Virus record (IMG/VR): IMGVR_UViG_3300033150_000367
Location: 1 to 39,896 of that record
DNA length: 39,896 bases
Origin: a virus
Reading direction: 5' to 3' (one strand)
Part shown: in pieces, positions 1 through 39,896 of the stretch
How the letters are laid out: each line of letters opens with the position of its first letter
Position numbering within the stretch: position 1 is the stretch's first letter
Notes under the pieces: generated by a model
The model's database searches: none
The model's input: the letters and a program-made list of their open reading frames with translations, nothing else
What the model was told of the DNA's origin: nothing
Program-made: the position numbers and the translations under genes

Positions 1-114
1 GGTGCTAAGAAATGAAGAAAAAAGAAGCAGAAAAAAAAGCAGAAGAGATATCAAAAGCATTCGCAGATGGTTTAAAAAGCATTAAAGACCTTATAAATGA
101 GAAAGAGAAAGCAA
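1..114. repeat. Left copy of 114-bp terminal direct repeat
   Basis: Bases 1-114 are identical to 39783-39896. The repeat begins 11 bases before the capsid start codon and ends inside its coiled-coil region. Because the ends cut through a gene, this is most simply the assembly overlap of a circular or circularly permuted genome, not a biological terminus; a true short direct terminal repeat cannot be excluded from sequence alone. Confidence 0.97.
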
Positions 115-1175
115 ATGAAAAAAAATTTGCAAATTTGGAAGAAAAGTTGACTGATTCTAAAAAGAATACATTAAAAGTATTCGTAGATGAAGATACAAAA
201 AAAGACTTTTCCGATCTTAGTGAGAAAGAGGTAGCCGACGCTTTTGCTTTGGCACTTATGGGAAGAGATGAAACAGCCTTAAAAGCTTTTCATAAAAAAG
301 CGTTTAACGATTTGTCTACAAGAGCTAAAGCTCTTTCAGAAGGGACTCCTGCTGACGGTGGATATTTAGTTCCGCAAGAGTTTTATAACAGATTAGTTAT
401 AGAGCGAGATAAGCGTATTTCAATGCGAAGCAAAGTTAATGTTATTCGTGTAAATACTAATACATTGACTATTCCTAAGCACGGAACAGGTCCTGAAGTT
501 TATTGGACAAGTGAGGGAGTTCAAAAAACTACTACTACGATGGACTTTAGCCAGCCAACTATTACTGTATACAAACTTGCTGCCATCATATACTTGACCG
601 ACGAATTAATGGAGGATGCTGCTTTCAATTTAACTGATGTAATTGTTAATAGATTTGCAGTTAAAATGAATGAAGCTATTGAAACCGCCATTATAGCTGG
701 AACAGGTGTAGGACAGCCTACTGGTATTTTTATTAATGCCGTTGTAGTTGCTGCTGCGAGAGCTTGTGTAGGAAACCTTGACTTTGACGATATGATTGAC
801 TTGATTTACGATCTTCCAGAAAAATACCGCTCCAATGCTAGCTTTATTATCCATAATAATAATGTTAGAGAATTGAGAAAAATCAAAGATAATGACGGAC
901 GATACATCTGGCAAGAACCTGTGACGACTGGTCAACCAGCTACTATTCTAGGATATCCTGTTTATTTGACTTACGATTGCGGAGAAGACGAAATAGCCTT
1001 CGGAGATTACAAAGAAGCTTATTGGCTAGCAGATCGTCATCAATTGCGAGTTAAAATCACTAACGATACCGATACTACTTTCACAGAAGACAAAACTGGA
1101 ATTCGTGTAGTTGAAAGAGTTGGTGGAGATGTTGTCGTGACTAACGCTATCAGAATACTTAATACTATTCCGTAA
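12..1175 (+). CDS. HK97-fold major capsid protein
   Basis: The 387-residue protein has the classic two-part HK97 layout. Residues 1-60 are rich in Lys, Glu and Ala and look like the coiled-coil delta (scaffold) domain removed by the prohead protease. Residues 111-124 (GTPADGGYLVPQEF) match the start of the mature HK97 capsid fold, and the remainder shows the expected mixed alpha/beta capsid pattern. It lies directly downstream of the prohead protease across the contig join, with an ATGA stop/start overlap at 39794-39797. The start is fixed by a perfect SD, AAGGAGGTG, at 39778-39786 with seven bases of spacing, one of few strong SDs in the genome, as befits the most abundant virion protein. 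Cleavage is likely near residue 100-110 (inferred). Confidence 0.96.
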   Translation: MKKKEAEKKAEEISKAFADGLKSIKDLINEKEKANEKKFANLEEKLTDSKKNTLKVFVDEDTKKDFSDLSEKEVADAFALALMGRDETALKAFHKKAFNDLSTRAKALSEGTPADGGYLVPQEFYNRLVIERDKRISMRSKVNVIRVNTNTLTIPKHGTGPEVYWTSEGVQKTTTTMDFSQPTITVYKLAAIIYLTDELMEDAAFNLTDVIVNRFAVKMNEAIETAIIAGTGVGQPTGIFINAVVVAAARACVGNLDFDDMIDLIYDLPEKYRSNASFIIHNNNVRELRKIKDNDGRYIWQEPVTTGQPATILGYPVYLTYDCGEDEIAFGDYKEAYWLADRHQLRVKITNDTDTTFTEDKTGIRVVERVGGDVVVTNAIRILNTIP

Positions 1176-1189
1176 TAGTTTTTTAACAT

Positions 1190-1215
1190 TTGCTCTCTTT
1201 ATCTTAGGGGAGCAA
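1190..1215 (+). promoter_or_regulatory. Hairpin covering the SD of the next gene
   Basis: TTGCTCTC (1190-1197) pairs with GGGAGCAA (1208-1215) with one G-U pair and a ten-base loop. The 3' arm contains the purine-rich SD-like GGGGAG and touches the ATG at 1215. No U-run follows, so it is not a standard terminator; it may reduce translation or mark a processing site after the capsid gene. Confidence 0.5.
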
Positions 1216-1415
1216 TGCTAGAAAATTATATGCAAAAAATCAAATTATTAGAAAATTATAAAGAACACAAAAAGGGAGATATTATTGAAGAAAAAAATAA
1301 TATAGTTTTTGGATTGATAGATAAAAATAAAGCTAAATTATTTGTAGGAATAAAAAAGAGAAAAGATACGATGTTAAGAAAAAGTGGAGTAATACTTAAA
1401 AAATATAAAAAATGA
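1215..1415 (+). CDS. Small conserved phage protein between capsid and connector
   Basis: The 66-residue basic protein carries the pattern Y-x-x-H-K-K-G-D-I-I-E followed by V-F-G-L-I-D-x-x-x-A-K, which I recognise as a small protein often found just after phage capsid genes; its function is not established. The 1215 start is next to GGGGAG but only a few bases away; ATG 1230, preceded by A-rich sequence, would give a 61-residue protein starting MQKIKLLENY and aligns better with the usual family start. Its stop overlaps the next ATG as ATGA. Confidence 0.75.
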   Translation: MLENYMQKIKLLENYKEHKKGDIIEEKNNIVFGLIDKNKAKLFVGIKKRKDTMLRKSGVILKKYKK

Positions 1416-1996
1416 GTGTAGTCGCTTACGCATTAGTCACGCTTGATAATGTGAAAACTTTTTTAGGAATAACTGGAAGCTCAAAGGACGCTATTTTAGA
1501 GATGTTAATAAATATGATTACGGATCATATTGAAAAGCGAACTGGGCTTAGATTTACAGATACAACATATTCAGAAGAAGAATATGATGGGACTGGAGTT
1601 AAAACATTATCAATAAATAATTTTCCGATTACAGCCACACAGGCATTTAAATTAGAACAAAATAACGCTTGGGATAATAGCGATGACTGGGAAGAAGTTG
1701 ATACAGATGAGTATTGGGTTGATAACGATACAGGGATAATAACTAAAACTAGTGTGTTCGCTAAAAGCACTAAAAATTTCAGAATAACATATTCAGCAGG
1801 ATACACGACAATCCCATACGATTTACAATTACTAGTAATGAATTTAATATCAGAAATACTAAACAAAAGAAGCTCGGCTGGAGTATTAGAAGAAAGATTA
1901 GGAGATAGAACAGTAAAATTTGATGTTGTTTCAATTATAGATAGTAATTCAGAATATAAAAATATATTAGCTAATTATAGAAAAATACCAGTATGA
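1412..1996 (+). CDS. Head-tail connector protein (HK97 gp6 / phage gp6-like)
   Basis: The 194-residue protein opens with LDNVKTFLGI, then an acidic helical stretch (ILEMLINMITDHIEKRTGL) and a beta-rich half, the typical head-tail adaptor pattern in which the ring docks beneath the portal. Position immediately after capsid in a capsid-connector-stopper-gp10-terminator series agrees. Start overlaps the preceding stop (ATGA), so translation is probably coupled. The family is recognised by pattern and synteny; the fold itself is inferred. Confidence 0.87.
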   Translation: MSVVAYALVTLDNVKTFLGITGSSKDAILEMLINMITDHIEKRTGLRFTDTTYSEEEYDGTGVKTLSINNFPITATQAFKLEQNNAWDNSDDWEEVDTDEYWVDNDTGIITKTSVFAKSTKNFRITYSAGYTTIPYDLQLLVMNLISEILNKRSSAGVLEERLGDRTVKFDVVSIIDSNSEYKNILANYRKIPV

Positions 1997-2310
1997 TCCT
2001 ATTAGATAAAACCGTAAGCGTTCACAGATTAACGGATATAGATTCAAACAAAAGTAGCTTTTCAACATTCACACTAGATCAAGACGCTGCCATACAGCCA
2101 GCAGGAGATACTAAATCAGGTGGAGGAGTGGGAAATTACGATAAGCTATATAAGATTTATATGGATGTAGATACTGATATACAAGAGGGAGATAAAATTA
2201 AGGATTCGGACGGAAATATTTATTTAATTGAATCGGGAGGAATAGAAAATAGAGATGATGGATTAATTGCGGATCATTTGGAATTAATTGTAAAAAAGGT
2301 AAATGGTTAA
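1993..2310 (+). CDS. Probable head closure (stopper) protein
   Basis: This 105-residue acidic, beta-rich protein includes EGDKIKDSDGNIYLIES, the turn-rich motif usual in phage head-tail joining or stopper proteins (SPP1 gp16 type). It sits between the connector and the HK97 gp10-like gene, exactly where a stopper is expected, and overlaps both neighbours by a few bases. The assignment rests on short motif similarity plus order, so it is less secure than its neighbours. Confidence 0.7.
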   Translation: MILLDKTVSVHRLTDIDSNKSSFSTFTLDQDAAIQPAGDTKSGGGVGNYDKLYKIYMDVDTDIQEGDKIKDSDGNIYLIESGGIENRDDGLIADHLELIVKKVNG

Positions 2311-2689
2311 ATTAGAAATTAAAATTAAAAACGGAAAACAGCTCTTAGCCAAAATGAATAAATATCCAAACCGAATGGCAAAAGAATTACAGATGGCTAT
2401 GGCTAAGGTTGCAGTCTTTGGATCGGGAGCAGTTAAGGGAGTTATAACATCGGGAGTTGATATGTGGAAATCTCCAATTAAAACTGGACAAATGAGGCAA
2501 GGAATATCAGCTAAAAGCAGTGGATTAAGAGCGGAGATAAAAACTTCATCAAGAACGCCTTATGCAATTTATGTTCACGAGGGAACGAGAAGAATGAGAA
2601 AAAGACCATTTATGAGCATAACCGCTAAACGAAAAAGAAAAGATATTGAAAGGTTTTTTAACAAAGCTATTGAGAATGCAATAAAATGA
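2303..2689 (+). CDS. HK97 gp10-like neck / tail completion protein
   Basis: The 128-residue very basic protein shows the HK97 gp10 family signature: an N-terminal helix with L-x-K-M-x-K-x-P, a central segment KTGQMRQGI, then YAIYVHEGTRRMRKRPFM close to the C terminus. Members act at the neck during head-tail joining. It overlaps the stopper upstream and the terminator-like gene downstream (ATGA), as is usual in this operon order. Confidence 0.9.
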   Translation: MVKLEIKIKNGKQLLAKMNKYPNRMAKELQMAMAKVAVFGSGAVKGVITSGVDMWKSPIKTGQMRQGISAKSSGLRAEIKTSSRTPYAIYVHEGTRRMRKRPFMSITAKRKRKDIERFFNKAIENAIK

Positions 2690-3120
2690 GTTATATAAAT
2701 TTAAAATCACAGATAATATCAAAGCTAGAAACAATAGGAGATATACAGCAAGTTGAAGAATATCCAACAACAGATGTAAACGGATATCCAGCTGCGATAG
2801 TTAGAAGCCTAGAAATGGATAACGAATATGAAACGACCTGCGATAATTTAGAAACATACAAATTCGTGGTTTACATATTGGGAGAAAATTCAGCAGGGTT
2901 CAAGGGGATTAAAAAAACGAGAAGCCTAATAGAAGAATTATCAGATACCGTTGTAGATGCTTTTGATAACGATGAATTTTTATCAGGCATAAGTTTGCCA
3001 GCCAGAAAACAAATGGTCGGTATTTATCCAGCAAGAAGCAGTATAGATGAAGTTGAAGACGGAAAATATGTTGAGGCAGAAATAAATTTAGATATAAGAA
3101 TAATTAAAACATTAAATTAA
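2686..3120 (+). CDS. Probable tail terminator / tail completion protein
   Basis: The 144-residue protein begins with a helix (YINLKSQIISKLETIGDIQQVEEYP), followed by alternating strands and a final strand-rich end (YVEAEINLDIRI), the layout of small phage tail terminators (lambda gpU type). Its position between the gp10-like gene and the tube gene supports this. No catalytic or diagnostic residues are expected in this family, so the call relies on gene order and predicted fold. Confidence 0.68.
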   Translation: MSYINLKSQIISKLETIGDIQQVEEYPTTDVNGYPAAIVRSLEMDNEYETTCDNLETYKFVVYILGENSAGFKGIKKTRSLIEELSDTVVDAFDNDEFLSGISLPARKQMVGIYPARSSIDEVEDGKYVEAEINLDIRIIKTLN

Positions 3121-3126
3121 AAAAAT

Positions 3127-4104
3127 ATGAGCGAGTTTATTGGACGAAAGTCAGCAGTAGGAATCGGTTTAGAAGCTATAAGAGGAGTTGGAGTTGTCGC
3201 CACAAAACTTCTAGGAAAAACCGATTATAATTTTGACGACAAAGCGAACAAAGCTAGAAGCGGTGAGGGGCTAGGATACATTGCAGGCGAGGGATCGCAA
3301 TCAGTAGTAGTTATGAAAATGGCGGAGGGCGATATAGAAAGCGAAGTAGGAGCTCAAAGCTTTCCTATGGTGCTTTCAGCTGTTTTGGGAGGAGCTATAT
3401 CAAGTGCTGCTGCCACATCAGATTATAAACACACAATAGCTGCCGATAACGATAATCAGCACGCTACGCTGTCAATACATGTAGATGATGACAATGGGGA
3501 CTTACTATTCAAAGGATGTATGGTTGATACCTTTGAGTTATCTGTAAATCAGGACGACTTCGTAAAATTTACAGCAGGATTAAAATCTTATGTAAGTAGA
3601 GATTCAAGTTTTGATTCTTCAACATTGGATGCCCTGGATTATAAATTTGTAGGGAGAGATTTAGAGTTTAAGGTGGCTGCCAATACGGCTGGCTTAGGTG
3701 CTGCTACGGCTATTTGCTTAAAAGATTTAACACTGACTATAAATAAGAATGTGGATTACGATATTTGCTTGGGAACATTAGAGCCAGACGATATACTTAA
3801 TAAGCAAATTACGGTTCAGGGATCATTAACTTTGAATTACGAGGATAGGACTTGGAGAGATTATATGCTAGACGGAGATTATAAAGCGATTGGAATTAAA
3901 TTGACAAATTCAAGGCAAACGATGGGTAGCGAAAACCCAGAGTTTTATATTGAATTTCCTAGGGTTGACTTCTCGGAATGGGAAGCACAAAGAGGAAATG
4001 ACGAGATCGTGACTCAGACTATAAATTTTAATATGCTACTAGACATTGACAATAGCCAATTTATTTCGGATTGTTATTGTGTAAACGACATTGCTTCTTA
4101 CTAG
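3127..4104 (+). CDS. Major tail tube protein
   Basis: The 325-residue protein starts MSEFIGRKSAVGIGLEAIRG, a characteristic opening of tail tube proteins, and continues with a glycine/aspartate-rich beta pattern (DDDNGDLLFKGCMVDTFELS; EITVQGSLTLNYEDR-like strands). It is the only long structural gene between the terminator and the tail chaperones, the canonical tube position. The start has the A-rich leader TTAAAAAAATATG. The protein probably polymerises as hexameric rings around the tape measure. Confidence 0.88.
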   Translation: MSEFIGRKSAVGIGLEAIRGVGVVATKLLGKTDYNFDDKANKARSGEGLGYIAGEGSQSVVVMKMAEGDIESEVGAQSFPMVLSAVLGGAISSAAATSDYKHTIAADNDNQHATLSIHVDDDNGDLLFKGCMVDTFELSVNQDDFVKFTAGLKSYVSRDSSFDSSTLDALDYKFVGRDLEFKVAANTAGLGAATAICLKDLTLTINKNVDYDICLGTLEPDDILNKQITVQGSLTLNYEDRTWRDYMLDGDYKAIGIKLTNSRQTMGSENPEFYIEFPRVDFSEWEAQRGNDEIVTQTINFNMLLDIDNSQFISDCYCVNDIASY

Positions 4105-4127
4105 TTTAATAATTAAAAAAAATAATT

Positions 4128-4463
4128 ATGGAAAGAGAAACTAAAAAATTAACACTTCCAATATCAAAAAAGGAAGTAGAGATTAAAACTTACATAACAG
4201 GTAGAGAATCAAGAGAGATAAGAGATGTTTTTCTAAAAGAAATGAAAGTAAGTGGGGTAGGGGGAGAAGTAAAAGAAGTAAACGCTTCATTACAATCGGA
4301 AGCGGAAAATAAAGCGATAAAAATAATTATAGTTTCAATTAATGGAGATAAAAACGATATTTTAGACAAAATATTAGACTTGCCATTGAGAGATTATAAT
4401 TTTGTTATGAAAGAAATTAACGAAGTGGAGAGCGGATTGAGTGCAGAAAAAAAAACGAAATAG
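4128..4463 (+). CDS. Tail assembly chaperone, short form (G-like)
   Basis: The 111-residue acidic protein lies between tube and tape measure, where tailed phages encode assembly chaperones that bind the tape measure before tube polymerisation. It ends just after a run of nine adenines (4447-4455). At 4448-4454 the heptamer A-AAA-AAA lies in the zero frame, and a -1 slip there would bypass the TAG at 4461-4463 and read into the overlapping frame to 4645. Most ribosomes should terminate here and give this G-type product. Confidence 0.85.
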   Translation: MERETKKLTLPISKKEVEIKTYITGRESREIRDVFLKEMKVSGVGGEVKEVNASLQSEAENKAIKIIIVSINGDKNDILDKILDLPLRDYNFVMKEINEVESGLSAEKKTK

Positions 4464-4645
4464 AAAATCAAGTAGCTAAGCTTGTAGCAGGTAGAAGCAT
4501 AATGGTGGATAATATAGTAGGAGTTGCATTGACTTGTAAGTATATGCACTGGGATTGGAATACTTATAATAATCAGCCAAAAGAATTTATAGAAGTAATT
4601 AATATAATAAAAAGAGAAGAAGCTAAAAGTGCTATGAGAAAATAA
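4128..4645 (+). CDS. Tail assembly chaperone, -1 frameshift product (GT-like)
   Basis: Joining 4128-4454 in frame zero to 4454-4645 in the -1 frame gives a protein of about 172 residues. The second part begins NEIENQVAKLVAGRSIMVDN and ends EEAKSAMRK, contains no stop, and has no ATG start of its own near its beginning; it is therefore best explained as an extension. This reproduces the lambda G/GT arrangement. Homopolymer error in assembly could mimic the overlap, but the position, slippery heptamer and open -1 frame all agree with programmed frameshifting. Confidence 0.85.
4447..4455 (+). promoter_or_regulatory. Programmed -1 frameshift slippery site
   Basis: Nine adenines follow GCAG in the chaperone gene. 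In frame zero the codons are GAA AAA AAA ACG, so the heptamer A AAA AAA permits both tRNAs to re-pair after a -1 slip. I did not identify a convincing downstream pseudoknot by eye; simple A-runs can shift without one. Confidence 0.85.
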
Positions 4646-4649
4646 AGAT

Positions 4650-6119
4650 ATGGCTGCTACACAACAATTAAAATTAGTTATAAGTGCTAAAAATGATGCT
4701 AGTAATGTTTTATCAAAAATAAATAACGACATAGGGAAATTTAGCAATAACTATAAAACAAAAATGGAATCTGTTAAGCGAGTAGCTAAACAGGTTTCTT
4801 TAGCTTTTATTGCAATTGGGGCTGCTGCGGTTGTAATGGGTAAAAAGTCAATAGACGCTTCAATTAAAATGGAAAATTCAATAATAGGATTATCTACAGT
4901 TTCAAGAGCATTCGGTCAAGATCAGGAAAAAGCCAAAGAGGCTGCGATGAGTTTAGCAAGCGATGGTTTATTATCGGTAGCTGAAGCTTCGGAGGGATTA
5001 AAAAACTTATTAGGAGCTGGATTTAATTTAAAAGAAGCGACCAAATTAATGGACGGATTTAAAGATTCTGCGTCTTTTAACAGGCAGGGAATGCTAAGCT
5101 TTGGAGAATCTATAATAGGAGCAACGCAAGGAATAAAAAACCAAAATTCAATAATGGTTGATAACGCTGGTATTACAAAAAACTTATCCATTATTTTAAA
5201 AGAAGCTGGTTATTCAATACAAGATTTAGGAGGAATTACAACTGATACAAATATAAGGATGGCTCTGTATAATGGATTATTGAAAGAGATGGCTATATTT
5301 GAGGGAGATACAGAAAGGGCTAGTGAAACACTGGGAGGAAAAATAAGTAAATTAAAAACAAAGATATTCAATTTACAGGTTACGATAGGAAATGCTTTAG
5401 CACCAGCCGTAATAGAAGTTATAGCAGAGCTTGAAAAATTTATTAAAACGATTTCCGATTCTGGTGGATTAGAAAGAGCTGTAAAAAAACTTTCAGAAGC
5501 TGTGATAAATTCTATAAAGTGGATGAGGGAAAACAAGGAAACAATAGGAACTGTGGCACACGCTTTTTATCTTTTGATGAAAGCCGTGGTGACTGTAGCT
5601 AAAGCAATATCCTCGGTTATAAAAGTATTAAGTAAAGTATTAGAGGCTGTGTTCTATTCTTGGTTTAGAGCAACCGATAAGGCAGGAAATTCATTTAAAT
5701 ACTTAAGAGATGTAGTATCGGGCGTAGTTAATTCTATAAAAAATTCAATAAAAGATATGTCAGAATACATATCAAGAAAGATAGAAAATGTATTAGAAAT
5801 AATTTCAAAATTAAAAGAAAAGATGAGCGGACTGGGCAAAAAGATGAGCGGAGGGTTGGGAGATATTTTTGGATTCAGACAATTTGGAGGAGCGGTGCAA
5901 TCAGGTAATCCAGTAGTAGTAGGAGAACATAGACCAGAAGTCTTTGTTCCATCGCAAAGCGGTAATATAAAACAATTAGATCAAGCGGGAGGTAGAGAAG
6001 TTAATATTAATTTTAATAATGTAAGCATTACAAAAGACGCTGATATAGATATTTTAATTGACAAAATTAAAAGGGCTTTTGATCGGGACGCTTCTCTTGG
6101 AATGCTAGGAGTAAAATAA
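4650..6119 (+). CDS. Tail tape measure protein
   Basis: The 489-residue protein follows the G/GT chaperones. It has a helical N-terminal region, an Ala/Gly/Val-rich hydrophobic segment near residues 45-65 (AFIAIGAAAVVMG), a second at about 305-330 and long helical stretches. The C-terminal part FGFRQFGGAVQSGNPVVVGE then EVFVPSQSGNI matches the conserved tape-measure ending. At roughly 1.5 angstrom per residue (established rule) it predicts a tail near 70 nm, short for a siphovirus. Its TAA overlaps the next ATG as TAATG. Confidence 0.93.
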   Translation: MAATQQLKLVISAKNDASNVLSKINNDIGKFSNNYKTKMESVKRVAKQVSLAFIAIGAAAVVMGKKSIDASIKMENSIIGLSTVSRAFGQDQEKAKEAAMSLASDGLLSVAEASEGLKNLLGAGFNLKEATKLMDGFKDSASFNRQGMLSFGESIIGATQGIKNQNSIMVDNAGITKNLSIILKEAGYSIQDLGGITTDTNIRMALYNGLLKEMAIFEGDTERASETLGGKISKLKTKIFNLQVTIGNALAPAVIEVIAELEKFIKTISDSGGLERAVKKLSEAVINSIKWMRENKETIGTVAHAFYLLMKAVVTVAKAISSVIKVLSKVLEAVFYSWFRATDKAGNSFKYLRDVVSGVVNSIKNSIKDMSEYISRKIENVLEIISKLKEKMSGLGKKMSGGLGDIFGFRQFGGAVQSGNPVVVGEHRPEVFVPSQSGNIKQLDQAGGREVNINFNNVSITKDADIDILIDKIKRAFDRDASLGMLGVK

Positions 6120-6883
6120 TGGCTGCAAGAAATATATCATTTGATAGTGTAAATTTACAAGATGGAAATGTTATAACTAAAAACATTTCTTTTGAGAGTG
6201 TAGATAATAGAAATATAAATTTCCAAAGCTTAGGAAGAGATGGAGGAAAGGCAGTTGACGAGAAGTTTGAAATAAAATCAATTACAGTAAACGGAATTAT
6301 TAAAGATACAAGTGCTTCAAATTTAGATGATAGAATTGATGATTTAAAAAGAGATATAATGGGAGTGCTGGATAGAGATTTAGATATAGATTATATTTCA
6401 GGCACTAGGAGATATGTTGCAAGTTGCACTAATTTTTTAATAACAAGAGAATTTTACAATTTAACTTATGTAGAATTTCAGGCTGTATTTTCAGTAGTAA
6501 AACCGTTCGCGAAAGATATAGATACGACTACGGGAGAATATTCAGCCATAACAACAGCGGAAAGAGATAGCATAGAAATAGGAGGAAGTGCTAAGCCATT
6601 GCCAAAATTGCAGTTTACTATAAATAGCGAAACGGATTTAACACAGATAGAATTTAAAAATACAACAACGGGAGATACGATCACAATAAACGAAGACTTT
6701 GAAAACGGAGATGTATTAATAATAGATATGGACGAATTATCAATAACGCTAAACGGAGATGAAGTTGATTATACTGGCTCTTTTCCAGAATTTGAAACTG
6801 GTTGGAATGACTTTTATGTTTGGTTTGAGGGAACGGCTTACGATGTTGACTTAAAGATTATATATTATAAATTATGGCTGTAA
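6119..6883 (+). CDS. Distal tail protein (Dit-like)
   Basis: The 254-residue protein follows the tape measure, where Dit is found in siphoviruses. An N-terminal strand-rich domain contains VNGIIKDTSASNLDDRIDDLKRDI, the helix that typically follows the first beta motif of Dit, and the middle YNLTYVEFQAVFSVVKPFAKD matches the domain boundary of Sipho_tail proteins. The C-terminal half looks like a galectin-type beta domain. It would form the hexameric hub linking tube and tail tip. Confidence 0.85.
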   Translation: MAARNISFDSVNLQDGNVITKNISFESVDNRNINFQSLGRDGGKAVDEKFEIKSITVNGIIKDTSASNLDDRIDDLKRDIMGVLDRDLDIDYISGTRRYVASCTNFLITREFYNLTYVEFQAVFSVVKPFAKDIDTTTGEYSAITTAERDSIEIGGSAKPLPKLQFTINSETDLTQIEFKNTTTGDTITINEDFENGDVLIIDMDELSITLNGDEVDYTGSFPEFETGWNDFYVWFEGTAYDVDLKIIYYKLWL

Positions 6884-8160
6884 AGAAATATACATACAAG
6901 CTATATGATAATGACGGAACTTACATAAAAACAATCAAGGATATTATAACTAGATATCCAGAATTTACGATAGGAATAAACGGAGGAGTTGGACAATTGG
7001 TTTTAAGCATAGCAAAGACTTGGAAAGAGTTTTTAACGGATAATGATTTTGAGTTATACAACGAGATTAAGGTAGTTGTAAATGACAACGAAAGCAACGA
7101 AAAGCAAATTTATTCAGGTTATATTTCACAAAGAAAGTTTGAATTATCAGAGGGAAAAGAAGCAGTTTCTTTGACATTATTAGGATATGTTTCAGAGCTT
7201 ACAAGCTCCGTGTTGATGATTAAAGATGCAGGTGATAACTATGGAGCTACTGGGCTACAATTTAGCTCAGAAGAGCCTGGAGAGGTGCTGGAATACATAA
7301 TAGACAGCTATGCGGAGTTTTACAGCGGAAAAATAACATATACGGCTGGAAGTATTGAAGATACAGGCAATGTTATCACTGATTTATTCAATATGAATAC
7401 GATAAGAGAGGCGATAGATATAGTTTTGCAAAGAAGTCCGATCGGCTGGTGCTGGTATGTAGATGGAGAAAATATAATTCATTTGAAAAGCACTGATAAA
7501 TATACAGCCGATCATAGTTTATTCATAGGAAAGCATATCAAAAATATAACAGCTATTCAGAATATGGAAGAAGTGAGAAATGATGTTATAATAATAGGTG
7601 GAACGCCAGACGGAGAAGAACAAATATCAAAAAGATATAGAAACCAGCAGTCAATAACTGATTATGGCAGAAGAACTTTCATAAAAAACGATGGAAGATT
7701 ATACAATAGCGATAGTATAGATTTTTTGGGAAAATATAATTTAGGAACGAAGTATGCTCCAACATCGGAAATAGAATTTGATTTAGTTGACAGCAATATT
7801 GACAGTAATAATGGATATGATATTGAATCAATAAATCCTGGGGATATAATACAGATAAATAATCCAAGAAGCAAAAAAAGGAAAACGCTATGGGATATTT
7901 CAGAATGGGATGTAGATTATTGGGATTTTTCAAATAAAGATGTAATTGGTGATACAGTAATAGTTGAGAGTATTAAATATTACGGACACGGAGCGAGAAT
8001 ATACGCTTCAAAATCAGTTCCAGGGTTGGGATTTAGATTAGAAGATGTTAAAAGGAATTTAGAAAATTATTTAAATAGCTCGGTTGTCGTCAATACAGAA
8101 GCAGAAGAAGATATTTATTTTACTTTTGACGCTGACGGCAATTTAGTAGGGACAACATAA
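6874..8160 (+). CDS. Tail hub / tail-associated protein (Tal or Gp37-like)
   Basis: The 428-residue protein begins with strands resembling the hub fold (KYTYKLYDNDGTYIKTIKD), has GQLVLSIAKTWKEF and ends with domains carrying many acidic turns and a short threonine-rich tail. Position after Dit, size and the SLTLLGYVSELTSSVL segment match the siphovirus ReqiPepy6 Gp37-like tail family. I see no obvious peptidase or lysozyme motif, so it may lack the cell-wall enzyme some Tal proteins carry. It overlaps the Dit gene by ten bases. Confidence 0.8.
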   Translation: MAVKKYTYKLYDNDGTYIKTIKDIITRYPEFTIGINGGVGQLVLSIAKTWKEFLTDNDFELYNEIKVVVNDNESNEKQIYSGYISQRKFELSEGKEAVSLTLLGYVSELTSSVLMIKDAGDNYGATGLQFSSEEPGEVLEYIIDSYAEFYSGKITYTAGSIEDTGNVITDLFNMNTIREAIDIVLQRSPIGWCWYVDGENIIHLKSTDKYTADHSLFIGKHIKNITAIQNMEEVRNDVIIIGGTPDGEEQISKRYRNQQSITDYGRRTFIKNDGRLYNSDSIDFLGKYNLGTKYAPTSEIEFDLVDSNIDSNNGYDIESINPGDIIQINNPRSKKRKTLWDISEWDVDYWDFSNKDVIGDTVIVESIKYYGHGARIYASKSVPGLGFRLEDVKRNLENYLNSSVVVNTEAEEDIYFTFDADGNLVGTT

Positions 8161-8384
8161 TGGCTGCAACACCAACAATACCAAGTCAATTTGTAAAAAC
8201 AATAACAATCGGAGGATCAAGAAGTCCAGGGCGTTTAGTAATTTTAAATGGTGAAATATTAGTTTCAGATGGTTCAAGTTCAGACAACTATAATTTAAAA
8301 ATTGACGGAGAGAATAAGAGAATATTAATTAATGACGGAGCAGATGATAGAGTATTAATTGGTTATGATTTAGGAGGATTTTAA
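8160..8384 (+). CDS. Small tail-tip protein, beta-structured
   Basis: The 74-residue protein reads as short beta repeats, including LVILNGEILVSDGSSSDNYN and ILINDGADDRVLIGYD, with an asparagine-Gly/Asp-Gly turn in each. Such proteins recur in phage tail-tip operons, but no function is known to me. Its start overlaps the hub stop (TAATG) and its stop is one base before the next ATG, so it is translated with the tip genes. Confidence 0.65.
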   Translation: MAATPTIPSQFVKTITIGGSRSPGRLVILNGEILVSDGSSSDNYNLKIDGENKRILINDGADDRVLIGYDLGGF

Positions 8385-8385
8385 T

Positions 8386-8820
8386 ATGGATTATGGAAAA
8401 AAAATATCACAAGCTGGATATGATGTAAAAAGTTGTTTAGACAAACAATTAATATTAAGTTCGGAGTTCAATTCTTTGAAAATTAGCAAAGAGGGAGCAA
8501 CAACATTGGCAGTAAATAATGGTGCTACACAAACAAAAACAATAGCTCACGGATTATCATATACACCATCACATTATATTTTTGTAGAGGAATTAACATA
8601 CGGGGGAAATAATTATTGGCTTTGTGATGGTGGAGGAGGTTATGCAATGCCTTTGTATGATCCCAGCAAGGCAAGCGGAGATGGAACATTCCATAGTGAT
8701 AGCTCTTATTTCAGTGTTTATGCAGACGCTACCAATGTTTATATAACAATAAATAATTTTAGCGGAATCAATAAAACATACAATATTTATTATTTTATTT
8801 TAATAGAAGACAATGGGTAA
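8386..8820 (+). CDS. Tail-tip protein A of three tandem paralogues
   Basis: The 144-residue protein starts MDYGKKISQAGYDVKSCLDK, followed by QLILSSEFNSLKI. This N-terminal block is shared with the next two genes. The second half contains IAHGLSYTPSHYIFVEE, also a shared motif, and then diverges with a glycine-rich segment. The N-terminal part probably docks on the tail while the variable end contacts the cell or another fibre (inferred). It overlaps paralogue B by eight bases. Confidence 0.72.
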   Translation: MDYGKKISQAGYDVKSCLDKQLILSSEFNSLKISKEGATTLAVNNGATQTKTIAHGLSYTPSHYIFVEELTYGGNNYWLCDGGGGYAMPLYDPSKASGDGTFHSDSSYFSVYADATNVYITINNFSGINKTYNIYYFILIEDNG

Positions 8821-9199
8821 TTGGGGAATGAAAATTAGCAAAGACGGAGAAGATGTTAAAACAACGGCAGATAAAAATCTAACAACATCTTCAAAGTTTA
8901 ATCAGTTTAAAATACATTCACAGGGAAGTTTCACGGTGACTGTTCCAAATGGAATGGTGGTTGGTTCAACAACTATAAATCACGGATTAGGATATATACC
9001 AGCTATATTGGTATTTTTAGAAGAAATATCTGGAAGCGGAAAGAAATATATGTGTATGTTCAAAGGAACAAACAATATAGACGCAGAAGTTGGAACAGCT
9101 AATTTAGTTGTAGATGTGACTTATCCAATTTCAGGTGCTGCAGTGGGGGATCAGGTTCACGATGGATATTACTTTATTTTTAAAGATAATTTAGTATGA
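8813..9199 (+). CDS. Tail-tip protein B of three tandem paralogues
   Basis: The 128-residue protein starts MGNWGMKISKDGEDVKTTAD and carries NLTTSSKFNQFKI, corresponding to the block in paralogues A and C. The second motif is NHGLGYIPAILVFLEE. The C-terminal region is different from A and C and lacks the cysteine-rich or proline-rich stretches seen there. Overlapping starts and stops indicate a single translated series generated by tandem duplication and then diversification. Confidence 0.72.
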   Translation: MGNWGMKISKDGEDVKTTADKNLTTSSKFNQFKIHSQGSFTVTVPNGMVVGSTTINHGLGYIPAILVFLEEISGSGKKYMCMFKGTNNIDAEVGTANLVVDVTYPISGAAVGDQVHDGYYFIFKDNLV

Positions 9200-9591
9200 C
9201 AGATTACGGAGAAAAAATATCAAGGGATGGATATGATGTAAAAACAGCGACAGATAAGCAATTAGTTTTGAGCTCAAAATTTAAAACATTTACAATTGCT
9301 TTATCAGGAAGTTTTAATATAACAATTTCAAGCGGTGATTATAGAACAAGAACATCAGTAGCTCACGGATTGGGATATGTTCCAGCGTTTATTATAGAGG
9401 GAAAAATGAGCACGGAAAGCCAATATAAAAAATTGCCATATACTCCAGCTAAATTTGATGTTGTAAATCCATTCTTATATTGCTGGGCGGATGATACAAA
9501 TATTTATGTAGAATTACAATATGGATTAGGAGCTCCAGCAAATAAAACTGCTAATATAAAATATTTTATTTTTAATAATCAAATACAATGA
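9196..9591 (+). CDS. Tail-tip protein C of three tandem paralogues
   Basis: The 131-residue protein starts MTDYGEKISRDGYDVKTATD with QLVLSSKFKTFTI, the clearest match to paralogue A, and has VAHGLGYVPAFIIEGKM as the second shared motif. Its distal half is unlike the others and ends TANIKYFIFNNQIQ; A ends with a comparable YNIYYFILIED strand, suggesting that a terminal strand is also conserved. ATGA overlap joins it to the next gene. Confidence 0.72.
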   Translation: MTDYGEKISRDGYDVKTATDKQLVLSSKFKTFTIALSGSFNITISSGDYRTRTSVAHGLGYVPAFIIEGKMSTESQYKKLPYTPAKFDVVNPFLYCWADDTNIYVELQYGLGAPANKTANIKYFIFNNQIQ

Positions 9592-9860
9592 TACTATTTT
9601 ACAACAAAAAAACAGGGAATATTTTTGGAACTATTGATGGGAGAGTTCATAATGAAAAACAACTAAATAATTACATAGTGGACAAAAGCATAGAAGAAAA
9701 AGAGATAGGAAAATTTGTTATTGGTTGGATTCAAAAAGGCGGAAAACAGATAGGACAAAATCTAGACCAATTTAAAACATTGGAAAAATTTGAAAGTATT
9801 AGTCCAGTTAGTCCTCTGGATTATAAAATTGAAAATGGAAAATTATTATTAAATAAATAA
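9588..9860 (+). CDS. Small tail-associated protein, unknown function
   Basis: The 90-residue protein starts MILFYNKKTGNIFGTIDGRV, a strand-turn-strand opening that I have the impression of seeing in other phage tail-tip operons, and continues with a mixed helix/strand segment. I can assign no function. Its location inside the tip cluster, translationally coupled to paralogue C, suggests a structural or chaperone role. Confidence 0.62.
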   Translation: MILFYNKKTGNIFGTIDGRVHNEKQLNNYIVDKSIEEKEIGKFVIGWIQKGGKQIGQNLDQFKTLEKFESISPVSPLDYKIENGKLLLNK

Positions 9861-9864
9861 AAAT

Positions 9865-10659
9865 ATGTTAAATAAAGCAACTGCCAAAACGATAATTAAA
9901 AGTGCGGAATACAATGAGAATATGGAAGCGGTAGAAGATGGCTGGATACCAGCTGGAGAAACTTGGACATATGCTTCAGCAGACGCACCAACTTATATTT
10001 TCACGATTACAGGGGATAAGACCTCTAATTATTCAGCAGGAATGAAAATTAAATTAACTCAGCCAACTGATGGGGTTAAATATGGAATTATAACAAAGGT
10101 AGCTTATTCTGCTCCTAATACAACAATTACGATTTATATGGGGACTGATTATGATTTAGACAATGAAGCTATTACTAGTCCGTATTATTCATTGGTAAAA
10201 GCTCCCCACGGATTTCCATTAGATCCTGACAAATGGACGGTGGAGGTAACAGATGCTAATAATAGGACTCAAGCTAATGCTGCTAACGGAACTTGGTATA
10301 ATATAGATGCTTCGCATAAAATTAATGTTCCAATTGGTATTTGGGAAGTCGGATATATAGCTTATCCTTTGGTAGAAGAACAATCATTAAGATATGTTTC
10401 TGTAATGTTGACCTTGTCAAAAGCAAATAACACACAAGATGATAATGAGTTTTCAACTATAGCTCAAAACAGGGCTGAAATTGGAGCAAATTTCTTACGG
10501 GCTGGAGGTTCATTAACAACCAGAAAGAATCTAAATTTATCCACCAAGGACACTTATTACTTAAATGCGATGTCATCATGGATTGGTGGTGATGACGATA
10601 TAATTATAAATGGAAGTGTGATAACAACTAGAATATGGGCAATTTGTGCTTATTTATAA
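9865..10659 (+). CDS. Tail fibre / receptor-binding type virion protein
   Basis: The 264-residue protein has an N-terminal tail-binding-like helix (ATAKTIIKSAEYNENMEAVEDG) and then DGWIPAGETWTYASADAPTY, a beta-rich block seen in tail-fibre-type proteins of many phages. The middle resembles an OB-like strand set (MKIKLTQPTDGVKYGIITKV), and the C-terminal half looks like a jelly-roll with WEVGYIAYPLVEEQSL. It is last in the tip cluster, the usual place for the receptor-binding protein. Receptor and trimerisation cannot be deduced here. Confidence 0.72.
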   Translation: MLNKATAKTIIKSAEYNENMEAVEDGWIPAGETWTYASADAPTYIFTITGDKTSNYSAGMKIKLTQPTDGVKYGIITKVAYSAPNTTITIYMGTDYDLDNEAITSPYYSLVKAPHGFPLDPDKWTVEVTDANNRTQANAANGTWYNIDASHKINVPIGIWEVGYIAYPLVEEQSLRYVSVMLTLSKANNTQDDNEFSTIAQNRAEIGANFLRAGGSLTTRKNLNLSTKDTYYLNAMSSWIGGDDDIIINGSVITTRIWAICAYL

Positions 10660-10672
10660 ATAATTAAAAAAT

Positions 10673-10846
10673 ATGAATAATCTAAAAAGGCTTTGGTCTA
10701 GCCGAACAATAAGACTAGCTTTACTTCAGGCAATAGTAGGAATTGCAATAGCATTTGCTACTGAATATGAAGCGGTCGGAATAGTTGCTATTATTAAATC
10801 AGTGGCTGATATTTTAATCAGAATAGATACAAAGACAGAATTATGA
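10673..10846 (+). CDS. Small membrane protein, holin candidate
   Basis: The 57-residue protein has a charged N terminus (MNNLKRLWSSRTIR), a hydrophobic helix over residues 15-30 (LALLQAIVGIAIAFAT), a short turn, and a second moderately hydrophobic segment ending in DILIRIDTKTEL. This resembles very small phage holin-like proteins that begin S-R-T-I and end with a charged R-x-T tail. It follows the tail-tip genes and precedes another one-span membrane protein, a lysis-module position. The start has an A-rich leader (AATTAAAAAATATG). Confidence 0.55.
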   Translation: MNNLKRLWSSRTIRLALLQAIVGIAIAFATEYEAVGIVAIIKSVADILIRIDTKTEL

Positions 10847-11130
10847 GTGACGAAAAAAAATCATTTGTAAGAAATGAATTGAAATGGATAAGTATTGTTG
10901 TAGCTTTTACAGCGTCGGTTTTATTTAATTATTTTGCAGTGACTAAATCTGTAAATATGAATACTTATAGAATAACTGAAATAGAAAAAGATAGAGCATT
11001 CAAGTGGTCTAATTATGAAGAATGCACAGAAGAAAGAAATGAATTATTAAGATCCATAAGTTTGGATATAGCAGTTATTAAAACAAAATTAGAGATTGAA
11101 AATGGAGCTCATCGAAAATTTGGAGGATAA
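10843..11130 (+). CDS. Membrane-anchored coiled-coil protein, possible lysis accessory
   Basis: The 95-residue protein has one transmembrane helix at about residues 14-33 (LKWISIVVAFTASVLFNYFA) and then a helical, charged C-terminal region ending DIAVIKTKLEIENG. The order charged start, membrane helix and coiled coil resembles XhlA-type or other holin-associated proteins, though the domain order is reversed relative to some members. It overlaps the holin candidate by an ATGA, so the two are probably coupled. Confidence 0.55.
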   Translation: MSDEKKSFVRNELKWISIVVAFTASVLFNYFAVTKSVNMNTYRITEIEKDRAFKWSNYEECTEERNELLRSISLDIAVIKTKLEIENGAHRKFGG

Positions 11131-11131
11131 A

Positions 11132-11212
11132 ATGGCTTTCGCAATTAGTTTTGATATAGCAATTGTTGTCGGTTTAATACTTTTCTTATGGTGGCTTGAC
11201 AGGAGGTTCTAA
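11132..11212 (+). CDS. 26-residue single-span membrane peptide
   Basis: The open frame is atg at 11132 to taa at 11210-11212. The peptide is one membrane span (AISFDIAIVVGLILFLWWLD) followed by two Arg. It has an SD (GGAGG) just upstream, and its stop overlaps the next ATG as TAATG. It could be a lysis-associated peptide or the leader of the cassette that follows; its small size keeps confidence moderate. Confidence 0.55.
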   Translation: MAFAISFDIAIVVGLILFLWWLDRRF

Positions 11213-11376
11213 TGAAAACAATTTATCGTAAGATTTGTCCTATTTGCCAAAAGGAAGATAACAAAAATGCTAACACGCATAAAGTTATCAAAAAAATTTG
11301 CAGTCGTTGCCTCAGAGAAATCCGTAATTCAATGTGGATTAAGGAATGGGTAAAGCAGAAAAAAGGAGGTACATAA
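11212..11376 (+). CDS. 54-residue zinc-finger protein
   Basis: The protein has a C-P-I-C pair at residues 9-12 and C-S-R-C at 30-33, a four-cysteine zinc site, flanked by many Lys and Arg. AGGAGG lies upstream with close spacing and its TAA overlaps the next ATG. Nucleic-acid binding is likely from charge and zinc site, but the target is unknown. It belongs to an SD-driven group of tiny genes with more G+C than the phage average. Confidence 0.68.
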   Translation: MKTIYRKICPICQKEDNKNANTHKVIKKICSRCLREIRNSMWIKEWVKQKKGGT

Positions 11377-11603
11377 TGGTAGAGATTAGAAAGTGTAGTG
11401 GTTGCGGACGGATCTTAGGATGTAAAAACGCTGGACTGGAACGCCTCTGTATGCACTGCCAAAAGTATGAGCTGTGTATATTCCGCCTAAGATATTCACA
11501 CACCTCTGCCAATAATGTCAAAGATATTAAAGGCATAAAATTCTGCGTTTGTGATATTTGCCAACGAGAGCGTATGGAGGGAGGACAAAATGCAGTATTA
11601 TGA
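11376..11603 (+). CDS. 75-residue cysteine-rich zinc-binding protein
   Basis: I chose ATG 11376 over an upstream ATG at 11346 because AAGGAGGT (11363-11370) lies five bases before it. Cysteines occur as C-S-G-C, C-M-H-C and C-V-C-D-I-C, enough for two zinc sites. The codon use includes CGC, CTC and GGA, unlike the surrounding A/T-rich genes. Function is unrecognised; it could be a regulator or an anti-host protein. Confidence 0.7.
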   Translation: MVEIRKCSGCGRILGCKNAGLERLCMHCQKYELCIFRLRYSHTSANNVKDIKGIKFCVCDICQRERMEGGQNAVL

Positions 11604-11790
11604 ATCCATAGAAAACGATGATACAATAGCCATAATTTTTGAAGGCAATGAGATACCACTCGGTTTCAAAGTAATGTCTGACCTTTTGAAAATTATGGAG
11701 ATGAATGGAGGGACACAATCTCCTGAAATGGAACACTGGCTCAAAGAAGCCAGAAAAAAGTTTTATCCATCATCTGAAACCCTCCAATAA
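11590..11790 (+). CDS. 66-residue acidic protein of unknown function
   Basis: ATG 11590 follows GGAGGGAGG, so I favour it over the upstream ATG at 11551. The protein is acidic, lacks cysteine, and has a probable strand-rich N-terminal half (TIAIIFEGNEIPLGFKV) followed by two helices. It overlaps the preceding gene by 14 bases. I recognise no family. Confidence 0.62.
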   Translation: MQYYESIENDDTIAIIFEGNEIPLGFKVMSDLLKIMEMNGGTQSPEMEHWLKEARKKFYPSSETLQ

Positions 11791-11818
11791 AACGAGGGAG
11801 TAAGCTGGAATTTCCAGC
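11780..11818 (+). repeat. Two short inverted repeats before the last cassette gene
   Basis: CCCTC at 11780-11784 can pair with GAGGG at 11794-11798, and GCTGGAATTTCCAGC at 11804-11818 is a perfect palindrome around its central T. They lie between the 66-residue gene and the SD of the next gene (AAGGAGG at 11827-11833). The second could be a protein-binding site or a small RNA hairpin; neither is followed by a U-run. Confidence 0.5.
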
Positions 11819-11837
11819 CTACTAAAAAGGAGGATAA

Positions 11838-12035
11838 ATGAAAATTTGCGGAAGCTGTGTATTCTTTGTTGCAGAAAAAAATATAAGATCCATAGAAGAA
11901 TCTTATTGCGTTCTACAAATGAAAAAAGCAAAGAGGACTGATACAGCGTGCAAAAACTTTGAACAGAAAAATGATTCAAAGATGCTCAATGTTTTATCAA
12001 GAAATAATGAAACAATGTTTCACGGATTTTCATAA
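11838..12035 (+). CDS. 65-residue four-cysteine protein
   Basis: The protein begins MKICGSCVFF and contains C at residues 4, 7, about 24 and about 39 (ACKNFE), the spacing of small zinc-binding phage proteins of the form C-x-x-C, C, A-C-x-x-F. The SD is nearly perfect, and an intrinsic terminator starts within the stop codon. I do not recognise a function. Confidence 0.68.
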   Translation: MKICGSCVFFVAEKNIRSIEESYCVLQMKKAKRTDTACKNFEQKNDSKMLNVLSRNNETMFHGFS

Positions 12036-12062
12036 GCAGGCTTAAAAAAAGTCTGCTTTTTT
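12034..12062 (+). terminator. Intrinsic terminator closing the SD cassette
   Basis: AAGCAGGCTT (12034-12043) pairs with AAGTCTGCTT (12049-12058) through ten pairs with one G-U, five-A loop, followed by a T-run to 12062. It closes the late transcription unit that runs from the head and tail genes. Confidence 0.88.
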
Positions 12063-12074
12063 AAAATAATAATG

Positions 12075-12104
12075 TAATGGTTTAGAGGCTTGTCTAAGCC
12101 ATTA
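12075..12104 (+). repeat. Hairpin without U-run beside a DnaA box
   Basis: TAATGGTTTAGA (12075-12086) pairs with TCTAAGCCATTA (12093-12104) with one G-U pair and a six-base loop (GGCTTG). A consensus DnaA box begins six bases later. The lack of a T-run argues against a terminator; an origin-associated hairpin or operator is possible. Confidence 0.55.
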
Positions 12105-12109
12105 TAAAG

Positions 12110-12118
12110 TTATCCACA
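12110..12118 (+). promoter_or_regulatory. Consensus DnaA box
   Basis: TTATCCACA is the exact consensus 9-mer. It lies 19 bases upstream of the -35 element at 12138. The same spacing is found at 23348, so it may regulate the promoter rather than mark an origin. Confidence 0.6.
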
Positions 12119-12137
12119 GAATAAAACATAAAAACAC

Positions 12138-12166
12138 TTGACAAAACAAACAAAGGGGAGTATACT
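12138..12166 (+). promoter_or_regulatory. Sigma-70 promoter before the lysin
   Basis: TTGACA at 12138-12143, 17-bp spacer, TATACT at 12161-12166. It would initiate near 12173 and transcribe the 36-residue gene and the 3D-domain lysin. It follows the late terminator directly. Confidence 0.85.
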
Positions 12167-12195
12167 AGAGATAGTCAAATATTAATAATAAAAAT

Positions 12196-12306
12196 ATGGT
12201 TATCAAAGAGTTTTACGGAAATTATAAAGTTTATACATTATATGACGGTTTTATAAAAATAGACTTTATAAAAGATAACGGAGTTTGGTTAATAAGAGTT
12301 GATTAA
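12196..12306 (+). CDS. 36-residue hypothetical protein
   Basis: A short open frame with the A-rich leader AATAAAAATATG, aromatic-rich (MVIKEFYGNYKVYTLYDGF) and likely a small beta sheet. It is the first gene after the 12138 promoter. No family recognised. Confidence 0.5.
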   Translation: MVIKEFYGNYKVYTLYDGFIKIDFIKDNGVWLIRVD

Positions 12307-12342
12307 TTATTAAAAAGTTTTGGGTGAAACTTAAAACAAATT

Positions 12343-12888
12343 ATGCGTAAAAAAAGGACAGTTGAATTTACGGAGTCTGATTATTTAAAAATAAGGATTG
12401 CGATCATTCTATTGTCAATCGTAATTGGAACTTCTTATATGTTTGTTTATGAGGAGATAAACGAACTAAGAAGCGACTACCGAGAAGCGATGAAGATAGT
12501 AGATGATTATAATGATAGAAAAAGTGTCCGTGCTTCGGTGAAAGCGGAGGCACTGGACACGCCTATGCGGGAAAGCGGTGAGGGCTTTGAGCCAACCGCA
12601 CCTGCTAAGGAGATAGGAGAGATTTCAGCATACAATGCGGAAGAAAATCAAACAGACGGAGATCCGACAATTATGGCTTCTGGCAAAAAAGTTTATGAGG
12701 GAGCAATAGCTTGTCCGTCAAGATTTGCATTCGGGGATAAAATAGAAATTGAAGGATTAGGAATTTATATATGCGAAGATAGAATGAATGCAAGATACCG
12801 ACATACGAATAACTTTGATATTTTTATGTGGGATCATAATGAAGCAATTAATTTCGGAAGAAAAGAATTAAGTTTTAATAAAATATAA
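12343..12888 (+). CDS. Membrane-anchored 3D-domain protein, putative peptidoglycan hydrolase
   Basis: Residues 17-35 form a membrane helix after a basic start. A linker with coiled-coil character follows, and about residues 92-175 match the 3D (Asp-rich, double-psi beta-barrel) domain seen in MltA-related lytic transglycosylases and phage lysins: A-Y-N-A then D-G-D-P-T, A-S-G, F-G-D-K-I-E-I, C-E-D-R and F-D-I. A signal-anchor lysin would be exported by the host and act on the wall. The linker is G/C richer than the rest. The TAA overlaps the next ATG. The lysin role is inferred. Confidence 0.8.
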   Translation: MRKKRTVEFTESDYLKIRIAIILLSIVIGTSYMFVYEEINELRSDYREAMKIVDDYNDRKSVRASVKAEALDTPMRESGEGFEPTAPAKEIGEISAYNAEENQTDGDPTIMASGKKVYEGAIACPSRFAFGDKIEIEGLGIYICEDRMNARYRHTNNFDIFMWDHNEAINFGRKELSFNKI

Positions 12889-13025
12889 TGATAGAAATAT
12901 TCAAAAATTCAAATTCAATATCAGATTTTATAGAAGAGTTAGAAAACGAAAACGAGCTAAGCGAAAATGAAAAAGAAGAAGCCGTGTGTATATATTATGA
13001 GTTAGATTTTAAATACAAAAACTAG
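12888..13025 (+). CDS. 45-residue acidic protein
   Basis: The open frame starts at the TAATG overlap with the lysin stop. It contains an acidic helix (SDFIEELENENELSENEKEE) and one cysteine. Coupled translation supports it as a gene; function is unknown. Confidence 0.5.
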   Translation: MIEIFKNSNSISDFIEELENENELSENEKEEAVCIYYELDFKYKN

Positions 13026-13032
13026 AAAAAAC

Positions 13033-13060
13033 TTGACAAAAGATAAAAAAGGAATATAAT
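13033..13060 (+). promoter_or_regulatory. Promoter of the recombination operon
   Basis: TTGACA at 13033-13038, 16-bp spacer, TATAAT at 13055-13060. It precedes the HTH gene at 13099 and probably drives the ERF-YqaJ module. Confidence 0.87.
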
Positions 13061-13098
13061 AAAGAAAAGGTCGGAGTATAAACATTAAATAGAAATAT

Positions 13099-13314
13099 AT
13101 GATAGAAAAAGATAAGTGGTATTCATTGAAAGAAATAAAAGAAAAAAAACTAATACCGATTTTCAAATCTTCTTATTCAGCTATTAAATGGATTGAAGCT
13201 AAAAAGTTAAAAGCTATTAAGATAGGAACTGATAAAGGGACAAGATATAAAATAAAAGGATCGTGGATTATAGAATTTATAGCTAAATGGGAAAGTGGAG
13301 ATTTTCATAATTAA
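13099..13314 (+). CDS. Excisionase/MerR-like helix-turn-helix protein
   Basis: The 71-residue basic protein has KWYSLKEIKEKKLIP followed by YSAIKWIEAKKLKAIKIGTD and RYKIKGSWIIEFI, the fold order of small winged HTH (HTH_17/excisionase) proteins. It is the first gene of an operon that begins with its own strong promoter, so it may regulate that operon or act in replication. No integrase is present, which makes a true excisionase less likely. Confidence 0.7.
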   Translation: MIEKDKWYSLKEIKEKKLIPIFKSSYSAIKWIEAKKLKAIKIGTDKGTRYKIKGSWIIEFIAKWESGDFHN

Positions 13315-13327
13315 TTAAATTAAAAAA

Positions 13328-14074
13328 ATGAAAAAGACAACAAAGAGTGTAGCTGTAAAAAAAACAGCCAAAGAACTCAAAGTCAATGCAAGGTTTTCAG
13401 TAGAAAGTTTAATGCAAAGAGCAATAGAGAAAGATGCTTCAGTTGAAGCATTGGAAAAAATAATGGTAATGAGAAAAGAACTCAAGGCAGAATTTGCAAG
13501 AGAAGAATATGATAAAGCAATTTCAAACTTTCAAATGAATTGCCCAGAAATTAAAAAAACGAAAAGCGTTCCGACTAGAAGCGGACAGATCGCCTATTCT
13601 TATGCACCGCTAGAATCAATAGTAAGGCAAGTTAAATCACTCCTTGCTGAAAACGGATTAAGCTATTCAATTGAAACTAAAACTAATGGCAAGGTAAAAT
13701 CAATTTGCCATATTCGCCACATCGCTGGACACAGCGAATCAAGTGAAATGGAAGTGCCACTAGGAACTAAAACAGGAGTAATGTCAGATAGTCAAGTAGT
13801 GGCTGCTGCCTCCACATTTTCCAAGAGATACGCATTTTGCAACGCTCTTGGAATAATGACTGGGGAAGAAGACAATGAAGAAAACTTAAAAGAAGCCAAC
13901 GGAAATGAAGTGGAAGAAGCGAAAGGAAAATTAAATAAGTGTATGAACGAAAAAGAATTATTATCCACTTGGAACAGTTTAACAAAAGAGCAAAAAGCGA
14001 ATAAGGAGATAATTGTAAAGGCGAACGAAATAAAAAATAATATTGCTGATGTAAAAAATAATTTACAAAAATAA
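13328..14074 (+). CDS. erf: ERF-family single-strand annealing protein
   Basis: The 248-residue protein has the ERF core: KTKSVPTRSGQIAYSYAPLE, then VKSLLAENGLSYSIET, LGTKTGVMSDSQVVAAASTF and SKRYAFCNALGIMTGEED, where the conserved Tyr, Arg and Leu-Gly turn are visible. ERF proteins form rings that anneal complementary ssDNA in phage recombination. The acidic C-terminal helix is variable in the family. The exonuclease downstream supplies its single strands. Confidence 0.93.
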   Translation: MKKTTKSVAVKKTAKELKVNARFSVESLMQRAIEKDASVEALEKIMVMRKELKAEFAREEYDKAISNFQMNCPEIKKTKSVPTRSGQIAYSYAPLESIVRQVKSLLAENGLSYSIETKTNGKVKSICHIRHIAGHSESSEMEVPLGTKTGVMSDSQVVAAASTFSKRYAFCNALGIMTGEEDNEENLKEANGNEVEEAKGKLNKCMNEKELLSTWNSLTKEQKANKEIIVKANEIKNNIADVKNNLQK

Positions 14075-14078
14075 AATT

Positions 14079-14678
14079 ATGAAGATTATAAAAGATTTTA
14101 AACAACTATCTCAAGAATGGTTTGAGGCGAGAAAAGGAAAAATGTCTAGCAGTCATTCTCAAGAGATAGGAAATAATGGAGCGGGATTGGATACTTATTG
14201 TAAAAAAGTAGTAATGGAAATGTTTTGTAATGACGAGGAGCATTACACAAATACCGATATTCAACGAGGTATAGAGCAAGAACCTAACGCCCGAATGATT
14301 TACGAACTTGAAAATGAAAAAGTTGAAGAAGTCGGACTGGTGGAATACAATGATTATTTTGTTTCATCTCCCGATGGCTTAGTTAAAGATGAGGGATGCC
14401 TAGAAATTAAATGTATGAATAATTTCAACCACTTCAATTTTATCTTAGATGGGAAAATTCCGAGTAAATGGCTGTGGCAAATGCAAGGACAGCTACTAGC
14501 GACAGGCAGAGAGTGGGTTGACTTCGTAGCTTACAACAAAAATTTTGACCGAAACCTGATAGTCGTAAGGGTGGAAAAAGATATGGTGATGCAGGAAAAG
14601 TTGATAATGGGAATTGAAAAAGGAAAAGAAATAATAATAAATTTAACAAAAAAATATGAAATATCCAAAACTTCATAA
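14079..14678 (+). CDS. YqaJ-family exonuclease
   Basis: The 199-residue protein contains all YqaJ (lambda-exonuclease-fold) motifs: QEWFEARKGKMSSS, RGIEQEPNARMIYE (residues 63-76), SPDGLV with D99, CLEIKC with E109 and K111, and WLWQMQGQLLATG. It digests one strand of dsDNA ends, giving the substrate for the ERF protein just upstream. Pairing of the two genes is typical in siphoviruses. It overlaps the next gene by 23 bases. Confidence 0.94.
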   Translation: MKIIKDFKQLSQEWFEARKGKMSSSHSQEIGNNGAGLDTYCKKVVMEMFCNDEEHYTNTDIQRGIEQEPNARMIYELENEKVEEVGLVEYNDYFVSSPDGLVKDEGCLEIKCMNNFNHFNFILDGKIPSKWLWQMQGQLLATGREWVDFVAYNKNFDRNLIVVRVEKDMVMQEKLIMGIEKGKEIIINLTKKYEISKTS

Positions 14679-15162
14679 TTTCAATGAAATGTTTACTCCA
14701 CCAGAAGCACTGGATTATATTGTTCCCTTTTTAGATAAAAGTTTAACTTACTGGGAAGCGTGCCACGGAGAAGGACACATAACAAACGAGTTGAGAGAAA
14801 GAGGTTTTACGATATCGGGAGATAAAAAGATTGATTGTTTAATTTCCGAACCAAAAGTAAAGTGGGATTTTTTAATAACAAATCCTCCATTCAATGGAAA
14901 TAAAAAATTTATAAGACGGGCGATAGAATTAAAAAAGCCGTTTGCGTTGCTCATAAGACTAGAGCATTTGGGAGGAGTAGAGGCGATGAAACTTTTAAAA
15001 GATTTGGATTTCAAAATAATAATCCCTGAAAAAAGAATAAATTATATCACTCCAAAAATGTTAGCAGGAAAAAAGGTCGGAGGATCACCGTTTCATTCTA
15101 TCTGGCTAACTTACAGAGTAAATTTACCAAAGCAAATAAATTATAATAAAAATAATAAATAA
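14656..15162 (+). CDS. Adenine-type DNA methyltransferase (NPPF)
   Basis: The 168-residue protein carries a shortened AdoMet motif WEACHGEGHIT (residues 33-43) after TPPEALDYIVPFL, and motif IV D-F-L-I-T-N-P-P-F at 71-79. Order I then IV and the TPPE opening fit the phage N6-adenine methyltransferase-like group. It lacks a specificity domain, is much smaller than restriction-linked methylases, and sits in the recombination operon, so it is probably an orphan enzyme protecting or marking phage DNA. Confidence 0.83.
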   Translation: MKYPKLHNFNEMFTPPEALDYIVPFLDKSLTYWEACHGEGHITNELRERGFTISGDKKIDCLISEPKVKWDFLITNPPFNGNKKFIRRAIELKKPFALLIRLEHLGGVEAMKLLKDLDFKIIIPEKRINYITPKMLAGKKVGGSPFHSIWLTYRVNLPKQINYNKNNK

Positions 15163-15167
15163 ATAAT

Positions 15168-15527
15168 ATGATAAAAATAAAAGCACTGACAGGTATAGAA
15201 TTTGAAAAACTTACAAAAAAAGAAAAGTTAAAAATGCCCTACACAGATAGGTTAGATATTTTAAAAAAAGAAGTTATATCAAGAGTTCTTTTTATTCCTA
15301 TCAGAAAAAAGGTCAATGGATACGGAGCAAGTGCGGTTTTCATTGAAAGTAGATTAGGTTGGAATAGAATAGTGGATTATGATTGTTTCAAGTTTTTTAT
15401 ATCTGATAAAGATAAAAGTTATAGATATATACAAGGAGATTTTCAGTATGGAGGAGTTGTTTTCTTTCTAGAAAAGGGAAGTTTAAGCAGATTCACGAAT
15501 GAATTTATCAAGAAATATAATAAATAA
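15168..15527 (+). CDS. Hypothetical protein of recombination operon
   Basis: The 119-residue basic protein has a helical N-terminal half and an aromatic-rich C-terminal half (GASAVFIESRLGWNRIVDYD; YRYIQGDFQYGGVVFF). No motif I recognise. It is tightly placed between the methyltransferase and the coiled-coil protein with an A-rich leader. Confidence 0.6.
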   Translation: MIKIKALTGIEFEKLTKKEKLKMPYTDRLDILKKEVISRVLFIPIRKKVNGYGASAVFIESRLGWNRIVDYDCFKFFISDKDKSYRYIQGDFQYGGVVFFLEKGSLSRFTNEFIKKYNK

Positions 15528-15538
15528 TAAAAAAAATT

Positions 15539-16390
15539 ATGAAAAACAATATGAAAATTCAAGCATTCAATCCTACGAAATCAGAAATAATAACCGCAGT
15601 AAAAAAAGTTGAGAATCTAACCATAAAAAACATTGATGACGAGGCTGGATATGCCACTGTGAAGACCGCTAAGAAGACTTTAGCTGGTTATCGGACAAGT
15701 ATAACTAAATTCGGTAAAGAGCAACGACAGGAGGCAATAAAGTGGCAAAAAGAGGTATTGAGGCAAGAGAAAGAACTATTATTTATAATATCGCCGACAG
15801 AAAACAAATTAAAAGGAAAATTAGAAGTATTTGATAAAGCGAAAGAAAGAAAAGAAAGGGAGGTTTTATTGCCAACGAGAAGAAAATTAATTGACGATAT
15901 AGAGGGAGAGCTTAACGACGATGAAATTCTAGCAATGGATGAAAAGGAATTTGCGGAAGTTTACGGAGAAATGAAAATTTTATATGATCAAGAGCAAGAG
16001 CGAAAGAAAGAAGCCAAAGAATTAGAAAAGAAAAGACTGGAAGATTTAGAAAAAGCCAAAAAGCAAGCAAGAGCGGAAGCTAAAATAGAAGCGGAACAAG
16101 AAAAAAAGGAAGCTATCGCAAATGAAAAGCGAAAAGCAAAAGAAGCGAAACAGAAAATCATTGACGAACAAAACAAAAAAGAGCGAGAGAGATTAGAAGC
16201 TGAAGCTGAGGAAAAAAGGCGAGCGGAGGTGGAGGCTCAAGCTGAAAAGAAACGGCAAGAGATTTTAGAAAAAGATAAAAAATTCAGGGAATTTCTAGAA
16301 AATAACGGATATGATAAAAACACTGATATTTTAAAGCCAGACGAAAAGGAAGTAGAATTGTATAGAATTGTTAATACATTTAAGAAGTAA
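15539..16390 (+). CDS. Coiled-coil protein (DUF1351-like) with ERF/YqaJ
   Basis: The 283-residue protein has an N-terminal region with TAKKTLAGYRTSITKFGKEQ and KWQKEVLRQEKELLFIISPT, which resembles DUF1351-type proteins found next to phage recombinases, then a long Lys/Glu/Ala coiled coil (about residues 150-255) and a short terminal domain (FREFLENNGYDKNTDILKPD). It may serve as a recombination accessory; mechanism is not known. Low-complexity coil prevents firmer assignment. Confidence 0.72.
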   Translation: MKNNMKIQAFNPTKSEIITAVKKVENLTIKNIDDEAGYATVKTAKKTLAGYRTSITKFGKEQRQEAIKWQKEVLRQEKELLFIISPTENKLKGKLEVFDKAKERKEREVLLPTRRKLIDDIEGELNDDEILAMDEKEFAEVYGEMKILYDQEQERKKEAKELEKKRLEDLEKAKKQARAEAKIEAEQEKKEAIANEKRKAKEAKQKIIDEQNKKERERLEAEAEEKRRAEVEAQAEKKRQEILEKDKKFREFLENNGYDKNTDILKPDEKEVELYRIVNTFKK

Positions 16391-16391
16391 T

Positions 16392-16631
16392 ATGCAAAAA
16401 TACATAAAAAATTACATAGAAGCTAATGGATTTGTAGAGGGAGATTTTATCCCTTGTGAAATATGTGGAAAAACAGCAGTAGACATTCATCATATTCTAC
16501 CGAAAGGGAGGGGAGGAACAGATGAAGCTGAAAATTTAATCGCTCTTTGCCGTTCTTGTCATCAGCGTTCGCATAAAGAGAAAAATCCATACATAGAAGC
16601 AGATGAATTATTTAGAATAAAAAACACTTGA
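16392..16631 (+). CDS. Small HNH endonuclease
   Basis: ATG 16392 gives 79 residues; an earlier ATG at 16368 lies within the previous gene and lacks support. The protein has C-E-I-C, D-I-H-H-I-L-P-K-G-R-G-G, E-N-L-I-A-L-C and R-S-C-H, the complete HNH zinc-bound active-site layout. HNH proteins of this size near recombination or packaging genes cut DNA in recombination or packaging; which of these is undecided. It is probably the last gene from the 13033 promoter. Confidence 0.85.
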   Translation: MQKYIKNYIEANGFVEGDFIPCEICGKTAVDIHHILPKGRGGTDEAENLIALCRSCHQRSHKEKNPYIEADELFRIKNT

Positions 16632-16656
16632 CACGACAAAGCCCATAGTGTATAAT
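16628..16656 (+). promoter_or_regulatory. Promoter of HNH nuclease gene
   Basis: TTGACA at 16628-16633, 17-bp spacer, TATAAT at 16651-16656, overlapping the end of the preceding HNH gene. The nuclease at 16683 begins 26 bases later. Confidence 0.87.
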
Positions 16657-16682
16657 TGAGTTATAATTCTTAATTTAGTTAT

Positions 16683-17333
16683 ATGCCAATAATAAAGTGT
16701 GATGAGTGTGGTAGTATTTTTTATAAAAGACCAAATAGAATAAAAAGTAGCAAAAACAATTTTTGTTCGCACAAATGTGCTGGAAAGTATACAAGTAAAA
16801 AAAATTCACAAATAAAGGTTTGTCCTTTTTGCAAAAGACAATTTAGAATTAAAAATAGCGAAATTAAAAGGAAAAAAACATTGTTTTGTTCTAGGAATTG
16901 TTGGCTTTCGTATATTAAAGATAATAAAAAAACCTCAATAGGATCAGACGGATATGAGCATTATGATAATAAAAGGAAGCACAGAGTAATTGTGGAAGAA
17001 TTTATAGGAAGAAAACTTACAAAAGACGAAGTAATCCATCATAAAAATGGAATTAGAAGTGATAATAGGATAGAAAACTTAATAATAATGACAAAAAGTG
17101 AACACCATAAATTACATTATAAAGAAATAAAATATAAGCTATCAAGAAGAATTACTAGGGAATATAAATGTGTTGTTTGTGGTAAAAAATACAAAAGTAA
17201 ATCTTATAAATCAAAATACTGTTCACAAAAATGTTATAGAGAAACTAGAAAAGAATATTTTAAAAAGTGGGAGCAAAAAAATAGGGAATGCCATATTTTA
17301 GCACACGAACATAAATTACATAAAAAAGATTAA
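16683..17333 (+). CDS. Free-standing HNH homing-type endonuclease with zinc fingers
   Basis: The 216-residue basic protein starts with C-D-E-C and C-S-H-K-C, then C-P-F-C with C-S-R-N-C, and ends with C-V-V-C with C-S-Q-K-C: three treble-clef-like zinc modules. In the centre, HRVIVEEFIGRKLTKDEVIH is followed by H-K-N-G-I-R-S-D-N-R-I-E-N-L and S-E-H-H-K-L-H, the HNH homing nuclease core. It has its own promoter and no obvious link to its neighbours, as expected of a selfish gene. Confidence 0.87.
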   Translation: MPIIKCDECGSIFYKRPNRIKSSKNNFCSHKCAGKYTSKKNSQIKVCPFCKRQFRIKNSEIKRKKTLFCSRNCWLSYIKDNKKTSIGSDGYEHYDNKRKHRVIVEEFIGRKLTKDEVIHHKNGIRSDNRIENLIIMTKSEHHKLHYKEIKYKLSRRITREYKCVVCGKKYKSKSYKSKYCSQKCYRETRKEYFKKWEQKNRECHILAHEHKLHKKD

Positions 17334-17351
17334 GGAATATAAAGAAATAAT

Positions 17352-17501
17352 ATGAATAAAGAAGAAAAGTTAAAAAAATTTATCAAAGAGAACAAAAATG
17401 TTTGGGCTGTGGGACTGGTTATGACCTTTCATATTTCTGAAGAACAAGCCATAGCATTCATAGATGTAATTGTAAAAGATATATTAGAATCTAATAAATA
17501 A
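17352..17501 (+). CDS. 49-residue hypothetical protein
   Basis: A short frame beginning with MNKEEKLKKFIKENKNVWAV, two helices separated by FHISEEQA, and an ATAATATG start. It is the first of a run of very short genes. No family recognised. Confidence 0.5.
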   Translation: MNKEEKLKKFIKENKNVWAVGLVMTFHISEEQAIAFIDVIVKDILESNK

Positions 17502-17502
17502 A

Positions 17503-17646
17503 ATGAATAAAGAAGAATTTGAAAAAAAACATCCAAACGCTAAATCAGATATGATGATAGAAGAAGCTATCGCTAGTGCAGAATTGGCAGAAAAAAAAGA
17601 AATTAAAAAACCTAACAATAAAATAAAATGGGAATATCACTACTAG
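17503..17646 (+). CDS. 47-residue hypothetical protein
   Basis: The frame starts one base after the previous stop and begins MNKEEF, like its neighbour. It is charged and helical (IEEAIASAELAEKKE) and its end overlaps the next start by 19 bases. Function unknown. Confidence 0.42.
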   Translation: MNKEEFEKKHPNAKSDMMIEEAIASAELAEKKEIKKPNNKIKWEYHY

Positions 17647-17780
17647 AAATAGAGCTACACAAACAATCAAATAGTTGGATACTTCTAGGAAACTTTAATA
17701 GATTCAATTTATTTTTGATTGAATGGAATTACTCAAAAGAAATAGAAATTTTAACAATTATGGGAATAACAATAAAATAA
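17628..17780 (+). CDS. 50-residue hypothetical protein
   Basis: The frame follows the repeated A-rich leader. Sequence is hydrophobic/aromatic with a SLLEIELHKQSNSWILLGNF start and a strand pair at the end; it resembles small phage proteins of unknown role. It overlaps the previous gene by 19 bases. Confidence 0.5.
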   Translation: MGISLLEIELHKQSNSWILLGNFNRFNLFLIEWNYSKEIEILTIMGITIK

Positions 17781-17781
17781 T

Positions 17782-17991
17782 ATAAAAACAATAAAACATT
17801 GGAAGGGTAAAAAAGTCCTATGCCTTAAATGGAAAGAATTTTACGGTTTTATTCCTGATAAAATAGGAATAGTGATAGAAGAAACTAATGATGAGTGTTT
17901 AGTTAAGATTGGGTGGTTTAGGAAAATTTGGACATCTAAATGCATTACTAGAATTAACGAAAGAGTCGGATATTGTAAAAAAATAATCTAA
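17782..17991 (+). CDS. 69-codon gene with apparent ATA start
   Basis: No ATG, GTG or TTG exists at the beginning of this frame. The coding stretch IKTIKHWKGKKVLCLKWKEF continues through GFIPDKIGIVIEETNDECLV to a TAA at 17989-17991 without interruption. The shared leader AACAATAAAATAATAT directly precedes ATA at 17782-17784, in the place where neighbours have ATG. This is either initiation at AUA, a mutated start (recent inactivation) or a base error. Function is unknown. Confidence 0.55.
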   Translation: MKTIKHWKGKKVLCLKWKEFYGFIPDKIGIVIEETNDECLVKIGWFRKIWTSKCITRINERVGYCKKII

Positions 17992-18018
17992 TAATTAAAA
18001 CCTAAACAATAAAATAAA

Positions 18019-18192
18019 ATGGAAAGATACAAAAAAGATTGGGTAAAAACTTGGAACGTTAAGACTATTGTTGGTCAAGCGGTAAGTTTAGGAATGGAGT
18101 TTATGGCAATTGATAATGATGAAAAAGATTTATTATATAACAAGAACCTTTTAATAAAAGAATTAAATCGTAAAATCAATAAAATAATATGA
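18019..18192 (+). CDS. 57-residue hypothetical protein
   Basis: Preceded by the repeated leader, this mainly helical protein starts MERYKKDWVKTWNVKTIVGQ and ends in a basic helix. The TGA overlaps the ATG of the next gene as ATGA. No family recognised. Confidence 0.52.
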   Translation: MERYKKDWVKTWNVKTIVGQAVSLGMEFMAIDNDEKDLLYNKNLLIKELNRKINKII

Positions 18193-18290
18193 AAAAAATT
18201 ATCAAATTTATAGGAAGAATTTTAATCTTAGTTACAACTCCTGTATGGTTTTTCCCTTATATGCTGTGGTGGCTTTTATGGGAAGAATAG
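18189..18290 (+). CDS. 33-residue membrane peptide
   Basis: A short basic start, then one hydrophobic helix rich in Trp and Phe (ILILVTTPVWFFPYMLWWLL) and two acidic residues at the end. It starts in an ATGA overlap, so it is probably translated with the preceding gene. Function unknown. Confidence 0.48.
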   Translation: MKKIIKFIGRILILVTTPVWFFPYMLWWLLWEE

Positions 18291-18336
18291 AACCTTAATA
18301 TTATAAAAAATGATTAAATTCTCACAATAAAATAAA

Positions 18337-18555
18337 ATGAAAAAAGAAATTGTTAAAAAAATAGAAAACATAAAACATCAACTAGGCATAAAAATAAAAA
18401 TGTCAAAACAAGTTGAAAAAGAGCTTTTAATGAGAGTAAAGTTTTATAAATATTCACAAAAAGAAAAAGAAATTTGGCTAGAGGGATATGAATGTGCTGT
18501 AGAATATACCAAAAAACTTTCTTGGTATATTAGATTATTCAATAATTATAAATAA
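18337..18555 (+). CDS. 72-residue hypothetical protein
   Basis: The basic helical protein follows the repeated leader ACAATAAAATAAAATG. MKKEIVKKIENIKHQLGIKI is followed by a helix with KYSQKEKEIWLEGYECAVEY. I recognise no family. Confidence 0.55.
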   Translation: MKKEIVKKIENIKHQLGIKIKMSKQVEKELLMRVKFYKYSQKEKEIWLEGYECAVEYTKKLSWYIRLFNNYK

Positions 18556-18570
18556 ATAAGATAAAATAAT

Positions 18571-18732
18571 ATGAAAATACTTTGGATTACAATGTGGCTT
18601 TTCCTCCTAATAATGTTTTACATTAGTTGTAGTGTATGTTTTATGGCGGAGATGTATATCTTAGCTTGGATATATGTAATATCATTCGGGGCTTTGATGG
18701 TTAAGCTCGGAGAGTATATTTTAAAAGAATAA
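18571..18732 (+). CDS. 53-residue two-span membrane protein
   Basis: Two hydrophobic helices (residues 4-25, ILWITMWLFLLIMFYISCSV; and 28-44, MYILAWIYVISFGALMV) with a short acidic turn. Its stop falls within the left arm of the structured element beginning 18728. Function unknown. Confidence 0.52.
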   Translation: MKILWITMWLFLLIMFYISCSVCFMAEMYILAWIYVISFGALMVKLGEYILKE

Positions 18733-18748
18733 TTATTTAATGCTGGAG

Positions 18749-18879
18749 TGGCGGACAGTGAGCCGTGTTACGGGAGTTGTTGAATATGTTTTGGCATACT
18801 ACATAAACCGTGGTGGGCTGATATTTCCAAAAAAATATCAAACGAAAAGAGTTCCCATAATCAACACTGCAAGTTCCTT
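18749..18879 (+). ncRNA. Predicted structured RNA upstream of nuclease gene
   Basis: This 131-base stretch has no credible gene and is richer in G and C than its surroundings. Its helices include a pseudoknot: loop CCAAAA at 18827-18832 with TTTTGG at 18789-18794. Together with the GAAA hairpin after the gene it would fold as one junction closed by the outer 21-pair helix. By-eye folding only. Confidence 0.55.
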
Positions 18880-18905
18880 GACAATAGAATAGAAAGGTTT
18901 ATAAT
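18878..18905 (+). promoter_or_regulatory. Promoter of the embedded nuclease gene
   Basis: TTGACA at 18878-18883, 16-bp spacer, TATAAT at 18900-18905. The -35 and most of the spacer lie in the inner inverted repeat. The gene starts 27 bases after the -10 element. Confidence 0.83.
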
Positions 18906-18932
18906 TAACCTTGTAATTACTAAATAATAACT

Positions 18933-19340
18933 ATGAGGTCAAATAACAAACAAAAAGGAGATAATAGTGAAATAGCTTTTATGTATCAAATCCATCAACT
19001 TGGATTTATTGTTTCACAACCATTTGGAGAACAAGTGTATGATTTTATTATAGATTATAACGGTAAATTATCTCGTGTTCAAATAAAAAGTTGTTATCAG
19101 GTTGACAAATCAAGCAAAGGAGAAAAATACAAGTTAATGACAGTAAGGGGGGCAAAACAAAGAAATTATAAAAGAAAAGATATTGATTTTTTAATTGGGC
19201 GTATAGTTCCAATGAATTGCTGGTATATTATTCCAATATCAGAAGTTGAAAATAAATATACAATAAGTTTGTTTACTGGAGTAAAAAATTCAATTTCAAA
19301 ATATGAAAAATATCGTGATAATTGGAATTTATTAAAATAG
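18933..19340 (+). CDS. PD-(D/E)XK homing endonuclease, I-Ssp6803I-like
   Basis: The 135-residue protein shows the group I intron-type PD-(D/E)XK layout: E13 in KGDNSEIAF, D37 in QVYDFII, and Q50/K52 in VQIKS. The spacing resembles what I recall of I-Ssp6803I, where Gln replaces the usual acidic residue. The C-terminal half has RKDIDFLIGRIVPMNCWYII, common in that family. It has its own promoter, and the stop is immediately followed by the 3' arm of a 19-bp inverted repeat, so the gene lies exactly within an RNA loop. Confidence 0.82.
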   Translation: MRSNNKQKGDNSEIAFMYQIHQLGFIVSQPFGEQVYDFIIDYNGKLSRVQIKSCYQVDKSSKGEKYKLMTVRGAKQRNYKRKDIDFLIGRIVPMNCWYIIPISEVENKYTISLFTGVKNSISKYEKYRDNWNLLK

Positions 19341-19420
19341 ACCTTTCTATTCTATTGTCGGGAGTAATTGGAAACAATTATCAAACCTTGCCTCCAGCAT
19401 TAAGTAATTATTAAAAAAAT

Positions 19421-19603
19421 ATGAAACAATTAGAAACAAAATGCAAAATACCTATTTATGATACAGAGTTATATTTAGAAGTGCTTTCACACTGGAACGA
19501 TAATGATTTTATAGTTATTAAAATTCAAGGCAAAGAATATACGATATTAGCTGAAGAATTGAGAAAAGCTATTGAAAATTGCACTAATACTAAAATAATT
19601 TAA
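19421..19603 (+). CDS. 60-residue hypothetical protein
   Basis: Starts with AAAAAAATATG after the element and has a strand-rich core (ELYLEVLSHWNDNDFIVIKI) followed by one helix (AEELRKAIENC). It could be a small DNA or RNA binding fold but no family is recognised. Confidence 0.58.
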   Translation: MKQLETKCKIPIYDTELYLEVLSHWNDNDFIVIKIQGKEYTILAEELRKAIENCTNTKII

Positions 19604-19632
19604 GTTAAAGAATAATTATTAAATTTAAAAAT

Positions 19633-19956
19633 ATGAAAACAAAGTATGTCTCAAAAAGAAAATGTCAAAAGTATTCAAACTGCGTTTTATACGCACGCAG
19701 AAAAGCAAAAAAATACGGCGTAAAAGTTCCTTACGGTCTATGGACTTTTTGGAACAAAAAAAGAATAATCAATACTCAAAAAGCTAAAAAAGGTCGAGTA
19801 GCCGTAATGGCAGAGGGCTTTTGGGGGCATCTCGGAATGGTCTATCGAGTTAAGGGAGATAAAATTTACATTGTGGAAGCCAACTATTACAGATGTAAAA
19901 AGACAAAACGCAGAGGGACTAAAAAAGAGTTTAAAATAATTGGTTATAGAAAATAA
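19633..19956 (+). CDS. CHAP-domain cysteine peptidase/amidase
   Basis: The 107-residue protein is little more than a CHAP domain. C17 lies in YSNCVLYARRKAKKYG, and after a glycine/tryptophan stretch H66 in EGFWGHLGMVYRV and N84 in YIVEANYY provide the other catalytic positions. CHAP enzymes cleave peptide or amide bonds in peptidoglycan. There is no signal peptide or cell-wall binding domain. It is located in the early/replication region, far from the probable lysis genes at 10.7-12.9 kb. Confidence 0.77.
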   Translation: MKTKYVSKRKCQKYSNCVLYARRKAKKYGVKVPYGLWTFWNKKRIINTQKAKKGRVAVMAEGFWGHLGMVYRVKGDKIYIVEANYYRCKKTKRRGTKKEFKIIGYRK

Positions 19957-19957
19957 T

Positions 19958-20098
19958 ATGAAAAAATTTAAATTAGTAGATTCATTAAATAAAAAATCAC
20001 GAGTAAGGCACATAATAGCCTGCAATCGTTATATTAAAAAATTATATGAAAAAAATACAAACAGCATTAGTTATAACAAGTTTCAGATCAAAGGTTGA
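19958..20098 (+). CDS. 46-residue hypothetical protein
   Basis: A basic short frame beginning MKKFKLVDSLNKKSRVRHII with an ATAATATG start right after the CHAP gene. Its last third overlaps the next gene by 53 bases, which lowers confidence. Confidence 0.42.
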   Translation: MKKFKLVDSLNKKSRVRHIIACNRYIKKLYEKNTNSISYNKFQIKG

Positions 20099-20387
20099 TG
20101 GAAGCTTAGGAATAACAGCGTCAACGCCAGAATTATCACCAGTGGAAAAAGTCGCTTTTATGGAATTACAAAATCAAAATTTGGAAGCATTATTTACTCC
20201 CACCGAAGAACCGAAAGTGGCGGAAATTAAAGTGGATAAAGATTTAAAAGGGAAATCTCAATCAGCTAGATTAAGAGGTGTATTGTTTGTGAAATGGAAG
20301 CAATCGGGAGAAAAGGAAGAATGGGAAACTTTTTACAAAAAAATGATGGAAAAAATATTAGACCAAATAAAAGATACACTAGAATAA
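20046..20387 (+). CDS. Conserved phage protein of replication region
   Basis: The 113-residue protein contains SLGITASTPELSPVEKVAFM, LQNQNLEALFTPTEEP and SQSARLRGVLFVKWKQSG, a series I recognise as a conserved phage family commonly near replication or recombination genes. No function has been established to my knowledge. An A-rich leader precedes it. Confidence 0.72.
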   Translation: MKKIQTALVITSFRSKVDGSLGITASTPELSPVEKVAFMELQNQNLEALFTPTEEPKVAEIKVDKDLKGKSQSARLRGVLFVKWKQSGEKEEWETFYKKMMEKILDQIKDTLE

Positions 20388-20391
20388 ATTT

Positions 20392-20643
20392 ATGAATGAG
20401 AATATAAGAAAACTAGCGGAAAATCAAAAAAAGATAACAGATAAAATACAAGAGATGGGAGCTAAAATTGAATTATTATTAGCAGATCACGAGAATATTG
20501 TTAAGCGACTAGATCGGCACAAGGAGGAGATAAGTGGCATTTGCACAGCCTTAATCGGTGGAAAAATCGTAAATTCAAAGGCTTTGGAATTTCACAAAAG
20601 TTTCAAGGTGGAGAAAGAGGATGAAGAACTTGACAAAAAGTAA
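20392..20643 (+). CDS. Coiled-coil protein before initiator
   Basis: The 83-residue protein is a continuous charged helix for roughly 50 residues (ENQKKITDKIQEMGAKIELL) with a short hydrophobic segment and an acidic end. The -35 of the initiator promoter lies in its last codons. It may oligomerise; function unknown. Confidence 0.6.
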   Translation: MNENIRKLAENQKKITDKIQEMGAKIELLLADHENIVKRLDRHKEEISGICTALIGGKIVNSKALEFHKSFKVEKEDEELDKK

Positions 20644-20658
20644 ATTAGGGAGCATAAT
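20630..20658 (+). promoter_or_regulatory. Promoter of replication initiator leader
   Basis: TTGACA at 20630-20635, 17-bp spacer, CATAAT at 20653-20658. Transcription should begin near 20665, only a few bases before the antiterminator strand of the leader. Confidence 0.8.
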
Positions 20659-20669
20659 GAAGATAAATA

Positions 20670-20722
20670 ATCTTGTGAATTATATCGGCAAACTACTCAC
20701 AAGATGGTTTGCCGATATTTTT
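20670..20722 (+). promoter_or_regulatory. Terminator/antiterminator leader before the initiator
   Basis: A 12-bp perfect stem (20682-20693 with 20707-20718) followed by TTTTT forms an intrinsic terminator. Its loop contains TCACAAGAT (20697-20705), which is perfectly complementary to ATCTTGTGA at 20670-20678, the start of the transcript. The two pairings cannot readily coexist because the linkers are only three, three and one base. The upstream pair would trap one terminator arm in its loop and permit read-through. What triggers the switch is not visible. Confidence 0.78.
20682..20722 (+). terminator. Intrinsic terminator in initiator leader
   Basis: ATATCGGCAAAC (20682-20693) pairs perfectly with GTTTGCCGATAT (20707-20718); T-run 20718-20722. 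It lies 16 bases before the initiator ATG. Confidence 0.88.
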
Positions 20723-20737
20723 ATAAAAATAAAAAGT

Positions 20738-21478
20738 ATGGAAGAAATAAAAATAAAAGACGGATCAGGAGATAAGGAATTTTTTACAATAATACCAAAT
20801 TATATTCTAAATCATTCTACGCATTGGGATAGAGAAGTATATATTCAAATGAAAAGAATTGCTGGAGAAAATGGGAAGTGCTATATGAGCATTCAAAGAC
20901 TTTCAAAAAAATGCGGAATGGGAAAGGAACGATTAAATAAATCAATTAGATATTTAATAAAACACTGTTGGATAAAATTTATGGGGAAAACTCCAATAAT
21001 GACTAAAGGGGGGGAGCAATTAGCCAATACTTATAAGGTGGAAAATATATGGAAATTAAATACTAAATTTTACAAAGGGGGGTCGCCACAGGGATACCCC
21101 CGAAACAAAGGGGGGTCGCCACAGACTCAAAGGGGGGTCGCCAAAACGCCAAAGGGGGGTCGTGCCACGCCTCCTAAGAAGAACCATTTAAAGAAGATCC
21201 ATATTAAGAAGAGAGAAAAAGAAAAAATTCTCCCACAAAAATCAGAAAAATTTATAAAAAAATTAAGAAAGATATTTCCAGAGGGAACAACATTTAGTAA
21301 AAATCAGATTTCGGAGATTAAAAAATTCATATCTTATTGGACAGAACCAAATAAAAGTAAAACAAAATTGAGGTGGGAGTTAGAAAAGACTTGGGACACG
21401 AAACGCCGACTCGGAAATTGGATGAGAAACTGCGATAAATTTAATAAGCCTAATAAATATAAAGCAAAAATGTTATGA
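20738..21478 (+). CDS. Winged-helix replication initiator / helicase loader organizer
   Basis: I choose ATG 20738 (246 residues); an ATG at 20621 would make translation run through the leader's promoter, antiterminator and terminator. The N-terminal domain (FTIIPNYILNHSTHWDREVY; MSIQRLSKKCGMGKERLNKS; IRYLIKHCWIKFMG) is a winged helix typical of phage replication proteins. A Gly/Pro/Lys linker encoded by four iterons follows, then a C-terminal helical domain (FSKNQISEIKKFISYW) recalling replisome organizers. It should bind the iterons and recruit the host helicase, like lambda O (inferred). Confidence 0.83.
   Translation: MEEIKIKDGSGDKEFFTIIPNYILNHSTHWDREVYIQMKRIAGENGKCYMSIQRLSKKCGMGKERLNKSIRYLIKHCWIKFMGKTPIMTKGGEQLANTYKVENIWKLNTKFYKGGSPQGYPRNKGGSPQTQRGVAKTPKGGRATPPKKNHLKKIHIKKREKEKILPQKSEKFIKKLRKIFPEGTTFSKNQISEIKKFISYWTEPNKSKTKLRWELEKTWDTKRRLGNWMRNCDKFNKPNKYKAKML
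21074..21168 (+). repeat. Four phased G-rich iterons, probable replication origin
   Basis: AAAGGGGGGTCG begins at 21074, 21107, 21129 and 21151; the first three continue GCCA, the fourth has TGCCA. Spacings 33, 22 and 22 are multiples of 11 bp, so sites face one side of the helix. The first two extend to GCCACAG. They lie in the initiator gene, as in lambda O. The A-rich downstream stretch (21175 onward, AAGAAG repeats) may be the unwinding region. Confidence 0.82.
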
Positions 21479-21789
21479 GAAAATTTATAAAATTCGTAAT
21501 GAGCAAAGGAGATCCAATTACACTACCAATTGAATTAGCGGAGAAATTAATTAATGATGAAAATCAATTGCTTAAAATACCAGATAAGGATATGAATTGG
21601 TCGGGGCAGACAATAAACAAAGCTCATATAATTTCAACTGACCACGATACAGACAAGGAAAGGATAGAAGCTGAAAATGATAAAATACTTATACCGAAGA
21701 TTGACGAAACCCGAAATGATAAGAAAACAAAAGAAGCAATAAATAATTTAAAGAAAAATCTTTTTAAGAAAAGAATAATTAATAACTAA
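21475..21789 (+). CDS. Conserved phage protein, unknown function
   Basis: The 104-residue basic protein starts with MRKFIKFVMSKGDPITLPIE and continues LAEKLINDENQLLKI, then WSGQTINKAHIISTDHD. This sequence is recognisable as a phage family next to replication genes, with no known function. ATGA overlap joins it to the initiator, so it is likely in the same unit. Confidence 0.68.
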   Translation: MRKFIKFVMSKGDPITLPIELAEKLINDENQLLKIPDKDMNWSGQTINKAHIISTDHDTDKERIEAENDKILIPKIDETRNDKKTKEAINNLKKNLFKKRIINN

Positions 21790-21826
21790 AAATAAATACA
21801 GACTAATCAAGAACAATTATATAGAT

Positions 21827-22024
21827 ATGAAAAAAATTAAATTAGAAAAATGTTCTCACTGTGGAAATGAACCAGTCATCTATTCTAATGGAGGAGTAAA
21901 TTGCCCCGAATGTTTCCAGCATATAAGAATGTTGACACCCAAAGAAAAAAAAATACATCAGAAAGATATAAAAAAAATGATTGGAATGTATAAAATAATA
22001 AAAGATATAGAACAAAATGAATAA
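21827..22024 (+). CDS. Small zinc-ribbon protein
   Basis: The 65-residue protein begins MKKIKLEKCSHCGNEPVIYS and has a second knuckle N-C-P-E-C; the rest is a basic helix. The C-x-x-C-G and C-P-x-C layout resembles Lar-like or other phage zinc ribbons. Function is unassigned. Confidence 0.65.
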   Translation: MKKIKLEKCSHCGNEPVIYSNGGVNCPECFQHIRMLTPKEKKIHQKDIKKMIGMYKIIKDIEQNE

Positions 22025-22145
22025 AAAAGAACTTATAAAACTAGCCAAGAGAGAAATCAAAGAATGGCAAAAGTTTTTAAAAGAGTTAAATTATGGAACT
22101 TATACAAGGAGAATGCCTAGAAGAAATGAAAAAACTAAAAGCTAA
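22017..22145 (+). CDS. 42-residue basic hypothetical protein
   Basis: The frame starts in the last codons of the zinc-ribbon gene and ends in the methyltransferase start region, using a different reading frame from each. It is a basic helix (KKELIKLAKREIKEWQKFLK). Heavy overlap on both sides leaves this uncertain; a shorter functional product ending earlier is not possible. Confidence 0.4.
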   Translation: MNKKELIKLAKREIKEWQKFLKELNYGTYTRRMPRRNEKTKS

Positions 22146-23346
22146 TTCAGTTGATACTATTCTGTGCGATCCTCCTTACGGATTATCATTCATGGGGGCT
22201 AAATGGGATTATGATGTTCCTAGTATAGAGATTTGGAAAGAGTGTCTGAGGGTATTAAAACCCGGCGGAACGGCTTTAATATTCGCAGGAAGCAGAACAC
22301 AACACAGAATGGCTTGTAATGTAGAAGACGCAGGGTTTATCTTGAAAGATACTATTATGTGGTTATATGGCTCAGGCTTTCCAAAAGCTACTGATATAAG
22401 TAAACAGTTGGATAAAGGACATAAGAGAGAGGTTATTAGTGAAAAGAAAAAACTACAATCCTACGGACACGATGGAAATAATTGTTTCGGAGACGATAAG
22501 GACAGGGGTGGTGTTCAACAAGAAACAGCCCCAGCAACCCCAGAAGCTAAACTATGGAACGGCTGGAAGAGCCACGGACTTAAGCCAGCATACGAACCAA
22601 TCTTAGTAGCACAGAAACCTAACGAAGGAACCTATGCAAACAATGCTCTTAAATGGGGAGTTAGTGGGTTGAACATTGACGGTGGACGAGTGGAACATAA
22701 CGAGCCAGTAAAAACCACAAATAGAAAAAAAGATAGTGGTAATTCTTGGGATAAAGATAATTGTGGATTAAGAAACGAACCAGGGAACATAGCCAGTGCT
22801 GATAATAAAGGCAGATTCCCAGCAAATATTATTCTTGATCAAGAAGCTAGTAAAATGTTAGATGAGCAGAGTGGGGAGAGTAAGAGTAGTAATGCTATAA
22901 GAAAAAATAATGGAAAATTAGATGATAAAACTTTTGGTAAATATAATGCAATAGATACAACTGGTTTTAACGACAAAGGGGGAGCTTCCAGATTTTTTTA
23001 TTGTGCCAAAGCTTCAAAGAGTGAACGCAACGCAGGGTGTGAGGGGTTGGAGGAGAAAAAGCTGAGTGATGGCAGAGAGAAAGAAGCTGATAATGCTTAT
23101 CAAAGAGGAAAGACATTGAGACAAAATTCTCATCCTACGGTTAAACCCCTTAAACTTATGGAGTATCTTTGCACCCTAACGAAAACTCCTACAAAAGGGC
23201 TAGTTTTAGACCCGTTTATGGGTTCAGGAACGACAGGGATTGCTTGTAAAAACACAGGCAGAGATTTTATAGGAATAGAGAAAGACCCAGAGTATTTTAA
23301 AATAGCCGAAGCTAGAATAAAAAACACTCCTAGCAAGTTATTATAA
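22093..23346 (+). CDS. Beta-class DNA N4/N6 methyltransferase
   Basis: The 417-residue protein opens with motif IV, VDTILCDPPYGLSFMG (DPPY at 26-29), and ends with motif X/I, HPTVKPLKLMEYLC then LVLDPFMGSGTTGIAC (about 370-385). The IV-before-I order makes it a beta-class enzyme producing N4-methylcytosine or N6-methyladenine. The large central region is the target recognition part. No restriction endonuclease neighbours it, so it probably protects phage DNA or regulates it. Confidence 0.9.
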   Translation: MELIQGECLEEMKKLKANSVDTILCDPPYGLSFMGAKWDYDVPSIEIWKECLRVLKPGGTALIFAGSRTQHRMACNVEDAGFILKDTIMWLYGSGFPKATDISKQLDKGHKREVISEKKKLQSYGHDGNNCFGDDKDRGGVQQETAPATPEAKLWNGWKSHGLKPAYEPILVAQKPNEGTYANNALKWGVSGLNIDGGRVEHNEPVKTTNRKKDSGNSWDKDNCGLRNEPGNIASADNKGRFPANIILDQEASKMLDEQSGESKSSNAIRKNNGKLDDKTFGKYNAIDTTGFNDKGGASRFFYCAKASKSERNAGCEGLEEKKLSDGREKEADNAYQRGKTLRQNSHPTVKPLKLMEYLCTLTKTPTKGLVLDPFMGSGTTGIACKNTGRDFIGIEKDPEYFKIAEARIKNTPSKLL

Positions 23347-23347
23347 G

Positions 23348-23356
23348 TTATTCACA
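23348..23356 (+). promoter_or_regulatory. DnaA-box-like site
   Basis: TTATTCACA differs from the consensus at one position. It is 19 bases upstream of the -35 at 23376, the same spacing as at 12110/12138, and both are preceded by AAG. Confidence 0.5.
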
Positions 23357-23375
23357 AGAAGAAGAAATAAAAGAC

Positions 23376-23404
23376 TTGACAAAAGATATAAAATGATATA
23401 GTAT
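23376..23404 (+). promoter_or_regulatory. Promoter of rusA leader
   Basis: TTGACA at 23376-23381; the -10 may be TAGTAT at 23399-23404 (17-bp spacer) or TATAGT at 23397-23402 (15-bp spacer). It is followed by the palindrome ATTACTAAGTAAT (23431-23443) and a terminator-like hairpin before rusA. Confidence 0.72.
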
Positions 23405-23430
23405 TTAAATATGATTATGCAAAAAAATAA

Positions 23431-23443
23431 ATTACTAAGTAAT
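23431..23443 (+). promoter_or_regulatory. 13-bp palindrome, operator candidate
   Basis: ATTACTAAGTAAT is a perfect inverted repeat around a central A, placed about 30 bases downstream of the -10 element and immediately before the rusA leader terminator. A repressor site or roadblock is plausible but no binding protein is identified. Confidence 0.4.
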
Positions 23444-23445
23444 AT

Positions 23446-23486
23446 AGCCTGCGGATAATGCCATTTTTGGACTGCAGGTTTTTGCT
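23446..23486 (+). terminator. Leader terminator before rusA
   Basis: AGCCTGCGG (23446-23454) pairs with CTGCAGGTT (23472-23480) with two G-U pairs, and an inner CCA/TGG hairpin caps it. T-rich sequence runs 23479-23490. The rusA start lies at 23491, so read-through is needed for expression. Confidence 0.75.
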
Positions 23487-23490
23487 TTTT

Positions 23491-23811
23491 ATGAAAATAC
23501 GAATTAAGCCGATGTCAATTAACGAGGCATTTCAGGGGAGAAGATTTAAAACTAAAAAATATAAAGAGTATAGAGAAGAATTATACTATCTGCTCCCGAA
23601 TATGAAAATACCGAAAGGGAAACTGAAAATTGATTTAGAATTTGGATTTTCAAGCAAGAGAAGTGATATAGATAATCCAGTAAAATTATTCCTAGATTCA
23701 TTGAAAGATAAATACGGAATTGATGACAGTATTTTTTACAAATTAAGTATTAAAAAATTAATAACTAGAAAGGGTAAAGAGTTTATAAATTTTAAAATTA
23801 AAAAAATATGA
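23491..23811 (+). CDS. rusA: RusA-family Holliday junction resolvase
   Basis: ATG 23491 gives 106 residues beginning MKIRIKPMSINEAFQGRRFK, the usual RusA opening; an upstream ATG at 23458 is inside the terminator hairpin. R-S-D-I-D-N-P-V-K (57-65) supplies D59 and D61, with FLDSL and DKYGIDDS giving further acidic residues, matching the RusA catalytic pattern. It cuts four-way junctions formed in recombination or before packaging. The stop overlaps the next start. Confidence 0.92.
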   Translation: MKIRIKPMSINEAFQGRRFKTKKYKEYREELYYLLPNMKIPKGKLKIDLEFGFSSKRSDIDNPVKLFLDSLKDKYGIDDSIFYKLSIKKLITRKGKEFINFKIKKI

Positions 23812-24140
23812 AAAGATACATACATAAAAAAATAATAAAATACAAAAAGGAGCTCGCTTTATCATCTGTAATTTTTGATTTATTATTTTTAAAAAAATTT
23901 AATGAGGAGATATTATCAATGGATATAGAGAGTGAGAAGATTAAATTAGACGAGTTAGTATTAAAAATAAAAGAATTAGACAAAAAGAAAAAAGACACAA
24001 TAAAATTAAAGGACGAAGCATTAAAGATAAGGTCAAAAGTTGAAAATAAGAACGCAGTTGAAAAACAGCTAATGGCAGGAAATAATGTTGCAAGGCAACT
24101 TAGATACCAATTAGAATTATTAAAGAGATGGAAAAAATAA
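23808..24140 (+). CDS. Coiled-coil protein, unknown function
   Basis: The 110-residue lysine-rich protein is largely helical (MDIESEKIKLDELVLKIKEL; KDEALKIRSKVENKNAVEKQ) with a terminal basic helix. It overlaps RusA upstream and the deacetylase downstream. No family recognised; scaffold or DNA-binding roles are both possible. Confidence 0.62.
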   Translation: MKRYIHKKIIKYKKELALSSVIFDLLFLKKFNEEILSMDIESEKIKLDELVLKIKELDKKKKDTIKLKDEALKIRSKVENKNAVEKQLMAGNNVARQLRYQLELLKRWKK

Positions 24141-24706
24141 TAACAATAGATGACGGATCATTATTTGACGGAAAGGTTTCAAAAATATTAGAAAGTTTTG
24201 GTTTAAGAGGATTATTCTTTATACCGAATAATTGTGAGATAGATGAGGGTGCTATTAAAAAAATATCAAAGAAGCACGATATAGGAGGGCATACAGTAAG
24301 CCACGCATTATTAACAAAGCTAAACGAGAAAGAGCGATTAAAAGAGATTGTTGAAAATAAAAAGTATTTAGAAAATTTAATAGGAAGAAAAATAAAAAGC
24401 TTTGCTTATCCTAGGGGCTGGTTTAACAAGGATGTAATTAAGAGCGTTGAGAAAGCAGGATACGAAAGAGCCTATACAATGAAGCTAGGAATAACAAATG
24501 TGGGGAATTATAATAAACTTTCACTTCCAAGAACTTTCCATATATATCCAAGAAAAGAATACGACGGATCAATAGTAAAAGCTGGAACAGATTTATACGA
24601 AAAAGCAAAAAAGGGAGGATATTTTAATATGGCATTTCACGGATGGGAGATTCAAAAGTTTGATTTATGGGAAGAATTTGAAAAATTACTAGAACACATA
24701 AGATGA
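24128..24706 (+). CDS. Polysaccharide deacetylase (NodB fold)
   Basis: The 192-residue protein has the main NodB motifs: I-T-I-D-D-G (D8, D9), G-G-H-T-V-S-H (H55 and H59, metal ligands), F-A-Y-P-R-G (92-97) and a late A-F-H-G-W-E in the place of the catalytic His motif. It should remove acetyl groups from N-acetylated sugars, in peptidoglycan or in a glycan made by the neighbouring transferases. It has no signal peptide, so action on a cytoplasmic intermediate or on virion glycans is favoured (inferred). Confidence 0.85.
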   Translation: MEKIITIDDGSLFDGKVSKILESFGLRGLFFIPNNCEIDEGAIKKISKKHDIGGHTVSHALLTKLNEKERLKEIVENKKYLENLIGRKIKSFAYPRGWFNKDVIKSVEKAGYERAYTMKLGITNVGNYNKLSLPRTFHIYPRKEYDGSIVKAGTDLYEKAKKGGYFNMAFHGWEIQKFDLWEEFEKLLEHIR

Positions 24707-25629
24707 TAAAAATAAAAGTTCCAAGTTTAAATAGAAAAGACTCAGTCGGAGGAGGAAGCACTTTCATCCAAAATCTTAAAAAATTTGAGAAGTTAGGATA
24801 TAAATTAGTAGATAGCGGAGATTATGATATTTTTTTTATAGCTGGTGCTTCACTGGCAGATCGTGGAGAAGTAGAAAGAGCCGAGGAAGAAAACAAGCCG
24901 ATAGTTTTAAGGATTGATAATATTTTAGAAGACAGTAAAAACAGAAATACGGGAATGCCTAGACTAAGAGAGTTTGCAGAAAAATCAGAAGTTATTGTTT
25001 ATCAGACTGAATGGGCGAAAAAACTGATGAAGCCTTATTGTGGAAACCAAGAGGGAGCTGTAATAAATAATGGAGTAGATACGGATATATTTTATCCAAA
25101 AAATAATACGAATGAGAATATAAAAGTTTTTTATTCAAAGTTTTCAAGAAATGAAGTTAAGCGTTTCCACGAAGTTCAATATTTTTGGAGAGAATATAAT
25201 TTAGAAAAAAAAGGAGATGAATTAATTTTAGTAGGGAGATTTGCAGATGATGTAAGAAAAATAAACAATCCTTTTGAATTTCATAACGGAGAAAAATTTA
25301 ACTATAAAGGAATTTTACAACCAGAAGCAATGGCAGAAGTTATTAGAAGTTGCAATGTAGCTTTTATACCTTATTTTGCAGACGCTTGCAGTAATACTAT
25401 TTTAGAAATTCAAGCCTGCGGTGTTCCAGTTTTATATAACGCTTATGGAGGAACGAAAGAACTCGTAATGAATGGTAGAGAGATTGATTGGAATAAATCA
25501 GCCGTAAAAATGGTAGAGGAAGTTTTAGAAAAAGATTATTTAGATTTTGAAAATTTTAAATTGAGCTTCGGGCTTGAAACAATGTGCCAAAAGTATTATG
25601 GATTATTTAAGATTTTATTAAATGAGTAG
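24703..25629 (+). CDS. GT-B glycosyltransferase (GT4-like)
   Basis: The 308-residue protein has a Rossmann-like N half (ending VIVYQTEWAKKLMKPYCG, VINNGVDTDIFYP, the hinge of GT4 enzymes) and a C half with ILQPEAMAEVIRSCNVAFIP, then SNTILEIQACGVPVLYNAYG and GTKELV. The E-x7-E-type motif is represented by NTILEIQACG. It should transfer a sugar from an activated donor; the donor is unknown. ATGA overlap with the deacetylase. Confidence 0.87.
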   Translation: MIKIKVPSLNRKDSVGGGSTFIQNLKKFEKLGYKLVDSGDYDIFFIAGASLADRGEVERAEEENKPIVLRIDNILEDSKNRNTGMPRLREFAEKSEVIVYQTEWAKKLMKPYCGNQEGAVINNGVDTDIFYPKNNTNENIKVFYSKFSRNEVKRFHEVQYFWREYNLEKKGDELILVGRFADDVRKINNPFEFHNGEKFNYKGILQPEAMAEVIRSCNVAFIPYFADACSNTILEIQACGVPVLYNAYGGTKELVMNGREIDWNKSAVKMVEEVLEKDYLDFENFKLSFGLETMCQKYYGLFKILLNE

Positions 25630-26239
25630 TTATTCAAGGATACAATTGGAAGATTATTTAAAGCTTATCAATGTAAACACTTATGCTGTTTTAGATATTG
25701 GAGGTTCACAAAATTCAATCAAAGGCAGGACAGGCAGTTGGAATGTTAAAGAATATTCAATATTAGATTTAAAAAAACCGCACGAAAATAAAAGGAAGCC
25801 TGATTATCATCACGATTTAAATATTTCATTAGAATCAGGGAGAGCTGTAATTGAGAATAAATCAGGCGAGCCAGTTTCTTTGAATAATTATTACGATGTA
25901 GCATTTTGTATAGAAGTTTCAGAATATTGGTGGAATCCACTTCAAGCACTTAAAAACATAAATTCATTTTTAAAAAAAGGAGGAATATTATACATATCAT
26001 TTCATTTTATTTATCCACATCACGAGCCAAATGGAGAGGATTGTTTGAGATATACTTTATTGGGGGCTAGAAAGTTGCTTGAAAAAACAGGATTTAAAAT
26101 TAAAGGTATTTATCCTAGATATTTTAATAATAAAAACATAGCTGTGAATGTTTACAACAAGGAAAGAATGCGAGGGCTAAATAAAAACAATAATTATGTT
26201 CACGAAATTCAAGGAATAGTGGTAGAAGCGATTAAATAA
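25622..26239 (+). CDS. SAM-dependent methyltransferase 1 of glycan cluster
   Basis: The 205-residue protein has a Rossmann AdoMet site (TYAVLDIGGSQNSIKGR), an acidic second strand (YSILDLKKPHENKRKPDYHH), F-C-I-E-V-S-E-Y-W-W-N-P and FLKKGGILYISFHFIYPHHE. It is a class I methyltransferase, most like those in sugar clusters (O-methylation of a glycan is the likely role). It overlaps the glycosyltransferase by eight bases. Confidence 0.83.
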   Translation: MSSYSRIQLEDYLKLINVNTYAVLDIGGSQNSIKGRTGSWNVKEYSILDLKKPHENKRKPDYHHDLNISLESGRAVIENKSGEPVSLNNYYDVAFCIEVSEYWWNPLQALKNINSFLKKGGILYISFHFIYPHHEPNGEDCLRYTLLGARKLLEKTGFKIKGIYPRYFNNKNIAVNVYNKERMRGLNKNNNYVHEIQGIVVEAIK

Positions 26240-26243
26240 ATTT

Positions 26244-26795
26244 ATGCGACTTAATTTAGGATCACATAATAAAGTAGTTAAAGGATATAAAAATGTTGAC
26301 GCTCTTGATTTAGAGAATGTTGATATTATTCATAATTTAACAGAATATCCATATCCATTTGAAACTGATAGCATAGATGAAATTCTTATGACAGAAGTTT
26401 TAGAACACATCAGCTGGAGAGAAACTATAAATGTATTGAGAGAATGCCATAGGATATTAAAGCCAGACGGCAAATTTCATATACAAGTTCCAGATTGTGA
26501 GAGTATGATGGAGGCTTATTTTTCAGGAGGAATTTGTAGTAATGTTCCGCATAAACCGCAAAACGAAAAGGAAGTGTTAGATCATAGTTGTGAAAATTGC
26601 AAAGGCAAAGGATATGTAAATCCTATGAGGTGGAAAATGGGATTTTTGGGAGCTCAAAAGCACGAATACGATTATCACAGGAATATTTTTACGCCGAGAA
26701 TTTTAATTGAAAATTTAGAAGAAGCTGGGTTTAATAAAATAGAATTATTAGATGATAAGTTTAAATGGAAAATAAAAATTAATACTTATAAATAA
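26244..26795 (+). CDS. SAM-dependent methyltransferase 2 with C-x-x-C insertion
   Basis: The 183-residue protein begins MRLNLGSHNKVVKGYKNVDA, a glycine-rich AdoMet loop, then ILMTEVLEHI and CHRILKPDGKFHIQVPDCES, the class I core. Between strands is a cysteine knuckle C-E-N-C-K-G-K-G, like a DnaJ-type zinc half-site, unusual in this small family. The insertion may bind metal or a partner. Substrate is probably a sugar, given neighbours on both sides. Confidence 0.84.
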   Translation: MRLNLGSHNKVVKGYKNVDALDLENVDIIHNLTEYPYPFETDSIDEILMTEVLEHISWRETINVLRECHRILKPDGKFHIQVPDCESMMEAYFSGGICSNVPHKPQNEKEVLDHSCENCKGKGYVNPMRWKMGFLGAQKHEYDYHRNIFTPRILIENLEEAGFNKIELLDDKFKWKIKINTYK

Positions 26796-28381
26796 TGAAA
26801 ATATTACAAATAATTGATTCTCCCGTTTGGGCTATAGGAGGATTAGCAGAAACAATAAAAGAGAAAAACGAACATCTAAAAATAAAGATTATAGATATAC
26901 ATCCGAAAGATTTAAGAAATGATGAGAATAAATATGGAGGATTTTTTGATGACGAAGTAAAAAAATTTAAGCCAGACATAATACATTTTCATTATTGGGA
27001 TTCAGCCGAAACCTTATCACATAGAAAATCTTGCAAAGATATTAAAAAAATACTTACTCATCATAATCAAAAAAACCTTTTATCACACAAGTGGGAAAAG
27101 ATTGATAATTTAGTTGTTCACACTCAAAAAGCTAAAGAGATTTTAGAAAAAGCAGGACATTGGAATGTAAGCGTAATACAACACGGAATAGATATTGAGA
27201 AATTTTATTTTAACAAAGAATATAAAAAAACTGGGAAATACGGATTTGTAGGCAGGGTTTGCAGGTGGAAAGGTCTTGAAGATTGCTTAAAAGTATGTAA
27301 GGAATTTGGAAAAAAACTAATAATGATGGGAAGAATAGATAAGGGTGATGTTTGGAGCGAATGCCAAAAATATAAGGATGTAATGGATATAAGATTCGGG
27401 ACAAAAGATGAGGATCGTGTAAAAGTTTATCACGAAATGGATTTTTATATAGGAAATTCAAGCGATAATATTGAGGAGGGAACATTGTGTTTATTAGAAG
27501 CTATGAGTTGCGGAATACCAGTTATAACTACTCCTAGCGGAGAAGCTAAAGACATTATCAAAGACGGGGAAAATGGAATACTAATAAATTTTGAAGATTA
27601 CGAAAGTTTAAAAAATGGTATTAAAAGATTTTCAAAAATAGAGAAAGCCGAAGTAGATAAAATGAGAGAGAATGCTTGGGATACGGTAAGGCTTATGAAT
27701 CAGGATATTATGGCAAGAAATTATGAAAAACTTTATTATCAAACACTCCATAAAAAAGATTTAGTTTCAGTTATTGTGCCAACACATAACAGAAAAGATA
27801 ATTTGATTAAAATAGTTGAGGCTTATAGCAAGCAGATTTATAAGCCAATAGAAATAATAATTTGTGATGATAATTCAAAGGATGAAACCGAATCAATCAT
27901 TAGAGCATTAAAATCAGCTTTTGATATACCAATAAAATACTTAAATACTAAATATGACGGATATGGATTGGCACACGCAAGAAATATGGGAGTATTCAAA
28001 GCCAATGGTAATTACATAGTATTTTCAGATGATAGAATGAAGCCAGACACAATGGCGGTTGAATATTTAGTAAATAATTTAAAACAAAGGAAAGGTTTGA
28101 GTGCCGTATGGGGAGATAAAGGAGCGGGAAAAAGAGATTTTATTGAAAACTTTTTTTGCATAAGAAAAAAACATATTAAAGATGCAGGAATGTTTAACGA
28201 GAGAATTAACGAATATGGAGGACAGAGTCAAGAGCTAAGGCAAAGATTAAGGAACTTAGGATTTAATTTACAATATGAGCCAGGAGCAAAAGCAAGCCAA
28301 CTGATAAGGGGAACTTCAAAAAAATCAAAGAGATATGAAATATTTAGAATGAAAAAGAAGTTATGGCTATTAGATAATTAA
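26795..28381 (+). CDS. Bifunctional GT4-GT2 glycosyltransferase fusion
   Basis: Residues 1 to about 320 are a GT4-type GT-B enzyme: MKILQIIDSPVWAIGGLAET, VIQHGIDIEKF, YGFVGRVCRWKGLEDCLKVC, TLCLLEAMSCGIPVITTPSG and EAKDIIKDGENGILI. From about residue 323, SVIVPTHNRKDNLIKI, EIIICDDNSKDETES and ARNMGVFKANGNYIVFSDDR form a GT2 (GT-A) domain with a D-D-R metal site. The two enzymes could add successive sugars. It is the longest gene of the cluster, and its start abuts methyltransferase 2. Confidence 0.92.
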   Translation: MKILQIIDSPVWAIGGLAETIKEKNEHLKIKIIDIHPKDLRNDENKYGGFFDDEVKKFKPDIIHFHYWDSAETLSHRKSCKDIKKILTHHNQKNLLSHKWEKIDNLVVHTQKAKEILEKAGHWNVSVIQHGIDIEKFYFNKEYKKTGKYGFVGRVCRWKGLEDCLKVCKEFGKKLIMMGRIDKGDVWSECQKYKDVMDIRFGTKDEDRVKVYHEMDFYIGNSSDNIEEGTLCLLEAMSCGIPVITTPSGEAKDIIKDGENGILINFEDYESLKNGIKRFSKIEKAEVDKMRENAWDTVRLMNQDIMARNYEKLYYQTLHKKDLVSVIVPTHNRKDNLIKIVEAYSKQIYKPIEIIICDDNSKDETESIIRALKSAFDIPIKYLNTKYDGYGLAHARNMGVFKANGNYIVFSDDRMKPDTMAVEYLVNNLKQRKGLSAVWGDKGAGKRDFIENFFCIRKKHIKDAGMFNERINEYGGQSQELRQRLRNLGFNLQYEPGAKASQLIRGTSKKSKRYEIFRMKKKLWLLDN

Positions 28382-28388
28382 AAAATAG

Positions 28389-28470
28389 ATTATTTATAGG
28401 GGTTGATTGAAGTTTTAATCATCACTTAGGTGGTGGGGTCTCTAGATACTTCAATCTCCCTATAAGTAAT
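28389..28470 (+). repeat. Long imperfect hairpin, MITE-like or RNA element
   Basis: 28389-28401 pairs with 28458-28470 (13 pairs, one G-U); after a 3:1 internal loop, 28405-28413 pairs with 28448-28456 (nine pairs). Inside, CATCAC (28420-28425) and GTGGTG (28430-28435) form a hairpin. It fills almost all of the 102-base gap and has no U-run. The ends ATTATTTA and TAAGTAAT are identical to those of the element at 18732 and 19401. Confidence 0.72.
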
Positions 28471-28483
28471 TTATAAAAAAAAT

Positions 28484-28933
28484 ATGAAAAATGTAGAATT
28501 AGGAGGTGGAGAAAATCCACGCAGAAAAAAAGATGGATATATAAATGTTGATGTAATTGAGAATAAGCTAGTAGATAAACAGTGCGATTTTGAAAAAGAT
28601 AAGTTGCCTTTTAGAAGTGGAAGTGTAGAAGCTATTTTTAGTTCACATTGTTTAGAGCATATTGAAAATACAAAGCTTTTTTTGAATGAATGCCATAGAA
28701 TTTTAAGTAAAAATGGGAGAGCTAAATTCATTGTTCCATACGGTTTACATCCTGGAAGTCAGAAACCAGTTCACAAACAATGTATTACAGAATGCTGGTT
28801 TGATTTTTTAAGGAAAGAAAATGTAGAAAGAATATACGGATATAAAAGATGGAATATAGATACGATGGATTTATTAAAAGATAAGGAGGATAGAATTTAT
28901 GAAATAAGAATAGTATTAACTCCAATAAAATGA
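28484..28933 (+). CDS. SAM-dependent methyltransferase 3
   Basis: The 149-residue protein starts MKNVELGGGENPRRKKDGYI with a glycine-rich AdoMet loop, followed by NVDVIENKL, LPFRSGSVEAIFSSHCLEHI and CHRILSKNGRAKFIVPYGLH. This is the class I fold in short form, akin to methyltransferase 2 but without its cysteine knuckle. It probably methylates a sugar. It begins after a long hairpin with AAAAAAAATATG. Confidence 0.82.
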   Translation: MKNVELGGGENPRRKKDGYINVDVIENKLVDKQCDFEKDKLPFRSGSVEAIFSSHCLEHIENTKLFLNECHRILSKNGRAKFIVPYGLHPGSQKPVHKQCITECWFDFLRKENVERIYGYKRWNIDTMDLLKDKEDRIYEIRIVLTPIK

Positions 28934-29490
28934 AAGTAGTTTTAATATCACAACAAGGAAGTGGAACTAATTTATTGAGAGCTTTATTAAATTCTAATTG
29001 TAATATAGAAATTAATGCAGAAATATTTTCAGATAGATATAAATATAATGACGGTTGGGATAGGAAAGAACCTATAAAAAAATATCTAGACAAATTTTTT
29101 AATAGCCATTATGAAGTTAAAGGATTTGACTTAAAATATAATCAAATTACAGACGAAATATTAGATTATATTGAAAAAAATAATATTAAAGTAATTTTAT
29201 TAAGTAGAGATCCAGCAAGGACATTTTTAAGACATATAAACGAATTATCAAAAAGATCGTTTAAATACGAAGAGGTAATTGAGCATTGTAAAAAAATAAG
29301 AGATAACGAAAGAAAAATATTAAATAGATTTGATTGCTTACACATAAGATATGAAGAAATGACATTAGGAAAAGAAATAAAACAATTGCCTATTAAATTT
29401 GAAAATAAGATATTAGAATTTTTGAAAGTTGATAATAGATTATATATAAAAAAATTTGAAACAACTAAAGATTTAAAAAGAAGATATTAG
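28930..29490 (+). CDS. Sulfotransferase-like protein
   Basis: The 186-residue protein has ISQQGSGTNLLRALL (residues 6-20), matching the phosphosulfate loop of P-loop sulfotransferases, and VILLSRDPARTFLRHINELS (88-107), corresponding to the 3'-phosphate binding helix with R93 and R101. These are the two PAPS-binding motifs; the usual Ser of the second motif is not clear. Reaction would be sulfation of a sugar made by the cluster. No PAPS synthesis gene is present, so host PAPS would be needed. Confidence 0.78.
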   Translation: MKVVLISQQGSGTNLLRALLNSNCNIEINAEIFSDRYKYNDGWDRKEPIKKYLDKFFNSHYEVKGFDLKYNQITDEILDYIEKNNIKVILLSRDPARTFLRHINELSKRSFKYEEVIEHCKKIRDNERKILNRFDCLHIRYEEMTLGKEIKQLPIKFENKILEFLKVDNRLYIKKFETTKDLKRRY

Positions 29491-29493
29491 AAT

Positions 29494-29601
29494 ATGAAAA
29501 CATTTCTAATTATAATAGCCTGCTTACTCTTCATCTACTTATTCCCAAAAGTAGTTGGGACTGTAATTTATTGGAGTAAGTTTTTAATAAATTTAATATA
29601 A
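29494..29601 (+). CDS. 35-residue single-span membrane protein
   Basis: A hydrophobic helix over most of the sequence (FLIIIACLLFIYLF) with a positive start. It lies between the sulfotransferase and a glycosyltransferase and has the leader AGAATATG. It could anchor a glycan complex, but this is speculative. Confidence 0.48.
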   Translation: MKTFLIIIACLLFIYLFPKVVGTVIYWSKFLINLI

Positions 29602-29604
29602 GAA

Positions 29605-30624
29605 ATGAAAAAAAAGAAAAGATTAAAAATTTTAGAAACGCCGTGGCATGTTCCACACAACCACGATTTAATGATGGCACTAAAAGATATAGCTGATTTT
29701 GATTTACTAATAAATTATACTAGACGCTGGGATGAAAGAAACAGGGAATTGCCAAAGAATGCTAGCTGGGTTATTGATATACAACCAAATAAATATGACT
29801 TCGCAATTCTTCACTTAGATCAACAATGCTCAAATTTGAATTTAAATAAGAGCATATTAACTAGGCATATGAAGAAAGTTATTAAAGAGGTTGATCCGAA
29901 ATTGCCTATTGTATTTATAAATCACGGAACGCCAGTATATCCAGAATTATATCCAGACGCAAAAGCTCCAAATTACATATCAAATAAATTAAGAAAAGAA
30001 ATTTTATCAGTAGTGGGAAATGATTTTATGGTTGTAAATTCTAAACAATCAGCAAAAGATTGGGGTAGGGGCTATCCAATAATACACGGAATGGATGAAA
30101 AAGAATGGATATACAACAAAGACAAAGAGCCAAGAGTTTGCACCTTTGTATCACAAGCTGGAATAGGAGATAAATATTACAATAGAAGCTATTTAGCGGG
30201 CTTAATGGAAGTTTTATATGATAAATACGGTATAAGTCTTCAGTGGATAAATACAACTGGTTGTTTCAACGCAAAAAATATTAAAGATTATAAAGAGTTT
30301 TTAGGAAAATGTTTAATTTATTTTAATCCGACATTCGCTAGTCCGATGCCACGATCAAGAACAGAAGCAATGCTGAGTGGTTGCTGTATTGTAAGTTTGG
30401 CTGGACACGATATTGAAGATTATATCAAAGACGGAGAGAATGGATTTATAGTGCCTAGAAACGACATTAACTTTACGGCAGAGCTTATAAAAAGATTACT
30501 AGACAATTATGAATACACAAAAGAGGTAGGAAGAAAAGGAAGAGAAACAGCATTGAAACATTTTAATAGAAAAAGATATGCGGAGGATTGGAAAAAATTT
30601 ATAAAAGAAGAACTAAAAATATGA
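29605..30624 (+). CDS. GT-B glycosyltransferase
   Basis: The 339-residue protein shows a GT-B ordering: a short N domain beginning LKILETPWHVPHNHDLMMAL, FINHGTPVYPELYPD in the middle, VVNSKQSAKDW at the hinge and a C-terminal GT1/GT4-type stretch MPRSRTEAMLSGCCIVSLAG, IEDYIKDGENGFIVP. The E-A-M-x-x-G-C segment is the donor-binding helix. The acceptor cannot be deduced. The TGA overlaps the next ATG. Confidence 0.87.
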   Translation: MKKKKRLKILETPWHVPHNHDLMMALKDIADFDLLINYTRRWDERNRELPKNASWVIDIQPNKYDFAILHLDQQCSNLNLNKSILTRHMKKVIKEVDPKLPIVFINHGTPVYPELYPDAKAPNYISNKLRKEILSVVGNDFMVVNSKQSAKDWGRGYPIIHGMDEKEWIYNKDKEPRVCTFVSQAGIGDKYYNRSYLAGLMEVLYDKYGISLQWINTTGCFNAKNIKDYKEFLGKCLIYFNPTFASPMPRSRTEAMLSGCCIVSLAGHDIEDYIKDGENGFIVPRNDINFTAELIKRLLDNYEYTKEVGRKGRETALKHFNRKRYAEDWKKFIKEELKI

Positions 30625-30713
30625 AAATATTTATATTATTAATTTTTTCTTGGGTTATTATTAGAGCTTACTTTGATATTAAAGACGCTTATAATGATTA
30701 TAAGAATAATTAA
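30621..30713 (+). CDS. 30-residue membrane peptide
   Basis: Starts in an ATGA overlap and has one membrane helix (IFILLIFSWVIIRAYF) followed by a charged tail. Translational coupling to a glycosyltransferase is the main support. Confidence 0.45.
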   Translation: MKIFILLIFSWVIIRAYFDIKDAYNDYKNN

Positions 30714-30719
30714 AAAAAT

Positions 30720-31136
30720 ATGAAAAGGAAAATATGCTTTCGTGTTTGGGATAAAGAAAGAAAATTTATGCTTCCTGCTGAGCAGATACTTCATATAGAA
30801 TTTAATAAAAATGGTGTTAATTGGATAGGAGGATGGGTGCAAGAACCTGATCCAGATGATAAGAGTATTCCAATACAGGCGTTAATTCAAATAGATAATT
30901 TTATTCTTCAACAATACACAGGACTTAAAGACAAAAACGGAAAAGAAATTTATGATGGAGATATTATTGAGGTTAAAGGAAAGGGTTTAGTTTGGGAAAC
31001 ACTTAAAGTTAAATGGGGTCGGGTAGGATGGGAAATGTGTAATAAGGGATTGGTATGTTATGACTTGTGGGACGTGAGCGATGAGATTGAAATAACAGGA
31101 AATATTTATGAGAATAAAAAACTTTTAAAATCATAA
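30720..31136 (+). CDS. YopX-family phage protein
   Basis: The 138-residue protein begins KICFRVWDKERKFMLPAEQI and contains ILQQYTGLKDKNGKEIYDGD followed by IIEVKG, and ends EIEITGNIYEN; these are the YopX signature segments. YopX proteins are common in phages of low-G+C bacteria; function is unsettled. It interrupts the glycosylation genes and may be regulatory or simply carried along. Confidence 0.9.
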   Translation: MKRKICFRVWDKERKFMLPAEQILHIEFNKNGVNWIGGWVQEPDPDDKSIPIQALIQIDNFILQQYTGLKDKNGKEIYDGDIIEVKGKGLVWETLKVKWGRVGWEMCNKGLVCYDLWDVSDEIEITGNIYENKKLLKS

Positions 31137-31137
31137 T

Positions 31138-31992
31138 ATGAAAATAGGATTTTTATTATTCGAATGCTATCATCAGAAAAGAGATATTGGGTCTTCAAGA
31201 ATAAGGGGACGCTGGATAATTAGAGAATTTAAAAAGCTAGGAATAGAAGCGGAGATATTTAAGCAAGGAGCAATGTATGATGTTGTGGTTTATCAAAAAG
31301 TATACTGGAAAGAACACGCCAAAAATTTCAAAGGATTAAAGATTTTAGATATATGCGATCCCGATTGGCTGGACGGAATAGACATAGTGAGCATACTAAA
31401 ATATATTGATGTTATTACAGTCAGCAGTTTAGAGTTAAAAAAAGAAATTGAAAAATTTACAGATAAGCCTGTATATTTTATAGATGACGGAATATTAAAA
31501 CTTGAAAAAAGAAAGGAACATTCAGGAAAGACTAAAATGTTATGTTGGTTCGGATATTCAGGTAATTTTAAAGTAGTAGAGCCAGCTTTGATGAAAATAA
31601 AAAAGCTGGGATTAAAATTAAGAATAATAAGTGATGGAAATTTAAATACTGGAATATGTAAAGTTGAAAATATAAAATGGGAAAAAGAAACTGCAAATAA
31701 ATATATCAAGGAATGCGATATGTGTTTATTGCCAGACGGATTAAGCGGAAGATTTATTTATAAAAGCCAAAACAAAACATATCAATCTTGGGCTTTAGGA
31801 TTACCAGTAGTTAAAACACCAGATCAATTAGAAAAATGGATAGACGGAGAGGAAAGAGAAAAAGAAAGTATAAAGAGGCATAAAGAGGTAGAAAAGAAAT
31901 TAGTAAAATATAGAGCTAAAGAATTGCTGGACTTGTTGGTAAAACACTTAATTAAAAAATATGAAAATAAAAAAGAAAAAGTTAAATCATAG
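31138..31992 (+). CDS. GT-B-like glycosyltransferase, divergent
   Basis: The 284-residue protein begins MKIGFLLFECYHQKRDIGSS, then R-I-R-G-R-W, KILDICDPDWLDGIDIVSIL and DVITVSSLELKKEIEKF (the usual end of the first GT-B domain). The second half has MLCWFGYSGNFKVVEPALMK, CDMCLLPDG and SWALGLPVVKTPDQ, the donor-site order of GT4 proteins, but catalytic motif conservation is weak. It could be inactive or use an unusual donor. Its end overlaps terminase small subunit by 32 bases. Confidence 0.72.
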   Translation: MKIGFLLFECYHQKRDIGSSRIRGRWIIREFKKLGIEAEIFKQGAMYDVVVYQKVYWKEHAKNFKGLKILDICDPDWLDGIDIVSILKYIDVITVSSLELKKEIEKFTDKPVYFIDDGILKLEKRKEHSGKTKMLCWFGYSGNFKVVEPALMKIKKLGLKLRIISDGNLNTGICKVENIKWEKETANKYIKECDMCLLPDGLSGRFIYKSQNKTYQSWALGLPVVKTPDQLEKWIDGEEREKESIKRHKEVEKKLVKYRAKELLDLLVKHLIKKYENKKEKVKS

Positions 31993-32380
31993 ACAAGAAA
32001 GATTCTGTAAACTATATGCAACAGATAAAGAGTTTTTTTGTAATGGAGTTCAAAGTTATATAGAAGCATACGATATAGATGTAAATAAAAAAGGTGCTTA
32101 TAACGGGGCTAGGGCGAATGCATCAGAGCAACTAACAAAGACTAACATTTTAGAGAGAATAAACGAGCTAATAGAGGAGAGCGGTTTAAATGATGCTTTT
32201 GTAGATAAGCAACTTTTAAAAATGATTAATCAAGATGCTGATTTTAAAGTTAAAGTTTCTGCTATTAAAGAATATAATGTTTTACAGCAAAGAATAAAAA
32301 GAAAATTAGAAATAGAGACTGATCAAGAAACTAAGGATGCTTTGGTCGGTATAATTGATAAATTAAATGAAAAAGTATGA
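31961..32380 (+). CDS. terS: Terminase small subunit
   Basis: The 139-residue protein begins KLNHRQERFCKLYATDKEFF, followed by SYIEAYDIDVNKKGAYNGAR, the HTH-containing DNA-binding half of the terminase_2 family (A-x-x-Y-x-A pattern), and a helical oligomerisation region. It recognises packaging sites and loads the large subunit that follows with a 14-base overlap. It is also coupled to the last glycan gene, joining the cluster to the head operon. Confidence 0.9.
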   Translation: MKIKKKKLNHRQERFCKLYATDKEFFCNGVQSYIEAYDIDVNKKGAYNGARANASEQLTKTNILERINELIEESGLNDAFVDKQLLKMINQDADFKVKVSAIKEYNVLQQRIKRKLEIETDQETKDALVGIIDKLNEKV

Positions 32381-33758
32381 ATCAATTAGAGAACTGGTTT
32401 CAAGTATTTTTAAAGATGACGAGCAAAAGCCATTAATATTATCATACGGGCAGATTGACATTTTCCTTTCAATATTTTTAAGAGATAATAAAAGAGTTCA
32501 GATAATAGCTCCTACACAATATGGAAAATCAAGCACAGTAGCTTGTGCGATTATATTAAGAAGTCAAGCTAAAAAGGAAGAATGGGGAATAGTTGCAGGA
32601 AGCCAGCCGAAAGCTGATATTATAATGCAAAAGGTTTTACAGCATACCTTTGATAACACAGATATATACACACAGCTAGAGTTAGATACAAATGAGCCAT
32701 TAGAAAGAATTAAGAGGGAAAGAAGCAGGAAAAGGATAACTTGGAAAGGGGGAGGGGAGATCAGGACATTCACAGCCGATAGCAGGAATAGGCAGAAAGT
32801 TAAAGAGGCATTGATGGGTTATGGTTGTCCGAATGTAGTAGAGGACGAATCAGCGTTGATTGAGGACGATTTACATTCAACAGTAATGAGAATGTTAGGA
32901 GGACATAACGGAGGGTTTTTATTGAAGATTGGGAATCCAACATATAAAGATTCGCCGAATAGACATTTTTATAAAAGTTGGAATAATCCGAATTATAAAA
33001 AAGTTTTTATAGATTACAAGCAAGCATTGAAAGAGGGAAGATATTCGCAAGAGTTTATAGACGAGATGAGAATTGAAATGAGCGATGAGTTTTTTAGAAT
33101 TTATTATGAATGCTTATTTCCAAAAGAGGAAACTATCGACAAGCAAGGTTATTACAGATTATACAATGATTTATTGTTAAAAAATGTTTTTGAAAATTTA
33201 GAATTAGAGGGGGATTTAAGATTAGGGTTTGATATTGGTGAGGGAGGAGATGAGAATGTAGGAATATTAAGAGGTAAAAATTTTGCGAAAATTATTCACA
33301 AGTCAAGGATTAAAGATTTGATGGCGACAGTGAATGAGATTAAAAAGATCATTGATAAATATAAATTAAATCACGGCAATGTTTTTATAGATGCAATAGG
33401 AATAGGAGCAGGGGTTTATAACAGATTGAAAGAACTGGGATACGATATTGTTCCTGTTAAGTGGAGCGAAAAAGCTTTAGGAAAATATAATGAAACGAGA
33501 GAGTTTAAAAACTTAAAAGCGGAAAACTTTTTCAATAGTGCAAGGTGGTTAAAAGGCGGAGGAAGATTAGAAATATTAGACGATTGGAATGAGCTAAGAG
33601 ATATAAAATGGAAAGAGGATACTGATGGGACAATGAAAATTAAAAGCAAACAAGAAATGAGAAAGGAGGGAATAAAATCTCCAAATGTTGCAGATGGACT
33701 AGCATTAACATTCAACAGAAGCACAGAAGAAGAAGCTCCAAAGATTTATATAGTTTAG
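32367..33758 (+). CDS. terL: Terminase large subunit
   Basis: The 463-residue protein has Walker A at 48-55 (APTQYGKS), Walker B V-V-E-D-E-S at 157-162 with the catalytic E after D-E, and a C-terminal RNaseH-fold nuclease with D289 (LGFDIGEGGDE), D342 (VFIDAIGIG) and D443 (NVADGLAL). These are the acidic residues of the large-terminase nuclease. It powers DNA packaging and cuts concatemers. No intein or insertion is seen. Confidence 0.97.
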   Translation: MKKYESIRELVSSIFKDDEQKPLILSYGQIDIFLSIFLRDNKRVQIIAPTQYGKSSTVACAIILRSQAKKEEWGIVAGSQPKADIIMQKVLQHTFDNTDIYTQLELDTNEPLERIKRERSRKRITWKGGGEIRTFTADSRNRQKVKEALMGYGCPNVVEDESALIEDDLHSTVMRMLGGHNGGFLLKIGNPTYKDSPNRHFYKSWNNPNYKKVFIDYKQALKEGRYSQEFIDEMRIEMSDEFFRIYYECLFPKEETIDKQGYYRLYNDLLLKNVFENLELEGDLRLGFDIGEGGDENVGILRGKNFAKIIHKSRIKDLMATVNEIKKIIDKYKLNHGNVFIDAIGIGAGVYNRLKELGYDIVPVKWSEKALGKYNETREFKNLKAENFFNSARWLKGGGRLEILDDWNELRDIKWKEDTDGTMKIKSKQEMRKEGIKSPNVADGLALTFNRSTEEEAPKIYIV

Positions 33759-33760
33759 TA

Positions 33761-33789
33761 TTGTGTTTTTTTGATTAGTATGATATAAT
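33761..33789 (+). promoter_or_regulatory. Candidate promoter before portal gene
   Basis: TTGTGT at 33761-33766, 17-bp spacer, TATAAT at 33784-33789, in the short gap after terL. The -35 is weak but the -10 is consensus. Confidence 0.6.
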
Positions 33790-33808
33790 GTAATAAATAT
33801 TTTAAAAT

Positions 33809-36025
33809 ATGAATATACTTGAAAGATTAAATAGTTTTTTTCCAAAATATAAAGGAAATGAAAAAGAAATTGAATTAAAAAAAGAGGATCCCGTAGAAGC
33901 AATAACTCCCATTTACAAAGAGATATCTCCAGAAAGAAATTTGGAGAAGCTTTTGGAAGAGGGAGTTTTTAGTTGGTCTTTTATGGCAATGAATGCAATC
34001 GCAGAAGAAATAATGTCAATGCCTTTGAGATTATTTAAGAAGAACGGAGAAGAAATAAAAGCACACGCAATATTAAATTTAATAGATAAGCCGAACGAAT
34101 TGCAAACTACTACTCAGTTTTTTTGGCAGATTATAATGGTATATTTGGCTACGGGAGAAGCTCCGATTTTGACGAATGGAAAGAATCCAACTAATATGAC
34201 TTTGATAAATCCGAATAAGCTAAAGATGAATTTTTCAGGAGGAAAGATTGATTATTACGAATACACGCAAAGCAATGGAACAATAATGAGAATAGAAAAT
34301 CCAGAAGAATTAGTTTTCTTAAAAATTCCAACGCTTATAAATCCATTCAGGGGTCAGGGAAGATTGAAATACATTTTAAAGACTTTAGATTTAGATGATT
34401 TTATGGAAAAGTATTTAGTTAATTTCTTTTTTAACGATGCTACTCCCGGGGCTGTATTGCAAACAGATAAGGAATTAAATCAGGGAATAGTAGATAGATT
34501 AAAACAGCAATTTAAAACAAAATACACAGGAGTAAAAAATTCACACAAACTAGCCATATTAGAAAAGGGATTAAAGTGGCAAGAAACTTCTAGCAAGATC
34601 AGCGAAATGCAATTAAGTGATGAGCAGAACGAAATAAGAAATAAAATATTAGCTGCGTTCAAAGTTCCAAAATCTATATTAGGAATCACTGAAGATGTAA
34701 ATAGAGCAAACGGAGAAAATAGCGATCGTGTATTTTCAAAGAGAGCGGTAAAGCCAATATTAGTAGCAGTGGAAGAACAATTAAATACATTCTTATTGCC
34801 ATTATTTGCAGGAACGGAAAATATGGAATTGGTTTTTGACGATCCAGTAAAAGAAGACCAAAAATTAAAGGCGGAGATATACGAGATTTATGCAAGAAAT
34901 AATATAATGACTGTTGATGAAATTAGAGAGGAGCTATCACTAGAATCAATAGAAACAGAAGAAGAGGAAGAAGAGGAAGAAGAAAAAAAAGTTAAAAATA
35001 GCGATCCAATTAAAGATTTAGTTTCAGAGTTATTACAAGCGGAAAGCAATAAGCTAAAGAAAAGATTTACACATAAAGAAGTTTCAAATTTCCACGATGA
35101 AAAGATATTTAATAGCAACGATATTGAGGCAAGATATAAAGAAAAGCTAAAGAGTATGTTTAGACTTTTTGGCAGGAATATAGTAAAGCAGTTAGAAGTA
35201 AAAACAAAAAAACAATTAGAAAATTTTAACTTTCAAAGCGAAGAACAAAAACAGATAACTGCTGAAATTTCAGCTCCGTTCATAGAAGAGGCATTGATAA
35301 GACAGAGTAGTTTGACTTACGCATTTTTAGGGTTGCAAGATACATTCAAACCGCAAGATAAATTTGTAGTTGATTTTATAAAAAATAGAACACTTAAATT
35401 AGGAACGTCAACTTCTAAAACTACAAGAGATGCAGTTGAAAGAATTTTAAGGGATTGGACAAAAGAAGAAGAATCAGTGGCAGATTTAAAAAAGAGATTA
35501 AAACTTTATTTCAATGAAACGAAAAGAAGCGACACCATAGCTAGAACGGAAGTTAGCAGGGCTAGCGGAGAAGCTACTGGAAAAATTTACAAAGATGTAG
35601 GGGCAGTAGGAAAGCAATGGATTACGGCAAGAGATGAAAGAGTATGCGAATTTTGCAGATTGATGGATGGCAAGATAGCACCGATCAATAGAAACTTTTG
35701 GTTAAAAGGGCAAACTATGATTGGAGAAAACGGAGGCAAGCTGAGTTTTGGTTTTGAGGGGATAAAACAATTTCCATTACACGCCGATTGCCGTTGTGAT
35801 TTAATACCAATTTTTGACAAATCAGAATTAAAGGGAGTTAATTATCATAAACTGAATAAGCAAAGATTAGAAGAAATTGAAAACAAAAAGCTTAAAGAAA
35901 AAGAAATAAAAGAAAAAGAATTAGAATTAAAAGAAAGAGAAAGAGAAATAGAAATAGATGTAAAAAAGATTGATAAAATTTACGAAAATCTAGATGAAAA
36001 AAGAAATAAAAGAAAAAATAAATAA
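33809..36025 (+). CDS. Portal-MuF head morphogenesis fusion protein
   Basis: The 738-residue protein has a phage portal domain up to about residue 380 (FSWSFMAMNAIAEEIMSMPL; WQIIMVYLATGEAPIL; AAFKVPKSILGITED), an acidic poly-Glu linker near 380-395 and then a second domain. The C-terminal domain shows SDTIARTEVSRASGEATGKI (from about 573), ERVCEFCRLMDG (C613 and C616) and PLHADCRCDLIP, the MuF/SPP1 gp7 minor head signature. In most phages these are separate genes; the fusion ties a minor head protein to each portal subunit. No internal start is obvious. Confidence 0.93.
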   Translation: MNILERLNSFFPKYKGNEKEIELKKEDPVEAITPIYKEISPERNLEKLLEEGVFSWSFMAMNAIAEEIMSMPLRLFKKNGEEIKAHAILNLIDKPNELQTTTQFFWQIIMVYLATGEAPILTNGKNPTNMTLINPNKLKMNFSGGKIDYYEYTQSNGTIMRIENPEELVFLKIPTLINPFRGQGRLKYILKTLDLDDFMEKYLVNFFFNDATPGAVLQTDKELNQGIVDRLKQQFKTKYTGVKNSHKLAILEKGLKWQETSSKISEMQLSDEQNEIRNKILAAFKVPKSILGITEDVNRANGENSDRVFSKRAVKPILVAVEEQLNTFLLPLFAGTENMELVFDDPVKEDQKLKAEIYEIYARNNIMTVDEIREELSLESIETEEEEEEEEEKKVKNSDPIKDLVSELLQAESNKLKKRFTHKEVSNFHDEKIFNSNDIEARYKEKLKSMFRLFGRNIVKQLEVKTKKQLENFNFQSEEQKQITAEISAPFIEEALIRQSSLTYAFLGLQDTFKPQDKFVVDFIKNRTLKLGTSTSKTTRDAVERILRDWTKEEESVADLKKRLKLYFNETKRSDTIARTEVSRASGEATGKIYKDVGAVGKQWITARDERVCEFCRLMDGKIAPINRNFWLKGQTMIGENGGKLSFGFEGIKQFPLHADCRCDLIPIFDKSELKGVNYHKLNKQRLEEIENKKLKEKEIKEKELELKEREREIEIDVKKIDKIYENLDEKRNKRKNK

Positions 36026-38216
36026 AAGATTAAAAGATGCAAAAGAGCTAAAAGATGAAAAAGAAAGAATAAAAGCTTATAAAATGTCAGCCGAATCTGT
36101 TAAAAACGATTTATTAAAAGAGATCGTTAAAAGATTAGATATTTTAAAAAAAAAAGATAGGGACGATTTTTATAAGTTCATTAAAAAGTCAGGGATAGAT
36201 GCCGATACCTTAAAAGGTTTAGATGTAAAAAGTTTTGCGAAAAATAAACATTTGCACGATAACTATTTAGAGTTAAAAAAGTTTTTGAAGTTTAACGATG
36301 AGTTAAAAGATTACAAAAAAGATACAGCAAGAGAGGTAAAAGGATTAAAGAGAGATGGAAGTAAAATTATAAAAAATATACAGCAGTTTGTAATTGCAAT
36401 TGAAAAAAAGTTTTTTAAAAAAATAATAGAATTGAAAGAGGATGTAAAAGAAAGCAAAAAGCAGATAATAAAAAAACACAGTGAGCTAGATGAATTGAAT
36501 TGGAAAGACGCAGGGCATATTATTGATGAAGATTTAGATTTAAAAGAATATAAGATTTTTAATTTAGGAGATCCAGAAAAAAACAAAGATGCTGTAAACA
36601 AGGAATATGTTGATAGGATAATTCAAAGAGTAGCAAGGATAGCTGGAAGTCCGACAACTCCAGTATGGTATACAAGGGCTGAGGTAGATGCATTGATTGG
36701 AGCTGAGAACTGGGATAGAGTTGGGACAGTGTTAAGTCCACACAATGCAGGGGATAGTATTGATATGGGTGCTGGAACAGATATAAATGAGTTTTCAGTT
36801 GATGGAACACTGTCAGGCGATTCAGATGACGCAGTGCCTACAGAAAAAGCGGTTAAAACTTATGTTGACGCTCAAGTGGCTGTTGAAAATCTTTGGGATA
36901 GAGTAGGAACAGAAATAAGGACGCATAATGCAGGTGACGATTTATTAATAGACGGAGAAATAAATGCAGGTGGTGATATAAATGCCTCAGCTAATGGTTC
37001 AAGTCAAGCAGATCCTAGAGTATTTGGTTATAAAGATTTAAGTTCAGGAGAAGCTTGTAGATTTCAATTCGGAGATGAACATAATGGACTACAAAATGCT
37101 TATGCTGAAAATTGCACGCTATATTCTTATTGGACATTAGTTTTGATGGGAGGCAGGCAAAATCACGATGATGTATTCGCTGCACCTGCTTTTACTAAAT
37201 ATACGGATGTAGGAGTGTTAATTGATACAGAAAGAGATATTACGGCAGATCCGACAGTAGCTCCTGGAAGTTTAATTGAAACGGCTGCGATAAGAGGCTG
37301 TGCAGACCAAACGACCAACTTATTATCTTTTAGAGATAGTGCCGATAATAAATTATCAGTATTCACTCATGACGGTAGCTTGGGATTAGGAACAGATACG
37401 CCAGCGACAAGATTAGAGGCATTATCAACAGATACACAATTAAGATTAACGCACACAGACGGAATAGATGAATGTGATTTTTTTGTAAATAGTGATGGAG
37501 AGATAATAATAATGCCGACTGCTAGAACTATATGGCTAGGAGATGGAACAGCAGGAGATGCTACATTTGGATTTTTTGGAAACACTTCGGTAATGGATAT
37601 TTTTCACGATGATAGTGAGGGAATTTTAGATATATCTTCTCACGCCAATATAGGAACAAACTGTTTAAGAATAAAATCAGACGGAGAAGTTAATTTGATA
37701 GGGACAGCGAGAGTTAAAAAGAAAATATATATTGGAGCGAATGGAATAAAAGCTCCAGGAGCTAAACCAGCTACTTTTGTAGAAGACGGATTGACTGGTT
37801 GCTGGGAGTTTGCAGATGCCATTGAAGCAAATCAAGAAAGTGTAAGTGGAACATTTTTAATTCCAGCTGATATGGACAGAACCATTCCCATAATCTTGAA
37901 TATAGGCTGGCACGCAAATGGAATAAGTCCTGGAAATTGTAAATGGCAATTAGAGTATTTATGGAGAAGTCCCAATGAAAGCGTTGGAGCGGCCGCTCAA
38001 GAAACTTTGACAGTAGTCAGCACAGCTTCTGCAACAAGTGAAGGATTAGTTTTAGCAGAGATAACTGGAATTGACTTACCAAGTGCGACAGACGCGGCTT
38101 TCTTCTGGAAAGTAACCAGATTAAGCGGAGATGTGGAGGATACAATTTCAGCAGTAACTCATTTGAGAGGACAATTTGTGGAATACACGGCAAATAAATT
38201 AGGCAAGTCTGGGTAA
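35994..38216 (+). CDS. Large virion protein: coiled-coil base with fibre-like repeats
   Basis: The 740-residue protein begins with about 200 residues of Lys/Glu-rich helix, then DPEKNKDAVNKEYVD and DDAVPTEKAVKTYVD, the short motifs typical of fibres. Two similar units follow, NWDRVGTVLSPHNAGDS and LWDRVGTEIRTHNAGDD. Further on, SLGLGTDTPATRLEAL resembles the beta-helix motif in fibre and endosialidase-type proteins, and the end (GCWEFADAIEANQES onward) resembles a beta-sandwich. Its location between portal and protease suggests a capsid-associated fibre or decoration protein; tail fibre is the alternative. It overlaps the portal gene by 32 bases. Confidence 0.75.
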   Translation: MKKEIKEKINKRLKDAKELKDEKERIKAYKMSAESVKNDLLKEIVKRLDILKKKDRDDFYKFIKKSGIDADTLKGLDVKSFAKNKHLHDNYLELKKFLKFNDELKDYKKDTAREVKGLKRDGSKIIKNIQQFVIAIEKKFFKKIIELKEDVKESKKQIIKKHSELDELNWKDAGHIIDEDLDLKEYKIFNLGDPEKNKDAVNKEYVDRIIQRVARIAGSPTTPVWYTRAEVDALIGAENWDRVGTVLSPHNAGDSIDMGAGTDINEFSVDGTLSGDSDDAVPTEKAVKTYVDAQVAVENLWDRVGTEIRTHNAGDDLLIDGEINAGGDINASANGSSQADPRVFGYKDLSSGEACRFQFGDEHNGLQNAYAENCTLYSYWTLVLMGGRQNHDDVFAAPAFTKYTDVGVLIDTERDITADPTVAPGSLIETAAIRGCADQTTNLLSFRDSADNKLSVFTHDGSLGLGTDTPATRLEALSTDTQLRLTHTDGIDECDFFVNSDGEIIIMPTARTIWLGDGTAGDATFGFFGNTSVMDIFHDDSEGILDISSHANIGTNCLRIKSDGEVNLIGTARVKKKIYIGANGIKAPGAKPATFVEDGLTGCWEFADAIEANQESVSGTFLIPADMDRTIPIILNIGWHANGISPGNCKWQLEYLWRSPNESVGAAAQETLTVVSTASATSEGLVLAEITGIDLPSATDAAFFWKVTRLSGDVEDTISAVTHLRGQFVEYTANKLGKSG

Positions 38217-38222
38217 AGCTAC

Positions 38223-38250
38223 TTGACAATGATAATGAATAGATTATAAT
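38223..38250 (+). promoter_or_regulatory. Promoter of NUMOD3-HNH gene
   Basis: TTGACA at 38223-38228, 16-bp spacer, TATAAT at 38245-38250, seven bases after the fibre gene stop. Confidence 0.86.
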
Positions 38251-38277
38251 TAAGATATAAATTTTAATTATAAAAAT

Positions 38278-38856
38278 ATGAAATGTGTTATTTGCGGAAA
38301 AGAATTAGTGAGAAACCAAAAGAAAACTTGTAGCTGGAAGTGTAGAGGAAAGTATAGTAGGTCTTTTGTAAAAACTCCGTGGAACAAAGGAAAGAAAATG
38401 TCAAAAGAGTTTTGTAAAAAAATCAGTGTATCACATAAGGGAAAACATTATTCACCAAAAACAGAATTAACATCAGCACGAGTGAAGAAAATGTGGCAAG
38501 ACCCAGAACACAAAAAAAGTGTTTCTGAAAAAATAAGTAAAGCAAATAAAGGAAGAAAATTTTCTATAGAAACCAGAAAAAAAATGAGTAAAGCTCAAAC
38601 AGGAGTTGTCAAGCCTAGAGGAAAGGATAGTCCAAGTTGGAAAAAAGATGATTTAACTTATACAGGAGTGCACGCAAGAATTAGACGAGAATTTGGCGAG
38701 GCTATAATATGTGAGCATTGTGGAACAACAACAGCAAAAAGATATGATTGGGCAAATAAAGACCACAAATATAGTTTAGATAAAAAAGATTGGATGCAGT
38801 TATGTAGAGGATGTCATCAGAAATATGATTATAAAATGGGGTTTAGAAAAAGATAA
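38278..38856 (+). CDS. HNH homing endonuclease with NUMOD3 motifs
   Basis: The 192-residue protein begins with a zinc knuckle (C-V-I-C, C-S-W-K-C), then two or three NUMOD3 DNA-binding repeats (GKKMSKEFCKKISVSHKGKH; SEKISKANKGRKFSIETRKK; KMSKAQTG) and a C-terminal HNH-type fold (C-E-H-C-G-T, D-W-A-N-K-D-H-K-Y-S, L-C-R-G-C-H-Q). This order is typical of free-standing phage homing endonucleases. It lies between two head genes with its own promoter, as a selfish insertion would. Confidence 0.88.
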   Translation: MKCVICGKELVRNQKKTCSWKCRGKYSRSFVKTPWNKGKKMSKEFCKKISVSHKGKHYSPKTELTSARVKKMWQDPEHKKSVSEKISKANKGRKFSIETRKKMSKAQTGVVKPRGKDSPSWKKDDLTYTGVHARIRREFGEAIICEHCGTTTAKRYDWANKDHKYSLDKKDWMQLCRGCHQKYDYKMGFRKR

Positions 38857-38885
38857 ATTAGGTAAAGCAACTTAAATAAAAAACT

Positions 38886-39053
38886 ATGTTATTATTTTGT
38901 CCAGAATGCAATAATTTAATAAAGAAGACATTTGATAAAAGAGATGAGGGTGAAACGATTGTTTTGACTTGTGATAAATGCAAGTGTAAAATAAGTTATT
39001 ATATAAAATACAAAGCATATTCAAAAATTATAGAAAAAAAACTTGACAAATAA
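38886..39053 (+). CDS. 55-residue zinc-ribbon protein
   Basis: MLLFCPECNNLIKKTFDKRD is followed by ETIVLTCDKCKCKISYYI: two C-x-x-C pairs in the form of a zinc ribbon (C5, C8, C29, C32). The reading frame ends inside the protease promoter. It has an A-rich leader. Function unknown; transcription factor-like ribbons of this kind also bind nucleic acid. Confidence 0.62.
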   Translation: MLLFCPECNNLIKKTFDKRDEGETIVLTCDKCKCKISYYIKYKAYSKIIEKKLDK

Positions 39054-39071
39054 AATACAATGATTTAGAAT
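39043..39071 (+). promoter_or_regulatory. Promoter of protease-capsid leader
   Basis: TTGACA at 39043-39048, 17-bp spacer, TAGAAT at 39066-39071. Transcription should start near 39078 and enters a terminator-like hairpin within 20 bases. Confidence 0.82.
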
Positions 39072-39093
39072 ATAAATAACATTAGAGATTACG

Positions 39094-39134
39094 AAAGCTC
39101 TTATTGGCTCTTATTGCCTCTGAGGGCTTTTTTT
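39094..39134 (+). terminator. Leader terminator before prohead protease
   Basis: AAAGCTCTT (39094-39102) pairs with GAGGGCTTT (39122-39130) including two G-U pairs; T-run 39128-39134. GGC and GCC (39106-39108 and 39116-39118) make an inner hairpin. GCTCTTATTG occurs as an exact tandem repeat at 39097-39116. AGAG at 39084-39087 can compete for CTCT at 39098-39101. Confidence 0.8.
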
Positions 39135-39152
39135 ATTTTTAATTAAAAAACA

Positions 39153-39797
39153 ATGATCACAAAATTGAAAGGAGTTTTAACAAAAAAAGAGGGAGAAATA
39201 TTAGGAATAGCTTCAACGGAAAATCCAGATAGGGACGGAGAAGTTATTAAAATAGACGGATGGGATTTAAAAAATTTCAAAGAAAATCCAGTTATAATGG
39301 CAAGCCACAAGTGGCAAGATTTTCCTATTGGAAAAGCTACAAAAATTGCGATTGAAAAAGGCAAGCTAGTTTTTAGTATGATGCTTTCAGAAGCAACAGA
39401 AGAAGCTAAGAACGCAAAGCAATTAATAAACGAGGGAATATTGAAATCTTTTTCTGTTGGTTTTATTCCGAGAGAAAGAGATGAAAAAAATAACAATATT
39501 ATAAAAGAAGCGGAATTATTAGAGATAAGTTTAGTTTCAATACCAGCCAATCCAAACGCAGTAGTATTAGCAAAAAGTTTGGATGATAATAAAATGGCTG
39601 ATTATATATACAGGGAATTTAAAGATATGATTAAAAAAAGCTCCTCCGAAGTCGGAAACGACAAAAAAAACGGAAAGATAGGGGCTGGTCGAAAAATAGA
39701 TGTAGACGCAGAATTTATGCGTTCAGTAAGGAAAGCAACTGGCGATCTGCAGAATCTATGCAAAGAACTTAAAAAGAAAGGAGGTGCTAAGAAATGA
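39153..39797 (+). CDS. HK97-family prohead protease
   Basis: The 214-residue protein has the U35 serine protease motifs: M-A-S-H-K-W (H52), K-S-F-S-V-G-F (S101) and L-L-E-I-S-L-V-S-I-P-A (E124), with N-P-D-R-D-G-E near residue 24-30. It would cut the capsid delta domain after assembly and then exit the head. A Lys-rich tail (AGRKIDVDAEFMRSVRKATG and beyond) contains the SD of the next gene. Stop overlaps the capsid start as ATGA. Confidence 0.93.
   Translation: MITKLKGVLTKKEGEILGIASTENPDRDGEVIKIDGWDLKNFKENPVIMASHKWQDFPIGKATKIAIEKGKLVFSMMLSEATEEAKNAKQLINEGILKSFSVGFIPRERDEKNNNIIKEAELLEISLVSIPANPNAVVLAKSLDDNKMADYIYREFKDMIKKSSSEVGNDKKNGKIGAGRKIDVDAEFMRSVRKATGDLQNLCKELKKKGGAKK
39778..39786 (+). 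promoter_or_regulatory. Strong Shine-Dalgarno of the capsid gene
   Basis: AAGGAGGTG, complementary to the bacterial anti-SD over nine bases, seven bases before the capsid ATG at 39794 (equivalent to 12). Nearly all other head and tail genes lack a comparable site. Confidence 0.9.
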
Positions 39798-39896
39798 AGA
39801 AAAAAGAAGCAGAAAAAAAAGCAGAAGAGATATCAAAAGCATTCGCAGATGGTTTAAAAAGCATTAAAGACCTTATAAATGAGAAAGAGAAAGCAA
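39783..39896. repeat. Right copy of 114-bp terminal direct repeat
   Basis: Identical to bases 1-114. Joining the copies restores the protease-capsid junction without a gap, giving a 39,782-bp circle. Confidence 0.97.
39794..39896 (+). CDS. Major capsid protein, truncated second copy at contig end
   Basis: The first 34 codons of the capsid gene appear again because the contig wraps. This is the same gene as 12-1175 and should not be counted twice. Confidence 0.95.
   Translation, partial: MKKKEAEKKAEEISKAFADGLKSIKDLINEKEKA

Follow-up and report, generated by a model that had tools for sequence, protein, structure and literature searches.

A candidate transcription attenuator with two competing RNA helices precedes the replication initiator gene of an uncultured tailed phage

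Analysed here in full is a stretch of DNA (39,896 bases, 31.7% G+C; hereafter the window) that looks like a complete tailed-phage record; the capsid is of HK97 type, and the ends are joined by a short repeat. A capsid profile found no match among genome contigs, so neither a prophage nor a host emerged. A start-codon survey revealed the window's genes to mostly lack a Shine-Dalgarno sequence and to carry an A/T-rich start context. One start context, CAATAAAATAAAATG, is identical before three small genes (at 17616, 18007 and 18325) and has nine near matches genome-wide as against 1.9 expected.

The gene at the centre of this analysis encodes a replication initiator whose ATG, like that of most window genes, is not preceded by a Shine-Dalgarno sequence, and whose interior harbours iterons that form a probable replication origin. 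Directly upstream lie a promoter, a short leader and a predicted intrinsic terminator (Table 1), the terminator thus being positioned between the promoter and the initiator start codon. The first-pass annotation had described a strong promoter followed by a leader of roughly 70 bases with a perfect 12-bp terminator hairpin, a description that closer inspection bore out. The promoter is one of seven TTGACA sites in the window with a 16- or 17-nt spacer and at least 5/6 matches to TATAAT, all on the plus strand and none on the minus strand; 200 Markov sequences contained a mean of 0.53, placing this class beyond expectation. Judging from the -10 element, the RNA likely starts about 7 nt past it, at ~20665.

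Table 1 Features of the initiator locus in the window, and late-operon leaders in two relatives.
Feature	Position	Strand	Basis
Sigma-70-type promoter TTGACA-17-CATAAT	20630-20658	+	TTGACA 20630-35, CATAAT 20653-58, 17-nt spacer; aligned TTTACA-17-TATGAT in G001 at equal distance
Initiator mRNA 5' leader, ~73 nt (likely)	20665-20737	+	Sequence; G001 alignment from promoter to start codon
S1 5' strand AUCUUGUGA, proposed antiterminator helix	20670-20678	+	3/9 pairs compensated in G001, 0 broken
S1 3' strand UCACAAGAU, within terminator loop	20697-20705	+	Complement to the 5' 9-mer; G001 covariation
S2 5' arm of predicted intrinsic terminator AUAUCGGCAAAC	20682-20693	+	Perfect stem, fold; 7/12 pairs compensated in G001
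S2 3' arm of predicted terminator GUUUGCCGAUAU	20707-20718	+	Perfect stem, fold, G001 covariation
Short U-run after stem, UUUUU then AU	20718-20722	+	Sequence; terminator scan
Replication initiator, HTH_36 domain, 246 aa	20738-21478	+	Pfam HTH_36 3.2e-9; PHROG replication initiation proteins
Four iterons AAAGGGGGGTCGCC, spacing 22-33 bp, inside initiator gene	21072-21168	+	Repeat family D1; putative function
Late-operon leader, relative L029	9090-9324		
Late-operon leader, relative L030	5784-5928		

Inspecting the leader revealed two helices whose strands are interleaved along the RNA. The terminator hairpin (S2) comprises 12 bp of 100% complementarity around a 13-nt loop and exceeds every other perfect stem in the genome in length; no such stem with at least five G/C arose in 40 simulated genomes, and the leader RNA as a whole folds with z = -7.4 (0 of 200 shuffles equally stable). 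Nine of the loop bases, TCACAAGAT, are exactly complementary to a 9-mer near the 5' end of the RNA, ATCTTGTGA, the two being the sole exact copies of this 9-mer in the window, and would form a second helix (S1). Nine-base complementarity of this kind, joining the loop to the 12 nt ahead of the stem, arises by chance with a frequency of about 2e-4 (58/300000). While the first-pass annotation was right about this pairing, it took the 9-mer to be the very first bases of the transcript, which probably begins about 5 nt earlier. The leader thus reads ATCTTGTGA ATT ATATCGGCAAAC TAC TCACAAGAT G GTTTGCCGATAT, with linkers of 3, 3 and 1 nt. A search against the Rfam 15 covariance models returned no family at gathering score.

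About a dozen relatives were found through their capsid, among them G001 (contig IMGVR_UViG_3300009502_000095, 41,959 bases), whose contig covers the replication region. This distant relative carries a leader (L047, 6604-6710) ahead of its own replication initiator, with a terminator ending 20 nt upstream of the initiator ATG. Downstream of a TTTACA-17-TATGAT promoter it reads GCTTTGTGA ATT AGAAGGTAGCAC TAC TCACAAAGC G GTGCTACCTTTT, reproducing the 9-3-12-3-9-1-12 layout of the window; from the -35 element to the start codon, the two phages align with a single 1-nt gap, and the promoter spacing is equal to within 1 nt. Across the 21 base pairs of both helices, 11 are unchanged, 10 are changed on both sides (three in S1, seven in S2) and none is broken. 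The S1 compensations are A-U/G-C, U-A/C-G and C-G/U-A, the other six of its nine pairs being invariant, and in S2 the changes affect 7 of 12 pairs. Sliding the partners by 1-3 columns as a control yielded at most three such pairs and at most 50% pairing. The G001 leader again folds more stably than its shuffles (z = -4.5). Compensatory change in related phages had been set beforehand as the proof of the 9-mer pairing, and non-covarying differences as its refutation: all three 9-mer pairs that differ in G001 are compensated, and there are no non-covarying differences. A further record, L055, carries the leader of G001 with nine mismatches over the overlap and, being nearly identical (the same virus), does not count as independent; covariation of S1 and S2 hence represents only two independent lineages, the window and G001.

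The two initiators share their C-terminal part (46%) and differ in their N-terminal domain, so that the DNA-binding part appears to have been swapped beneath a conserved leader. The N-terminal part of the G001 protein (L047, 6710-7363) resembles initiators of Lactococcus and Streptococcus phages.

We asked whether the leader might itself be translated, with the initiator starting at ATG 20621 or ATG 20657 and the hairpin lying inside the gene or acting via a leader peptide. The initiator frame is indeed open from ATG 20621 through the hairpin, and both upstream ATGs are accompanied by Shine-Dalgarno-like bases. Yet both lie before the predicted RNA start, the initiator frame of the aligned G001 leader is interrupted by TGA and TAG, and the leaders hold no conserved short open reading frame that could serve ribosome-mediated attenuation. 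Moreover, Lactococcus phage initiators can be aligned with that of G001 starting at residue 1 (52%), which, together with the in-frame stops, argues that the G001 leader is noncoding; the initiator of another relative, L068, begins at a position equivalent to just after ATG 20738 (first residues aligned by eye). Given these stops and the relatives' initiator starts, ATG 20738 is likely the true start, and we regard a translated leader as highly improbable.

A harder alternative to set aside is that the repeated 9-mer functions as DNA: a dimeric repressor would occupy two half-sites TTGTGARTW, 21 bp (two helical turns) apart and downstream of the promoter, the hairpin being a separate terminator. 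The half-sites TTGTGAATT and TTGTGAGTA are present in both phages, their TTGTGA core is invariant, and identical inverted half-sites would co-vary too, so that S1 covariation on its own fits this explanation. A further half-site, TTCTTGTGAATA, stands alone immediately ahead of the RusA promoter (23349-23360). On the other hand, neither genome contains a second paired operator, no matching repressor was found, and an independent operator leaves unexplained why the terminator arms keep register with the half-sites in both phages. The G001 stem further contains one G-U pair, which speaks for RNA. This pair and the exact register between arms and half-sites lead us to prefer an RNA element, without amounting to proof, and to consider the operator unlikely.

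The hairpin could also just end the transcripts of the upstream operon, or simply stabilise the 5' end, its match to the 9-mer being incidental. The stop codon of the upstream open reading frame (20643) falls about 40 nt before the hairpin and terminator-like hairpins occur elsewhere in the genome, but a strong promoter stands at a conserved position upstream of the hairpin, and both the complementarity between loop and 5' end and its compensation in G001 would go unexplained. To us this reading seems less probable still than the operator.

Is the leader RNA then a switch between S1 and S2? Considered in isolation, S1 amounts to -9.3 and S2 to -15.3 kcal/mol in the window (-10.9 and -15.7 kcal/mol in G001). 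By computation, the two helices, conserved by compensation in both lineages and held in a fixed geometry, also form in a fixed order. S1 is complete with RNA synthesised to 20705, whereas S2 requires its 3' arm to 20718, and ensemble folding of the growing RNA gave S1 a probability of ~1 from the emergence of its 3' strand. With the emergence of 7-8 nt of its own 3' arm, S2 replaces S1 in either leader, at 20 as well as 37 °C. That short linkers make the two structures mutually exclusive, as originally proposed, agrees with this folding behaviour and with the linker geometry of both leaders: we infer exclusion because a 1-nt linker cannot span a 9-bp helix, nor a 3-nt linker a 12-bp helix. A full pseudoknot containing S1 and S2 together is ruled out by the same linkers of 3, 3 and 1 nt. 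RNA polymerase hides roughly the last dozen bases of its transcript, so S1 should still be present when the U-run is reached, and the outcome would then hinge on the speed with which S1 gives way, a property of kinetic attenuators.

We therefore favour, with a fair degree of confidence, a transcription attenuator that acts in cis on the replication initiator gene, with S1 as the antiterminator. RNA polymerase would start at about 20665, and the earliest pairing would be that of the 5' 9-mer with the nine bases in the loop (S1, about -9 kcal/mol), which would hold the 5' arm of the terminator captive in an 18-nt loop. If S1 held, S2 (about -15 to -19 kcal/mol) would be blocked and transcription would read through into the initiator gene; if S1 were kept from forming, or were undone while polymerase was still at the U-run, S2 would form and transcription would stop 15-20 nt before the start codon. 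This scheme presumes real termination with read-through as the default, such that S1 would favour read-through and anything preventing S1 would favour termination. Counting against it are the shortness of the U-run in the window, the six S1 pairs that do not vary, the limitation to two independent lineages and the L068 initiator, which is not preceded by a leader of this kind. Replication is probably throttled by this choice of the leader RNA. If so, a ~73-nt RNA would set phage replication in an uncultured group, in an unusually compact design in which the exclusion of one state by the other is topological (loop trapping) and does not depend on a shared arm.

What might tip the balance? G001 has the same linkers as the window (AUU, UAC and G), and the invariant leader bases (UUGUGA, AUU, UAC and G) exceed the needs of pairing, suggesting that a partner reads them; a trans-acting factor (protein, small RNA or ligand) may thus recognise the conserved UUGUGAAUU / UACUCACAA bases. 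Since terminated leader RNA holds both the 9-mer and its loop complement, the switch might even sense itself, with accumulated terminated RNA pairing with nascent 5' ends, blocking S1 and forcing termination. We rate this as a long shot. It would provide replication feedback without an antisense gene, and the specificity code would reside in the outer bases that vary between the two phages (AUC in one, GCU in the other).

Attenuation of initiator genes is classical in plasmids. In pT181, a pre-emptor in the repC leader pairs with the 5' arm of the terminator, and an 87-nt antisense RNA tips the balance (PMC5703833). The likeness is that a terminator directly before the initiator start codon is pre-empted by an upstream leader segment (PMC5703833); in the phage, by contrast, the leader's 5' segment is complementary to the loop of the terminator, the two folds exclude each other topologically, and an antisense promoter was not seen. 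Initiator-gene transcription is likewise cut short in the leader of pIP501 / Inc18 repR, under the control of the antisense RNAIII and the repressor CopR and with leaders of ~320 nt in related plasmids (PMC5703833, PMC4981023), but parts resembling RNAIII or CopR were not found for the phage leader. The shared location before the initiator and the shared logic of termination before the start (PMC5703833, PMC4981023) would also suit antisense-RNA copy-number control, with the leader as target. Yet the leader is far shorter, and the best antisense promoters score 8/12 in the window and 9/12 in G001 at non-corresponding places, leaving this alternative with very little probability. In logic, the initiator attenuators of pT181 and pIP501 come closest, yet the phage leader is not a member of those families.

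Riboswitch-type attenuators choose co-transcriptionally between two exclusive folds, one with a terminator, and have conserved unpaired bases. The phage leader shares the two exclusive folds, the terminator and the conserved unpaired bases, but measures only ~73 nt, matches nothing in Rfam 15 and has no known ligand. In lambdoid antitermination (nut/N, Q, HK022 put), a modified polymerase passes distant terminators. Terminators close behind promoters in phage operons are common to both, but the phage leader is proposed to act as a local RNA switch, and no polymerase-modifying factor was identified. The literature searched, of partial coverage, contained no phage example of initiator attenuation.

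A search with the initiator protein in viral, genome and plasmid collections returned no full-length relative, and an alignment of its C-terminal part recovered L068, L069 and L072. The L068 initiator, the closest one found over its whole length (34% identity), is not preceded by such a leader, and L069 has a different long terminator leader. In Lactococcus and Enterococcus phages with a G001-type initiator, the space ahead of the gene is just 40 nt and 3 nt, indicating that the leader does not travel with this initiator family. An exact hairpin pattern had no match. The core pattern TTGTGAATT-N8..24-TACTCACAA occurred in 14 records, with the leader in G001 and L055 only; the remaining matches are unrelated and have no hairpin arms. 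A covariance model (R1) recovered, among the loci searched, just the window, G001 and L055, and another 25 virus records contained no match; when the leader was compared with phages and plasmids by blastn, only chance matches came back, and a glycosyltransferase alignment led to no new replication region.

The order promoter, leader, terminator and start codon recurs in the window, characterising three operons: those of the initiator (20630-20738), RusA (23376-23491) and the prohead protease and late genes (39043-39153). The minus strand has none, and two weaker cases have poor promoters. Before the RusA resolvase gene, promoter, terminator hairpin with U-run and start codon are closely spaced. 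In the late leader, a strong promoter is followed by a hairpin that has a 10-nt loop, AYUACGAAAG, and overlaps the 5' arm of a predicted intrinsic terminator, and then by the protease ATG. This is a different element, and its loop motif is absent from the initiator leader. Ahead of the protease gene, one or two copies of its hairpin per phage appear in L026, L028-L031, L033, L034, L036, L037, L040 and L041 (two of these leaders in Table 1), and the stem covaries (both sides changed in 13 cells across 12 sequences; 94% paired); the five relatives scanned had no Rfam match. The late leader is probably a separate new attenuator family and perhaps more widespread than the initiator leader.

The initiator of G021 (L077, 6662-6862) also sits behind a promoter and a terminator leader whose sequence differs from that of the window; this leader is long, has a branched loop and folds very stably (-44 kcal/mol). 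Leader attenuation is probably a general control style of this phage group; if true, the initiator and late leaders would point to a group in which leader RNA switches set the timing of both replication and assembly. A candidate regulator is encoded immediately ahead of the late leader (38886-39053): a small zinc-ribbon protein with weak, below-cut-off matches to the ribbons of RNA polymerase RPB9 and TFIIS, which is conserved at this place in the majority of relatives that cover the region.

Follow-up and report, generated by a model that had tools for sequence, protein, structure and literature searches.

Why would a phage with a 40-kb genome carry a long run of genes for glycan chemistry, and on what would their products act? 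The window analysed here (39,896 nucleotides, IMG/VR record IMGVR_UViG_3300033150_000367) is a complete phage genome with terminal repeats of 114 bp. Its glycan block at 24128-31992 takes up 7,865 of 39,782 unique bases (19.8%), in line with the one fifth estimated by an earlier sequence-only reading. The block genes are co-directional and tightly packed, with several overlaps of ATGA or longer, and ORFs, Pfam and structure models recovered all gene types that reading had named: a CE4/NodB deacetylase, four glycosyltransferase (GT) proteins of which one is a GT4-GT2 fusion, three small SAM methyltransferases (MT), a sulfotransferase-fold protein and two tiny membrane peptides. The overlap with terminase is also real, as the small subunit starts at 31961 and GTc ends at 31992. 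The features of the block and of the adjoining head genes are as follows.

24128..24706, + strand: CE4/NodB polysaccharide deacetylase (PF01522, E=3e-19)
24703..25629, + strand: GTa, GT4-like glycosyltransferase (PF13692, E=2.4e-8; PHROG 2170; 24 loci)
25622..26239, + strand: MT1, SAM methyltransferase (PF08241, E=4.8e-5, over cut-off; 34 loci)
26244..26795, + strand: MT2, SAM methyltransferase (PF08241, E=7.6e-8; homologue in L004 61% identical)
26795..28381, + strand: GT4-GT2 fusion glycosyltransferase (PF00534, 1.1e-19, and PF00535, 4.6e-24, in separate halves)
28484..28933, + strand: MT3, compact SAM methyltransferase (PF08241, E=7.3e-10; homologue in L004 53% identical)
28930..29490, + strand: sulfotransferase-fold protein, accessory (PF13469, 2e-5 alone, family best 8e-8; fold)
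29494..29601, + strand: 35-aa single-span membrane peptide (translation, MKTFLIIIACLLFIYLFPKVVGTVIYWSKFLINLI)
29605..30624, + strand: GTb, TarM/SdgB-related glycosyltransferase, conserved core (PF00534, 9.8e-11; 66 loci)
30621..30713, + strand: 30-aa membrane peptide overlapping the GTb stop (translation, MKIFILLIFSWVIIRAYFDIKDAYNDYKNN)
30720..31136: YopX (PF09643, E=5e-22), rejected as a glycan gene
31138..31992, + strand: GTc, GT-B-fold protein, conserved core (alignment motifs, AlphaFold model; about 75 distinct loci)
31961..32380, + strand: terminase small subunit, sharing 32 bases with GTc (PHROG 51, E=3e-11)
32367..33758, + strand: terminase large subunit (PHROG 2, E=1e-26)
33809..36025, + strand: portal protein with a head-morphogenesis-like C-terminal part (PHROG 2662, 8e-87)

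Judged by their translations, both tiny membrane peptides appear to be real reading frames. Chance or mis-assembly is ruled out, because 12.6 kb are matched at 99.97% identity by a contig of a separate metagenome and a syntenic cousin shows protein identities of 53-64% in six block genes and 56% in TerL.

Regarding the glycosyltransferases, Pfam places the two catalytic domains of the fusion in separate halves and the family alignment keeps the E-x7-E region and a DDR motif, while the GtrB PHROG match of the block covers the soluble GT2 domain only. No membrane span was predicted in any GT of the block, where neither a flippase, a polymerase or a Gtr-type membrane gene nor a Gtr cassette (the membrane GtrA/GtrB/Gtr trio next to an integrase) was seen. 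The GTb profile matches TarM structures (E=5e-9), its nearest solved relatives, with a weak NCBIfam match to SdgA (9e-5); among 50,697 described phage records it lacks a good relative, the GTb of the window giving two weak partial matches. GTc carries no Pfam, PHROGs or NCBIfam name (best Pfam 14.4 vs 27 bits), had no matches in a sequence search of the PDB and has no relative among the same described phage records. Its family alignment conserves the motifs GSSRIRG and KSxNK...ALGxPV, and its AlphaFold model (pLDDT 92) has a GT-B fold with 90 PDB matches at E<=0.001 (best E 4.7e-7), nearly all of the best 50 of the 90 being GT-B enzymes. SdgB and GtfC/Gtf3 are found among the fold matches, as are PimA, BshA and the T4 DNA beta-glucosyltransferase; such GT-B fold matches are generic, which weighs against the virion-protein reading given below. 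If that reading is right, GTc and GTb would constitute a pair of unclassified glycosyltransferases without described viral relatives.

The tailoring genes vary from phage to phage. The deacetylase, present in 18 of the 22 long relatives as well as in the window, scores 69.7 bits with PF01522 (cut-off 23.1 bits) and keeps the metal-binding Asp-His-His, as D8, D9, H55 and H59 are invariant in a 13-member alignment, like P95 and H171. It was rejected as NodB proper, reaching 28 bits with the chitooligosaccharide deacetylase equivalog TIGR04243, below the 240-bit cut-off. PF08241 matches the methyltransferases at 25622, 26244 and 28484 (5e-5, 8e-8 and 7e-10, respectively). Probable sulfation had been proposed from the sequence; the sulfotransferase fold stood, whereas sulfation as the central chemistry was rejected, as the gene is an accessory one in 4 of about 75 module loci (the window and three other distinct loci, L095, L100 and L124). 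Alone, the protein at 28930 lies below the Pfam cut-offs (Sulfotransfer_3, PF13469, 25.4 vs 27 bits; Sulfotransfer_1, 19.4 vs 22 bits); all four family members match PF13469 (best 8e-8) and the family profile matches TPST1 and NodH (E 0.003). The AlphaFold model (pLDDT 79) finds its best PDB matches in TPST, a bacterial sulfotransferase, SULT and NDST (TMq 0.53-0.62), kinases fitting less well in the fold search. A putative 5' PAPS loop of the QGSGTxLLRA type is present and the conserved E31 aligns with the TPST Glu region; across the family the G-x-L loop residues and Arg93 are conserved and the usual 3' Ser is swapped for others. None of the scanned window proteins was recognised as a PAPS-synthesis enzyme. 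Sulfation is predicted and has support as an accessory trait only, and the target of the enzyme could be a protein tyrosine instead of a sugar.

Comparison with relatives suggests that the block is a lineage-wide module, which goes beyond the single genome considered at first. GTc was found on about 75 distinct viral contigs that are otherwise undescribed; as a rule, GTb and the fusion GT lie upstream of it, and the genes for portal, protease and capsid follow downstream. GTb lies upstream in 48 of 51 testable loci and the fusion GT in 43 of 45, the portal follows within 6 kb in 43 of 47, and all 22 long relatives have the fusion GT. The order NodB-GTa-MT1-(MT2)-GT4GT2-(MT3)-GTb-GTc-portal recurs on contigs of 25-62% GC. 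Absence of similar genes from related phages had been named as evidence against the proposal; the opposite was found, the GT core being near-universal among the relatives. Most of these had been collected by GT queries, so its frequency across the lineage holds only for phages that have GTs. The distance matrices for the three core GTs (GTc, GTb and the fusion) correlate with those of portal, protease and MCP at r 0.56-0.76 (Mantel), the virion proteins among themselves at r 0.68-0.77, and MT1 with the virion proteins more weakly (r 0.33-0.52). GT divergence follows portal and capsid about as closely as virion genes follow one another. Co-divergence together with synteny denotes shared inheritance of the module with virion genes only, not action on them, and on both grounds the hypothesis of a moron was rejected. 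A published description of the module was not found in the open-access papers searched.

As to its role, the block probably serves to glycosylate a virion protein, late and in the cytoplasm, with host sugar nucleotides as donors and an exchangeable set of tailoring enzymes. Glycan building and modification, as first proposed, has good support, as has activity in the course of virion production, since the block adjoins terminase and portal and co-diverges with virion genes. The reported lack of a sugar-nucleotide synthesis gene holds for the window but not for the group, as some relatives have a UDP-sugar dehydrogenase and an epimerase directly upstream of NodB. Gene content, folds, conserved catalytic motifs, synteny and co-divergence are what the data show; we infer the virion-protein acceptor, the order of enzyme action and the benefit as follows. 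Soluble cytoplasmic GTs would be expressed alongside head and tail genes and would build a short glycan stepwise on a phage structural protein from host sugar nucleotides, GTb and GTc acting nearest the protein and GTa and the GT4-GT2 fusion extending the glycan. NodB would take the acetyl group off an N-acetylated sugar, and methyltransferases, in few phages also the sulfotransferase, would cap the product. The conserved GTs would thereby supply a constant core and the exchangeable tailoring genes a variable outermost chemistry, which could alter adsorption or escape from recognition by a host receptor or defence. Of the GTc fold matches, SdgB and GtfC/Gtf3 of serine-repeat adhesins glycosylate proteins. 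Long Ser/Thr tracts are encoded downstream of the capsid gene in two module contigs (L005 and L103), the only convincing + strand cases, most Ser/Thr-rich matches having been rejected as antisense frames; for the window, the scan used reported no such tract. In a Bacteroidales contig (L131), rejected as phage and assigned to a cellular cluster, GTb-GTc adjoin a C39-peptidase ABC exporter, LanC-like and GT92 genes, a context hinting at polypeptide acceptors from one clear cellular locus.

The enzymes might instead remodel the host surface, altering a polymer of its envelope (a teichoic acid-like, capsular or S-layer glycan) late in infection or in lysogeny, whereby superinfection would be blocked or released virions kept off debris; we regard this as rather unlikely. 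Enzymes of the GT4, GT2 and NodB families typify envelope clusters, the closest solved relatives of GTb are the TarM wall-teichoic-acid GlcNAc transferases, small membrane peptides occur in the block and one module member is joined to a bacterial chromosome. However, no membrane-bound GT, flippase, polymerase or lipid-carrier initiating enzyme turned up, the module is located among the late head genes and diverges in step with virion genes, and lysogeny seems uncommon, because no tyrosine or serine integrase was detected in 17 relative virus records. The chromosomal member is joined to Ca. Magasanikbacteria (Patescibacteria) genes at 43.80 and 78.55 kb of DOQH01000013.1, is bounded by 15-bp repeats on either side and is the only one of the GTDB matches with a chromosomal flank; searched for in the window, the repeat gave a chance-level match only. 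A survey of 380 genomes from the phylum of that genome found a real GTc in that genome only; such prophages are therefore rare, and host range is not inferable from the survey. Saccharibacteria (L130) and Cloacimonadota (L127) were rejected as hosts, their contigs being short, phage-like and possibly misbinned, and a Dojkabacteria match was rejected as GTc, being a distant GT.

It is quite improbable that part of the block serves to produce a modified peptide or a small glycoconjugate off the virion, or that the block is a mosaic of unrelated morons. The secreted-peptide-like cluster around the cellular GTb-GTc pair, the differences in tailoring genes among phages and YopX inside the block would fit such readings, but the gene order recurs over that wide GC range, unlike in morons, and no gene for an exporter or a precursor peptide could be identified in the window. 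Decoration of a hydroxymethylated or otherwise activated base, protecting phage DNA, was also among the original suggestions and is very improbable: phage DNA glycosyltransferases exist, with that of T4 among the GTc fold matches, C5 DNA methylases occur in 4 of 23 relatives and a long relative (L176) has genes resembling 7-deazaguanine synthesis, but thymidylate synthase (PF00303), hence a hydroxymethylase of that type, was found in none of the 22 long relatives (control genomes positive) nor among the Pfam-scanned window proteins, Tet/JBP (PF12851) in none of 23 records (a weak negative, as the control genome matched nothing), the sole DNA methylase type of the window is N4/N6, and NodB with a chain of four GTs fits an oligosaccharide better than a base.

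Going back to virion glycosylation, we tentatively propose a large uncultured lineage that includes members in Patescibacteria (CPR) and whose defining trait would be an obligatory assembly line for a virion glycan, made up of a fixed GT4-GT2/GTb/GTc core plus NodB, with exchangeable methyl- and sulfotransferases diversifying the surface chemistry of the particle. If true, a whole phage lineage devotes about one fifth of a 40-kb genome to particle decoration, inherited as stably as capsid genes, offering a concrete testable case of complex phage glycoproteins and a way into the little-known phages of ultra-small Patescibacteria.

Sugar- and glycan-related genes have been reported in phages assigned to groundwater Patescibacteriota (PMC12911398); in the parts consulted, that study regards them as dispersed AMGs that boost the host (O-antigen nucleotide-sugar synthesis, lectins) and does not describe a conserved GT module adjoining the portal. 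If the virion-glycan reading is right, it advises caution against classing such genes as host-boosting auxiliary metabolic genes. Chlorovirus PBCV-1 has a capsid glycosylated by virus-encoded GTs, with methylated sugars. The likeness is that the virus itself carries the genes for a methylated capsid glycan made in several steps, although PBCV-1 is a eukaryotic giant virus and is compared by system type, homology not being claimed. The Nod-factor tailoring set comprises the NodB deacetylase, NodS methyltransferase and NodH sulfotransferase; the block combines the same tailoring chemistries and its sulfotransferase profile weakly matches the NodH entry (E 0.003), whereas its deacetylase fails the NodB equivalog cut-off and there is no sign of NodA or NodC. 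SdgA/SdgB, GtfC/Gtf3 and TarM are approached by the GTb profile match to TarM and the GTc fold match to SdgB and GtfC/Gtf3, at fold level only and with low identity (10-16%), and their targets are adhesins or wall teichoic acid. Finally, mycobacteriophage virions are reportedly glycosylated by GTs that the phages encode and that act on proteins of the capsid or tail. In one report, virion glycosylation was inferred from two GT genes (PMC11256854). Phage GTs are likewise proposed to act on structural proteins there, but with one or two GT genes, whereas the module presented here is one of seven to nine genes with a deacetylase, methyltransferases and a GT4-GT2 fusion.

Every enzyme class that the sequence-only reading had listed for the glycan block is present, and its GT4-GT2 fusion was borne out by two Pfam domains, one in each half of the protein. 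The block is composed as follows.

24128-24706, CE4/NodB deacetylase (NodB)
24703-25629, GT4-like glycosyltransferase (GTa)
25622-26239, SAM methyltransferase (MT1)
26244-26795, SAM methyltransferase (MT2)
26795-28381, GT4-GT2 fusion glycosyltransferase
28484-28933, SAM methyltransferase (MT3)
28930-29490, sulfotransferase-fold protein
29605-30624, TarM/SdgB-related glycosyltransferase (GTb)
30720-31136, YopX gene, rejected as a glycan gene
31138-31992, GT-B-fold protein (GTc), directly before the terminase genes

The final glycosyltransferase, GTc, has no sequence-family name and gives a confident GT-B model. The probable sulfation proposed earlier stands in part: the window's own protein is sub-threshold by itself, but every member of its small family matches PF13469, and in its structural model the fold is closer to tyrosylprotein, cytosolic and heparan sulfotransferases than to kinases. 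Across the family, conservation extends to a P-loop-like SGT region, Arg93 and a Glu that lines up with the TPST catalytic region, but not to the usual 3' Ser of sulfotransferases, a pattern that makes the putative enzyme likely, though not assured, to be active; tyrosine is as open a substrate as sugar. A contig from a second metagenome (L002) shows 99.97% identity to the window across 12,567 bases. Its four differences in 12.6 kb all fall within GTa and GTb (window 24711-24736 and 29924), and one turns GTb His107, invariant in the aligned family, into Pro, through either a sequencing error or genuine variation. A strong RNA hairpin occupies most of the 102 bases separating the fusion from MT3 (28385-28474; MFE -37.2 kcal/mol, z -7.0) with no Rfam match, whose exact arm is absent from the relatives except L002. 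The genome's strongest predicted fold (MFE about -48 kcal/mol in 110 bases) lies at 12496-12640, within frame 12343-12888.

Scanning viral contigs with TerL, GTb and GTc alignments gathered more than 100 loci, of which 75 bearing GTc were left after overlapping and near-identical ones were discarded. Profile searches of all frames placed GTb no more than 2.5 kb upstream of GTc in 48/51 testable loci, the fusion no more than 5 kb upstream in 43/45 and the portal no more than 6 kb downstream in 43/47, frequencies that describe the module rather than the whole phage group, because most relatives came via glycosyltransferase bait. The window-type TerL family is less constant (within 4 kb in 15/62), and thus the portal-protease-capsid block is the stable partner of the module. 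Loci bearing it span 25 to 62% GC; among 22 long records the fusion is found in all and NodB in 18, and the sulfotransferase is confined to the window and three other loci (L095, L100, L124). In a syntenic cousin (L004) the order MT1, MT2, fusion, MT3, GTb, GTc, TerL, portal is preserved at 46-64% identity, without sulfotransferase or YopX and with a different GT2, a different methyltransferase and an MT-A70-like methylase interspersed. In portal relatives at ~20-28% identity, the stretches compared contain no member of this glycan gene set, and the module therefore marks a sub-lineage. Among 50,697 phage records, GTc and a second GTb had zero matches, and the window's GTb two weak partial ones.

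GTc, GTb and the fusion have distance matrices that correlate with those of the portal, the protease and the capsid protein (r 0.56-0.76) about as strongly as the matrices of these virion proteins do with each other (0.68-0.77), whereas MT1 correlates more loosely (0.33-0.52). The glycosyltransferase core is therefore co-inherited with the virion genes and the tailoring enzymes are swapped more freely. We infer that the glycosyltransferases act on virion proteins, and virion glycosylation is, on balance, the best reading of the module. None of the glycosyltransferases has a predicted membrane span, and genes for a flippase, polymerase or oligosaccharyltransferase were likewise not seen. Both results favour stepwise transfer; the glycan would be assembled in the cytoplasm, with sugar nucleotides presumably drawn from the host. 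Some larger relatives carry a UDP-sugar dehydrogenase and epimerase upstream of NodB. Long Ser/Thr-only (mucin-like) tracts occur in proteins downstream of the capsid gene in two module-bearing loci, L005 (9398-10181) and L103 (9674-11023). The L005 portal frame (1113-3926) has an apparent Hint/intein-like insertion, and its capsid gene (6400-8509) is split by an HNH-type frame (7446-8060), like an intron or homing element. Remodelling of the host envelope is the main rival, though a rather improbable one. The nearest solved relatives of GTb are TarM enzymes; GTc matches many GT-B enzymes by fold, adhesin glycosyltransferases among them. In a Bacteroidales UBA4181 locus (L131, 5751-17515), GTb-GTc adjoin a C39-peptidase ABC exporter, a LanC-like protein, two GT92 proteins and a methyltransferase, an arrangement that resembles a secreted glycopeptide cluster. 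DNA modification is very unlikely as the role of the module; in an 81-kb relative (L176, 12509-17112), genes that by eye resemble QueE, QueC, FolE and QueF types (7-deazaguanine synthesis) may point to a separate DNA modification in that phage.

Concerning the genome itself, a 114-base direct terminal repeat marks the window as complete, at ~39.8 kb and 32% GC. It encodes an HK97-type capsid protein, protease, portal, terminases, tape-measure-like and tail proteins, ERF/YqaJ/RusA recombination proteins, an N4/N6-type DNA methylase and a CHAP lysin, whose domain suggests a host possessing peptidoglycan; no integrase or tRNA was recognised. A NUMOD3 homing-endonuclease-like gene lies at 38278-38856. 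A GTc scan of GTDB genomes matched a 78.6-kb Ca. Magasanikbacteria contig (DOQH01000013.1; L135-L138). Up to 43.8 kb this contig holds dnaG, ATP synthase, mreB, serS and ftsQ, and from 44.3 kb on it is phage, with full module, portal, capsid and tail. The interval from ftsQ to the first phage gene contains no N. Two copies of the 15-base repeat GTCGCACAATATACC are present, one in that interval (43.80 kb) and the other 7 bases short of the contig end (78.55 kb); 2,000 shuffles gave 0 matches of equal length. The contig has the appearance of a prophage carried by a Patescibacterium, but a chimeric join could also account for it. No integrase was found on the contig or in 17 relative virus records. 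The repeat layout, GTGTCGCACAA-TATACC-TTATGCG, is reminiscent of a Xer/dif site, so that the apparent prophage may have been integrated by host XerCD.

Phage glycan clusters as such are already known, and the window's module is therefore a variant on a known theme; the surprise is that a multi-enzyme glycan cluster belongs to the core of a lineage without described members.
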